NCBI GenBank assembly: GCA_013368445.1
Contig: JAACJO010000015.1
Span: 907,311 to 971,310, forward strand
Direction of reading: 5' to 3'
Length of the DNA stretch: 64,000 nt
Source of the DNA: Leucocoprinus leucothites
Lineage: Eukaryota > Basidiomycota > Agaricomycetes > Agaricales > Agaricaceae
Shown: positions 1 through 64,000 of the stretch, one piece after another
How the letters are laid out: each line of letters opens with the position of its first letter
Position numbering within the stretch: position 1 is the stretch's first letter
Notes under the pieces: generated by a model
Told to the model about the DNA's origin: nothing
Databases searched by the model: none
The model's input: the letters and a program-made list of their open reading frames with translations, nothing else
Translations under genes and position numbers: made by a program

Positions 1-822
1 TCAACACGGTAGGAGTATAGGTCATTTACAAAACAAGCATGGAGTCCAGCCAATCTTCCTAACTCTCGAACATCTGGATCCGTTGACATGTGTGGTGGTA
101 AATAAATACCATATGACCAAGCGACCAAGGCAAATGCAGGCCTAGGAGTTCAATCGGTCGTGTCAGCTACGTCTCGTCGCTGCCTCTAGTCAGAATGTCG
201 GACTTACCATGCTGCGGCTTCGAGTAAACGATATTGTTGATAAGTCTCGAAGCTGTCCATAGAATCTTTTCTTTTCTTGTAATTGCCCATAGCGGCGCAA
301 TACTCCTGTATGGCAGATAGAACATTGCGTGCCAGTATGCGATCAGCCTCGTCTCCGATAGACATCAGCATCAAAGTAATGTCCTTAAGGACAACCTCGA
401 GTCGATTGGTAGGATCTGGCTCCTGGATGTCATTCAAAATCCCGAGTACACGAGTTATACAAGCCTTGGCCTGATTCGAAATGGTGCCTTGTCAACATCC
501 CAAATAGCACACTTTTGGGTAAAAAGCACACCTTTTCCCCATCTAATTTCTCGATGACATCGTCGAAAAAAAAAAAGTACTCATACCAGATGCAGGTAAT
601 CTGGAGACGGCTGTCTAAAGCCCCGGAGAACACCATTATGAACCATTCTTCAAGATCTTGGGCGAGATATCGCTTTTGGCGCTCGATAGAGTCCGAAAAG
701 AGATTTGCAATGTAATAGGACGTGATGTTTGCCTTGATCTCCTCTGCCTTGTCAGGAAGGTGAGGGATAAAACGGCAGTCATACGAGCAATCAAGTTCAA
801 CTAGAGAGTTGCTTTGAGCCAT
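1..822 (-). CDS. Class I terpene synthase (sesquiterpene cyclase type), 3' part outside window
   Basis: Likely cyclises farnesyl diphosphate to a sesquiterpene; product unknown. Three exons fit: 822-532, 470-208 and 141-1, with introns 471-531 and 142-207 (donors GTGTGC and GTAAGT). The first metal-binding motif, DDVIE, lies near residues 87-91 after an aromatic stretch. The third exon ends with the second metal-binding motif NDLYSYRV, followed in the family by E (pattern NDxxSxxxE). Between them, YQQYRLLEAAAW resembles the conserved region before helix H. DDxxE about 90 residues from the start is normal for basidiomycete sesquiterpene synthases, so the N-terminus looks complete. The reading frame is open to the window edge; roughly the last third of the protein is missing. 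Neighbouring cluster genes cannot be seen. Family call is firm, product specificity unknown. Confidence 0.82.
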
Positions 823-1776
823 TGCGCTGGAGAGGATAATTTCAGGGACCTAACTTCAAAGCACGTTTTCTTTATGCATCGAGTTCAGATTGATAGTTGT
901 TGCTCACACCCTTAACCCCGACTCGGAAAATGAATGTTCATGCGTTCAAGGTGTCAAACAAACTCGCAATTCTCTGATATTAAGTCTTCGTTCATGCTGT
1001 CGAGTGTAGCCAACCCCAGAGAGATTAGGGCCATTTCTTGGGCTGGCTTTTGGGGCGCTTTTCTGTAGACAGGGTCCAATGCTTCACTCATGACAAATGG
1101 CACACCTGCATACTTCCCGTATTGTATGGGTATCGAGGAGTTCTACGATATATGGCGTGGTTTTAGCAAAGTTCAAGTCGCTCCATTTGCGAGAGGAGCA
1201 TTACAATTCTGGCGTAACGGGATGCGGTTGAAAATATGGGCAAGTATAGGGTCCGATTGACACAGTCGTCATGGAAGTAAGTGATAGTACAAAGATAAGA
1301 ACTCCAACATTGTACCCACGTATCACTGCCCAACAAATTGAAGTGACATGGAGAATTGTGTCCTTGATATGGTGCGGGTCACTTAGACGTCGCTACTTAT
1401 GTGCAGTGGCCAATTCGTTGGCTGACCAAGTCCAAAAAAATATTAATTCCTAAAAAAATTGCAAAATATCAATGAGGCTGTCATTCGAACTCCTGACCAA
1501 GACACAAACCCGAGAATGATCCTGGGTGGAAGGAACAAGAGCACTAGGGTGACAAAAGGTTAATATATTATAAAATTATGTTATTTTCCCGTGATGACTA
1601 ATATACCAAAAACAGTAAATAAATACCATATATAGTCAGGCGCTTGTGATGCGGCCATTTCAGGCCGAGCCGAAAGAATAACTCCGTCATTTTTGACCCG
1701 ATTATTTATCCCTCTGGACAATCAATTCAGCTTGTCAAAAGAAGCACTTTAACCAGAGGAATAAAAAATCAGACTA
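823..1776. other. Intergenic, no supported gene
   Basis: Upstream region of the terpene synthase. Only short, unconvincing ORFs are present. It is AT-rich toward 1440-1640, with runs of A and T. Nothing recognisable as a promoter element was found. Confidence 0.5.
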
Positions 1777-2652
1777 CAGTCGAAGCTCTTATAACTGATA
1801 GCTGTCAAAACCGATAATCTGTCGTATCTGATAGTTGGAGGCCTTGACCAATTTGGTTTGCGGGGATTTGGACCCCATAACCGATATTCTTCAATATCTG
1901 ATAACTGATAGGTGTTTCATGGTACCATAACCGATAGCGCCTGCGGGGCGCCCATACCCTACCTAGTTTCTATGCACCGGGGTCACCCTTTAATTACAGT
2001 TTTTGTATTAACTAGTGCTGGCAATGAAAAAAAAAATCTGAGTGTCCATTAGTCTACCTCACATTTTCACTGTACAGTCGGCCCTTACATTAATGGCGGC
2101 CATTTCTATTGAAGTCCTGGAGAAACAAGTTCAACTGTGAAGGGAAGCCCTCGAGACCACCTTGGCCAAAATGCAGCCAATTTCAGTGACTGAATGTCTG
2201 TAGATGCACTCTTGAACCCAGAAGATGAAGATTTTATTGCTGAACAGGTCAGAGTTAGCTGCCGCTGGAGGGGAGCCTCCTGGTGCGGATGTCAGACGGT
2301 GTGAGTCAGAGGATGTTCCAACCCCTCATGATTATCTTCATGCTCAGACAGCTATTCAACAATACCTGGCTCACTCCGAGCACTCAAAGCTCAGCCAGCA
2401 GCTTGATAATGCTTTAAGGGCCTATACTCATGAAGTCCGCCTCACTCAGACTATATTTCTCTCAAGGTCACTTCTCTTGCTAACTATTTCTCTTCGAAGA
2501 CTTGACTTCGCTGCCTTTGGCGCCCATATATTGTTTCAAAAATAAAATAAAATAAAATATCTATTTTCCTGCATTTTTCAAACCTGATAAGCTGTCATAA
2601 CTGATAATGCCAGGGGGTGACGGAAGCCTATCGGTTAAGAGAGATTCGACTG
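1777..2652 (+). mobile_element. Internally deleted pogo/Fot1-like (Tc1/mariner superfamily) transposon
   Basis: The ends form terminal inverted repeats. The left end reads CAGTCGAAGCTCTTATAACT; the reverse complement of the right end reads CAGTCGAATCTCTCTTAACC, and similarity continues into GATAG. Each end is flanked directly by the dinucleotide TA (1775-1776 and 2653-2654), the target-site duplication expected for this superfamily. Several AACCGATA sub-repeats lie inside the left end. At 876 bp it is too short for an intact transposase, but a decayed transposase C-terminus remains at 2180-2545. It is most likely a non-autonomous derivative. Confidence 0.75.
2180..2545 (+). pseudogene. Remnant of pogo-like transposase C-terminus
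   Basis: Reading across a stop and a frame change gives a stretch like LNPEDEDFIAEQV, typical of the acidic tail after the DDE domain of pogo-type transposases. Downstream comes an alpha-helical stretch with AQTAIQQYLAHSEHSKL and further basic residues, matching the usual end of these proteins (AL.A..TLQ.Y...). The catalytic DDE domain and the DNA-binding CENP-B domain are absent. It lies wholly between the terminal inverted repeats at 1777 and 2652. Assignment rests on pattern similarity from memory. Confidence 0.5.
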
Positions 2653-3430
2653 TAAATCCTGCACCGCTTTTTCAGTTGCACAAAAGTAGCGGTGTTTAGG
2701 TGACCCGCACCATCGCAGAACCGAGTTCTCAATTAATTATCCCACATCCACTAGAACTGCGAAGAATTTATCGCCAGATGGGTCCTAGACCCTGAAAGCG
2801 GTGGGTAATTATTCTCTAAACGGATTTAGAAACAAACCATTCCAATGTCCCTCCACCTTCTACTAGTAAAACGGTGGGTAAGTCAGGTGTCGCCTATACC
2901 AGCACTTTATATAATCAGCTTAGTAAGCCTCCAAATTCGTGAATTTGAAAATCTCAAGTGTCAGTCGTTCGGAAATGAGGTTTTGTGAAGGCAGTCATCA
3001 GGTATTTGACTTGAAATACTCCCAGGCCGCACTCGATGCTTCTGGAGCCCTTTCAGAAGTGATTGACACAGAAAACTATGACTCATAGTTTCTTTGTTTG
3101 AACTTTGTTGATATTTGGTATGCCCGTGGCACTGCCACTCCAGTGCCTCATATGTAAAAGTGAACATGAATCGTGTCACCGGTGGAGGGGACCATTTCGA
3201 CATTTGAATTCAATAACGTTGATTTCTCCCCACACAACACGTGTTGCGCTACTTTGATAAGAAAACAACCTTCTAGGTGCATTCTGCATGTCCTCTTTGC
3301 CCTCGTTTAATGGTCTAGAAGTCGATTTGATCCAGGTGTGATAATTTGCAGAAGCCACGAGGTTCTTTTATTATGAAATCCTTTGACATAAATTTCGAGA
3401 TGGTTTCGGACAAGCCGAGTTCATGGTTTG
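2653..3430. other. Intergenic, no supported gene
   Basis: Sequence between the transposon and the core promoter of the small secreted protein gene. ORFs on the minus strand (2961-3358) have no recognisable domain or splice structure. Confidence 0.45.
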
Positions 3431-3438
3431 TATAAAAG
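3431..3438 (+). promoter_or_regulatory. TATA box of the small secreted protein gene
   Basis: TATAAAAG lies about 230 bp before the ATG at 3665. A likely intron in the 5' leader (donor GTCAGT near 3495, acceptor CTACAG near 3564) would bring the transcription start close to the expected 30 bp downstream of this box. Confidence 0.55.
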
Positions 3439-3664
3439 GCGTGCTGTAGGAGTAGGAGCTCAGAAAATTCGACGATTTTCTTTTCTCTACACACAGGTCA
3501 GTCTTTTACTTTGTATATAACGTGGAGTTGTTCGCTCATCAACATCTAGACTGCTATCTACAGGTTGAGTCACCTATAATTAGCGCCAACTCTTTATATC
3601 CGAAGTAAGCGAGTTATCTATCCGTTCAAAAATAACCGTGTCACTTACTTCCATGATCCAGAAT

Positions 3665-3928
3665 ATGAAATTCACCAACACCGTCGTTGCCGCCCTTTTC
3701 ACTCTGGTCATCGGTGCTAGTGCTCAAACAAACCGATGTGAAGGCGAAGGCTTGGAAGGTTTCTGTGTGGGCCATCAGTGCCCCAAAGGTTGGCATGTGC
3801 CTGCGCAGGTGACCAAGAAATGTGAGACGCCGAATACTATTTGTTGTGTCCTCCCGCCACTCCCAGGACAAGGTGGCAATGGCAATGGCGGTGGTAATGG
3901 TGGTGGTCACCACGGTGGATATTATTAG
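3665..3928 (+). CDS. Small secreted cysteine-rich protein with Gly/Asn/His tail
   Basis: About 87 residues. The start at 3665 gives a clean signal peptide (MKFTNTVVAALFTLVIGASA, then Q); an in-frame ATG at 3653 is an alternative. The mature part holds six cysteines spaced C-x8-C-x4-C-x13-C-x6-CC, suggesting three disulfides, followed by a tail of Gly, Asn and His ending HHGGYY. The family is not recognised. It has its own TATA promoter and probably a leader intron, features of a regulated, well-expressed gene. Such proteins in agaricomycetes can be effectors, wall components or fruiting-body proteins; nothing here decides between them. The antisense strand also has a long ORF (3641-4066), which is a shadow of the codon bias. 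Confidence 0.7.
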   Translation: MKFTNTVVAALFTLVIGASAQTNRCEGEGLEGFCVGHQCPKGWHVPAQVTKKCETPNTICCVLPPLPGQGGNGNGGGNGGGHHGGYY

Positions 3929-4117
3929 TTGTGTTGGTGTGGGTGTAGGAGTAGTCGTGGTTCGCTCTGTAATGCAGAAGTATACAAATGTTTTATTTCT
4001 TCTTGGACTAATGGTGCTTGCTTGGGCAGCAAAAGTGGGCGGGAATGTGAAATCCGAGTTGTGCAATATTCGATTGTAGTGTTGACATCACAATAGTCGT
4101 ATTATACATCGCCTTAA

Positions 4118-5371
4118 TCAAATACGATACACCCTCTTGGCGTTCTCTCTCGCCGTCGTCATAACCCTCTCCGCGGTCCACTCTTCTTGATTAGCAACGT
4201 TAGCCACAAACTCTGCAACCCAAGGAATCATAGCCGAATGACAGATTGGCAATTTTCTACTTTTAAGAGATTCACCGTCGAGGGTAGAAGGGAGTGAGGA
4301 GTAGAGATTAGCGGGGATCATATATGGGGCGTCTGTTTCTAGTAGGATTCGGAGCTGGGAAGAGGAAGAGATGAGGTTTTGAACAACTTGGGATGTGGAG
4401 AGGTTTGATGCGTAGGTTATTACGCCTGTCAAGGTGTGAGTAAGTGAGAAAGGGAGGGGGAGGGAGGACGGACCGGTGATGCCGATGTAGAGATTGGGAA
4501 AGTGTGCGAGGAGGTTGGATGCAAAGCCAGGCGAGTCTGTGAAGCAGTGTATGTGGATCTAGAAAGCGAATGAGCTAGAGGATGGAATAGTGTTGCGTTA
4601 CGCACTGGATGATCTTTAGGGACCTCTTCTTTCAAGATGGCCTCTGTGTCGTCGTCCGCTTCTCTGGTGTGTATAGTCAAAGGTTTACCGAGACGGATGG
4701 CATGCTTGAGTTGACGACGGAATACAGAACGTTGGACGTCGCGTGGAGAGAGGTCGTAGTGGTAGTCGAGGCCCATCTCGCCCCAGCCAACGCAGCGTGG
4801 ATGGGACATGGCTTCTATGCTGTGGAGAGAGATCAGCGCGTGTTGATTGAGGAGGGAAGGAGGCGGACATCTCGGCTTCGACTTCATCGGTGTAGTGTTT
4901 TGCTTCGTGGCTGGACGAGACATTAGATTATGAAGTGGTGGGTTTTAAAAACTCACGGATGGACGCCTAATTGTGTATGAGCGCTTGCTATTTGAATGAC
5001 AGGGACCACGTACCCATTACGAACCAGTACTCGATTCCATCCCATTTACTCTTTCGATCTTCAGCGTTAATAGCAGAATCGGCAAACTCGCGCCATAGCT
5101 TGCGCACAGGTGCCTCACACCAGACATCGATGATCGATTCGACATTTCGACCTGCGTAAAAGCCACGCAGAAAATCAAAGACAGTCTCGTGCTTGGCTTG
5201 TTTGTAACGCTGGCGGTAAGACTCGAACGTGGAAGCGAGATGAGTATGGGTATCGACGATGGGAGTGGTAGACGGCGGTGTAGGCAAGAGGAGCCAGTTC
5301 TCGGAGGGGGTATTTGATTTTTTCTTGCCCATGGCGCGTGCAGATGCGTGAAAGGCTCGTGTGAGGGACAT
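4118..5371 (-). CDS. TatD-family metal-dependent DNase
   Basis: Six exons fit: 5371-5014, 4966-4957 (only 10 nt), 4910-4869, 4819-4606, 4558-4474 and 4425-4118. The product carries the TatD metal-site motifs in order: VDTHTHL, VHPHEAK, GEMGLDYHY, IHTREA, IHIHCFTD and LLETDAPYM. These belong to the amidohydrolase-fold nuclease family acting on DNA in repair and apoptosis-like degradation. The N-terminus (MSLTRAFHASARAM, then KKK) is basic and hydroxylated and could be a mitochondrial presequence. The third intron starts GTCCGC, a weak donor, so that junction is less sure. The gene is divergent from the F-box gene with only 64 bp between start codons. Confidence 0.85.
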
Positions 5372-5435
5372 GTGGAGTAAGCGTGGGAAGGGTATATAAT
5401 ATTAAGTGGTGTGGTTTGTAGCAAAGGAGGGTTTA
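5372..5435. promoter_or_regulatory. Short bidirectional promoter between TatD and F-box genes
   Basis: Start codons of the two divergent genes (5371 minus, 5436 plus) are 64 bp apart. The only obvious element is an AT-rich TATATAATATTAA stretch near 5392-5405. Transcription starts must lie inside or very close to the coding ends. Confidence 0.5.
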
Positions 5436-7466
5436 ATGGAAGAGGTGGTGTTCCTGACTGCGACGGTGCAGCGACTCGACTCTGAGATCGCAAGACTAAA
5501 TTCTGCCCGTGCTGCTCTCCTCAGAAGACTCAATGCCATCCGTCCCATCTCTCGCGCTCTTCCTCCAGAAACTCTTGCTCTCATCTTTGCTGCGGCTGCC
5601 CAACCACCTTCTTCCTCTTCCTCTACCACGAAATCACCCACTTCTAGGGCATCTCCACTCCTTATCGGCTCTGTGTGCTCTCATTGGCGCCAGATAGCAT
5701 GGTCTACACCCATCTTGTGGACGTTTACGGATCCTGTTCCCATTCATCGCAACGCTCAACCCTCTGATGCACATTTGCTCAGACTCTACTTTGCCAATGC
5801 CCGTGCACTTCCTATCCATGTCCAGATCAAACTCGACAGACTATCTTCTTCACCCTCTGCCTCTTCAGAAGAAATCCTTCGGGCCGTCTTTATCGAAAAC
5901 TCGCACAACATCGCTTCCCTCGTTTGCACATCCAAATCTTCCCTCCGCCAACGATGGGCCATGCTCGCTCCGAAACTCACACATGCTCAGTTTCCGCAGC
6001 TGAGAAAAGTGGAGATTAGCTTGCGAGGGGCGCCCCTGTCGAGATACGACGAGGCGATGTTTGTCAATGCGCCGGTGTTGACGAGGATATCGTTTATGGG
6101 GTATCATCTACCTCATGAGACGCTACGGCTTTGGGAACAAATGACGGTGTTAGAGTTGAGTGCGCTTCCTGCGAGTCAGTGTTTAGAGACACTGGTCAAG
6201 TGCACACGACTCCAAGAGTTTCGATGTACCTCTCCTCGTCCGCCGCATCGATCTGTAGACGTCGTGATGCACAACCCATCTACTCAAGTCGTCGAGCTAG
6301 AGCATTTGACGAAATTTGAGTGGGTGGGTTCGTTGGCGGACTGGGATGTGTTTTTGTATACCTATGTTCGTTTACCGAATTTGCGGCATTTGGTGCTGGG
6401 GCTTTCGCATCCCTTGTCACGGCCGCTTACCGATACCCCTCTTCTTCCATTACAGCCACCCGTACCCCAACCGCCACCACCAAATGCTGTTGCTGTTGTT
6501 GTTCCCCCTGCCGCTGCTCCACCTGCTCCAGCAGCAGCAGCCCCTGCCCCTGTTCCTGTTGTCCCTGCCGCCGCTGCCAACCCTCCCGATCCAGTACCAC
6601 CTCCACTACCACCCACAACCGACCCATCCCTTTGGAAATCCTTTCTCCTTCACACAAAATCCCTCCACACACTCGAACTCTCTGTATTCCACTCTGCCGA
6701 CGAATGGCTAGATGTATTCGACATCGTTGGCTCTACACTTCATACTCTCAAATTTACCGCGTTTAGAGATGCGGAGGAGACAGTGAGAGTGTTGAGAGGG
6801 CTGTTGTTTACGTATGACGTGCTTCCCGCTGGTGAGGTGAGAGGGAGGGAGGAAGGAGAGGAGAGGAGGAATTGTTTACCGGCTTTGAAGACGTTGCATG
6901 TCGCGTTGGATTTACATCCGGAGAGAGCGAGGGTGGTGTTGGATGTGCTGTGCTCGAGACGTATACGACCACTTGCTGCTGTTCCTCCTCCTATACAGGT
7001 GGTGGATTCGGATACGGTGACGTTGGCGAGTACGATTTCATCGGTGTCGACTGTGTCAAACTCTTCCTCTTCGGCGGGGAGTAGTGTATCGGGAGGAGAG
7101 GTCGATCCGAATGATTGGTTGGCTGATCCGAGGGTTGATGATGAGATTTGGGCGGATCGTGTGAAGGATGGTGATGATCCATCACGTTCACTTGAATGTG
7201 GCACACCCACCACCTCGACATCGACATCATCACCCACTTGTACCTATACCACCACCTCGACGTCAACAATATCACTACCCAATAACGACAACCCCACGAC
7301 AAAATCAAACGCGCGTAGTAGTAGTAGTATGAGAACGCGACTCGAACATGCTACTATCAAATGCTGGCCATTTGGTTTCGAGTTTGGAGAGAGGGAGAGG
7401 AGTGTGTGCGAGTTGTTGCGAAGGAGTGGGATGGTGTTGGAAGTGTTGGGTGGGGCTGGTGAGTGA
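5436..7466 (+). CDS. F-box domain protein, agaricomycete expanded family
   Basis: Single-exon gene of 676 aa from the first ATG at 5436. It opens with a coiled segment (QRLDSEIARLNSARAALLRR) and then the F-box-like consensus IRPISRALPPETLALIF, an arrangement typical of hundreds of agaricomycete F-box proteins that recruit substrates to SCF ubiquitin ligases. The middle shows irregular leucine-rich stretches. Around residues 350-395 there is a long Pro/Ala-rich insert encoded by repeats of CCT/GCT-type codons. Substrate is unknown. The 3' third and the following flank exist as a decayed second copy at 12955-14790. Confidence 0.75.
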   Translation: MEEVVFLTATVQRLDSEIARLNSARAALLRRLNAIRPISRALPPETLALIFAAAAQPPSSSSSTTKSPTSRASPLLIGSVCSHWRQIAWSTPILWTFTDPVPIHRNAQPSDAHLLRLYFANARALPIHVQIKLDRLSSSPSASSEEILRAVFIENSHNIASLVCTSKSSLRQRWAMLAPKLTHAQFPQLRKVEISLRGAPLSRYDEAMFVNAPVLTRISFMGYHLPHETLRLWEQMTVLELSALPASQCLETLVKCTRLQEFRCTSPRPPHRSVDVVMHNPSTQVVELEHLTKFEWVGSLADWDVFLYTYVRLPNLRHLVLGLSHPLSRPLTDTPLLPLQPPVPQPPPPNAVAVVVPPAAAPPAPAAAAPAPVPVVPAAAANPPDPVPPPLPPTTDPSLWKSFLLHTKSLHTLELSVFHSADEWLDVFDIVGSTLHTLKFTAFRDAEETVRVLRGLLFTYDVLPAGEVRGREEGEERRNCLPALKTLHVALDLHPERARVVLDVLCSRRIRPLAAVPPPIQVVDSDTVTLASTISSVSTVSNSSSSAGSSVSGGEVDPNDWLADPRVDDEIWADRVKDGDDPSRSLECGTPTTSTSTSSPTCTYTTTSTSTISLPNNDNPTTKSNARSSSSMRTRLEHATIKCWPFGFEFGERERSVCELLRRSGMVLEVLGGAGE

Positions 7467-8665
7467 GTGGGTGAGTGGGTGTGGATTTTGATTTTTTTTT
7501 TATGTTGAGTGGAGAGGGTGTAATATGTTGTACTTAGTTGCGTTGTATGTTGGGAGGTTGTAAAGTGTATGTAACTATGTTGGTTATGGGTATGCGGTAG
7601 GATAATTCTAGAATCCCCTTTGATGAAGGCATTTGATATGACTTGTGGATTTGAAAAGAAAATCTTATGCTGTATGGTAGTCCACTATTTTGTGTAATAT
7701 AACACCACCAAAGTCGAGGCGCTCGGTTCTCGTGAAATCTACAAACGTGCGGGAGTCTGAGCTATTCAAGTCGTTCGGGTTGGGTTTGTAGTAGGTGAGG
7801 AGCGAGTTGAATGGGTGGTACTGGAGGAATGGATAAAGTGATGGGTACAAGTAAAGGATTGCACTGTAGAATTCTAGCGTCTCAGAGACTAGGATCGGCG
7901 CATTTCTTGTTTCTGAGTTATAATAGCCGTTTGTTCGCATGCACCGCTTGCTGTGTGGCAGGATTGAAAGGAACTGATATGCTATTGAGCGAAAGGCTGT
8001 TACCTAGTACGCTACTCGACGTGTCTTTAGGGAAAATGATATATAACCCAGGGTCTACTGGCATTGACCCCTATCATCTTATTCTTGTAACCATCTAGTT
8101 TCATTAATTCACTCTGATCTCTTACTTGGGATCATATCTACAAATAAGTTGGCCCTCCCAAGGCGGCACTAATCACCCCAGTTTGGCACCTTGGGCCACC
8201 TGGTGCGGATGTAAAAATATGTCATTTTTGTTTGCTCTGGGCCTATTGGGAGTGTCAGGTAAAGATTTGTGCGCCAACCTTGCTTGGGCGAGAGATCTGG
8301 TCTTACCCACCTGCACCGCTGATTTGATACTATGCAGCATGACTATATTATTAGGGGGCGCTCAAAACCATGGTGAATTTCCTCGGCGACCGTGCACGTG
8401 TGACACTGGAGAGTCCTCAAGGAAATCAAATTCCATCGACGTGCCGCACACCTAACTGCTCTGTATGCCACCAGAGTTCTTCCGGAAGGGTACGGTGTTA
8501 TTTTTTCGTACATCGTTAGACGTCGAGCATGAAGAAACATTGAAAGGATCGTTCGTCTGACCTAATCCCATGACCGCAGTCTGACAGGAGCACCACCTTG
8601 CGATATCGACGCTTGGCGTTGAGAAGCGTAAGAGCTGAGCGTCGATTTCTGTTTAGTGGACCAGG
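6890..8665 (+). repeat. Segmental duplication, copy A (F-box 3' end plus downstream flank)
   Basis: Collinear similarity to 12955-14790 runs through the last third of the F-box coding sequence and about 1.2 kb of downstream DNA. Shared landmarks include the string around 7090-7135 encoding DPNDWLADPR, the segment near 7515 (AATATGTTGTAC), the segment near 7990 (GAGCGAAA), and CCTAATCCCATGACCGCAGT near 8562. No gene is supported in 7467-8665 itself. Confidence 0.75.
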
Positions 8666-9351
8666 AATTGCCAAGGAACGAAGCAAGTGCGATTTCTCGT
8701 ACCAGGGCAGAACGATATAGCCGGAAGTCGGGAGAAATAATGGAGAAATGGTACAGTATGGTCTGGTGTTGGGAGAAGTAATGGGGACGTTGGAACAATG
8801 CCGACAGATTTCCGAGCTCTGTGTAGATGCCTGCAATCTAGCTATATCCAGTAAAATTTCGGTCTTTTATCCCTTCATTTCTGTTCCTATACATCGTGGG
8901 TTTTGGCTGTTCTTTTCTTGTTTTCATGCATATGACCGCGAATGACCTAAGTATGTCCCGAACTGGGTTCAAGGAGAAAAGGCGGAAACATCACCGGTAC
9001 TATTTTGTGGTGTCACGGAAAAGTTCTGAGTCACTCCTTAAACGTCATGTGCTCATACCACAACTACCAGCGCGGAAATATGATTGGTCTTTGCTTCTTT
9101 GTCGTGCGGGCCAAATTCCGAAGCAAATAAGCAAACAAACTAACAAACCCTACACTCTACCATGGATAAATTATTAGGCATAACGATTTAGCCAAAGCGA
9201 CCCGAAGCGACCGACCTGCAATTCATAACTGTACTCTGGTGATCTTCCTCGTTGACATTGAGCAGCTGTACTTCTCCTATGGCCCCAACATCGAACCTCC
9301 GTTACTCATTCACCATTTCCCGCCATTTCTCCAGCCAGCGTCCCTTGCAAG
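8666..9351. other. Intergenic, no supported gene
   Basis: Upstream region of the GH62 gene. Short ORFs on both strands have no domain. The GH62 core promoter lies at its right end. Confidence 0.45.
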
Positions 9352-9358
9352 TATAAAG
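9352..9358 (+). promoter_or_regulatory. TATA box of the GH62 gene
   Basis: TATAAAG sits 58 bp before the start codon at 9410, a normal distance for a TATA-driven secreted-enzyme gene. Confidence 0.6.
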
Positions 9359-9409
9359 GCGCATGATAGACGAAGAAAATGTTCCTCACCACCACAGGTA
9401 TCTCCCATA

Positions 9410-10725
9410 ATGCTTCACGCTCTTATAGTTCTTTCGATGACAATCTCGGTCGCTTTGGCCGGTGTACCCCTCTGGGGACAGTGCGGCGGCGTACGTATTG
9501 AATCATCGCTCATCGCACGCTCTTTGCTGACTTTCGGAATATAGCAAGGCTACACGTATGATTGATTTATTTGCACAATGGCCACAGAGCTGATTAACCG
9601 TTCTTTTAGTGGCCTAACAGCATGTGACGAGGGTGTATGTACGGCCTCAAACCGTGAGTGACAGCTAATGTTGGAGTTGTAGTAGTCATTGCTAAATCGT
9701 ATCCAGAATGGTACTCCCAATGCATTCCGGGCTCAGCTGGGTCGACGTCGACGGCTGCTACGACCGCCGTTCCTAGCAGTAGCGCAAACCTCCCCACCAG
9801 CTACAAATGGAGCTCGAGCGGCCCACTCATTGGCCCTAAGTCAGATGGCCGAAACATCGCTGCACTCAAGGATCCCTCCATCGTATACTATAACGGCAAA
9901 TACCACGTCTTCGCAAGCACCGCGACCGCCGCAGGCTACAACATGGTCTACCTGAGCTTCACTGACTTCAATCAGGCAGGATCAGCGACCTATTATTACC
10001 TCGACCAGACCCCGATCGGTTCAGGCTACCGTGCTGCCCCCCAGGTGTTCTTCATGGCTCCGCAGAACAAGTGGTACCTTATCTACCAGAATGGTAATGC
10101 GGCATACTCGACCAACTCCGACATCAGCAACCCGGCGGGTTGGTCGGCGCCTAAGAACTTCTACAGTGCTATGCCCAACACTATTAAGAACAACATCGGT
10201 AGCGGCTTCTGGGTCGACATGTGGGTCATTTGCGACTCATCCAACTGCCACCTCTTCTCCTCCGACGATAACGGTCACCTCTACCGCTCGCAGACGTCAG
10301 TCGGTAACTTCCCCAACGGCATGAGCGAACCGGTCATTGCGCTCCAGGACGCCAAGAACAACCTCTTTGAGGCGTCCAACGTCTACAAAGTTGGCGATAC
10401 CTATCTCCTCGTCGTCGAGTGCATCGGTAGCGATGGTCGCAGATACTTCCGCTCCTGGAGCTCGAACAGCTTGAGCGGCTCATGGAGTCAGCTCGCTGCA
10501 TCGCAGTCCAACCCATTTGCGGGTGCCAGCAATGTTGCATTCAGCGGTACCGCCTGGACAAAGGATATCAGCCATGGTGAGCTGGTCCGCACGAACGTTG
10601 ATCAGACCATGTCCGTCAGCACGTGTGGTATGCGCTACCTTTACCAAGGTATCAACCCCAGCGCTGGCGGTGACTACAATTCACTCCCTTGGAGGCTCGC
10701 CCTCCTTACCCAAACCAGTTGCTAA
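9410..10725 (+). CDS. Secreted alpha-L-arabinofuranosidase, CBM1-GH62
   Basis: Removes arabinose side chains from arabinoxylan outside the cell. Exons 9410-9490, 9545-9555 (11 nt), 9610-9653 and 9707-10725 give 384 aa in frame. Order: signal peptide (about 1-18), CBM1 cellulose-binding module built from the first four exons (WGQCGG, QGYTGLTAC, ASNQWYSQC), Ser/Thr linker, and GH62 domain. GH62 landmarks: LKDPSIVYYNGKYHVFAST with the catalytic-base Asp, GFWVDMWVICD with the second Asp, and NLFEASNVYKV with the acid Glu. The catalytic domain is single-exon while the CBM1 is split by three introns, suggesting module joining. Start chosen for its signal peptide and TATA distance. Confidence 0.93.
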
Positions 10726-10939
10726 TCCGTAATTCGGACAAATGTCGGTTTGGAATGCAAGGTTTCTTACGCATTCTGCTATTTTGTATCGTATCGAATT
10801 GAAGTAGCGATATTTGTTATGAATGACTTGTACCGGGCTTGAAAAATATGCAACAAATGTTCTTTTGACACCTTATGGAGGATAGATCACGAGTCCCAAA
10901 TTCAGTAAATCACCGGCAATGAAAGCACGCACCTAGTCC

Positions 10940-11787
10940 GAGAATAACCAGCAGAGGTCGAGTATAGCCCTTGAGCAATAACTCCTGGCAAGGCTCGACA
11001 ATGAGTTGCCTGAATTATGATTGCCGGCTGGTATCGAGGATTCCGGGATCTTGGGCGAGGCACTCAGTGGTGATACATTTATAGCCTGGATGATGAACAG
11101 CTCTTGGATAGGCCGGGGTGGGTACCATTCGATCAGAATCATTCCAATGATTGGAACGCGAGAAAAAGAAGGAGGCACCGAGATATCCAGAAGCTGTAAA
11201 ACCTTCTGCAATCGTCTGAGCAACCACAGTCTTTCTTATTCCGGCAAGACCTAGCACCCGGAGCATCTGCCAGGGTCGCTGAGGGTTGTTATACCACTGT
11301 AGTATGCAACTCCGCAGACCGAGTCGTGAATCAGGATGGCATCGAGAGGGATCGCGGTCGGATGAGTTAAACTCGGCTCCGGTTGGGCGCTTTTGCTCGA
11401 GGAGTTGGATAACTTGGCAGTCAACGTCAGTGACAAAAGCAAAAATATGACTAGTTCTACCCACCCGTCTCACTAGATCGGATGATCTAAGATATAATAC
11501 CTGGGTTGCACAGAACAAAATTACGTGTATGTGGAAGAAGTCGGGTATCGCTCTATCCTGGGTTGTAAGGTCTGTGTACATAATGGTTTGCGTGGATAAA
11601 ATATATCTGGAGAAACTAAATTTTGTATTTTATGGCCTATCGTTATAAGAATCCATTCGCACAATACTAGAAGCAGAAGATGTTTGAGCCATCCATCAAG
11701 CATTTCGCATCCTGTTGGCCGGACGCGAGCGCAACAGTCGGGGGAGGTAAACCGCGACAGAAATGATTTGAGGAGTGGTAGAAGCAT
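10940..11787 (-). pseudogene. Truncated NACHT-domain gene, inverted copy of 33351-34217
   Basis: Reads from an ATG at 11787 (MLLPLLKSFLSRFT) through the pre-NACHT region (VIQLLEQKR, GAEFNSSDR) into the nucleotide-binding site, parallel to the complete gene at 33351. The P-loop is ruined: GPAGVGKT of the intact gene is GLAGIRKT here. A stop follows DILDTSRQS-like sequence, and similarity ends exactly where the Walker B strand (LLVIL) begins. The rest of the gene is absent. It therefore cannot bind nucleotide normally and is judged non-functional. Confidence 0.75.
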
Positions 11788-11839
11788 GGGGGGCGGGTGT
11801 TCGTAAGTGGCAATAAGCACCGAATGTCAACGGCAGGTA

Positions 11840-12389
11840 TCATTCGTCTTTTAATAACAAATATAATGCTGCGTACTCTGACTGTGTTTGATACTGGCCG
11901 ACATGTGACATTGGCTGCGGGAATAGGTCAATCAAAGATAACGGCCGCTGAACCTGTGAGTCGATGAAGCCGTGGAGCCGTGTTGAGGTAGGGAGCCCGA
12001 GGTGGGAGAAATAATGTTTGAATATCACTGAGAAGGAATTGATGATATTACATCACTAGAGATACAGCCATCGACGGGTAGCGAACGTTTGTGTAAGAAT
12101 ACAGTGAGTCATTGTAGACAATTCGTTAACATGCTTGAGGCGTCCATTGGGATGAATGATCTAGCGAGGGACGAGAGTAGGCGGCCGCATTATAGTAAAA
12201 ATCAACGCTATTGAGCTGAGACTTGTGACAGCCATGCTTTTGCCCAGCGACAGGGTTAACGAGCCCTAGTCCCCCATTGAAGGTAAAATTAGGCCCTTTT
12301 GTAGGCGAAGAGGGTCGATTTACAGGTGGAAGTGGAAGGCCCAATGCGAGAGTATTCATATTGGACTTCTGATCCCAAAAGCTGTTCAT
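11840..12389 (-). CDS. Hypothetical small gene (MNSFWDQ family), copy 1
   Basis: Two conserved coding blocks appear in both copies of the duplicated segment: 12389-12126 (MNSFWDQKSNMNTLALGL, Pro/Gly-rich middle, ending TPQAC) and 12028-11840 (FKHYFSHLGLPTST, PLSLIDLFPQPMSHVGQ). The exact splice joining them is not resolved. This copy keeps the first block open to TPQAC, whereas the partner at 32745 is frame-shifted after GLVNPV. The second block ends later here than in the partner, where a TAG follows YQTQS. No family recognised; it may be a decaying gene. Confidence 0.35.
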
Positions 12390-12517
12390 TTATCAGCCCC
12401 GTACGTTAAACCGAGATCGGCTGACTGACCTGTGCTTTGTTATGACAGGTCTATTGTAATCACACTTTGATGCTCGAACTGTGGCATCAAGGTCGTAGGT
12501 TGGTGCATGACGACTAG

Positions 12518-12877
12518 TTAGGAGAAAGAAGGAACAGTCAGGCGAAGCGTTCGGTAGCACTGTGGGTCGGCGAGTGTGCTGCTTTCATTGGTAAAATTAA
12601 GAGTAAATAAGAGGATCGAAATACCTGACGTCGCCGCAGTGCTGTCCGCGTCCAGCGCAAACCATCAAGATCATGGAACTCGATCTTTGCGGACATAAAT
12701 GAGCCAAGGAGAGACTGACGCTGTTCCTATAGTTATCTTTAGATTAAAGGGAAACTGAATGTAAAGGATCCATACCTCTGTCATGACGAGACCTTCCGCA
12801 TCTTCTAGGTGCTGCTCCCTCTCAAGCTCAAGGAGCCGATATCTGCGAAGTTGTTGGCGAGACATAAAGAAGGCCAT
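12518..12877 (-). CDS. Hypothetical basic 81-aa protein, intact copy
   Basis: Three exons (12877-12776, 12726-12625, 12559-12518; lengths 102, 102 and 42 nt) join in frame with canonical GT-AG introns. The product begins MAFFMSRQQLRRYRLLELER, continues with GLVMTEEQRQSLLGSFMSAK and ends CYRTLRLTVPSFS. It is rich in Arg, Leu, Glu and Gln and probably helical. The partner gene at 32257-32615 has the same exon lengths but a stop at the end of exon 2. Equal exon lengths and conserved sequence in both copies argue that this is a real gene. Function unknown; in the partner locus it lies head-to-head with PCNA. Confidence 0.55.
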
Positions 12878-12954
12878 GAAAGGAGAATGAGTTCAACATC
12901 AAAGACTCAACATTGACCGCTACACGTGAGGTGACATTTCGTGACAGTACATGT

Positions 12955-13520
12955 GTCATGGTTTGAAGACATTACATGCGACCCTGGATTTATATCCGGA
13001 GAGAGTGGTACGGGAGGTGGTGTTCTAGATGTATACGACCGCTTGTCTCTGTCCTCCTCCTCCTCCTCCTATACAGGTGGTGGATTTGGATACGATGACG
13101 TGGGCGAGCACGATGTCCTCGGTGTCGACTGTGTTAAACTCTTCATCCTCGGGAGTAGTGTGTTGGGAGGGGAGGTCGATCCGAATGATTGGTTGGCTGA
13201 TCCGAGGGCTGATTATGAGATTTAGGCGGTTGGTATGAAGAGTGATTAATGATACATCGCGTTGACTTAAATGTGGTATCCCCATCACCTCGGGGTCGAT
13301 ATCACCCACTTATACCCATACCACCTCGAGGTCAATACCTCTACCCAGTAACGACAACCCCTCGACAAAATCAACTGCACGTAGTATGAGAGCACGAGCC
13401 TAACACGCTACTATCACATGCTGATCATTTTGTTTCGAGTTTGGAGAGAGAGGGAGAAGAGAGTGTTTGTATCGTTGAGAAGGAGTGTGGATGGTGTTGG
13501 AGGTATAGTGGGTGGCTGGC
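12955..13520 (+). pseudogene. Decayed 3' fragment of the F-box gene
   Basis: Parallels 6890-7466. The segment encoding PNDWLADPR is retained, but the next lines carry an in-frame stop (GAGATTTAG where the source has GAGATTTGG), several indels in the Ser/Thr-rich region and loss of the C-terminal frame. No F-box or start is present. Confidence 0.75.
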
Positions 13521-14790
13521 GAGTGAGAGGCGATTTGTTAGGTAGAACTTTCCCTTTTCCGACTGAATGGGGCCGAGAAGACGTAATATGTTGTACGTGT
13601 GTGTATGCTGGAATCTCACCGGGGTTGTAAGTGTATGAACTAGCTGGTTATTTACCCTAGATTATTCTCCTTCTAGGATTGAGGGAAACTCTTTTCTTTA
13701 CGGTAGTCTCCGCTGAACTTGGGAGCGTCTTTTGCTGTTTGGTGTAGTATGGCACCGGAGCCGAGTCAATCGACTCTCTCTTGAAATCTGCAAAGTTGGG
13801 GTAGTGAGGTATCAGTTGTGTTTGTCAGGTGAGAACAGCCTGAGTGACAGGTTGACTCGAGTATTTAGGCAGTCACTGTAACGCAAGAGCCGACAAGCAT
13901 GCACCGGGTCTTCATCTGATACATAAATACCATGATCCCACCGCCCTCGTTGGGCCACGCAACTGACCGATTTCCTGACGTCTCATTTTGCCGTATATTG
14001 GTATTGAGGCGAGAGGCTTTGAGATCGATATTGGCTCAACGAGTGCGTTTCGAAATTCTAATAATTGTTTATACTGATGTATCGCTCGCTGCCAGTGAGT
14101 GTCGAGGGAATTGACATGCAGCTGAGCGAAAAGGCGATATGTAGTGCGTTTAGGGAAACTTTGTTTGGCCCAGAGTTCACTTCGCCTACTGACATTTTAA
14201 TCGCCATCATCCTACTATTGTAATAATATATTTTCGCTAATTCATTGTGAACTCTTGCTTGAACCATATCTACATTTATGACAAGCCCCACCGGCAAGTC
14301 ACTGTAAATCACCCGATTTGGGGCCTCAGACCATCTGGTGAGTAAAAAATGTCATTTGCGATTTGTTATTGGGAGTGGGTAAAATTTGTGCGCCAACCTT
14401 GCTCGAACGAGATCTATGTAGTCCGTCCACCTGAGTTACTGATTTAAGAACTATACGGGGCGACTATAAGTCTTTGGAACCATCGGGATTCTTAAAATCA
14501 CGTTAACCATTTTTTTTAGCCTTGGGATTCATTCTCTCAGTGACCGTGCATGCGAAGAGCCCCAAGGAAATCAACCCCACCGATGTATCGCATAACCGAC
14601 GTATGTCACAAGGTCTTCTGGAGGAGAGTTGTACGGCCTTAGAGGTCGGGTATGGGGAAGCAGCGAAGGTACTGTCGCCCGACCTAATCCCATGACCGCA
14701 GTCTGAACAACACATCAACTTGCAGATGAACGCATGGCGCTGAGGAAGCGTGAGAGCCGAGTGACCACTTTTTCTATTTCTGTTTATAGT
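12955..14790 (+). repeat. Segmental duplication, copy B (F-box 3' end plus flank)
   Basis: Partner of 6890-8665 in the same orientation, about 6 kb downstream, with the GH62 gene and the inverted NACHT block between the two copies. Similarity runs past the F-box fragment through noncoding flank and ends near 14790, about 100 bp before the transporter start. No gene is supported in 13520-14790. Confidence 0.75.
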
Positions 14791-14895
14791 CAACCTACAC
14801 ACGTCTATACCTACATAGATAAGAAAGTTACATCTCCAACTAATGAGAATTTACCCTCTTCCCACCTTTCTCTTACGTTCTCCAGTTAGCTCCAC

Positions 14896-17464
14896 ATGAA
14901 TGAAAAGGAGGCAGAAACCCACGAAAGCTTCAACGAGTCCAAAGGCCTCGAATCTCTTCACAGTCCTCCAGGTGACATAGTGGTCTTTGAGGAATACCTG
15001 CACTATGCAGCCATACAACGCCATGCCGAGTCGCTCGCTCGCAAAGACTCTGGTAGCTCGAGGGAAAAGGATGGGGGGATGGTAGGGTGGTGCAACAAGC
15101 TATCCGAATACAAAGGTCCCAATGTCAACGTCGACCCTACCCAGAAATACCCACAAATTCCGTTGGCGCCAGAGGAAGAAGAACTTGCAGCTGCGTCCAG
15201 GTCAATGAGGCTGGCGTCGTGGACCTCAATCTTTTACTTGATAACGACGGATATTCTCGGCCCGTTCAACGCACCATTTGCGATCGCCTCAGTGGGTTGG
15301 GTACCTGGTGAGTACCTGTCCCCGGATCTTAGAATAGCATGCTGACCATGTGTATCAGGTATTCTACTGTACTTTTCCAGTGAGCGTTTTCCTCCATAAG
15401 TAGGTCGATTGGTTTTGACCCGCCCCACAGTGGCGCTCGTTGCCTGGTACACCAGTCTTATCCTCTGGCGTCTGTTCGTCCGACTGGACTCTCTGCGCTA
15501 TCCGTTACGATCATATTCTGACATTGTAGAACGAATCTATGGAAAACGTGCTCGTCAAGCCACGGCGTTCTTGCAGACCCTGCAGCTGATTGTCGTTGTA
15601 TGTCGACTATTGAGAGTAGCTTAGTGCAGTAAGCTAATATTGCTCAAAAGGTCGGTGTCAATTGCCTCGCAAACGGACAGGCTTTCTCTCAAGTCACGAG
15701 TGGGAAGGTCCGCATAATTCGCAGCTTCAGTAGCCAAAACGCTAATGAGGATATCAGATCTGTTTCTCCGTTTGCATTGTGATCTGGACCCTGATTGGTA
15801 TGGTCATCAGCCAAATTCGTTCATTGAAGGTAGTTTATCTTTGACTGTTACAACTCTGAACTCTAAGTGGATGCTCAGAACTATGGATGGGTAGCCAACT
15901 CTGCGGTTTGGTATGTTAATTTTCTTCCGTAGCTTGAGACCTTTGTGTTGATCCTGGACACCAGGATCAACATAGTTATTATTTGTGCATCAATGGGTTT
16001 TGTCGTGCACAGTCCACCGAATTTCGAAGCCGCGCAAAAATCGTTGGGTGCGCCTCCGGGTCCTGTAATGACACAGGTTAGGACTAGCTTGCCCCTCTTT
16101 TCGCAAGTCACTGGAATCATGAATATGGTATGTCGATTCAACGATTATCGCTTGGAGCTGGAATCAGCCAATCATAATTCCTAAGGTATTCGCGTATGGA
16201 GGTGCAATGATATTCCCCGAAATGGTATGCGTGAACTCGATTGTATGGTCCCTGCGAGTGATGCCCGAAGTTGATATGCCCTGACATAGATGGCTGAAAT
16301 GCGGAGGCCTATGGATTTTTGGAAGGGGATGGTAATTTTCATACAGGTTATCGACGTTTCCTGAGCCGTTTGCTAACCTTCTTGTGCACAGACTCTCGCA
16401 CAACTGCTTATATTTTTTCTCTATATACTTTATGGGTCATTCATCTATGTGAGCGCGTACCATATTTTGCCAATGCATTTAAGTAACAACCAATCCCATT
16501 GCTAGGCATTTCAAGGCCAGTTTGCACTCCCGCTCGCATACCAGGGCGTTAGCAGATTTTCATGGCAGACAGTTGGCGAGCTTGTTGAATCCCTTGGCGT
16601 TGAGATATAGCCTTCTCATGTTCATATTTAGGCAATGCTCTTGCACTCGTCACAGTAACGATTGCTACAGGCTTATATGGAAACATTGGAACGAGTTGAG
16701 TTATTTCGCTCAAATCGACCTTTCAGCCGCTCATATTTTTTCTAGAAATGATCTATCGCGCTGTGGTGGAGGATTACTTCAGGGGCCCACAGCTAATGTC
16801 GCGTAAAGGCTATTTCATTTGGTCTGGTACGTTTCCAGGAAAGAATCGACCTAGAATACAGTTGACTAACTCAGGATAGGCCTCGTCTTCTTGTATTGGT
16901 CCATTGGTGAGGATTGTTTCTAGTGATTTCCGTGTTGTGTCTTACTGGCCTCCCCCTTTTTTATTTTAATTTAAAGCCTTTGTTATTGGCTCTGCAATAC
17001 CTCAGGTTCAAACTATTATTGGCCTCATCGCCTCGATCGCCATTATGCAGTTCACATATAGTTTCCCCCCTTTACTTCGTTTTGGCTACGACGTGATCAC
17101 CGATGCCATGGCTGGTGATTCTCCTTTCATCCCAGGGAAAGGCACATCTGGTAGAGTTGACGGCTGGCATCAGTGGTCGCGGTGGAAGCGGGTGAGTATG
17201 CGGTGCACCGTTCATGACTACTCCACTGACATTCAATCCCAAGGGTTTATTCGGCGGAAAGATTTACTTCAAACTTTTGAACCTCCTTCTCGGGTTGGCT
17301 GGACTCGCCATGGCGTGCTTAGGTATTGGTTCACTGTCATTCATGCGCCGCTTCCTCTGAATAATCGACACCGTACAGGAATGTGGGGCACAGGTAAATC
17401 GATCAAGATGATTTTCGATACCGCTGGCTCCGCAACTTCATTTGGCTGCGTTTCACCTGTGTAA
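14896..17464 (+). CDS. Amino acid transporter, AAAP (Aa_trans) family
   Basis: Integral membrane permease probably importing neutral amino acids at the plasma or vacuolar membrane. Seventeen exons sum to 1683 nt (560 aa), all phases consistent: 14896-15307, 15359-15379, 15431-15597, 15651-15707, 15758-15829, 15879-15910, 15965-16127, 16186-16224, 16290-16331, 16392-16448, 16506-16575, 16632-16694, 16746-16826, 16880-16906, 16977-17191, 17244-17322 and 17379-17464. A hydrophilic N-terminus of about 110 residues precedes around ten membrane spans. Family landmarks: DILGPFNAPFAIASVGWVPG, FAYGGAMIFPEMMAEMRRP, GYDVITDAM, and the C-terminus GMWGTGKSIK...GCVSPV. The intron after 16575 seems to start with GC rather than GT. 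No disabling change seen. Confidence 0.85.
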
Positions 17465-17643
17465 ATATCAAACTCGTATTTTTGGGTCAATGGGTGCGAT
17501 AAACAAAGGAGCAGCTAAAGTAGGCACAATAATTTAACGTAAAACACTATCAAAAAGTTTGTATACAATGTAAACCATCATGGCACTCGCCGAGAAAACC
17601 CATTAGGCACAGCTGACCTCCACAACTGAATCCGCTCCCGAAC

Positions 17644-19677
17644 CTATCCATAGTGGAGAATGTCCACCGTCGTAATGCGGTGAACGAGGTTAGTCTGTCA
17701 CAGAATGAGCGCACCGAACCAAGTCTAGGACAGATAAACGTACTTTCAAGCCAAGAATCCTTTCTTCATCCAGCAAAACACCATTGTAACGATATCTCTC
17801 CTGGGATGAGCAGACACTATACGGCAAATTCGAGTACACGATTTCGGCAAAACAGCGATGGGAGTCATCTACTGCCTCGTCTTGCCTATTCATAGCCTTC
17901 ATGCGGCGTTTGGGCCTAACCGAGCCATCCCAATCGTCCGAATCATCATCGGATAGGACATCCATCCAGTCATCGTCATCACCTTCGCTCATAGACAGCC
18001 CCATTAGACTCCACTCTGCTTCTGGAATGCCTAACTCTTCCATAGTTTGTTCAAATGTTGCGACAGGTTGACCAACTGTAATTTGGGCTTTGTCGCCTTG
18101 AAGTCGCAGCTCCGTGAGTCTGTTCCTGGCTAGTCGAGTGCGCATTTTCGCTTCATGCTCTCGCCTCTCCATAGCTAGCACCCTCGTTACATCGTTCTGA
18201 TTGAAATTAAGGAGTATGAGGGATACGCTTTCATTTTCAAATCCGATGTCTTGAATAATAATGCACCTCTGTCCAGAGGTCGTCGTGATCCAACGCATTG
18301 GAAACGCTTCAGCAGCAAACCAGCGGCAAATCGGCGGACCCCACTGGGAATATGGAATGGGTTGTGGATTTCTGTCATACGAGATCTGCGAAGAAAATCT
18401 GTCTAGGCACCGGACTAAAGAGCTGCGGTGGACGAAGAAGACAAATCCGTGCGTTTGATTGAGCTGGTGAAAAATCGCTCCCGCATCTTCATTATAGCGG
18501 ATGGTCACGTTGAATATAGCTATAGCTTGACCGGGGTCGGCGTGGAAGGGCTTCTGGCTATGACGGAAAGTTGACGTGGGATTGGGATCAGCGCGACAGG
18601 AAATATGTGCATAGCTTTTGTGTCCATTGAGTCTCGGCAGAGCAAGGGCGAAGAATGGTCTGGGTGATTCTGCGTCAGAAATTCCCGACGGGATCTTCCA
18701 AAATTCGAGACGTTCAGTATTCGTATTCGGGAGGAGAAAGATCTCGGTCGTGAGGAAGAGGAGACCAGAATAAGATTGATAGGGTGCCATGAATCTCTTT
18801 GTATCGTTGAGGATCCGATCTCGGTAGTTTTTTTAGTTGTGAAAACTCACCATCCTCAGCTTTCCGGTCTTCCATTCATAAATGAAGACCTGGTCATTGG
18901 GTTTGGCAGCATTTTCGTAATACGCCAAAATCAACACCAAATTATCACCAACAATCTCAATTCCAACGGCAGGCCGTTCCCACTGCGTAGTCATCACGGG
19001 TATAACAGGCTGTTGAGCATCGGGATGAGGGAGTCCCGTCGACACTGAGTGTAACTGCAAGTGTATTTCATGCCTAACGAGGGATTCCATAGGTAATCGT
19101 GCGCTTGATTCTGGAGTTTTGGCTTGACTAATATTATCCATCAGATTAACTGATTGACCAGTGAAAGAGGAAATACGCACGTCGTAATGATGGCGAGGAG
19201 ATCATGTTCATATACGCATAATCCCATATCAATGATCGTGTGTTCCGTATGAATGGCGTTCCATTCGACCTCCTGATTTGGTTCGCTCGGAAGGTATGCA
19301 TAATGAAGCGCTTTCCGCGTCACATCCCCCAAGAGATAAATTCCTCCCGTTAAGTCATAGATACCAGACGTCGGGAACGGGACTCTGACGGTTTTGCTAA
19401 AGTTGACTGTGAGTTCTTCCCATCGGCTCTCCTTTGTCTTCAGCTTGGCCAGGCGGTCCTTTGCGGGTGAAATACAGTGCGGATTATCCGTTTGCATGGC
19501 AAAACTGCCATGTAAGGCATACTGTATCTCGACGGAGTTGGAGATAAGGTTGTGAAGGTAGTGACTGACGCATTGGCATGCCAGTAGCGACGAGTGAGGG
19601 AGAAAAAGGAGAATTTGTGTTAGAATTTCAGGAGGCAAGTCGAGGAGGACGAGGGGCTCTGAGTCTTTTGAGATCAT
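17644..19677 (-). CDS. F-box protein with acidic C-terminal region
   Basis: Exons 19677-19181, 19127-18851, 18796-17744 and 17694-17644 sum to 1878 nt (625 aa). Near the N-terminus LVLLDLPPEILTQILLFLPH is a classical F-box, so the protein is likely an SCF adaptor. The middle forms beta-rich strands without a clear WD40 signature; a late acidic run (GDDDDWMDVLSDDDSDDWD) precedes a basic patch. The last exon is short and less certain; reading through its donor ends at 17690 instead. It converges with the transporter: 179 bp separate the stop codons. Confidence 0.75.
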
Positions 19678-19912
19678 CGTTGACGTTGGTGCCTGGACTG
19701 AACATCATCACACATTGGCGCTGAGCGAGATCCAGAGGCACCACGTGATCAGTGCGTCATAGATAATTTGTGTAAGATTATATTATTTTCGTACCGAACC
19801 AACACAACATAATGGTTGACAAGAAGGAAAAAATGCTACTACAGTCAAGTCAACTTTCTGCACAGTCCAAAGCAGACATAACAAGAAAAAACCAATAACT
19901 GAAAATACGACA

Positions 19913-22900
19913 TCAAGATGAAACAAGTGACTGCCCAGATGCGCAGCTCGAGCCAGAAACGCTACGATCTCCACCCAGCCCACCATCACCGTCCAGCAAC
20001 CGCCGAATCTCCATAATGCAATCACCTAACCGCGCGTGTACCTCCTTCGCATTCTCAAGGAGAGGTTTGATATTCTCCGGGGTCATCGCAAGTTTCGGTC
20101 CTGAAAAGACAGGCTGCGGAGGCATGGAGCGTACAGACCCAAATTTCCCTGAACTCGATCTCCGCCTCTCTCGTTCCTGCCCTTGCTCCCCTCGTCCTCT
20201 CACTTTTGTACTCTCGACATTTTCATCGACGTTCGACAATCTCGGGGCCCGTGGTGTTACTTGTTGTTGTATCTGCATCTGGATCCGAGCCTTTTGCTTA
20301 GAAGGCGACTCTGCCCAAAGTGACAATTGCGATCCACTCGCTGATCTTCGGGGCGTAGTCGGTCGGCCAAGTTGGCTTGACGATGACGGTGCTTGATAAT
20401 GCAGGTATGGTGACTTTCCCTTTCGCAGCTTCAGCGTACCCCCTCCCTCCTTCACACTCCCGGTTGGCACGCCCAATGCCATCGCAGCCACATCCATATC
20501 CGAAGCTGAATCCATCCTGTCCCAGTCCTCCTCCAATGGACTCCCTGTGTTGACATGCTGCTGCTGATGACTTGAGTTGGTTACACCGGTGCTGGTACCG
20601 GGTCTTGAAGATACATCTGTATGATAGTTGTCACTCCCGTGTAACGATAAGTCTGTAGTCGAAGCTGACGGCGGAGCGTGTTTCCTTCCTATTCGAAATA
20701 TCGACGCGAGCGAGGGCCGACGGGGTGAAGGTTTTGTTGTAAAATGACCTCCGTACGGCGATGGTGATGGATCCCTCTGCTCTCTACCCCTTCCTCGTTC
20801 CTTCCCCGCTTTCGAAACCACCTCAGGTCCACTACTCGACCTAGGCTTCCTCCCCTGCTGCTGCTCTGAGTTTGTGGCTGGCGGTTGTGGAAGATTAGCA
20901 TTATGCCCATGACCAGCGCTGGACCTCTCAAACGAAGTATCCGTACTAAGAGAAGCCGTCGAGAGCATCGCATGATTATGAATCACGGGTAACGGAGGCG
21001 ATAGGTGATCCCTTGCTGCAGTCGACGACGAATCCGACACATTCCTCTTCAGCGCTCGCAACATATCCCTGATCCCAGTCATACCTACCAGCTTGCTCTT
21101 TCTCCTATTCTTCTTTTTCTCCGCTAACTCCGCACCCTGATCAGTATCCTCTACAGCTGACGATGGAAGAGTAATTGTACTGCTCATCGGATCGCCCCAC
21201 CTCCACTCCCTGTTCACCGGGACCCTCAAATCATCCATCGACGCAGTAATCACTTCTTCTGGAACAGAAGACGGGACACCATTACCGGCAGTAGGAGTCG
21301 AACCGTCGGCTGATAACACTGCCTCCGCATTATTCAACATCTCTCTCAATAGCACTAACTGTCGATGGCTGAGATCGTGACGACCGGTGGAAGCCCTCCA
21401 ACTCGGAGGTGAAGCCGCCGACGCTGATATTGATGGCGCTGGCATTGAATTAGATGGAACGATCGCTGTCGGCGTAGACGGTCGTGATTTATCTCCAGCC
21501 AACGTTATTGCTCTTTCCCTCCCTTCTTTTTCTCTCCACTCGCTCCCAGTCCAACGGGTGCAGACACGCTTGAACTTGGTACCCCTTCTCCGACATTACC
21601 AGGACCACTACCCAGAGCAGCCGACGTTCCATCCGCCAGATCAACCAGGAGCTCTGCACATTCCCACGAAATTCGATACTTGGAATTAATCGTGTAAAAC
21701 GCTGCCGCGAGTTCCTTGTACCTTGATCCCGACCCATTTCCTGGATTCGTATTTGATCGAGCACGTGTCTTCGGTTTAGTGAGATTGAAGAAACTAGGAG
21801 ACACGGCGCGTTGCTGCTGTTGTGTGGACGAGGTTTGTTGTTGAGCGAGATGAGCCTGAGCATCGAGTTTATGTTGCATCCGTTGCACGAGGTCATGGTA
21901 CATTTCTTGCTGCTTCTTGAGTTCTGTAAAGTTTTGACATCAATCGGTGGGGAAAAATAGCATAATAGAAACACATACGTTCAATATAAACAGCAAAATC
22001 TCGAACCATTCCCAGATCCCTCTTCAGCCCCTGCTGCGCCTGACTGATTCTAGCAGGAATCTTCAGATCACTCTTCAAGTCGCTTAACGAATTTCGCCTC
22101 GGGAACGCTTCAGCAGGTGATATGCCCAAAATACCATGCTTAGGACTAATAGTGGAACGGCCGAGAGACGCTGTACCATGAGGTGACGTTGTCGTTTTTG
22201 GCGTTCGAGGAGTTTTCGGGGAGAAGCGTTTCGGTGGAGAAGAACGGACTGTGGTTGGCCCGGGCGTTTTTGGTGTTTGTTTAGTGGAGCGAGGTGAAGA
22301 TGACGCAGAGGATGAAGGGGAGGAGGAAAGTGTAGATGTCGAAGTACCAGCAGAGGCAGATGTAGGGGTGGTGGCAGGTGCAACAGATGATGATGTCGTC
22401 GAAACGGGTGAGAGTAGCGAGTCAGTATTCGGACTGAGAGCAATCCCAGGACCACCGTCCGGACGCGGAGGGGAAGGCGGCTGTAGTTCTATGGGCGGGA
22501 GAAGTGAGGGAACAGAAGACGAAACCGGAGTGTGCGGTGTGCGAGGTCGAGGAACGTGGAAATCAGACATGAGCGGAAGAGGTGGCAAGGATGGAGATTC
22601 TGATGTTGACGGCAGAGGTGGTGGCGGTGATGTAGTCGGAGCTTCAGCTGATATTCGACTCATAGTCTCCATCAGCGACGCCCCGCTCTTGTTTCGTCGA
22701 TGACGATTCACGAGACTCAGCCTCCTCATACTACCCATAAAACTCCGACTTCCTTCGTCCCTCTCCCTCTCCTTTTCCCTCTCAATATTTCTGACGTTCT
22801 CTTTGCTTTCCTTCTCCTTCACCACAGCTTTTGACTTGGGACGAACGCCGCCATTGCGTGACGTAGACGATTGTTTACGATCTCTGGTAGACTCTGACTC

Positions 22901-25049
22901 ATGATTATGCAGATCGTCTGTGTTGACTTCAGCAACCTTCTTCGGTCTCGTCGTCCCATATGACGCGTGTCGCTGCGTTGCTGGATGCATTCCAGATGGC
23001 AACCGAGGCTGCGGCTGCATCGACATCGGTCTCTTCGACCCTGGGCCTGACTTATATTGGTGCAAATCGCTCAGCGACAACGATAAATCACCACCGAAAC
23101 CACCCTTCTCAGCAGCCGAACCACCAGAGGTGGTAGGGATAGACGTGCTCGGCATCAACCCTTTCCTGAGCTGGACGAACCCAAGGCTCTTCCGCTTAAG
23201 AAGCTTGTTTGGTGACTTTTGCGTTGAGAAGTTGTTGGTGTCATCGTCTTCATAATTGGAAGATGAAGCGTATATAGATCCTCGCATGCTTAGGTCGGTC
23301 ATGCTTCCTGATCGACTACCGGTGTATGAGGTACGTGGGATGCTAGTACTCGTCTGGTTCTTGCCATGAGCGTTGCGTCCTCGAGAGTTTACGGGACTTG
23401 TGGGTCGGAAGAACCAGCTAGAGGAGGGAGGGGGAAGAGCGTTGGTAGTGGATTGTTGTTGTTGGTTAGAGGGGAGGAGGGAAGAGAGGGAAGTTCGTGG
23501 ACGCGGTACCGGTACGCCATCGGAATGATTGGTGGTATCTGAGAGTGTATTAGTATCGTGAAAGCTCAAGATTGAATAGATCCAGCGAGAAAATGAGAAC
23601 GTGTTGAAGAATTGTGATTTACAGGATTTAACAAGACAACATGAACCGGAACAGGCTTAAAACCACCGGAGGAGACGTGACCACCCACCTTTACCTTTCT
23701 CCTCCTTCGCCGGCGCATCCGATGGTGTCGAGCTCCCTTTCTTTCTTCTCACGTTCCATCGCTTGACGCTCCCAATTCTACTCAATAAAGCACCACCAGT
23801 ACTCGTCGATTGAGAGGGCGTGGGAGGAACACTCGCACTAATCGGATCCGGTGTAGGTGGCGGCGATGGTGTCCGGCGCTCGTCAAGCTCATCCAAGCGC
23901 TGATGATCGGCATCGGTATCAGAGAGCGGATAGTGGTGGTGGTGGCTCATATCGACTAATTCCATAACACCCTGGGGTTGTGGACGACTCTTTTTCCGTA
24001 GCCGACGTCGTTCCCGGTGTAGAGGTGGACTAGGAGGGAAATACTTGAGAGCATTGCTCGCCGATGCCGCATTGCGGGAAAGAGAGGGCCGAAGCGGTGC
24101 AGTGGAGCGAAGAGATGTGGTCTCTGCTATAGATGATCCCGGAACAGAAAATACGGAGGCCGTGGGTGAGCGTGGAAATGGTGTGGTGAGATGGGTATTG
24201 GTGCTGGTAGATGCGCTGGCAGTAACAGGGGTGAGGGTAAAGGGGATAGTAGGAACTGGAGGCGGTGGTGTGTGTGATTGAGGGGCGCGTCGAGAGCGTG
24301 CTGTGACAGTCCGGTCATCCTCTGCACCGATTCCGCCAAAGTCGGCTTCGTCATCATCATCAGAGCTATCAGGGTGATTCCCTGGAGAAAGCGATGAACG
24401 ATGGGCAGAATGTCGCACTGGCGTACGCCGTGACTTTCCTGGTGTAGAGGATTTTGTGGGTTTGGCTGGAGAACTGTTGAAGTCAAATTCATCATCCCAG
24501 CTCTCGTGTTCTTCCTCTTCACCCTCCCGAAGGGGTTTATGGTGCCGAACGGGTACGCCTGCGCGTAGTTTGCCGCCGATACTGTGTCTTGAAGGAGTGT
24601 TATTGGAGCGAGAAGACCGCCGGGCTGGCGAGTCTGTCTTGTCGAGAAAGTCATCGTCCCAGTTTTCTGTCGTTGGCTCAATTGAGAATGAAGCTTTCTG
24701 AGGCGTAGTGGGGTCTTGCTCGGACCAATTTGCGAGATTTGCAGCAGTTATATTGATTTTGTCGGCCAGAACATGGGGTGATGGTCGTGGTGGCTCGTGA
24801 TTCGTGACAGACGTGGTAGAAGTGAGATTGTCAATGTCCCAGTCTTCAGTGGCCGTGGACATGCGCATCGTAGCAGGCGTTTCTTGGGCGTTTCTGGTTC
24901 GTTTCGGAGATCCCGACTGGGATTGAAAGTCGAAATCATCGTCCCAGCTCTCTGACGGAACTGCAGGGCAATCAGCCTCGTGGCCTGGGGCAAAAACACG
25001 CGTTACGCTACTTACCTGAGCTGTCTTGTAAACCAATAGCGGCAGACAT
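19913..25049 (-). CDS. Long low-complexity protein with WDDDF motifs, possibly Byr4/Bfa1-like
   Basis: Exons 25049-25016, 24960-23695, 23538-21979, about 21923-21590 and about 21500-19913 give roughly 1,590 aa; the fourth junction is unresolved. The N-terminus (MSAAIGLQDSSVPSESWDDD) starts a series of Trp-Asp motifs: SWDDDFDF, DWDIDN, NWDDDFLD and SWDDEFDF. Long Ser/Pro/Thr-rich disordered regions follow, then a coiled segment (LKRDLGMVRDFAVYIEQLKK) and a C-terminal helix near PENIKPLLENAKEVHARLGD. The WDDDF pattern recalls the Byr4/Bfa1 GAP subunit that keeps septation signalling off, but this is from memory. The intron 23539-23694 is long yet ends in ACTAATAC...CTCAG, a textbook branch site, so two apparent ORFs are one gene. 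Confidence 0.55.
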
Positions 25050-25872
25050 TACACCCTTGCATCCATACACTCGATGTCGTACACAGCGAGGAGAAGCAGG
25101 GCGGTGGTCGTAGTCGTAGAAAGAGCGCACGGATAATAAACAAGCTGACGAGGACTCGTGACCGCGCTAGCATTTGCATCAATTTGTTTTCCAAAAATAT
25201 CCGTCAACAACAAATCCCGGGGCCACTGACAACCATGCCTTCTAGCTCTTGTTTTCCGACATATTGTAGCGTCTCCATGACAAATCTTAATCTCCGCACA
25301 AGGCAGATGCACTAAGGCCCGGTTCTTCATCTCAACAAAGGCACCCACTTAACGCCCATTACCCCAAGCCCCTATCGAGCGAAGGAGAAGATGATAAAAA
25401 CCCACGGCATTATTATTGGCGTCACACGCTGTGGTAAGATGCTTGGATATCCCCAGAACGCAATGACGACCAATTAAAGTGAGAAGTGGTAGTTAAAGGA
25501 GAGTCCGATGACACCTAGCAACTACAATACTCGACTCGGTGGCTCGATATTGGTGGCTTGACACCCTCTGAACCCTCTGTGTCTGTCCACGTCGGGCCGA
25601 GGGCAGAACGGCAGGTGTTAGAGCTGGAACCTGCTCGGTACTTTTGAGAAACATCTACACATCAACACACATCAATCATCCGTATCAAGTCTCTTCATTT
25701 CCTTCCTGACTCAGCGATCTTCTAGCAGAATATACGAAACGCCCATCGCCAAGCCAGTTGGAGTCACGACAATCACTTCGGAATTAATATCATGTGATGC
25801 CTTCGGACGATATATGACGCTCGTTACCGTGTACACGACCCAGGTCCACTGCGCTCGCCACTCACTTCTCCC
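25050..25872. other. Divergent intergenic region
   Basis: Lies between the start of the long WDDDF protein (minus) and the start of the F-box/LRR-like gene (plus). ORFs here are short and lack splice support. No clear promoter element stands out. Confidence 0.4.
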
Positions 25873-27050
25873 ATGTCTCCCACATTTCCCCTCGAGATAT
25901 TCGAAATCATCATCTCCTACGTTCCAGACGACTCAACCATCCTCACATCCCTCGCCCTTGCCTCTCCAAACCTCACAAAATGTAGTCAAGCGCATCTCTT
26001 TTCACATTTTCGCTCCGACAGATGGGGAGTCAGATCAATATCACAAAACAGCAAGGATGAAGCACCATCTCATCTCGACGCGGCCAAGTTCCTGCAAAGC
26101 ATCATCATCAACCCACAGCTGGCAATTCACGTCCGTGAATTCGTCGCACCATCCCTTGGCTCGCGATATTCCCAACCATCAGACGAAGCTTGGCTTCCTC
26201 TGCTAAATGAGGCACTGCCACTGATGATCAATCTCAAATCATTGTCCCTCTTCACCTATACTAAATTCCCCATCACCACTCTTCTCGATACACTCGTGCG
26301 CTGCGAATTCCGCTTATACGAATTACGATGGAACTGGGTCATTCGAGATCCAGATGCCCATCAACAAGAGCTCATGTCCACTTTCCTTACTATCCAATCT
26401 GAACTTTGTTCGCTCTCACTCAAAATGACGCCTTTGCCTCCCATTCCACGACATGCTTTGCCGAAACTGGAAACTCTAGCGACGACATGTTCCAACATTC
26501 TCACCATTCTCCCTGGTAGAAAGGTAGAGACTCTGGATTGTCTCTATATAGACCCAGATGACCCCGATTTCGATTGTATGACCCCCAAGTCGCCGCTTGC
26601 AACCCCATTCCGAAATGTCAAGCGATTATGTCTGGGAATCTCAACAATGTGGTTCAGGAATATGGAACCATATTTTCCTTCCTTAGAGGTTCTACAAACG
26701 AGTGTCGCAATGGTGAGCACACTCTCTCTTATACCATAGTTCTAACGTGACTAACTCCTACTCAGATTCGCGACTACCACTTTATCGCATCCAACTTTCC
26801 CAAACTCCGTACCATCCACATCACACGAGGCGCATCAACAAATGAGCAAGGCATGATGGCAAAATGGCTCTTCTCAAGTTTGCCGGCACTCGAAACTGTC
26901 TTATGGGGCCCACCCTTTGCCTCTCAGTCACCTTGTGCGCAGCCGAGATATGATTGTTGGATGAGGAACTCGATGCCTGTGTTTCTTGATGCCGTAGAGG
27001 TACATGAGAGAACTGGCTTGTTGTTGATTGACAAACTCTGTCCCATTTGA
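25873..27050 (+). CDS. F-box/LRR-like protein
   Basis: Two exons, 25873-26712 and 26766-27050, give 374 aa. The N-terminus TFPLEIFEIIISYVPDDSTI fits a shortened F-box-like start (P-x-E-I-x-x-I). After it come irregular leucine-rich strands (INLKSLSLF, LRTIHITRG, LPALETVLWGPP) of the kind found in agaricomycete F-box families. The start is the first ATG in frame and has no upstream F-box extension. Substrate unknown. No disabling change seen. Confidence 0.65.
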
Positions 27051-28801
27051 TATGCGGTTTGAATTTTTACTTGATCTAGCCGTTTCGTAAAATATAGACA
27101 CACTCTGGTTTCGGTTTAAATTTCCAGGAATTTCGAGTCGAGTTACTTGAACAGGGGTCACTGAAAGCTTAAATAACGGGGTCCCCACATTTGTCTGAGG
27201 CTGACGCGTGTACACCTGAGCGCAGAGCAACGAGGGATTGACAAAACCACTGACTCCGTGAACGCTCAGCGTCATTCCGTAAGGGTCTCCACGAAAGAAG
27301 TGGCATTGGACGAAATGCACGGAATCAAATGAGATGTTGTTTAATTCTTGATTCTATGCCGAGGTGTAGTATAGCATATGGTCAAGGGGGCAAACTCGAA
27401 AGACAACCAAGTCAATGTCGAGCCCCGATCAAATGTGGGTGTAATCGTCAGAAGCATGCCCACGAGGTCGCAAAAACTAGAGCAGGGCGCTTATCATAAT
27501 ACGGAGTACACCAAGCTCGTAGAAATCTGCCAGATCACGCACCCGGATCGTGCCTGTCCCCCTTCGTTCTTTTGGATACCATAATTTCTGCCCCGGTTCG
27601 AGGCCCAACTGATTTACAGAAAGGCGATCGCATCCCTTCATACTCTTCCATTCACACCAATCGCAATGATACTGTTATACACCATCAGTGATACTCTATC
27701 GCAGACCACCTAAATCAGTCCAAACACTCCGACAGCACCCCTCTCCTCGCATACCCCAGGCCCGATGCATCAAATGCGAGAAGTTGTCTCGAGATACCAT
27801 GATGTAGAACTGTGTGTTCGCAAATAATTTTTACCACTATGGCCATCATTATCGCCCAATCGCGATGCCATCGCCTGTTCTACCTTTTCCCGTTTCGAGA
27901 CCCTTCTCTTGTAAAGTTATACCGACGGTCTATAACTTCGAAACGCCACATCTCGGTTGTGCTAAGAGCCCGGTGTTCCCCCATTAATGTTAGTGCATCC
28001 GGTACTATGTGTACCGTGTTAATACTGTATGCACTTCCGAGTCGTTGGGTTCTACCGGGAACCGGTGATGTGGGCGGTGTCACGGAACGATAGGAGTAAC
28101 GTGGATTGGCTGCCCCCAACCCCGGAGTAGAGTTAAAGACCGAACACTGGCAGCTGGGTGGAATGGAGCCTCTACCGACTTGGATGGTACCCTCAGGTAA
28201 AATGACAAAGCCTATCTTCTTCAGCTATATTCAGCAAGTAGCTGATCGCCGGGTGTTGACTTCCGCGGGTTCCAAAGCTTAGGAGACACCGAGTGTACTA
28301 TCTATCTAGCTCGCCGTAGGCCCACACCCTACAAAAAATAAATCCCAGCACGATATAAATAAAATCTCCTTTTTCTTGATTATTTACTCCTCACTACTAC
28401 GATTTGTATGGCCTGGCATATCGTGCAACTAGGCAATGCGACAAAGTGCCTCCAATCAGATCGAGAACCTACAGCTTGAAAATAGTCGAAAAGCATCTCA
28501 TTCCTGGGGCCTAATCATCTAACGCTAAAGCCCCGGCACTGTGAGCTTTTCACCCCGTATCGAGGACTCAATTGATCATTGACTATAGATGGATAGTATG
28601 CTCAAAATAAATTCGGACTTGCGCGCGCTCACATCTTCGCATACTCATCACATCATTCCCTTTTAGGATCAATGTGGTAGAGGTTTTGTGATCCTCACCG
28701 CGTCCATCAAAACGACGTGATCGATGCATGGAAGGAACTATCATTTTACAAGGCTTCAAAAACCGGACTGTGACATCAAAGAAACACCAAGTACTTTTCC
28801 T
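27051..28801. other. Gene-poor stretch, no supported gene
   Basis: About 1.75 kb with only short unspliced ORFs and no recognised domain, repeat or RNA. Base composition looks ordinary for the genome. Confidence 0.45.
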
Positions 28802-29944
28802 ATGTCTCTTACCTTTTTCAACGACCTCTCATCAGCAGACATACTCACCAACAAATTTTGCCTCCACGGCCTGATGCTCAGTGCCGCGTCCTATGGTGTC
28901 GGGGCAACATTGGGTATCTCTTGCATGAAACTACTTTCTCCTTTTTTTCGATACAACAGAAGCAGCACCCGTGTCCATATTCCCCTCAGCGGCAGAATAG
29001 ATGGCTGCGATGATACATTGGATTTCTCCTCGTCGTTTGTACCATATACATGGGGCTCCAGGAGAAAGAGATAGAGGATTCATACATTCTTCACGCAAGT
29101 CATCCAGGAGGACCGGCGGTATACATGATGGAGGATTTATCCTTCCTGATTGTTGGTCAGGCGACTTGCTTCGTGCTGCTTCAGTGGGCAGTTGACTGTC
29201 TAATGGTATTTGACATAGCTTCTTGCCCCAAAACCAGTGACCATGATGATCATAACTAGGTCTGGAGATGTTCCACCCTCTCCTCAATGTCCCAGTCACA
29301 AGCTGTTTGGCTTAGAGTTATCGTTGCAATATTGGCTATTCTGAGTTTTGGTATGGCTTTCCCCTCCGTGCACAGTTTTTATGACAGTGACTCCAACACT
29401 TTCAGGCACTGGAGTATTGTTCATAGCATCTTGTACATCTCTCAAGTTGCTAGAGCGAATGCCGGTCAATATGCTCCTCGTACATGGATTTTACTCTCTA
29501 TTCCTGAATATTGGGATAACCCTGGCAATTGTCATCAAACTTCTTTGACATCGAAGTGCCATGATAAACTATTTGGAAAAGAACACGTAAAAGATTATTC
29601 GAGCGTGATTTCTATCTTCATAGAGTCCGCGTCCGTAATCATTGCATATGAGTTATTGTTCCTGGTCCCGGCAGTGTTGGGTCATCCTCTTTCTTTAATC
29701 GGACGCCACATCGGAATGACAGTGCAGGTAAGTGACTCAGGATGCCACTTCCGCACGCTCAAATATTGAGCACAACAGATGATTGCCCCTCTTGTGATAA
29801 TTCAGAAGGTTGCCCAAGGTACTGCTTGGTCGGCTGACCGAATGGCACAGGACTCAGAAAGACTATCACGCCTTGTATTTGGGTCAGGGCAGAGGGAAAC
29901 CGCAGCTACCAAGCGTACTATTATATACTGCGCCGATACGAGCT
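28802..29944 (+). pseudogene. Degenerate seven-transmembrane protein of an agaricomycete family
   Basis: Fragments match in order a large agaricomycete 7-TM family of unknown function: an N-terminal LHGLMLSAASYG, then VCTIYMGLQEKEIEDSY with ASHPGGPAVY, then FLNIGITLAIVIKLL, then GKEHVKDYSSVISIFIESAS and IAPLVIIQKVAQGTAWS. These lie in different frames. A TGA separates the RWLR and YIGFLL segments near 29013, another TGA follows IKLL near 29549, and one base must be gained or lost before GKEH. The intron at about 29728-29779 is still well formed, so decay seems recent. Family call from remembered consensus. Confidence 0.55.
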
Positions 29945-30890
29945 GAGCTTTAGGATGCTCGAGCACCTGCTATGGATTACTTTTTCTCATTTCTTCTGGA
30001 TGATTGCTGACGGACATTGGAGATGGTTGCATAGTCACTCCAATGGAACCGCATCTACCCTCCTGGATAAGTAGTGCCTACGAACGAATACGTAGCTGGT
30101 TTTCCATAACCACTTCAGTGAAGTGAAGTATATTTCTTCAGCTCGTTATCAGCACTAGTGACGCCAGACTTCAAGAAAAAGGGTTGGAAAATAGCGGGCC
30201 AGCACTGTTGTGATCGAAGGCTGTGCGTAAAGGGCTCCGACTTCAGGGTATCAGTGCGCTTTTCGTAAATTCTAGTATCTCGTTGATACCACTTGATCGG
30301 GAGTAGCTGTGGACATAAACTTTCTATTTGCCTTCGTTGGGCACCGAGGTAATGATTCATATTTTTGACATCACTACCCCGGCAACGGCAGCTGGTCGAT
30401 AGTCAAAAGGGCATTTGGGAAAAGCCAAGGGAATGTCATCTATCTCAGCCAAGTCTAATGTGCGATTTCTTCCAGTTGATTCAGTGCTCGGGAATCCGTT
30501 CGCACTGATAGTGCCTCAAAAAGGGTCGTAGTTCAGATAAGATAAATTGTAGTTGTGTGTCTATTATCTCCTGGTACAAGTTGCGCTCAATGAGTCCTAC
30601 TGGATCATTCACGCAAGGGCGGCCTTGTTAAGAAATAAGCCGTTGGAGATTTGCACTTGGGAGGCACTTATCTACAGAGACTTACAAATCTGGAGGAAAC
30701 TGGCGGGGCCAAGAACAGTATAATGGGTGAAGCTCCGAGGAAATAGAACGACGACTTGCAAATATTCTGGTGTTCATAAGAGGTACAATTTGTTGTGGTG
30801 GAAGTGTATTATTAGGTCGAGGGACAGATGGAGATCGAGTGACAGAGAAAGCAAGACGACGAGAGATAGCTGGTAAAGAGAAAGCAGCGA
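29945..30890. other. Intergenic 3' of PCNA, no supported gene
   Basis: Contains only short ORFs. The right end must hold the 3' untranslated region of PCNA. No RNA gene or repeat was recognised. Confidence 0.4.
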
Positions 30891-32139
30891 CTACTCATCA
30901 CCGATTTTGGGTGCGAGGTAGTAGCGAATGAAGCCTTGATCAAAATCGTATGAAACCTATAATTACGCATTAGTATATGAATTTGAGGGTTACTAGTGAA
31001 CGCACGAGTAGTGGGACATCGTTGCTCATCATAAGCTGCACCTTGGCCGCCAGACTGGCGCTCTTGGAGAAGTTGACGAGGTATTTGAGAGAGAACGTGA
31101 GAGACACGTGTTGATTCATCTCAATTACGACGGCTTGGTCGTCGTCATCGTCAGATTTCTTTGTCTTCGCCTTTTTAGTCGGTTTTGATGATCCATTAGC
31201 CTATGACGATGGTAAGCAAATGTTAATCAAAAAAAGCCTGGGATGCTGCGTACCTTCTTTTTACGCTTCTTGCTCTTCTCCGAATCTTCATCCTCATCCG
31301 CATCTTTGTCTTGCTCATCTTCACCCTCGTCGTCCGAATTTGGCTGGAATTCCTGCTCCTGTTCCTCATCCATCTCTACGTCATCGTCCTTCTCCTCCTT
31401 GACCTTGGCTTTCTGCGTCGATCCCTCGCCATCATCCTCGTCCGGGTCAGGCTTCGCCTGCATTTTCCCAATCTTTCCGTCTGTGTGTTTTAGGAGGACG
31501 TTTCCATTGGCAGCCTCACCCTCACTAGTGAAGCGAATTCCTTCTTTGCTGACTTCAATCCGAACGGATTCACCTAGAAGTGAAAGATCTCGAACGATTC
31601 GAGTGAATTCGCTCGCAGGCATAGTAACGCGCGCTTCATATTCGGTGTCGGGGATCCCGAGCTGATCAGAGTCGATGTCCATGAGCTTCATGTCGTATTC
31701 AGCAATGCGGTCCGAGTCTGGAGAGTCACGAAATGAGTGGGATGTTCACAATGAGGAGGAATACGCACTTTTGGCTTCGTAAACCAGGTTCAGAACATCG
31801 GCCTCGTCCGCCGCTTTGAGCGTGACCATGTCATCATCTTTTGCACACTTGAGGACTTTCGTGAGCGATGTAAGATTGACACCGAGCGGCATTGGTCGAT
31901 CACAGCGGAATAATCTGAAGCCGGCTGCTTCCAACTGAACGGCGACGAGCGCGACATGGGAATTATCCATGGCCTGCAAGTTGATGCCTTCCTCATTACA
32001 CTCGAAATTCGCGTCGGTGACCAGCTCCTTGATTGCTTCACGACGTGGTCAGATAAAGCTTTAGCCGAGTACACCAGGTATGCTTACCATCAAGAAGCTT
32101 TTTAAGGATGGCGGCTTCACGGAGTTTGGCCTCGAGCAT
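30891..32139 (-). CDS. PCNA: Proliferating cell nuclear antigen (DNA sliding clamp) with large acidic insert
   Basis: Ring-shaped processivity factor for replicative polymerases and repair. Exons 32139-32088, 32035-31769, 31717-31254, 31200-31006 and 30956-30891 sum to 1044 nt (347 aa). Conserved pieces: [63 protein letters not shown] and the C-terminus [10 protein letters not shown]. Usual length is about 260 residues; the excess is one insert of about 85 residues in the second half of the clamp, after GNVLLKHTD and before VVIEMNQHV. It is made of Asp/Glu runs and Lys patches ([10 protein letters not shown], then [13 protein letters not shown]). I recall similar inserts in other basidiomycete PCNAs. 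Intron 3 falls within the insert. Promoter carries G1/S-type sites. Confidence 0.95.
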
Positions 32140-32164
32140 GGTGGTGGTAGAGAATAAATCAGCG

Positions 32165-32256
32165 CAGGCGCGTCGACCATCCATCACACGCGTACTGTCA
32201 CGAAATGTCACCTCACGTGTAGCGGTCAATGTTGACCTTGAACTCGTTTTCCTTTC
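32165..32256. promoter_or_regulatory. PCNA promoter with MCB- and SCB-like sites, shared with a divergent small gene
   Basis: ACGCGT at 32188-32193 is the MluI cell-cycle box and CACGAAA at 32199-32205 the Swi4/6-type box, both 49-66 bp upstream of the PCNA ATG. Start codons of PCNA (32139) and the small gene (32257) are 117 bp apart. In the duplicate at 12905-12950 the CACGAAA site is kept but the ACGCGT position reads ACATGT. Confidence 0.55.
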
Positions 32257-32615
32257 ATGGCCTTCTATATGCCTCGCCAACAACTTCGCAGATATCGGTT
32301 CCTTGAGCTTGAGAGGGAGCAGCACCTCGAAGATGCGGAAGGTCTCGTCATGACAGAGGTATGGATCCTTTACATCCAGTTTCCCATTAATCTAAAGATA
32401 ACTCTAGGAACAGCGTCAGTCTCTCCTTGGCTCATTTATGTCCGCAAAGATCGAGTTTCATGACCTTGATGGTTTGCGCTGGACGCGGACAGCACTTCGA
32501 CTGCGTTAGGTACTCTAATATTCTTCTTGTTCTTCATTTTACTGATGAAAATGGCACACTTGCCGACCCACAGTGCTACCGATCGCATCGCCTCACTGTT
32601 CCTTCTTTGTGTTAA
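32257..32615 (+). pseudogene. Copy of the 81-aa protein gene with premature stop
   Basis: Exons 32257-32358, 32408-32509 and 32574-32615 match the copy at 12518-12877 in length (102, 102 and 42 nt). The last codon of exon 2 is TAG where the other copy has CAG, so translation would stop after about 67 residues, removing CYRSHRLTVPSLC. Splice sites are intact. It could still give a slightly shorter protein, so loss of function is an inference. Confidence 0.55.
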
Positions 32616-32744
32616 TTGGTCCCCATGCACCAGCCTACGACCTCGATGCCACAGCTTGAGCATCAAGGTGTGACTACGATAGACCTGTTATTACAAAGCA
32701 GAGGTCAGTCAGCGGATCTCAGGTTAACTCACCGGGGCTGATAG

Positions 32745-33262
32745 ATGAACAGCTTTTGGGATCAGGAGCCCGATATAAACACTCTCGCATTGGGCTTTCC
32801 ACTTCGGCCTGTAAATATACCCTCTTCACCTACGGCAGGGCCTGATCTTACCTTCAATGGGGGACCAGGGCTCGTTAACCCTGTTGTCGGGCAAAGCATG
32901 GCCGTCACAAGTCTCAGTTCAATAGCGTTGATTTTTACTATAATGTGGCCGTCTACTCTCGTCCCTCACTAGATCATTCGTCCCAATGGACGCCTCAAGA
33001 ATGTTAACGATTCGTCTACGATGACTATCATCATGTATTCTTACACAAATGTTCGCTACCCGTCGATGGTTGTATCCCTAATGATGTAATATCATCAATT
33101 TCCTTTCAGTGGATGTTCAAACATTACTTCTCCCATCTCTGGCCCCCTACTTCAACACCGCTCCGCGGCTTCATCGGCTCACAGGCTCTGCGGCCGTTAT
33201 CTTTGATTGATTTGTTCCCGGAGCCAATGTCACATGTCGACGAGTATCAAACACAGTCATAG
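32745..33262 (+). pseudogene. Copy 2 of the MNSFWDQ small gene, frame-shifted
   Basis: The first block starts MNSFWDQEPDINTLALGF but loses one A in a run after GLVNPVVGQ, so the frame diverges from copy 1. The second block (KHYFSHLWPPTSTPLRG, PLSLIDLFPEPMSHVDE) ends YQTQS then TAG at 33260-33262. Function unknown. Confidence 0.35.
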
Positions 33263-33350
33263 TGCACAGCATCATATTCGCTTTTAAAAGGCGAATGATA
33301 ACTACCGTTGCCATCCGGTACTTACTGTGACTTACGAACACCCATCCCTC

Positions 33351-35411
33351 ATGCTTCTACCAGCCCTCAAGTCATTTCTGTCGCGGTTCACTACCCCCAA
33401 CCCAGGTCCAGCTGTTGTACTCGCATCCGGTCAACAAGATGCAGAATGTTCGATGGATCAAGGGCTGGCTCAAACTTCTTCTATTTCTAATGTTGTGCGG
33501 ATGGATTTTTATAACGGTAGGTCATACAATATTCAGTTTCTTCAGATATATTTTATTCACGTGAACCACTATGCACACAGACCTTACGAACCAGGATGGA
33601 CCGACACCCAACTTCTTCCACAATGCACGCAATTTTGTTCTGCACAACCCAAGTATTATATCTCAAACCATCCAATCTGGTGAAACAGGCAAGTAAAACT
33701 AGACATATCTGTGGCTTTGTTACTGACAATGACTACCAAGTTATCCAACTCCTCGCGCCAAAACGCCTAGCCGGAGCCGAGTTCAACTCATCCGACCGTG
33801 ATCCGCCTCCTCGATGCCATCCCGATACACGACTTGGTCTACGCAGTCGCATACTACAGTGGTATAGCGACCCTCAACGACCCTGGCAGATGCTCTGGGT
33901 ACTAGGTCCTGCTGGAGTAGGAAAGACTGCGGTTGCTCAGACGATTGCAGAAGATTTCAGGGCTTCTGGACATCTCGGCGCCTCCTTCTTTTTCTCGCGT
34001 TCCAATCATTGGAATGATCCTGACCGAGTGATCCCCACCCTGGCGTATCAACTCGCTGTTTGTCATCCAGGCTATAAACGTATCATCACTGAGCGTCTCG
34101 CACAAGATCCCGGAATCCTCGATACCAGTAGGCGATCGCAATTCAGGCAACTCATTGTCGAGCCTTGTCAGGAGTTATTGCTCAAGGGCTATACCCGACC
34201 TCTGCTGGTTATTCTCGACGGGTTGGATGAATGTCAAGGAGAGGAAGCTCAAATCGAGTTCGTCGAACTCATCAGTGATTACACTCAATCGTCAAGGGGA
34301 CCGCTCCTATGGATGGTGTGCAGTCGCCCAGAATGGCACTTCAAACACCTCTTGTCTCGCGTTGATTTCCATATCGGATGCCTGCGCGAAGAGCTTAACG
34401 TTGATGACCCAGAGGCAAGGAAGGACGTATTTTCCTTTCTTCGAGCGTCATTCGATCGTATTCGGGAGAGATATAGCGACCGGTTGGATGCGCATTGGCC
34501 GCCTGAACCACATTTTCGACAGATTTCGACAGCATCGTCTGGCCATTTCGCTTTTTCTTCGACTCTCACACGTTTTATTGGTGACAAAAATCAAAGCGAC
34601 CCAGAACGCCAGCTAAATCTCTGTTTGGAGTTTCTGGACGGTGATGCTGTGGGAACCGTCAACCCTTTGCAAGCACTTGATCGACTTTATTGTCAAATAT
34701 TGTCGAATATCCCCCAAGAGATCCTTCCGACCACGATGCGAATCCTAGGGCTTTGCATTCTCTATCCTCAGTATCACCTTTCTGCTCGGGATCAAGCAAA
34801 TTTCCTCTGCATTGATCGTACCACCTACCACCGAGCACTGCAAAACCTACATTCTGTGATAGGTGTACCTTCTGCCTCTGAATCACATTACAAGTCTATC
34901 CATTTCTACCATGCTTCATTTGAAGATTTCCTTCGACGACCTTACCGCTCCGGAAGATACTCCCTTGATCCACCCACAATACACTATGACGTTGCGACGC
35001 ATTGTCTTAGATGGAACCAGAGAGCCATAGTTGCTTCACGGATTCGCCAAGGTTTATATCAGAATTTCGCTCATTGCTATTTATTCCTCGCTAACACATC
35101 CATTCATAGGCATGCGCTATCTTCAGTTCCCGGAGTTGAAATGGATTGGTGAATTACGGAACCAGGATGCAATCCTCGATACTTTGACAAGATTCTCAAT
35201 GGTTTACGGATGGCAGGCGTGCACCCTGACAGCGGGAGACCGCATCTCCGATTTGGTCACTCAGCTGGAAGAGTTTGACTTCAGCGGCCTGCGAGAACCG
35301 CCGTGGCGGTTCCTCAACTTCCTTCATTGGCTCTTTCTAGTGGTGTGTTGGTTTCGCGAAATGAGCTGTTGCACATCGATCTCAATTTTTATGCATAGGG
35401 TCACCAAATAA
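33351..35411 (+). CDS. NACHT-domain NTPase (NLR-like)
   Basis: Exons 33351-33516, 33581-33688, 33741-35051 and 35110-35411 sum to 1887 nt (628 aa). After a variable N-terminus comes GAEFNSSDR with RCHPDTR, typical of the agaricomycete family; then Walker A GPAGVGKT (about 147-154), the sensor-like SFFFSR, and the NACHT-type Walker B LLVILDGLDEC (about 246-256). The C-terminus lacks WD40, ankyrin or TPR repeats; it ends with a short helical region (GELRNQDAILDTL, FLNFLHWLFL). Fungal NACHT proteins act in non-self recognition and programmed cell death, but the ligand is unknown. Intron 33689-33740 begins with GC. An in-frame coding-like stretch at 35450-35659 may be a further exon. Confidence 0.8.
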
Positions 35412-36430
35412 ATAAGCCTCTCATCCGTGGTGTTTCGACTGCACAGGACGTGCAGGATGCTCGTAAGATTAGTAATGTATTAACTCTCATTCATTCCGAA
35501 GAGGACACCTCTGCTTCAGGATCATTTGACCTATATAGCGCAAAAACCGAGGTTCGAACCTATCAGCTGGGGTCAGAGAATAGAGCTTGTATTATTAAAG
35601 TAGTCATATACTCTCGTGACATGGACAGTGATCTGCTCGCATATCACGACATTATTTAACTATGTTATAAAGATAATTGTATGTGTGAGTGTGATTATCG
35701 ATAAATCGAATCCTAATCAGCGCCTGCACAAAGCTCGCTCGGTAGTGGATGCGAGAGAGTGCCGTGAGCGATAGCAGATCCTTTTGTGCATACGTCGGCG
35801 ACAGGATGAGTGACCATGCCTAAGAAAAGGATAATTTGTTTTTGGGGCAGAGGATGCCTTTGTCTACTGGAAATTTTGTTAGCTGTTCGCGTACTTTCTT
35901 GGGCGGGAAGTCAATCTTTATAAGATGCCAGGTTTTATCTACATAGATATGGAAATAGCATACCAAAGTAATTGCATCTGCTGTTCAATGCGAGTCTCTC
36001 TGTCTCTGAATTTTCATGGGTTTGCAAGTTTCGGCTGGCTTATGTCTCCTGTCTGCTGATTGTCGATGACTCCTACGCAGTGATATGCCAGCTGCACAGC
36101 TCCTGACCTGGCTGACGTAGCTGGCGGCACTGTGCAAGCTGCCATCCGCTGTCTCCAGCAGCTTGATGGCATCAATATAGTGTAATCCAATGGACAATCG
36201 CAAATGACAAAATTGCTAACTAACTCTCATTGCACATCTAGGGACAATGTGTTGCTAGTGCTTCATGCGCTCAAGGTTATTGAATTTGTTGACGCCGTCG
36301 TAGGGCTCCTTTGGTACCATCATCCTCCATGGGTCATTGGTAGGAGTACGGACCACCACCACCCAAAGAACAACACAAACTTCCTGTCGCTCTTCGCCAG
36401 TTCCCGTCTTGCAGAAGGAGACTGTAGATG
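35412..36430. other. Intergenic, no supported gene
   Basis: Apart from a possible extra NACHT exon at 35450-35659, nothing convincing is seen. Short ORFs have no domain. Confidence 0.4.
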
Positions 36431-37570
36431 ACCACATGCGGGGCCATCGCCGAGCCATCACTGAGCCATGGCTTACACTCGACACCACCGATGGTTCTCA
36501 TGCAGGCCACAAGTGACGTCCATGGCCTCTACAGCCATCAACCCTGGCCATCAGTCACAGCCACTGATCCCGTCGATGGCCATCAAAGGCTATTCCCAGC
36601 ACCATTCCCTCTTGATCATCAACCACCACGATGCCCACCAAGTCACCCAGGTCATCACTCGAGGCCACCACCTATGTCCCTCCCACTAATCGCGGCCATC
36701 AATGGCCATCCTAGCTTACCACTCGCGCTGACATGTGCCATTCCGGCGTCCTCCATGTCGTCGCCAACCATTGCTTACCAACAACGGCCCGCAACAGCAC
36801 GATGCGACATCCCTCCACCTCACCAGCGTGTCCCCTACGACCATCGCTGAAGGTCCCCAGGCCAACCCGGCTGCTTCCGAGCTGCCGCAAGCTTTCGCTC
36901 GATCACTCTGACCACCACTCTCGACGATGGCCCTCCCTCTGCCGTCCCAGCAAACCCATCCATGACCATTGTGAATGGCTGCCCCTTTGCCGTCCCTGAT
37001 CCCATCGATCAGTGGCTATCCACCGCCATCAATCGTCGGTTCCAGGCCATCTGGCACCATTTCCGTGTCCACCTCACCACTTCCAGCCATCACCCACACC
37101 GATCACCGTCACATCCGTGCCATCCAGCCCGCCGTCCCGCCACATCCCCGCCGTCCCGCCACATCCCCGCCGTCCCGCCACATCCCCGCCGTCCCGCCAC
37201 ATCCCCGCCGTCCTGCCCGCCATTGAGAAGATCATGTGATCGACTCAAGAGGCTACCAGGGAATGGCCACCCTCTCCCCTTCGTCACCCAGCCACCGATT
37301 GCCGTCCAGCACGACACAACGCTCCCACGACCCGTGGCCCATCACCACCTACCAATCCTCGACGACGGCCACTGCCCTGGAATACCCAACACTGCCACGC
37401 GCACGTGTTCCTCGATGAGTAATCCTCAACCCTCCAATGCGACTACCTCCCACCTCCCACCACCACCTTCGGCAAACGCAGCGATGTCGACACCCACGAC
37501 AACGGCGCAGGCACCGGCCTATGATACCGCAACCATCCTCAGCACGGAGACGACCACCGCTGCCCCCTAA
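36431..37570. repeat. Low-complexity C/A-rich region with 19-bp minisatellite
   Basis: The plus strand is rich in CCAT, CCAC and CATC words, making all three plus frames open for long stretches and producing His/Pro/Ser/Thr-rich translations that look non-biological. A tandem repeat with unit GCCGTCCCGCCACATCCCC covers 37131-37217 (four full units and part of a fifth). A 202-codon ORF at 36962-37570 crosses it; I do not consider it a supported gene. Confidence 0.6.
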
Positions 37571-38111
37571 GACAAGCACTAAGGATAACAAGAACGGGTG
37601 CATGATGCAAGAACGAACGCATATAGCCACGCACCCCGTGGAGCCGGGGAGCAGAGAAACGGCGAATGCGCAAGAAAATCCCATGGTAAGTAAAATAACT
37701 ACCTGTCCGGGTGCACAGCAACACCGCTGACGCCAAAAATATCAGCGCCAATCCCTCGAAATGCGAATATGCCCAGGACCAAGCCCACCCTCGCCGTGAC
37801 GATCACGACTATGGCACGAAAACCCATGACCACGACAAGGCAAAGAAACAAGGTAATAAATGGCTTTACCTTGACAAATAGTGCGTTACTGACGACTGAG
37901 ATGAGAACAGTGTCATAAACTCGGATAGCCCATCCACGACCACGCGGTCGGGCGAATAATGCATGCCCCTCGACGTTGCGAATGACACCACCCGACCACG
38001 ATAAACGCAAAACACTAACCGAGTGAACGAACACCCGCCACCTACCACTCATGTCGCAAACGAACACCAGCGCCACCTTCACGCCTTGTTATCCCCTCTT
38101 CATCAACGATA
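37571..38111. other. No supported gene
   Basis: Continues the C-rich compositional bias. May contain further decayed sequence of the MYND-finger gene downstream, but nothing can be aligned by eye. Confidence 0.35.
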
Positions 38112-40022
38112 GTGGGCATGGGGCTGAGAGGGAGGTCGGGGACTGCGCCTGAGTCACCCATCGAACCGTTAGTTAATGTTGCGGGCCCATCGTTGTTGAA
38201 TAGAAACGGCTTAAGTTCGAGCGGACGTCCTTCTATTTCAACTATGGATGATTTTTCACCGACGAACACGGTTGTTGGGAGCTCGTACACTCTCGCTCAT
38301 ACTTCGACGACCTCGCATGCATCTCTCTCCTCTAATATCGTTCCTGGTGCACCCGTCAATCATGGACACCAAGCCACTGCCTTATAGAACGTCTCCTCGA
38401 CGGTTAGAAGCTCTAGCAATGCCACTGCGGCTGGTGGTACCGCCAACACTAACACAAACGGTATCCCTGGGATTGTTCCTGGGAGTAGCCCCAGCACTGG
38501 CGTAACAAACACGCCATCCACGACTACGACGAGTGGGACCACACCTACGAGGGGGACGACGCAACATCCAGGACCATATCGCGATGAGGATGCCCTACTT
38601 GGCTTATAGCTACTCGTATTACAGCAAATATCCGCGTGTACGTCAGGCGTTCTATAAACCGCGAGCAGGTTTCCATCTGGCAACGTTGTCTTATACTGCG
38701 AGTGGTCTAAACACGGGTATGGGTGTAGGAGGGAATGGGAAGGGCAAGGCGGTTATGGGATCGATAGCGACGAGTGTTCCGCCACCGGCACAGAAGGATG
38801 GGAGTTGTTTTAAGACCTTTAATGGGAGCAGTGTAATGGGTCCCACGAATATGCTTGGCGGTGGCCCTTCGCCGCAGAAGAGTGGGAAGGGAGGAGCGTC
38901 GTCATCGTCAGCATTCGGCGTCCTCGTCCGCTCTCAATTCCACTTCCTCCACCACTTCACCTACTTTGACAACTACAACCGCAGGTTCATTTCCCTCGAG
39001 TGCACAAGGCACCCGACAAACAAACGTGTTTAGTCTGGCCCGAGTGGTTTACGTACAAACCTTTGTCAAGTGAGCTGGCGATGAACGGTGGGCAGGGTGT
39101 GCTGAGGTTGCCGCCAGAGATTCAGTATTGGGCCGAGGCGGTAATGAGGAATGCGTGCAGGAAGGATGATATGAGGGAGGTATTAGGCAGTGTGCTAATA
39201 GTAAGTGGATGCTTTTTGTACGAGTGTGTGATCTCCTGCTAACGTACATTCCGTTTTGTTCCTCTATTCTGGTTACCCACCTCGGCTACCCCGCCCGCTC
39301 ATTGGATACGTTTACCTTCACCAACTACCTCGCTATTGCTCTCTTTCTCGTTGTTCATCAGTGCTCTGTGGCAGATGGGAAGCATATCCTCGCGAATTCG
39401 CGAAGTGTAGGAGATGCCAGAAAGCAAAGTATTGCGGAAAGGAATGCTTAGAGCATGGGTTGGAGTGAAGGGCATCGGTTTTGGTGTAGCGCAAAGGACG
39501 TGGACGATGACGGTCACCACAATCGAAGCGATCGTCACGGACATCATAATCGTGATCGGGGTGGTCACGACCGAGAACATGGTGATGGAGATGCCGAGGA
39601 AGGGTCACAAGGAGGTGGTGGGAGAAGAGAATGTCGGGATCGACAGGAACGAGAGCGTGAGCGTGAACGTGAGAGGGAGAGGGAGAGAGAAAGGGAGCGG
39701 CAAGATGATGGGATGGAGACTGCGACGAATATGAATACGACCACGACCACGACCACGACCACACCACACCACACCACACCAACCCGTGATGGCCACCCTA
39801 GCTACGAGGAGAGCTATCTATGTAAGTGTAGTGGGTGAGCCTCCTGCCGCCGTTGTCGCACGTGCTCAGCAGCAGAATGAACAGCTTCAGCGCCAGCACC
39901 AGCAATCCCAGAGTCCGGTTGAAGGTACGCATGGGAAGAGGAGAACCGGGACTGTGACGGGTGCTGGAGGTGGTTTTAGGCCTGGTGATGGCGCAGGTGG
40001 TAATGATATGGTCCTTGGGTGA
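38112..40022 (+). pseudogene. Decayed MYND zinc-finger gene, Mub1/SamB-like
   Basis: Pieces follow the order of the Mub1/SamB family, which acts with an E3 ligase in protein turnover and morphogenesis. A block like KYPRVRQAFYKPR is followed by Ser/Gly-rich linkers, then WPEWFTYKPLSSELA and YWAEAVMRNACRKDDMREVL, then the MYND finger (REFAKCRRCQKAKYCGKEC, and WSEGHRFWC). The pieces are in different frames. A TAG interrupts DEDALLGL near 38609, the following SKYP block is shifted, and the MYND finger itself changes frame between KEC and WSEGHRFWC near 39453-39465. The family N-terminus is not found upstream. A Gly/His/Arg-rich tail extends to about 40022. Multiple lesions make a sequencing error unlikely. 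Confidence 0.65.
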
Positions 40023-40500
40023 CTGGACTGACGTTAACTCCGGTACCAAATCTTCTCTCGCCGTTCCCTTCTCAACTCAGCTTGATTGACACATTTGTTA
40101 CACATGACTTTTTTCCTTACTGTCTCGCCAATTCTCTTGATTTGTTTGCTGTGCTCGCTCGCTTTGATATGGTCCAAGATTCAGTGTACTTTTGTATCTA
40201 CGTACAGATTTACATACTCTTCATCCCCGAAAATGGGTTCCTCCTCTTTAGGGCTGTCTCAATTGTCCTCTACCTCTTCCTCCGAGGCCACATTGAAAGG
40301 CTTGAATTCTGCGTCCACTGCAGCCTTTAGCAAGGCTTCAAGGTGCATCTCCTGCACTGTGATAATTGGATGAATTGTTGCTTTCGCCATGGCGGTTGTG
40401 TTCTGAGGTGAAGGCCAGAGAGATGTATGGCCAGAGGATGAGAGACCCACCGCTTTAGGGTTATCTGGAAGAGGAGGATCAGGGACTAGGGATTTTTCCA
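40023..40500. other. No supported gene
   Basis: A minus-strand ORF at 40259-40501 exists but has no family and no splice context. Confidence 0.35.
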
Positions 40501-40530
40501 AGGGACCACTAGTAATATAGTCCGAGAGAT

Positions 40531-41196
40531 GGGGTCAGACTTCCAAAATTAATTTTTGTATGTGGGCGCCTAAAATTAATTTTGTATTCAGTATGGGAGG
40601 GGGGGCTACACCCACTGGCATGCGCACGAATAAGCGCCCACGAGCACCCGTCAGCACACAACAAAATTAATTTTAGACGCCCAAGTGAATATATTAGTCT
40701 ACAGATACACAGGTAGAGTGCACGATACAAAATTAATTTCAAGCGCTGTACAATCAATTCTGAAGGGAGGCACAGGTAAAGTACACGATGAAAATTAGTT
40801 TTAGGCACCCAAGATAATGATTTGGTAGAGGAGACAAAATTAATTTTTAGCGCTGTAATACTAATCTACAGAGACATAGGCAGAGTGCACAATAAATTTA
40901 ATTTTAGGCGCCGTACAAAACTAATTTTAGGCGCCATACAAAACTAATTTGTCGCAGATAAGCAAGGGGTATAATAAATTTAATTCTAGGCACTCATCGC
41001 GATAATTTTATTGTATGAGTGTCAGAAATTAATTTCTGACACTCATATTGGAGAGGCTCAGGTGTGATAATTAGTTTCTGGCGCCCGTCCCAATAAATCC
41101 TAGCCAGGGGAGTATAATACAATGGGCGCCAAAAATTAATTTTTATCACATACCCTACATCCTCCCCCTACTCTTGCAGCTGGAAGTCTGCCCAGA
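40531..41196. repeat. Cluster of AAAATTAATTTT / GGCGCC repeats, possible short transposon
   Basis: Roughly fifteen variants of a palindromic AT core (AAAATTAATTTT) are each followed or preceded by a GC-rich GGCGCC-type word, at irregular spacing. The cluster is bounded by imperfect inverted copies of CAGACTTCC: GGGGTCAGACTTCC at 40531-40544 and GGAAGTCTGCCCAG at 41183-41196. This could be a miniature inverted-repeat element. No coding capacity. Confidence 0.5.
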
Positions 41197-41327
41197 CTTC
41201 CGGGCCATATATCTAAGCCTGGACCACTCTGGCAAGCCCTTTTCCATAATACATGCCATACTGATCCATTAGACGACTCTATAAACTAACCTACATCTAG
41301 ATATTGAATATTTACCCCACTTTTGGT

Positions 41328-41459
41328 ACCCGATCGGGTCCAACAGCACCCACTTGATTGGCTCTACCCGATCGGGTCCGATTGCACCCACTTGATTGGC
41401 TGACCATACCCTTCATTTCTTGGTGTCGACACACCCAATGGCTTCCTACCCGATCGGGT
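41328..41459. repeat. Three copies of palindrome ACCCGATCGGGT
   Basis: The perfect 12-bp palindrome occurs at 41328-41339, 41366-41377 and 41448-41459. The first two are followed by related words (GCACCCACTTGATTGGCT). It may be a binding site or part of a small repeat family. Confidence 0.6.
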
Positions 41460-42389
41460 CACTGTACCCTTCAGTTCCTGCAGCCCACACACCCAACTGG
41501 TTGAATAGTTACTGACTTCAAAATCACCCGAGGACAATAGTAGTGTGGAGTTGAAGCGAGCCTTGAGTACAAGTTCCTTCACCTTTGCAAGATCTTGGAC
41601 ATTATTGAGGTGCTCCCAGACAAATCTTCGAATTTTTGGGATTTTCAGGTATAGTTTCAAAGTTGTCATTGGGTGTCTCAAAGTGTGTTTTAGGTCCCTT
41701 GATGGGTATGTCATCTACAAAGGGACAGGCGACATTGGGGATTTCATCTTAAAGAAGGAAAGTGAGATTTCCATGTTGGATCTCCATTGAATTGGTGTAC
41801 CCCTAGGGATAGAGGTGAGCCGAAGGCTGCCGAGAGGAGTTTAAAACATAGTAAGATCCACATCCCAAGATTCTGGAGCAAGGGCATGCTGATCAAAGCC
41901 AACAAATAAATCAAATACACTATAACAGCCATGGCCACCAAATGATTCCGCATACTGAGGAGGGGTTATCAGGAGAATATTAGGGTTTTACTAGGGTTTT
42001 AAAACATTTCACCAGGGTTTACCAGGGTATGGATGGACAGAGGTGGACAGAGGTAGGCAGGGGTGAATATGGACAGAGAGGGTTGAGGTGAGATGGGCAG
42101 AAATATATAGGGTGAAGCAGAGGGTTGAGTAGAGATTAGGCAAACTGGTTGACAGGAAAACTTGATATTACTGTATGAACAGAAACCAATATCCAGGAAG
42201 AATGGTGTGCATGTTGTGAACCACAGGGACAACCACAGGGACAGAGGATAGACCCCTTGTGGATGCCATGGTATAGGCCCACTTGGGTGGATATTATCAC
42301 ACTTTCCAAAATGTACATAGTACACAAGTCAGCTACACAGAAAATTAATTATTCACTGGGCTATGGTAAACAAAGCAAGCTGATAGTTG
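41460..42389. other. No supported gene; left flank of the large element
   Basis: Contains direct short repeats such as AGGGTTTTA/CCAGGGTTTACC near 41980-42030 and GGACAGAGGT twice near 42033-42055. ORFs are unconvincing. Confidence 0.4.
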
Positions 42390-44230
42390 GATACTATACA
42401 TGTAAGAACAAGAACAAATGACAGCTACATTGTCGAAGAGAGAAACATGGATATTGGGATTAGATACCTGTATACCACCACGAAGACAAGGAGAGTGAGG
42501 GATGTGATTACTTTCAGTCTTATAATCAAAAATGTCACCAACTGTCTGGTATCTTCACAAAGATTTACATGCCACGATGGAGAAAGAGCAGAGACTTCTC
42601 CTAGAGGCAGCAGTTAGTTACCTGCACACCTTCACAATAACGAAGAAAGAAGTGAAGGAAATACTCATCTCCACTATTTTAATCCAAGACATCGCTGGTC
42701 ATCCTCAACATCTTCAAAAAGATTAGCATACCACCACAGAGAGGGAGCGGAGATGTGTTCCAGATGTTGTACTTAGTAATCTGTATGCCTTCATGATGAC
42801 GAAGAAAAAGTGAAGGTCATGCTCACTTTTGGTCTTACAACTAACAACGTCACTGGTCTCCTTCAGTATCTCAACAAAAATTCACATACCACCACAAAGG
42901 TGGAGCATCAACTCCTTCTAGACGTTGTAGTTAGCTGCCTGTATACCTCCTCAAAGACGAGGGGGAAAGTGAAGGAAAAGCTCACCTTCACTATTATAAT
43001 CATAAATTTTGACGGCCTTCTTCAGTGTCTGCACAATTTTGGCCACAGAGATGGAGCGGAGACTCCTCCTAGAAGTTGTGATTAGTTACCTGCATACCTC
43101 CATGAAGACAAAAGAAAAGGTAGGCGATATACTCACCTCACTGTTATAACCCTAGGCATGGCCAGCCGTCCTTGCCACTCTCATGAATATTTAAATGCCA
43201 CCACAGAGACGGATCATAGACTCTTTCTAGACGTTGTAGTCAGCTATCTGCATATCCTCACGGCAATGAAAAAACAAGTGAAGAAAATGCACACTCAAGT
43301 CTTACAATCAATGACATTGCCGGTCTCCTTCAGTGCCTTAACGAAGATTTGTGTGCCGCCATGGAGGTGGAGCATTGACTCCTTCTGGATGTTGTAGTCA
43401 GATATCTGCATAACACCACAAAGACAAGAAGAAGCTGGAGGAAAAGCTGACCATGCTATCTTCATGAAATCAAGCCCTATTATAATCAGAGATCTGATGA
43501 CCGCTGTTCTCGAGATATAACGACGAAGAAAAAGTGAAGGAAATGCTCACCTTCACCACTGCAACCAACGACGTCGCCGACCTCCATCAAAGTCTTGACG
43601 ATGATCTGCATTCCACCACGCAGAAGGAGTGAAGGCTCCTTTAAGTGGTTGCAGTTAGTCATCGGCATGCCACTGAGACGAAGAGGGGTGAGGGAAACAC
43701 TCACCTCTACCACTGCAGCCAACGACGTCGCCGGTCTCCTCCAAAGTCTTGACGAAAATTTGCATTCCACCACGGAGAAGAAGCGGAAGAGTCTCCTAGA
43801 CGCCATGGTTAGTTAACTGTACCCCACAAAGACGAAGAAAAAATGAAGTAGATACTCACTTTCACTGCTGCGACCAATGACGTCGTCGACGTCCTTTAGT
43901 GTCTTGACAAAAATTTCCATGCTGCCACGGAGAACGAGCGGAGACCCTTTCTAGTTGTTGCAGTCCGTTATCGCATTGCTACGAAGGCGAAGGAAAAGGT
44001 GAAGGATATGCTCACCTTTACTATATTAATCCAAGATGTCGTCGGCCGTCCTTGACGCCTTCACGAAAATTTTGCACGCCACCATGGAGAAGGAGCGAAG
44101 ACTCCTTCTAGATGTTGCAGTTGGTTATCGGCATGCCACAAAGACGAAGGAAAAGCTGGAGGAAAAGCTGACCATGCATCTTATAATCGGAGATCTGATG
44201 ACCACCGCCCTCGAGATATTGCTGAAGGCT
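42390..44230 (-). repeat. Left array of decayed ubiquitin-fragment repeats
   Basis: Read on the minus strand, about ten degenerate units recur. Around 42890-42960 the reverse complement translates, with stops, to pieces like NYNV, KELMLHLC, GGM and IFVE, paralleling the ubiquitin segment from Asn60 through the C-terminal Gly-Gly into Met1-Lys6 of the next unit. Orientation mirrors the right array. Confidence 0.7.
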
Positions 44231-45205
44231 TGCACCCCTCCACCAGGACGCAGGAAGAGGTGGACGATATACCAGCTCTTTCTTATATAATCAGAAAGAG
44301 TGCGTCCATTCCTCGAGCTGCTTGCCAGCGACATTCAAGCCTTTGGTGACCAAAACAGTCAGTGGATATTTCTGTTGACGACAAAAAATAGCTGACTTAT
44401 TCTAGGATTCCATCAGGGTACCAAGCTTTCGGTAGAATGGCCACGATTCCGAACAGTTTGGGAAAGCGACAAAGAGAGAAAGAGGGAGGTGTTTCGACTG
44501 AGAAGAGAGTTCTCAAAGGCTAACTATGACTGTGGAGAGCTGACTGTAAAGTCTAGCTGTGCGTCGACGAAAACGTCTGACGATGATCATGCGACGCCGA
44601 CAATAATGTCTGACATAGTATGCAGGATAGTTAGCCATGGTGAGTAGGGAAGATGGAAATCAATCTGAGTGATCGCTTCTGGCAGTCGTTGACAAATAAT
44701 GGTAAATATCGCGACAAGGCTGTGGGCAAACAAGTGTACATACTGGAGGGACTTGTCCTCGAAGTTAGTAATCCAACCAGCCTATGAGACGATATTACCC
44801 TCCTCTAGTGATTTTAAATGACGTCTCGTCTCGCGTCAAAGACACACAATGCTATTGATGCGCTAAATCACAGTAAGTGAATCAATGGACAAGTTGATTA
44901 GAGAATCTTGTCCAAGGGAATGTCTTCGAGGGCGAATGCTTCACCAAATATCACACTTGTGGGCCAATTACCCAAGTTTCATGCGTTGCTAGTCTCACGA
45001 CACCAATCAACGAAAGCACGAAGAAGACGATATCATATTCGAGGGTCAAGAGGTAAACAATGCGTGCACGGGCAAAACATAGCATGGCGTAACAAAAGGA
45101 GTGCAACAAGGATCAATAATTCGAGAGAGGAGCGCGGGAACAAAAAAAAAGCAGTAAAGAGTTCAAGAGCATGACGGAGTATGCGAGAGAGAGTCGAGAA
45201 AATGA
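44230..45205 (-). repeat. Inner part of the left inverted arm
   Basis: Reverse complement of 58630-59690, with only scattered differences (for example GACATAGTATG here against GACGTAGTATG in the partner). Similarity stops abruptly near 45205, just before the 3' end of the 901-aa gene. The outer side carries a ubiquitin-like stretch (VAGKQLEE, then GRTLSDY in another frame). Confidence 0.8.
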
Positions 45206-45396
45206 CTGCCATATCATCGAGGAGGGAAATATATAACTAGTCGAGGGGAACGGGCACTTGTATCCCCGAAAATAAGGCAATTCTGAATTGAATAATAGTC
45301 AGTGATTGGTGCTCAGATACAAAATACCAGCACAGAGGGAAGCTCGTCTCTACACTAGAGTACAAGTCCGTGGCTGAGAAGAGGATAAACACGCAC

Positions 45397-48167
45397 CTAC
45401 TCGTTGACGTTGCCGCCCTCATCATCTGAGGACAACATTCCCGTATCCGCATCGGTATATGCATCCTGCATCACTATATCCTCGTCTGCCTCGGCGATTT
45501 CGAAAATTGGTATCGCATCTTCTTTGAGTAGAATGTGGGGTGCGGGATCGCGGGTCGCGGAAGGGGGCCAACGAGTGAACGAGCGGCTGGACGGCTTCTT
45601 CGCCGATGTGGGCCACATCTTGTCAACCTCTGCTTTCGGCATCCAGTTCCACGTATAAATCCTCTTCCAGAAGTCATCACGGATGGCGTTGATGAGATCC
45701 GGATCGTGACTATTCTCATCCATCAACGACATCCACTGCAAGTAATAAGGGGATTGCCGATAGTTCTGTACCGCAGTGGAGACCTGGTGGCCAGCGGGAG
45801 GGAAGAGCCACTTGAAGCTATTCTGCCAGTCCTTTCGCGCCGCTTTCTTATACCACACCGCAACGAAAACCCGGGGAAAGCAAAGGTCCTTGTAAGGATC
45901 TTCACTTCCAGACCGACGCTGCACATCGCCGAGATTGAGATAAGATGGACTGGTGGTACCGCGCATGTTTGGCGACTTTGAGGTGATGTCAGCAACAAAC
46001 TGGCGCCATAGACGTGTGAGGCGAGCATCAATGTCACTTGAATCCTCTTCTGGAGCATCATCGACATCGGAACCGTCATCAAAGGCAGGAGAGGCGAGCT
46101 TATAGCCTTGTTCGTTAAGATGGAAAATGGGTGGGTCGGGTTGGTCGGAAAAATTGACCCACGGGACCATGGGTGCCTTAGCGGTAGTGGATCGTGTCTG
46201 TGCAACCACTGCCTTGTCGACGAATCCAGCGGACTGATACTTCATCTTAACCTCCTCTATGCTCATACCGCGAAAGAAATAGCGAAAAGATTTATCCGAC
46301 AGAAGATTTCCCCCGTAGCGGAATCGAGGGACATCGCCAGTGATGATGCGTCGAAAGAAGATGCAGCCATGAGGAATGAAGGGAATGGAACGACTGCTCC
46401 GAGTAGAAGCCCGGTAAGCCAGAGTCTTTGGGTGAACGTCGGATGATTCAGTGATAGGAAGGGCAGCGTCCATGAGCTCGCGAGAGGCAGGGCCATCGTC
46501 GGGGCGAGAGTGCAAGCCATTAAGCAGCCAGACACAGGCAGCAGTGAGAACAAGTGCCTCAGGTCGAAAACGAAACTCATTCGGGCCAGTCGCCTGAAGG
46601 TGAAGGACTTGGCTAATCGCCATCAAACGGATTATCCGAAAGTTCCTGTTAACGTATACACGAGTTTTTCAGCTACCGATGTAGATTTGCATAGCTGAGT
46701 GCTGACTTACCACCAATCCTTCCTAGAGATCGCGCATAAACACTGACTGAGGGCACCAGGATCGACATCGAGCAAGACTTCACGGGCGTAGACTGCGGGG
46801 ACCCTTACTTCGAGGCGAGCATTGGAAGAGTTGGTCTCCTTGGCGCGATCATAGATATCGTGGAGAGCCTCGATGGTGGGTGTTGGATGTGAATTACCAA
46901 GAGCTTCTTTCAACGTGAGATATTTGGAATGATGTGAGCCTTGGATATTGTATACTGAAGCTTTATCCGTCGTATAAGCCTGAACATACGAAATTTCGTG
47001 GTAGCCTTGTGACCGACTGCCCACTTCCAGGCGAAAGCCACCAAGAGCGGTAATGTGGCTAGCGCGGTCGTGAGCGTAACGGGAGGAGCTGAAGGAAGTG
47101 ATATTCGATGCCTTATCTTCGTCTATGCCGAGCGCTTCTTGGACGATGGTGGGGTGTGTGGCGGTGACCCACTGTAGACAGTCGCCCTCGGTGCTTGAAA
47201 TCTCGATACCAACGTCAACATACCACTCCCCAAATTCAGGAACGACGGGAGAAAGCTGGGCATCCTGGAAGAACTCTGAGAGGTAAAATTCCGCCGAGGT
47301 TGCATCTGCACGATGGTAGCTACCGTGCTTGACACCCTTGATAGTGTGCATGACGAAAAAGTCGGAAGCCCATGTACGATCCTCCACTGAGATCGTCCTA
47401 TCAGCCGACAGCTCGTAACGGATGCGACCAGCGAGGTCGTCGACCTTGTCTTTCGGAATGACCTTTGTACTCCAACTCTGCGTTCCGTTCTGGTTCGTCG
47501 CTCTCAACTCTTCCGCCTCATAAGTCGCAGGCCACTGCGAAACAATCTCTGGTCCAAGAAGGTGCCGAATAGCTGGGCGTAGACCCTTCTCATACCATAG
47601 AGCACGTTTTTCTTTAGGTACATGATGAGGTCGTTGAAACTTGTGATGGTCGGGACTCCAGAGGCCAGGGAAGAGGATATGAATATGGTGACGAGCGCCG
47701 AAATAACCAAACTCGAAATTGGGTAAATGGTGATAAGGGACTTTCCGTAACGTCTGGGAAGCCGTCAGCCTTGCATCTGTGAAGTAAGTTGGGACATCAC
47801 CTACATCATGATAATTGTGGAAGTAGGATATGTGTATGGAAGAAGTAAGCGCGAATTTAGGATGAGGAACGGTGTAAATTGTGATAGGAGCGTCTACAAG
47901 GATTCTATCGGAAAACCCAATGGCAGAGTCGTAGTCGCGAGCGACTTTCAAAGTCCTGACGTCCCGGATGGGGTCCAGTTCGGGGTCGAGAAAGACTTGT
48001 CCAGCGACGCCACTGTCGCCATCGTCGTCGTCACGCGAATATTCGCCAGTAAGGACAAATTTGAGGAACTCCTGAGGGCGGTCTTGATTATGATACGTCG
48101 TTGCCATAGTATTGAACTCGGCGAGAGAGAATGAAGCACTCGAGCCAGTTGAGTACAGGTTGGCCAT
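45397..48167 (-). CDS. 901-aa protein of unknown function, cargo of the large element
   Basis: Two exons, 48167-46711 and 46645-45397, joined by a canonical intron (GTAAGT...ACAG), give 901 aa in frame. It is not a family I recognise. The N-terminal half contains His/Tyr/Phe-rich stretches (SSIHISYFHNYHDVGDVP, FGYFGARHHIHILFPGLW) and GEWYVDVGIEIS; the middle has WWNFRIIRLMAISQVLHL followed by a hydrophobic region; the second half has FIPHGCIFFRRI, GMSIEEVKMKYQSAGFVDK and an acidic C-terminus. No signal peptide, zinc finger or nuclease motif is evident. Coding bias is strong and the frame intact, so it is probably functional. It is divergent from the SNF2 gene. Confidence 0.65.
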
Positions 48168-49129
48168 CAGGAGGGGGATTTACGGTGAGGTACTGATCCA
48201 ATGAATAATAAAGGGCGTATATATTGGCGATCTGAAAACAGAACACTACTATACAATAAAACCAGACACATTTGGCCGAGGTTGGAGTGCGGTTTCAATG
48301 TGGACAACTGAAACACACGTTCATCCAACCTCGCATTTTTTCACCTGTGGAGGTGAATACAAAGCAGGCAATACGTACGGATTGAAGAGGAGGAACATGC
48401 CTGGTGAATTAGGTATTGCGACAGATATGGATGGAGGAGTCCCCGTTTGATCCTATCTCTATCGAATCACAAGGCCAATAAAAGTGGATCAGGGAATTGG
48501 AGTACTGAGAAGTGCGCATGGGACGCACCAAAGTTCTATCTGAAGCAGCTTAAACTTTACGTGGCACGATATAGTACTTGGCGGTGGGAGAGTGAACGGC
48601 TCACTGATCATGAGGTGTGTAAAACCATGAGGAAGCCGTAGAACTGGAACCAATTGGCATTATCGGCAAAGAGCTGCGCAAGAATGGAATCAAGATTCTA
48701 TGAGGCGAGTGTGGATTGAGGTAGAAGCGATAATGACTGGCTCGACGCCGTCATTGAGTGATTGTGGTTGGGGGCCTTGAGGCTGCCGACAGTAATATCT
48801 GGCATCAGGGAACGCATTCGTGCAGACTATGAAGTCTTGCACGAGTCGCAAAACACGTCATGGATAAGAACATCTCATGCGTGGTATGCGCTCTGCGTCG
48901 CGGATCGAACATGTCGTCCATGAGCGAACTGTGAAACCTGACGAGGTCGTTGTTTAGCCAGGTTTGGCCAAAACCCCTGATCTGTGATCCCTAGTTTCCC
49001 AGGCTCCCGTTTCGTACTCAGATCACAACTTTAACCATGCTTCGCCGTTCCCAGTACAATCCTTCCTGTCTGAGACATTCTTGTCCAGGCTACGGATTGT
49101 AATAGCTTGAGCTAGACATCAATGTCAGC
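48168..49129. other. Intergenic within the large element
   Basis: Upstream region of the 901-aa gene. No gene or repeat recognised. Confidence 0.4.
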
Positions 49130-49573
49130 ATGAGCTGCACCGGCATGCCAGACCAGACGTTGTCGTCGGTCGAATTCGATTGGACCGTGAATGAAATTGT
49201 CCACGACCGCGTCTATCTCAGGCAATACTTGCCCAGCACTATCCCTTCCTCCGCAGGCGTGAGCAAGGTCATCGCGGAATATGCATATCAGTCCATCTCC
49301 TTCTCGTATCCTGAATCTATTCTGACGACGCACTAGTGCTGCTGTGCAGCCTACCGCTACAACTGCGCTGTACACTTGTTCCGCGACGAAAAATTCGATT
49401 GGCATCCACTTTCTCCGCATATTACCAAGGGGACACAGCAATCGACAAGTCTTTTCTCTCATGTTCGTCTTGTGACCTATCTCTTCGATTCTACCCCTCT
49501 GATCCCGAGTCATGGACCATATCTAGTACAGCTGATACCCCAGAACCCATGTTCGTGTGTACCTTTCGATTAG
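49130..49573 (+). CDS. Hypothetical 121-aa protein inside the large element
   Basis: Exons 49130-49258 and 49337-49573 join in phase 0 across a GTGAGC...CACTAG intron to give 121 aa. The start is MSCTGMPDQTLSSVEFDWTV; the second exon opens with a Cys cluster (CCCAAYRYNCAVHLF). An overlapping frame in exon 2 is also open, so the model is tentative. No family recognised. Confidence 0.35.
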
Positions 49574-50165
49574 TGGGTCTGCTGGTTGACCACTAGCTAG
49601 GTACGCTACATCCTTTCACACACCCCTACATAATCTCCGACGAACGTTTTACTCATTCTCCTACCACCTGCTCACTCAAAATCACTATCACATTGCCTCA
49701 AGTCGTTTGATCATCGACTACGCCTAATTCAAGGTGCTTCGTTATTCCTAATGGAAGGTCTTATCATAGCTCATTGTCCGACCCTGTTTTGAAATAAGAA
49801 CCTTTTAAGTGGATCATTAATTTAGGTGCGTCCATATCCCTGTTTCACGTATTTTTGTACACGCTCACGCAGCTTTCACTCACTCTTCTACGTAGAAAAT
49901 CATATTGTTTTGAGCATTCGACCTTCCTTCGTCAACATCCCCATTCTCGAACTGCAACTGAGACGGAAGGCTCCCGGCTGTTTGCTAAACAGTACCCCCT
50001 TGCCGCAGTTTTCTAATGTAATGTACTCACTTCAACGTAGAAGCCGCTTATCGCACGACTTTATTCGTTGTATCGTGTTTTACTTCCTTATTATATTGTT
50101 CGCCCAGGGTATATATGCTGCTCGTCTTGACTATTTGAATACACAGATCCTTTCTTTCCTTCCGC

Positions 50166-53100
50166 ATGCCAAGTCACACCTCTGCGAGCGCCCTTATCAA
50201 ACTTTACCACATGGACGGCGCTCCTTGGAGCTGGCCGACATGGCAAGAGACCACCGGCATGACCCATGGTCTCTTTCCCAAGGATGACAATTATCTTCCG
50301 AAAGGCTGGACCCGTCGGAATGCAACTGACGTCGCCTCATATTTTCGCGCATACAACCAGCTCACACGAGAAGACCAAAAAATTCAGTTCGCGAAGAACA
50401 ACAAGAAAAATACTCATAAGCCCGGTCGTGTTGCCTGGAACAGCTTCGTATCCCGGAACTGGAACAGCTGGGGTATCCACAACATCGTTGTCGCTGAACT
50501 CCATGCCTGGGACGTTCATCCCATGTCTATCCTCGTCCGCAAGAACAGCGTTGGCGTGTCTGCGCCATGGCCGAATGCCGAACTCTACACTGTTAAAATC
50601 GTCGACTCATTGGCGATGAAACTCTTCGGCGAGGACGTATTCCCCGATGAGTCCGACGTTCTCCTTGACGATGAGATTCGTCGATGCCTCATGATTATTA
50701 TTCAAAGGTCGTGGAACACTATACGTTGCCAAGTGAGCGCCTTGAGAAATCGCGCAGACGAGATTGAAGAAGCAGCGGCCTCGGCGATTGAAGGTCAGTG
50801 TTTACCCATTTCTTTAGACTGTACTAAATACATCTCAGATCTCGAGAATAACCGACCTACCAAAGCTCTGGTCAACAAGGCCATCCGAGCCGTCGCCAAA
50901 TGGAAGGACTGTGCCGAACTTCTGAGCACGGACCAAAATGTCGCAAGGGCTCGGGATTTGCTGACTCAGTTACAGACATTCATGGGAGGGCTGGGTGAGA
51001 AGATCAAGAAAGAAAAGAAAGCTATGTCGAAAGGTGTGTTAACCTATTCACCGTACTCGAAACTTCTAACCTAAGGGTGACTGAGTGGTAGGCAAAGCAT
51101 CATCGAAGGCGCTCGCACAGCTAGCAACCGAACAAGATGTCGATGACCTCCTTCTCGTTTATACGGAGTATTTCGAAACGAATGCCGAAGAAGATGACGA
51201 TCCACCGCTTTCCAACTCATCCCGAGTTGAAGAGATCAGGCAACTCAATGACGACGAGCACGACTTTGGGATGGAAGTGGAAATATCGATGCCAGCCTCG
51301 GTTCTTGGTACTCGACTCGGCTTCAAGTCGTGCCTACCGGCTCAGTTCAATCTACATCGTCACCGATCTGGATTATCGCCCTGGGATAGCGAGGAGCTTT
51401 TCAAATCTGATCCTACTCCCCCAGAGCTGGTCGCGATGAGTCTGCACTGGCACCAGCTCGCCGGTGTTCACTCGATCGCTCGTAGTATCTTCACGGAGCA
51501 ACCTGATCCAGACCATACTCTCGGAGTACTCGTCACCGACGAAGTAGGGCTGGGAAAAACCACTCAATCCCTCACCTTTTCCGCGTTTCTCAATCAGTCC
51601 ATCTTTGTACAAGAGAATCCTGAGTTCAGTCCAGCTCCAATTCTAGGTGAGCTTATTGTCTTGATTCGATTACCACAGATCTGATCCAGATCTCAGCTGC
51701 TCGTCCATTTTTGGGCGACCGCAGGAGAATTCCCTCTCACCCTCATCTTATCGTATGCCCCGGAACTCTCATTCCCCAATGGATCGCCGAAATCAAGACA
51801 GTTTTTATCCCACACAGCGTTGATATTTTGGTATACGATAATCGGGCCAATAGTGCGACTTTTTGGGGACCAAAAGGACCAGTCCAGACGTCAAATCAAG
51901 CACCCCATAATCGCATAATCATCGCTAGCCACTCGGTGAGTCTTATTTACCGCTGTTTCACAAAATCGCCTTGCTTACCTTGCCAAAGTCGGTCTTCACC
52001 GACTTCAAGAATACCCACAAGAAGCCAGCCCGTGGTCGCAATACTCGGCCATGGGATATTCCGGAAACAAGGAAATCGACCGTATTCGATCGTACCATAT
52101 TCGGTCAACAATTCCTCTCTGTCACCATTGACGAGGCACATCACATGCGCAATGTTGGGAATAAGCACACGGCCATGCTTTGCCTCCTCGACGCAGCCAT
52201 TATCCGGATTATAATGATGGCCACCCCTCTTCACACTTCTCCGAAGGCGAGCATATTATTTTTTTACCACTTGTTTACTCTGGTGCTGACATTAATTGTT
52301 TAATAGGACATCGCTTCCCTTGCTCGTCTCGTCGGTATCAAGCACTTTTCCACCGAAATATCGTACGTCGAGGAGAAAGCAGATGCCTCTGCCATCCGAA
52401 AAGCAAAAAAGCTCGATGACGACAACGCAGCAGTATTCGCAGAAAATCTCCAGATAGTTAAGCGGCTTCAAGGCTACTGCACAGGACATCTCTTACGACG
52501 GACGACCGCGAGCTGTGATTCGGAGGGAAAAACCTTGATCCCTTTACCACCTTACAAGGAGATCTTTGGCGTTCTCAATCTAACTGAAAGGGAGAATCAA
52601 ATCATCGAAGAGCGAGCTGAAGCGGCCAAAGCTGAGTCAGTTGCAATCAAACATTCTGGTCACGAGTTGAGATTAACGCCCTGCGCAGCTTACTGGGAGC
52701 ATCTACCGCGAAGATACAGACGAAGGCGAGTGATGAGAGACTATGATTTTCTCTTCCTGACGATTATAAAGAAATTTTATCTCGAGTATCGCCTTGCAGT
52801 CGGTTATGCGAAGGACGACCCCTCAGAATCGTTACCTGTCGTTGCATCACTCGATGAATGGGAACCAATCCGGAGCACAAAGATGGATGTTTGCGCCCGT
52901 CTGTGTCGCCATTATCTTACCAATGATGATGTTGAAGATGTCCATTTCGAGGAAGGCGAGCCTATATTTCCGGACATTCCCTCCATTCCTCGACACAAGA
53001 TCAGCAGGAAACGTCGCATAATCATCTATGCTGAGTTCCCGTCAATGGCCCCACTCCTCCAGAATGTGAGTAGCTGTCTTTACTCGAGCTTTTCAATAAC

Positions 53101-55484
53101 TTGCGAATATCAAACAGATCCTCCGCCTACACGGCGTCCCGAGCCTTGCAATCAACGGGAAAATATCATTTCAAGAACGTGACAAACGCGTGAAACGATT
53201 CCACGACCTCAAGAGTGATACTCGCGTGCTCATCTTTTCAAGCGTCGGCTCAGCTGGCCTGAATCTCTCCATTGCTGATGTTGTCATATTTTTTGTGAGT
53301 CGTTGAATTAATTATTATCTCTTTGATTCACTTTATTATTTATCTAGGATCAGCCATGGTCTGCTCAAGATGAACGACAAATTCGAGGACGAGCTCATCG
53401 TCAACCGCAGTCCAAGGAGGTCAAAGTCATTTACCTCCTTGCAAACAACTCCGCTGACCTGCTGATGAACGGAGTGGCAAGAGGAAAGCAGGATATGCTG
53501 GAGGCATTCGTTAACAAAGAGTTACGAGAAGGTATCTGCCGGCGAGTGCAAGCGCTTGACCGTATGTATTAATCAATGTATTGACAGAGCTTCAAATTCT
53601 CTTGAGTGGGGATATTCCCGATACCGAGAAGGACAACGAGGATCTTGACGATGAACCCGACGACTCCACAAATGAAAGCAGGAAAAAGAAACCAAAACTG
53701 AAGCCAAAACCGAAGCCAGCAACCAAGCCCACAACCGGAAAGACCGACGACGAACCCCACGAAAACGCGGAGGCGCATCCAATTACCTCTGGAATGAACA
53801 CTAGGCACGCGAATCGACAAAAGAACAACCCTACCGAAGACTTCAAAGGTGAAGAAAGCGCCCAAGGAACCAAGAACAAGCGCAAGACTCGAAAATTTGA
53901 TGGCAAGGACGCTGGAAGTGCACAAGGCTCCCGAGATGCCCGACAAAATAAGACCACGCAAAGAAGTAGAAAGATTGTCGTTGACGAGCCCACTGAAAGT
54001 GCAGATGCCCCACGAGAAATTCACGAGGATATTGATCCACTCAGTGACGCGGCGGTTAGTGAAAGTAATATATCAGCTGCATCGTCAATGAATCCTTATG
54101 GTAAGTATGGAGATTTTTTCTCGGTCACTTTTTTCACACCTTCACCTAGCTCGCTCTTCCACATCGGAACCGGAGCTTGATTTTGATAGGGCTATGAACT
54201 TGAACAGTAAGTTATATCCACAAGTGTTCTCGACATTGTTATGCCGACTAGACTAGCATCCGGAGCAGGGATGTACTCAGGGAATAGAATGAATGGTAAG
54301 CCCTTCGTTGTTGTAAACTTGCAATATCTCGAAAACGGTTTCGTCAGCGTCAAACAAAGAGAGTCCGATGGAAACTGATGACGAAGTGAACCATCCATCG
54401 CCTTCGATCCAAGATGAAGGTAAGTTATTTGATTTCCATACCAGTCATCCAGCTGCAAGAGCTCCTTAGATCTTGCTTCAATGAACTGCGTGGTGTCGGC
54501 ACACCCTGACGATGTCACCAGCGACAGTGAGTGTTCAGTCATCTCCCACCAATCATCATTGATCGATCGAGTCATATTTAGGCGAGTTAGGATGCGCAGA
54601 TGTTGGCTACCGTGCAGACGATGATCAATACCCTAATGGTAGTTCTCAAGGCGACTTTAGCGGACCGAATGAACCTCCATCTCCCATGTCTCAAGGTAAG
54701 CTAATCCCAGTGGTTGCCCGTACACGATACCAAGTGGACCTAGTATCTACGTTTGTTCCTTCCGTTGCTGTGCGGTCCTCTCGCAGCAACAGGAGCGCTT
54801 TTGATGCGGGTCGGCGTCAAGGAAATGCTGCTCAAGGCCCTCGTTCCATGGTCTCAGGTATGAATCACTCTTCGCTGCAACAACTTTGATATAACTGTCT
54901 ACCATTGTGTAGGTCATTCGCAAGGGCGTGGCATAGTCGATCAACAGTCACTTCCTCGTGAACTCGGAGGTAAGCGCTTTCTCCACGAAGATGGCCATAT
55001 ACCAATATCCATTGCACAGGACGTTCACAAGCAACCTATGGACGCTCTTCAAGCACTTCCAGACGATCTTCCGGTCCTGTTCAGACTCAAAGGAGTAAGA
55101 GTTAAGTTTTATATTTCTTACACGACACTGACAGTACAATCGCATCCAGGTCATTCGGACGGACTTCTACTACCGGGTTTTAATACACCTTGCCAAGTGC
55201 CGGAGCCACCTGTCATGTTGCCACGTCCTTTAGTTCCGCGGGCGACTACACCGAATCTTCGTGGAACATCCTCGCATGCCACGAGGTTGGGTCAGATTGC
55301 TCGAAGCCATTCAATTGGCCCTGGTGCACATATACATCCCCGATCTCAGACTCCTGGCAGCGCTTCGTCCTCAAGCTCCGAGCGCAGGATTCAACCATCT
55401 CGGGATCCGGGACCGCTCAGTGACCTGGGAGTACCGCCGAGATCGGCGCTCAAGGCAAATCGGCCCTCGAAGACCAAGAAGTAG
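50166..55484 (+). CDS. SNF2-family DNA-dependent ATPase with novel N-terminus and Ser/Pro-rich tail
   Basis: Likely a chromatin or DNA translocase of about 1,450 aa. The first nine exons fit in phase: 50166-50793, 50839-51033, 51092-51646, 51697-51935, 51989-52246, 52307-53065, 53118-53294, 53348-53531 and 53588-54100; several short exons follow to the stop at 55484. An N-terminal region of about 400 residues is unrecognised. Motif I is VTDEVGLGKTTQS (about 424-433), Ia LIVCPGTLIPQW, II TIDEAHHMRN (about 586), III-like MMATPLH, V-like SVGSAGLNLS and VI QIRGRAHRQPQSK. The C-terminal tail is Lys/Pro- then Ser/Arg/Pro-rich. The intron after 52246 starts with GC. All helicase motifs look intact, so the enzyme is probably active. 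Confidence 0.88.
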
Positions 55485-55545
55485 GACTGACTCGCCTATT
55501 TTTCATTCGCCTGTATTTGTAAACAGAACATCATCATCGTAGTCG

Positions 55546-55818
55546 TCATTTCCTCTTGCTTTGCTTTCGTGTTTCAATTCTTTGTTGCTCATCCTGTATC
55601 GTAGTGCGGCTCTCGTATAGTCTGTATGCTGTTTCGTACATTTTATCTATTTTTCCTTTTCTATCCATCGGATCAAATAAGGTCAGACGCATGCCGGAGC
55701 AAGCGATATCATCGTCGTCGTAGGTATCCAATGGTTTGATTTTTCTCTTCGAGCCCCGAGCACCGAAGTCTGACACAGGAGGAGCGCAATTATGAAGCAC
55801 AGTCATCCGCGACAACAA
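55546..55818 (-). CDS. Hypothetical 90-aa basic ORF, convergent with the SNF2 gene
   Basis: The translation is highly charged (GSKRKIKPLDTYDDDDIACS, then DRKGKIDKMYETAYRLYESR) and ends in RKQSKRK, unlike random sequence. It could be a small gene or the last exon of a longer minus-strand gene whose upstream exons were not found. It starts 62 bp from the SNF2 stop. Confidence 0.35.
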   Translation of the reverse strand: MLSRMTVLHNCAPPVSDFGARGSKRKIKPLDTYDDDDIACSGMRLTLFDPMDRKGKIDKMYETAYRLYESRTTIQDEQQRIETRKQSKRK

Positions 55819-56315
55819 GGTCGATGAGAAGCACGTTTCCCAAATTTAAGACTAGGTGTTTTTTCCGAATACCCGCATCCCATCAAAGTCTTTACTCTGG
55901 AAATACTGAGTACTTTTCCGTCGAGCAGCAGCTATCGGTGGGAGTAATTTCGCTCAAGTTAGCTAAACATGATTGACCTCGTATCTGATAAAGGGACTCC
56001 CTTACTAATCGGGCGATAATTGATTTGCATGTGTTTGATCCGACGCATGTCTTGATGCGACACCCGGCTTGTCGTCATCCATCACATCCCTCGCCTCGTC
56101 TCGGACACGACCAAGCACTCAAAACTTTATTTCACAGCCAAGGTACGTTATTCGTAACCACTAGCTTCTGGTCTGTATGGATGCAGAGGTCAGAGATAAT
56201 TCTCGACCTGGAAGAGATGTTCTTGTCCTTCCCTCCGGGTAGACTTTATAGTCGCTACGGAGCACCATGCTTCATCCCTACTGATATTATCGTTAATCCC
56301 TGACTCTAGTTCGAA
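55819..56315. other. Intergenic within the large element
   Basis: Upstream region of the 693-aa gene. A plus ORF at 56025-56303 has no splice or domain support. Confidence 0.35.
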
Positions 56316-58517
56316 ATGGCACCGTTCTCTCGCGATCAGCGTGGAAATATGGTCTTCCATCCGAACCATAGGATTGGTGGAGGTAAGTCTTAAGTCTTCA
56401 ACATTATTTTAGTCGCCCATGTTTGTCTAATTGTCTGATTTTTCATTAGAGCCATTCCAGGCCACAGACGCGAAGCTGATAGGTGAGCTCGGTAGCACAT
56501 ACATCTCAGCGAACAGCGACTCTGGAAGCAGAGGCAAGGCCGAGAAGCTGGTCATCACGACGCCGAATGCGGATTACCTCCCTCGAGTCAATCTTGGCCA
56601 GCAGGTTGTCAAAGTGTATCATGATGGTCGTTGGGGGGCAGAGGACTGGGCTCAATGGCCCCAGTGGTACTTCGACGAGCAAGAGCACTTCGCGTATGTT
56701 TTGCGCAAACCGTCCCCGATGGATCTACAGAGTCATAAGCTCCGTTGGCTGTGGTGGGATTTGACTGAGAGTGATTGGGAGGCGGATGCTGGGCTTCAAG
56801 TTGGCCTTGTTCGGAAGAGTATTGTTGATGAATTCTATGCTATACGTATGAGTTTGATGGAGGAAGTGGATACTTGTCGCTGCATGAATGGATTAGATAA
56901 CCAGAGGCTTCAGGAAAGTGCAAGAAACATGATTACCTGCACTTCTTCCCTTCGGTACATCCCTCAACCTTTCCTCGACACGTTGATGACCGTCACTGCC
57001 GCACAGCGGTACATGCTACAAACGCGCGCTCTCCTCGACAAGATCAACAAGTGGGATAAGCTCCCTGCTTCCACTAATCCTCGCTCCGTCGACAACTCGA
57101 TCCTCGGATGCGTTACTGACCGGCCCCCTGTCCTCTTCGACATGTATATCAGAGGTGTGCCGGTCTGGTATGTCCGCAGGCCGGTCCAGCTCCCCGATGA
57201 CATTACCATCGTCGAGGAGCGTACATTAACTCATCCCAAACAACGTATCAATATGAAAGAGTGGGAGAAATCACACGTCTTTTATCAGGGGCCACTGTCT
57301 CGTGAAATCCACACTACGATTGAACGATGGAAAGCCGGCAATCTCGACCTTCGATTCCTCGACAACGTTAAAGCCACCCCTTCTCCGGGTCAACATCAAC
57401 AGTCTCAGCCCTCACGCCAGGAGGTGCATCGAGCGCGAACCGAGCCATGTGAGTAGATTCGTTTGTACAAATTGCTTCACTCATACATTAAATTTCTCAA
57501 GACTCCAAAAAAGCAACCACCGTACGAGTCGCATCCCAGATTCAAGTTAACAACGAAGCTTTCAAAGAACTCGAGTCACCGAACATTTCCAAGGCGCTGC
57601 CTGTCTGGAGCGAGGCTCTGGCAGCCATTCAGCGTGACGACAGTCTGCTTGTTGATCATCCGAAACGAGATCTCTTCCATGGATACGCATTTCCACCCCC
57701 ACGGCTCTTCTGCAAGGACAAGGAGGAAGATAACATTTCCTGGACACTCGCATGGCTAACAATTCGGATGTCGTGGATTGGATTAATCGGGGATCGCGAT
57801 CGCACTCAACCCCTTCCCACTCCCCACCAATGGCGGAGCTTCCTCCACAACACTTCTTTGGATCTCGAGCTTCATCGAACGGATACTCGGCGTAACAATC
57901 CCGCATCGTCGAAGGAACCAGGATCAAAACGTCGCGCCCGTTCCATCAATGCGCATAACCAGGCAAAGGAAATATTCACTATAACACTCCCCCAGAAAGC
58001 CGATTATCACGAGGTCAAATGGGACTCGAAAGTAGTTTGGAAACGCGCAGCGACTGGCCAGATCTTGAATCTTACCTCGCTGGATCGCAAACGAATTACC
58101 TGGGACATTCAAGAGCACAACTTCCGCCTAGAGCTATTAGCTCTCGATCGATGTGTAATGGGCAATATCTGGAAGACACCCGACGGTGAAACTAAGCGTA
58201 CACAGTTGCACGCAGATATGTGGTCAAATGACGTCATAATGATGGCTGTTCTTCCGACTACTTCAGGGCTTGCCACTCCTGACTGGCGTGAACGTCGTGT
58301 TCGTTTCCGTGCTTTTCACCGGATTATCCAGGGATGGCCAGGAGTCTGTTTGGAATTGGCAAATGTCACTTATTGCTACGAGCTCAGTGGAAAAGAGCAC
58401 TGGGATATACTGAAGTTTGACCGAGTGGAGAAACTGGCCGCCAATCATTATTGCCAAGTCTTTTTTAATTATTTCGGCCGCCCGCCTAGTATCCCTCATA
58501 TTCTTCCTGTTGCGTAG
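56316..58517 (+). CDS. 693-aa protein of unknown function, cargo of the large element
   Basis: Exons 56316-56382, 56450-57448 and 57502-58517 sum to 2082 nt (693 aa), phases consistent. The start is MAPFSRDQRGNMVFHPNHRI. Notable blocks: DGRWGAEDWAQWPQWYF, then HKLRWLWWDLTESDWEADAG, VWYVRRPVQLPDD, ISWTLAWLTIRMSWIGLIGD and HQWRSFLHNTS. It is rich in Trp. I recall uncharacterised agaricomycete proteins with a similar x-P-V-W-[YF]-[VI]-R-P motif but no function. No catalytic signature or membrane anchor. The frame is intact. Its 3' end lies about 110 bp from the right arm, mirroring the 901-aa gene on the left side. Confidence 0.65.
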
Positions 58518-58629
58518 CTCATTTCGCGGAAAGTCTCCTCTCTAATCTCTATGTTGTTTGTACGTTCTGTGTTTCGCGGTGTTCTTGGACGCATATTCTT
58601 CTCGTCTTCGTTTATTATCTTCGTTTCCT

Positions 58630-59690
58630 CTCTCTCGTGTGTTCCGTCGTGCTCTTGGACTCTTTTCCGCCTTTTTTTTTTTTGTTCCCGCGTTCCTCTC
58701 TCGAATTACTGATCCTTGTTGCACTTCTTTTGTTACGCTATGCTATGTTTTGCCCGTGCACGCGTCGTATGCCTCTTGACCCTCGAATATGATATCGTCT
58801 TCTTCGTGCTTTCGTTGATTGGTGTCGTGAGACTAGCAACGCATATCTGAAACTTGGGTAATAGGCCCACAAGTGTGATATTTGGTGAAGCATTCGCCCT
58901 CGAAGACATTCCCTTGGACAAGATTCTCTAATCAACTTGTCCATTGATTCACTTACTGTGATTTAGCGCATCAATAGCATTGTGTGTCTTTGACGCGAGA
59001 CGAGACGTCATTTAAAATCACTAGAGGAGGGTAATATCGTCTCATAGGCTGGTTGGATTACTAACTTCGAGGACAAGTCCCTCCAGTATGTACACTTGTT
59101 TGCCCACAGCCTTGTCGCGATATTTACCATTATTTGTCAACGACTGCCAGAAGCGATCACTCAGATTGATTTCCATCTTCCCTACTCACCATGGCTAACT
59201 ATCCTGCATACTACGTCAGACATTATTGTCGGCGTCGCATGATCATCGTCAGACGTTTTCGTCGACGCACAGCTAGACTTTACAGTCAGCTCTCCACAGT
59301 CATAGTTAGCCTTTGAGAACTCTCTTCTCAGTCGAAACACCTCCCTCTTTCTCTCTTTGTCGCTTTCCCAAACTGTTCGGAATCGTGGCCATTCTACCGA
59401 AAGCTTGGTACCCTGATGGAATCCTAGAATAAGTCAGCTATTTTTTGTCGTCAACAGAAATATCCACTGACTGTTTTGGTCACCAAAGGCTTGAATGTCG
59501 CTGGCAAGCAGCTCGAGGAATGGACGCACTCTTTCTGATTATATAAGAAAGAGCTGGTATATCGTCCACCTCTTCCTGCGTCCTGGTGGAGGGGTGCAAG
59601 CCTTCAGCAATATCTCGAGGGCGGTGGTCATCAGATCTCCGATTATAAGATGCATGGTCAGCTTTTCCTCCAGCTTTTCCTTCGTCTTTG
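58630..59690 (+). repeat. Inner part of the right inverted arm
   Basis: Inverse of 44230-45205. It includes a long near-identical stretch from about 58750 to 59690. Toward the outer end the plus strand reads LNVAGKQLEE, then in another frame GRTLSDYIRKSWYIVHLFLR and PGGG, matching ubiquitin from Ala46 to the C-terminal Gly-Gly with frame changes. Confidence 0.8.
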
Positions 59691-62600
59691 TGGCATGCCG
59701 ATAACCAACTGCAACATCTAGAAGGAGTCTTCGCTCCTTCTCCGTGGTGGCGTGCAAAATCTTCGTGAAGACGTCAAGGACGGCCGACGTCTTGGATTAA
59801 TATAGTAAAGGTGAGCATATCCTTCACCTTTTCCTTCGCCTTCGTAGCAATGCGATAACTGACTGCAACAACTAGAAGGGGTCTCCGCTCGTTCTCCGTG
59901 GCAGCATGGAAATTTTTGTCAAGACACTAACGGACGTCGGCGACGTCGTTGGTCGCAGCGGTGAAGGTGAATATTTACTTCATTTTTTCTTCGTCTTTGT
60001 GGAGTGCAGTTAACTAACCATGGCGTCTAGAAGACTCTTCCACTTCTCCGTGGTGGAATGCAAATTTTCGTCAAGACTTTCGAGGAGACTGGCGACGTCG
60101 TTGGTTGCAGTGATAGAGGTGAGTGTTTCCCTCACCCTTCTTCGTCTCAGTGGCATGCCGATGACTAACTGCAACCACTTGAAGGAGTCTTCGCTCCGTC
60201 TCCGTGGTGGAATGCAAATTTTCGTCAAGACTTTCGAGGAGACTGGCGACGTCGTTGGTTGCAGTGGTGAAGGTGAGCATTTCCTTCACTTTTTCTTCGT
60301 CGTTGTAGCACGTAGTTAACTAACTGCAACCACTTACAGGAGCCTTCGCTCCTCCTGCGTGGTGGAATGTAGATCTTCGTCAAGACTTTGGAGGAGACCG
60401 GCGACGTCGTTGGCTGCAGTGGTAGAGGTGAGTGTTTCCCTCACCTTTCTTCGTCTCAGTGGCATGCCGATGACTAACTGCAACCACTTACAAGAGCCTT
60501 CGCTCTTTCTGCGCGGTGGAATGTAGATCTTCGTCAAGACACTAATAGAGGCCGGCAACTTCGTTGGTTACAACAGTGAAGGTGAGCATTTCTTCGCTTT
60601 TTCTTCGTCGTTGTGGCATGTAATTAACTAGCTACAACAATTTAAAGGGGTCTCCTCTCCGTCTCCGTGGCAGTATGCAGATATTCGTCAAGGCCTAAAG
60701 GAGGTCGGCGTCGCCGTGGGTTACAGTGGTGAAGGTGAATATTCCCTTCACTTTTTCTTCATCTTCGTGGCATGCCGATCACTAACTGCAACCAACCACT
60801 TAAAGGAGTCTTCGCTCCTTCTCCGTGGTGGAATGCAAATTTTCGTCAAGATTTTGATGGAGGTCGGCGACGTCGCTGGTTCCAGTGGTGAAGGTGAGCA
60901 TTCTCTTCACCTTTTTCTTCGTCGTTGTGGCATGCAGTTCACTAACTTCAACCACTTGAAGGAGCCTTCACTCCTTCTCTGTGATGGTATGCAGACATTC
61001 GTCAAGACTTTCAAGGAGGTCGCCGACATTGTTGGTTGCAGTGATGAAGGTGAGCGTAGCCTCCACCTTTTGTTCGTCTTTGTGGGGCGCAATTAACTAA
61101 CCATGGCATCTAGAAACTTCTCCGCCTCTTCTGCGTGGTGGAATGCAAATTTTCGTCAAGACTTTGATGGAGGTCGGCGACGTCGTTGGTTTCAGTGGTG
61201 AAGGTGAGCATTCCCTTCACTTTTTCTTCGTCGTTGTAGCACGTAGTTAACTAACTGCAACCACTTACAGGAGCCTTCGCTCCTCCTGCGTGGTGGAATG
61301 CAGATCTTCGTCAAGACTTTGATGGAGGTCGGCGACGTCGTTGGTTTCAGTGGTGAAGGTGAGCATTCCCTTCACTTTTTCTTCGTCGTTGTAGCACGTA
61401 GTTAACTAACTGCAACCACTTACAGGAGCCTTCGCTCCTCCTGCGTGGTGGAATGCAGATCTTCGTCAAGACTTTGATGGAGGTCGGCGACGTCGTTGGT
61501 TGCAGTGGTGAAGGTGAGCATTTCCTTCACTCTTTCTTCGTCGTTGTAGCACGTAATTAACTGATACAACCACTTGAAGGAGTCTTCGCTCCTTCTCCGT
61601 GGTGGAATGCAAATTTTCGTCAAGACTTTGAAGGAAACCGGCCACGTCATTGGTTGCAGTGATAAGGTGAGCATAGCCTCCACCTCTTTCTTCGTCTTTG
61701 TGGCATGCTGGTAACCAACTTCAACATCTAGAACGAGTCTGCACTCCGTGGTGGAACGCAAATTTTCGTCGGGCCTTTGGTGGACGTCGGCGACGTCGTT
61801 GGTTGCAGTGGTGAAGGTGAACATTTCCTTCACTCTTTTCTTCGTCTTTGTGGCATGGCGATAGCTAACTGCAACATCTAGCAGGAGTCTTCGCTCCTTC
61901 TGCGTGGTGGAATGCAGATCTTCGTCAAGTCTTTGAAGGAGACCGGCGACGCCGGTTTATTTCAGTGGTGAAGGTGAGCGTTTACTTCACTTTTTCCTCG
62001 TCTTAGTGAGATGCAGTTTTAACTAACCACGACGTCTAGAAGGCGTCTCCGCTCCGTCTACGTGGTGGAATGCAAATTTTCGTCAAGACTTCGATGGAGG
62101 TCGGCGACGTCATTGGTTTCAGTGGTGAAGGTGAGCGTTTACTTCACTTTTTCCTCGTCTTAGTGAGATGCAGTTTTAACTAACCACGACGTCTAGAAGG
62201 CGTCTCCGCTCCGTCTCCGTGGTGGAATGCAAATTTTCGTCAAGAATTCGATGGAGGCTGGCGACGCCGTTGGTTACAGTGGTGAAGGTGAGCGCTTCCT
62301 TCACTTTTTTTCTTCGTCTTCGTGGTAGTATGCAGATTTTCGTCAAGATCTCGAAGGCAGCCGTTACCACGTCTCGGCTTCCAGCGCTTATGGTGAGTCG
62401 GAACTTCACCTTGTCCCTTCGTCTTCATGGTCGCAAGCAGTTTTCTGACTACAACATCCAGAAGATGCCTATGCTCCGTTTCCGTGGTGGTATCCAATTT
62501 TCATCAAGATGTAAAGGATAGCTAGTCACATCTCGAGCTACCGCATACAGGGTGAGCTTACCCTCAGTCTTCTTCTGCGTCTTCGTTGTAGCATGCAGAT

Positions 62601-63545
62601 TTCTCACTACCACGCGTAGAAGGGGTCCACACTTCCCCTCCGTGGCAGCATGCAAGCCTTTCTTTTTTCACCAAGACCTCGAAGGCGGCTAGCCACGCCT
62701 TTAATTATAATAGTGGGGGTGAGAATCTCTTCTACCTCCTCTTCGTCTTCGTGGAGCTATGTAGATCACTAATCACAACGTCTAGAAGGACTCTACGCTC
62801 TGCCTCCGTGGTGGCACGTAAATCCCCGCCAATGCCTCGAGGGCGGTCGTCACGTCCCGAACCTACAGCGCACAGGACGGGCCCACCCCCCATCCCGTCC
62901 TATGCCTTCATGGTAGATCCTCGTCGAGGTCTCGAGGACGGCCCGATTACAATACGCAGGGTGAGCCTATCCTTCACCTTGTCCTTTGTCTTCGTAGTGG
63001 CAAACAGATATCTGACTATAACATTCAGAACAAGTGTACACATCGTCTCCGTGGTAGCGTGAAAATTTTCGTCCAGGCTTCGAGGACGGCCATCACGTCT
63101 ATGATTATAATACTCAAGGTGAGTTCATCCTTCACCTTGTCCTTCGTCTTCGTGGTGGCATGCAGATCTCTGACTACTACATTCAGAGGGAGTCTATAGT
63201 TCGTCTCCGTGGTGGCATGCAAATATCCATCAAAGTCTCGAGGAGGCGGGTCAGGTCTCGGACTACAACGTACAGGAGAGCCTACCCTCCACCTAGTCCT
63301 TCGGTTTCGCATTTGCATACAGATCTCTGACCACCACACTCAGAAGAGGCCTACGCTTCGTCCCACGGCGTCATCCAAATCTTCGTCAAAGTCTGGAGGG
63401 CGTCGTCACGTCTCGGACTACGCCGTACAGGGAGAAACCTATCCTCGACGTTGTCTTGCCTCTTCGTAGTGGCATGCGGATCTCTTACCACAGTGTTTAG
63501 AAGGAGTCTACCCTCCACCTTGTCCACCGTCGTCGTGGTAGTAGC
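59690..63545 (+). repeat. Right array of decayed polyubiquitin-fragment repeats (155-bp period in part)
   Basis: Near 63121-63240 one open stretch reads LHLVLRLRGGMQI directly followed by SDYYIQRES and again VRLRGGMQI: the ubiquitin C-terminus joined to Met1-Gln2-Ile3 of the next monomer, twice. Just upstream is EDGHHVYDYNTQGEFILHL, paralleling ubiquitin EDGRTLSDYNIQKESTLHL. Other units keep LRGGMQIFVKT. Between 61195 and 61505 units repeat with a 155-bp period (GTGGTGAAGGTGAGCA at 61195, 61350 and 61505). Each unit seems to hold two partial monomers lacking ubiquitin residues about 10-50. Stops and frame changes exclude a functional polyubiquitin. Confidence 0.85.
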
Positions 63546-63726
63546 TATATATATCACAGCAGCCAAGCCAGAGAGACGTGACCGATAACATGCTATTACT
63601 CAAAGTCTTCACGCCGTGCAACACCAACCGAACACTGTCTGCACTCGCACCCTTGATGCACGGAAGGCCAGGCCGCCCGCATTTGCGATGCCCCGTCGAC
63701 ATTTAGTCTAATGGAATTTCTCGCGA
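63546..63726. other. Right flank of the large element, no supported gene
   Basis: Short stretch between the last ubiquitin-like repeat (KESTLHLV near 63500-63525) and the next promoter. Nothing recognised. Confidence 0.35.
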
Positions 63727-63759
63727 TTTTTCGCGTGCCTATATAAGGCGATTTTCGCG
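63727..63759 (+). promoter_or_regulatory. TATA box flanked by two CGCGAAA-type sites
   Basis: TATATAA at 63740-63746 is bracketed by TTTTTCGCG (63727-63735) and TTTTCGCG (63752-63759), reverse complements of CGCGAAAA. Such words resemble E2F/SBF sites. They precede a transcript with a leader intron at 63837-63886 (GTAAGT...CTATAG). Confidence 0.5.
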
Positions 63760-63890
63760 TAGACGCGACTTCTGTCCTCGACGTTCATCACAACCACCAC
63801 CGACGTCGCTAGCTCCTCCGTCTCCCAACAAACTTTGTAAGTAGCTGTTTTATCCGATGAATACTCGCTCACAGCATCCTCTATAGCACC

Positions 63891-64000
63891 ATGCCGTCCG
63901 TCCGCGTCTACATTTGTCGCAACCAGTGCAACGAGCGGTATGTGGAGGTGCTGAGAGTTTCGGAAGAGGATCATGGCGGTGTGGTCATCGCTGGAGGTGA
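63891..64000 (+). CDS. 5' end of an unidentified gene, continues beyond window
   Basis: The ATG at 63891 lies four bases after a leader intron (63837-63886) and starts an open frame to the window edge: MPSVRVYICRNQCNERYVEV, then LRVSEEDHGGVVIAGG. The position of TATA box, leader intron and ATG is that of an ordinary regulated gene. Too little protein is visible for a family call. The ratio of Arg, Val and Cys does not suggest a signal peptide. Confidence 0.5.
   Translation, partial: MPSVRVYICRNQCNERYVEVLRVSEEDHGGVVIAGG

Follow-up and report, generated by a model that had tools for sequence, protein, structure and literature searches.

The end of one contig of the mushroom Leucocoprinus leucothites raises the question of what kind of element places a gene for an SNF2-family ATPase, together with genes for proteins of 901 and 693 residues, between long inverted arms, and of how such an element comes to lie where it does. 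The window, which is the whole stretch of DNA analyzed here, is 64,000 bp long (C15:907311-971310, in a genome of 47.0 Mb and 110 contigs), and its last base, 64000, is also the last base of contig C15. The window closes with a repeated element that exceeds 20 kb and recurs near many chromosome ends of this one mushroom. In our best reading, the window element is terminal (subtelomeric), has a length of at least 22 kb and belongs, as one subfamily, to a family whose mark is the three linked genes. Its features and those immediately preceding it are as follows (a slash marks a junction here and below).

40451..40508, plus strand: another telomere-like terminus, a 58-bp remnant (TTTAGGGTTATCTGGAAG...) followed by segment S; identified by eye
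40509..41962, plus strand: segment S, left end CTAGTAATATAGTCC, right end placed to within one base either way
41963..42560, plus strand: proximal (left) terminus of the element, with the telomere-like start GGGTTATCAGGAGAATATTAGGGTTTTACTAGGG; its 34-nt start is present at five places
42560..44154, minus strand: left tandem array, spacing about 150-159 nt, with a ubiquitin LRGG/MQIFVKT junction; repeat and translation comparison
43519..45193, plus strand: left inverted arm; self-comparison and BLAST between copies
45397..48167, minus strand: gene for the 901-aa protein, exons 48167-46711 and 46645-45397; open spliced model
50166..55484, plus strand: gene for the SNF2-family ATPase, 14-exon model, about 1,523 aa; PF00176 and PF00271
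56316..58517, plus strand: gene for the 693-aa protein, exons 56316-56382, 56450-57448 and 57502-58517; open spliced model
58628..60307, minus strand: right inverted arm; self-comparison and BLAST between copies
59576..63544, plus strand: right tandem array, 17 units of 154 nt followed by units of about 157-158 nt, ubiquitin-derived
63545..64000, plus strand: distal part, beginning only; continued on the matching contig C78

The left border is exact, as homology between the window and contigs C59, C58, C43 and C4 begins at 41963 in all of them. The right border lies outside the window: C78 (28,090 bp) matches the distal part for ~744 bp further than the window extends, up to position 6816, which is the next terminus (TTTAGGGTTAGGG). 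Thus the limits given by the first-pass annotation, 42390..63545, do not hold on either side, since the left edge is 41963 and the element continues past the window end. Contig C59 is 73,602 bp long and ends at the same base as C15, a sign of an assembly broken at repeats. Segment S recurs on C58 at 35527-36980 (99% identity) and again at 20052-20114, where only its first 63 bp are present; its three minus-strand frames have no Pfam match above the cut-off.

The near-identical arms in opposite orientation that first drew attention to this locus are real. Self-comparison pairs 44040-44981 with 58848-59789 over 942 nt at 99% identity, with adjoining pieces at 92–95%, and BLAST between copies extends the pair to about 43519-45193 and 58628-60307 at 96%. 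The statement that the cargo genes stop 110-190 bp from the arms is correct for the 693 gene (111 bp) but not for the 901 gene, which stops at 204 bp. The outer arm parts consist of tandem repeats of ~154–158 nt that resemble ubiquitin around LRLRGG/MQIFVKTL and match the host polyubiquitin gene (C7, within 682501-683900) in pieces of 27–91 nt at 75–97% identity. A foldback or inverted-arm transposon, as first proposed, is not what these arms delimit: 1.56 kb of element precedes them on the left, and on the outer side no fixed border exists. The arms were also rejected as element ends because a copy of a second subfamily on C4, the sole one read whole, carries no arms. When the arms were sought elsewhere, both were found in C59 and in C78 in the same arrangement and with few mismatches, which makes an isolated assembly error unlikely.

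In the window copy, the spliced models of all three cargo genes are open, in agreement with the earlier description of intact frames. The SNF2 protein, for which the C-terminal exon borders are approximate, matches SNF2-related (PF00176, E 1.1e-23) and Helicase_C (PF00271, E 2.1e-17) domains. Identity as a RecQ/TLH helicase was considered and rejected, given these domains and an NCBIfam recQ match (E 0.089) that is far below the cut-off. The 901- and 693-aa proteins have no Pfam match above the cut-off. Among 27 members of the 901 family, no Pfam family was found at E < 0.01 (best 0.012), and among 14 members of the 693 family, WD40 repeats occur in two and one weak NAM-associated match is listed (E 0.0021). 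Profiles of both families found no solved relative among PDB sequences at E < 0.3, and predicted structure models of the two proteins gave no clear match to PDB folds. Domain searches of the trio found no transposase, polymerase or recombinase family. Of the 12 open reading frames of at least 150 aa with a start codon in the window element, 11 lie within the trio; the frame at 49826-50287 overlaps the first SNF2 exon.

The genes of the trio are also neighbors in other species. In L. birnbaumii, locus tags place all three genes next to each other twice (NP233_g8475/g8477/g8478 and g6855/g6856/g6858) and SNF2 beside 901 once more (g8897/g8898). SNF2 and 901 are likewise neighbors by locus tag in Leucoagaricus sp. 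(AN958_03743/03744) and Termitomyces (C0993_012195/012196, C0995_014638/014639), and in Macrolepiota their matches lie on equal-sized contigs in two cases. A tree of 27 of 28 901-family sequences (P0042 excluded) groups the window sequence with one Leucoagaricus sequence (100/100) and places other Leucoagaricus copies elsewhere, while the Lyophyllaceae form a clade. The family is thus old in Agaricales, with clades that are largely family-wise, and the grouping suggests old subfamilies with mostly vertical descent. Between paralogues, dN/dS is 0.097 for a piece of 693, 0.066 for SNF2 exon 1, and 0.068 and 0.086 for the 901 exons; these are the four of seven comparisons that are unsaturated, each of the three genes is covered in part, and with dS at 1.2–1.6 the values are rough. 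By this measure, parts of all three genes are under strong purifying selection.

The search for further copies was successful, and other contigs of the genome carry them. The 34-nt start, searched genome-wide with up to 3 mismatches allowed, occurs at five places, on C4, C15, C43, C58 and C59, with 0 mismatches at each, and the flanks at the joint differ among these five window-type termini. Relative to the window, the C59 copy has 13 mismatches in 22,006 aligned bases, the C78 copy 7 in 20,524, and the C58 copy 15 in 13,390; since copies on different contigs are near-identical, their spread is recent. Indels are mostly of 1 bp, with a homopolymer context for 29 of 40 on C59 and 13 of 18 on C78, and the frame breaks in these two copies are therefore probably sequencing error. 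A second subfamily with the same trio is present on C2, C4, C26 and C74, with 58% identity to the first in the second 901 exon. Its copies are 99–100% identical in searches and 99.9% in the C2-C4 and C26-C4 pairs compared, and the search gives them one common start (C4:2837833, C26:465612, C2:3095526 and C74:13127), which reads TTTAGGG(G)TTATTATAAG on C4 and C26. The C4 and C26 flanks differ, and the C2, C26 and C74 flanks do not match that of C4. A related terminus sequence of 104–191 bp, at 73–87% identity, was found at eight further places, on C43, C78, C74, C58, C3, C64, C23 and C22. The trio is thus not bound to one fixed genomic place.

That the whole pattern is an artefact of assembly is extremely improbable. 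Such an explanation could draw on the shared stopping base of C15 and C59 and on the kind of differences that separate C59 and C78 from the window, chiefly 1-bp indels and these mostly in homopolymers, but the flanks on C15, C58, C59, C43 and C4 differ, the same pattern is present in two subfamilies, and the genes are neighbors in the assemblies of other species.

On C15 the joint reads GAGG/GGTTATC, and segment S ends alike on C58. On C43 it reads CTAT/AGGGTTATC; the reference in this case was the 693 gene of C2, which is 77% identical, and this leaves the exact base less certain. The flank at the C43 joint is the 693 gene of an older copy, whose broken end meets a window-type terminus of like orientation. 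On C4 it reads CAACACT/TTAGGGTTATC, judged against that contig's own repeat at 2837770. These three are the cases with a known flank continuation, and they differ from one another by a few bases in the telomeric part, a variation that fits joining through telomeric bases better than an end cut by a transposase. The C4 flank is a repeat that occurs again before the second terminus of C4 (97.7%) and also resembles window 36996-37393; that part of the window lies away from the window's own joint.

The outer ends behave differently. Three copies are directly capped by TTAGGG repeats, on C4, C23 and C26. The homology of the C26 copy stops at 485393 and (TTAGGG)n runs from 485394; on C23, the 901 match extends up to 516206 and (TTAGGG)n runs from 516203, so that the cap lies inside the 901 gene, 3.9 kb from a terminus by positions; and the second-subfamily copy on C4 reaches the terminal telomere. 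On C3, the terminus (3175066) is 2.2 kb from the telomere by positions. In the C2 and C74 copies homology stops ~20.2 kb from their starts, the window-type copy on C4 is cut at window position 43865, after 1.9 kb, and that on C58 at window position 55353, inside SNF2. Of 17 termini found (5 window-type, 12 in the second search), a direction could be assigned, from the position of the closer contig end or of the telomere, to those on C2, C3, C4 (two), C15, C22, C23, C26, C43 (two), C58 (two) and C59, leaving aside C74 (two termini), C78 and C64, and 13 of 13 point outward. A constant attached end, an eroding outer end and stacking together give the polarity of telomere-fed elements. By hand count, there are at least 22 901-family loci on 16 contigs, and on C2, C4, C11, C15 and C26 all eight of them lie less than 60 kb from a contig end. 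As a control, among the listed reverse-transcriptase matches (150 of 661 candidates scored), 1 of 14 on the same contigs, or 3 of 17 with C7 included, lie within that distance of an end, again by hand count.

In another account, the trio would be a cluster of host genes without special mobility, spread by ordinary subtelomeric duplication through random exchange between chromosome ends. Duplication is a known feature of subtelomeres, the tree shows the 901 family to be old and largely family-wise in its clades, and other repeats are also common to different ends. However, random exchange predicts neither a single exact proximal start in different flanks nor a joint inside the 693 gene of an older copy, and we regard this account as quite unlikely.

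We lean instead towards an element that is copied onto eroded chromosome ends by telomere-primed recombination, with a lifestyle like that of the yeast Y' elements. In this model, an eroded or broken chromosome end with a few telomeric bases would pair with an element on another chromosome, at the element's telomere-like proximal end, and break-induced copying would then run outward through the element to the end of the donor chromosome, as in yeast Y' amplification. The new copy would subsequently erode from the outside, be recapped by telomerase, or receive the next copy. SNF2 and its two partners probably aid recombination or end chromatin, and the step at which they would act is a guess. 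Several observations count against this model. The joints read carry only 1–2 telomeric units, ~5–16 nt; the recurrence of the C4 flank repeat means that the flanks are not wholly unrelated; and not every copy is terminal now, as ~55 kb separate the window-type terminus on C58 from the telomere, and ~40 kb of this, beyond the copy, is other sequence. In addition, no terminus has been mapped for the type-B cassettes on C4 and C26, with the gene order SNF2(-) 693(+) 901(+), and near the start of contig C21 a 693(+) 901(+) pair is accompanied by a 901(-) piece that faces inward by gene order.

For the recombination model, Y' elements are the simplest precedent. In Saccharomyces cerevisiae, Y' elements are described as multi-copy at chromosome ends, with a helicase-type ORF, internal tandem repeats and stacking, with telomeric sequence proximal to about half of them, and as amplified by break-induced replication (PMC13177704; PMC10532341 also supports the precedent). 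The likeness meant here is one of lifestyle: the mushroom element also has many copies at chromosome ends, outward orientation, a helicase-type ORF of the SNF2 type and proximal interstitial telomeric sequence, the last with only 1–2 units at the joints read. It differs in being 20–22 kb long, against 5.2–6.7 kb for Y', about threefold, and in having an intron-bearing SNF2-type ATPase gene and two further gene families. Helicase genes in many copies at fungal chromosome ends are a further point of likeness to the TLH/UTASa genes of Ustilago (PMC10532341) and the subtelomeric RecQ genes of Agaricus bisporus var. burnettii (PMC7473861), all of which are of the RecQ type and not of the SNF2 type.

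As the main rival, the element may be a telomere-targeting DNA mobile element, whose trio makes or uses a free copy and joins its defined proximal end to exposed ends. The exact constant proximal start in five and in four copies with joints of a few bases, the linkage of the trio genes in several species, their strong constraint, and the near-identical copies on several contigs speak for it. We nonetheless consider it unlikely, as no transposase, polymerase or recombinase family was found for the three proteins, and joints with a known flank are not identical but differ in a few telomeric bases. The first-pass suggestion of an element without a recognizable transposase is supported in part: the element is multi-copy, no transposase was recognized in it, and the three genes stay together and intact in the window copy, but the foldback layout is not supported. 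Helicase-bearing DNA transposons, AcademH, are present in fungi; the mushroom element differs in that neither an Academ-type transposase nor terminal inverted repeats were found in it.

A third possibility is a giant retroelement like the Penelope-derived Terminons, or movement by a telomeric Penelope-like reverse transcriptase, with the 3' end of an RNA pairing with the overhang. The Terminons of rotifers are endonuclease-deficient Penelope-like elements of tens of kb, attached by a constant end at telomeric repeats and arranged in arrays (PMC6431247). The polarity of the mushroom copies matches what that source describes, namely a telomere-like attached end, outer ends truncated by telomeric repeats (here on C4, C23 and C26) and head-to-tail arrays, and PMC7473861 reports Penelope-like elements for the chromosome ends of Agaricus bisporus. 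However, Terminons carry a reverse transcriptase, and none was found in the ORFs of the window element or in the Pfam scans made. Nor does the element have a recognizable hammerhead: Rfam gave 0 matches at the gathering threshold in the window, L017, L026, L034 and L036, a search that a divergent motif could escape. Its genes also lie in both orientations and contain introns, and a Terminon-like origin is accordingly highly unlikely.

A chromosome-end niche of this kind is already known, since the subtelomeres of A. bisporus var. burnettii hold 19 RecQ models besides numerous unknown genes (PMC7473861). In titles and abstract beginnings of mainly non-subscription literature, no description of SNF2 elements with such a gene set was found. 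The element is a tangible system, present in many copies and recently spread, for studying how chromosome ends are made and maintained outside yeast, with exact joints, datable copies and telomere-capped remnants as usable features. In Agaricales, it further ties an SNF2 ATPase at chromosome ends to two conserved protein families that lack a clear known domain. Drosophila HeT-A attaches to chromosome ends by reverse transcription. Should the trio act as one sealing machine of an autonomous, DNA-level telomere-attaching element, a possibility to which we give limited credence, the family would be a reserve of chromosome-end material and would do by DNA what HeT-A or rotifer Terminons do by reverse transcription.

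Left of the subtelomeric three-gene element (901-aa, SNF2 and 693-aa genes), the window holds the following features:

9658-10725, gene for a family 62 glycosyl hydrolase (PF03664, E 5.4e-65)
6976-8601 and 13054-14723, direct repeats (76-90%), spacing 6.1 kb
10939-12902 and 32232-34217, second inverted pair (~2 kb, 82-93%)

The direct repeats probably represent a tandem gene duplication, and the right member of the inverted pair overlaps an ORF (33596-35152) with NPHP3_N/NACHT domains. Further right, tandem arrays of ~154-158-nt units at 42560-44154 and 59576-63544 go back to a piece of the host's polyubiquitin gene. Judged by eye, each unit appears to comprise a 67-nt intron and an 88-nt exon, so that the reading frame would change between successive units.

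Copies of the second subfamily contain an internal TTAGGG array of ~105-127 bp that follows the SNF2 stop and precedes the 693 gene (C2:3107124-3107250 and C4:2849433-2849538; loci L033 and L027); at the matching position, the window copy contains no such array. Across all contigs of the L. leucothites genome, 180 TTAGGG runs lie in + orientation versus 0 in the opposite one, and left chromosome ends thus lack recognisable telomeres, which may reflect miscalled bases on the C-rich strand (basecalling error).

Cassettes with the gene order SNF2(-) 693(+) 901(+) are also present, none with a mapped terminus (the telomere-like proximal end):

C4:2819652-2828091
C26:457646-465610
C21:68895-72449, no SNF2 match

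Two L. birnbaumii relatives of the 693 protein, P0004 and P0010, carry additional N-terminal WD40 repeats, reflecting either a true fusion or a gene-model error.

Several contig ends share a further repeat, which sometimes directly precedes a terminus; it occurs at these and additional places:

window 36996-37456
C4:2834242-2834968
C4:2837001-2837832
C19:741215-742006

Segment S, directly left of the element's joint at 41963, has the same left end, CTAGTAATATAGTCC, in all three places:

window 40509-41962
C58:35527-36980
C58:20052-20114, breaking off earlier than the others

The start at C4:2836875 (CTACTCTATATAGTCC) resembles this left end. Taken in reverse, the end of segment S could mark where a telomeric retroelement has its 3' end.
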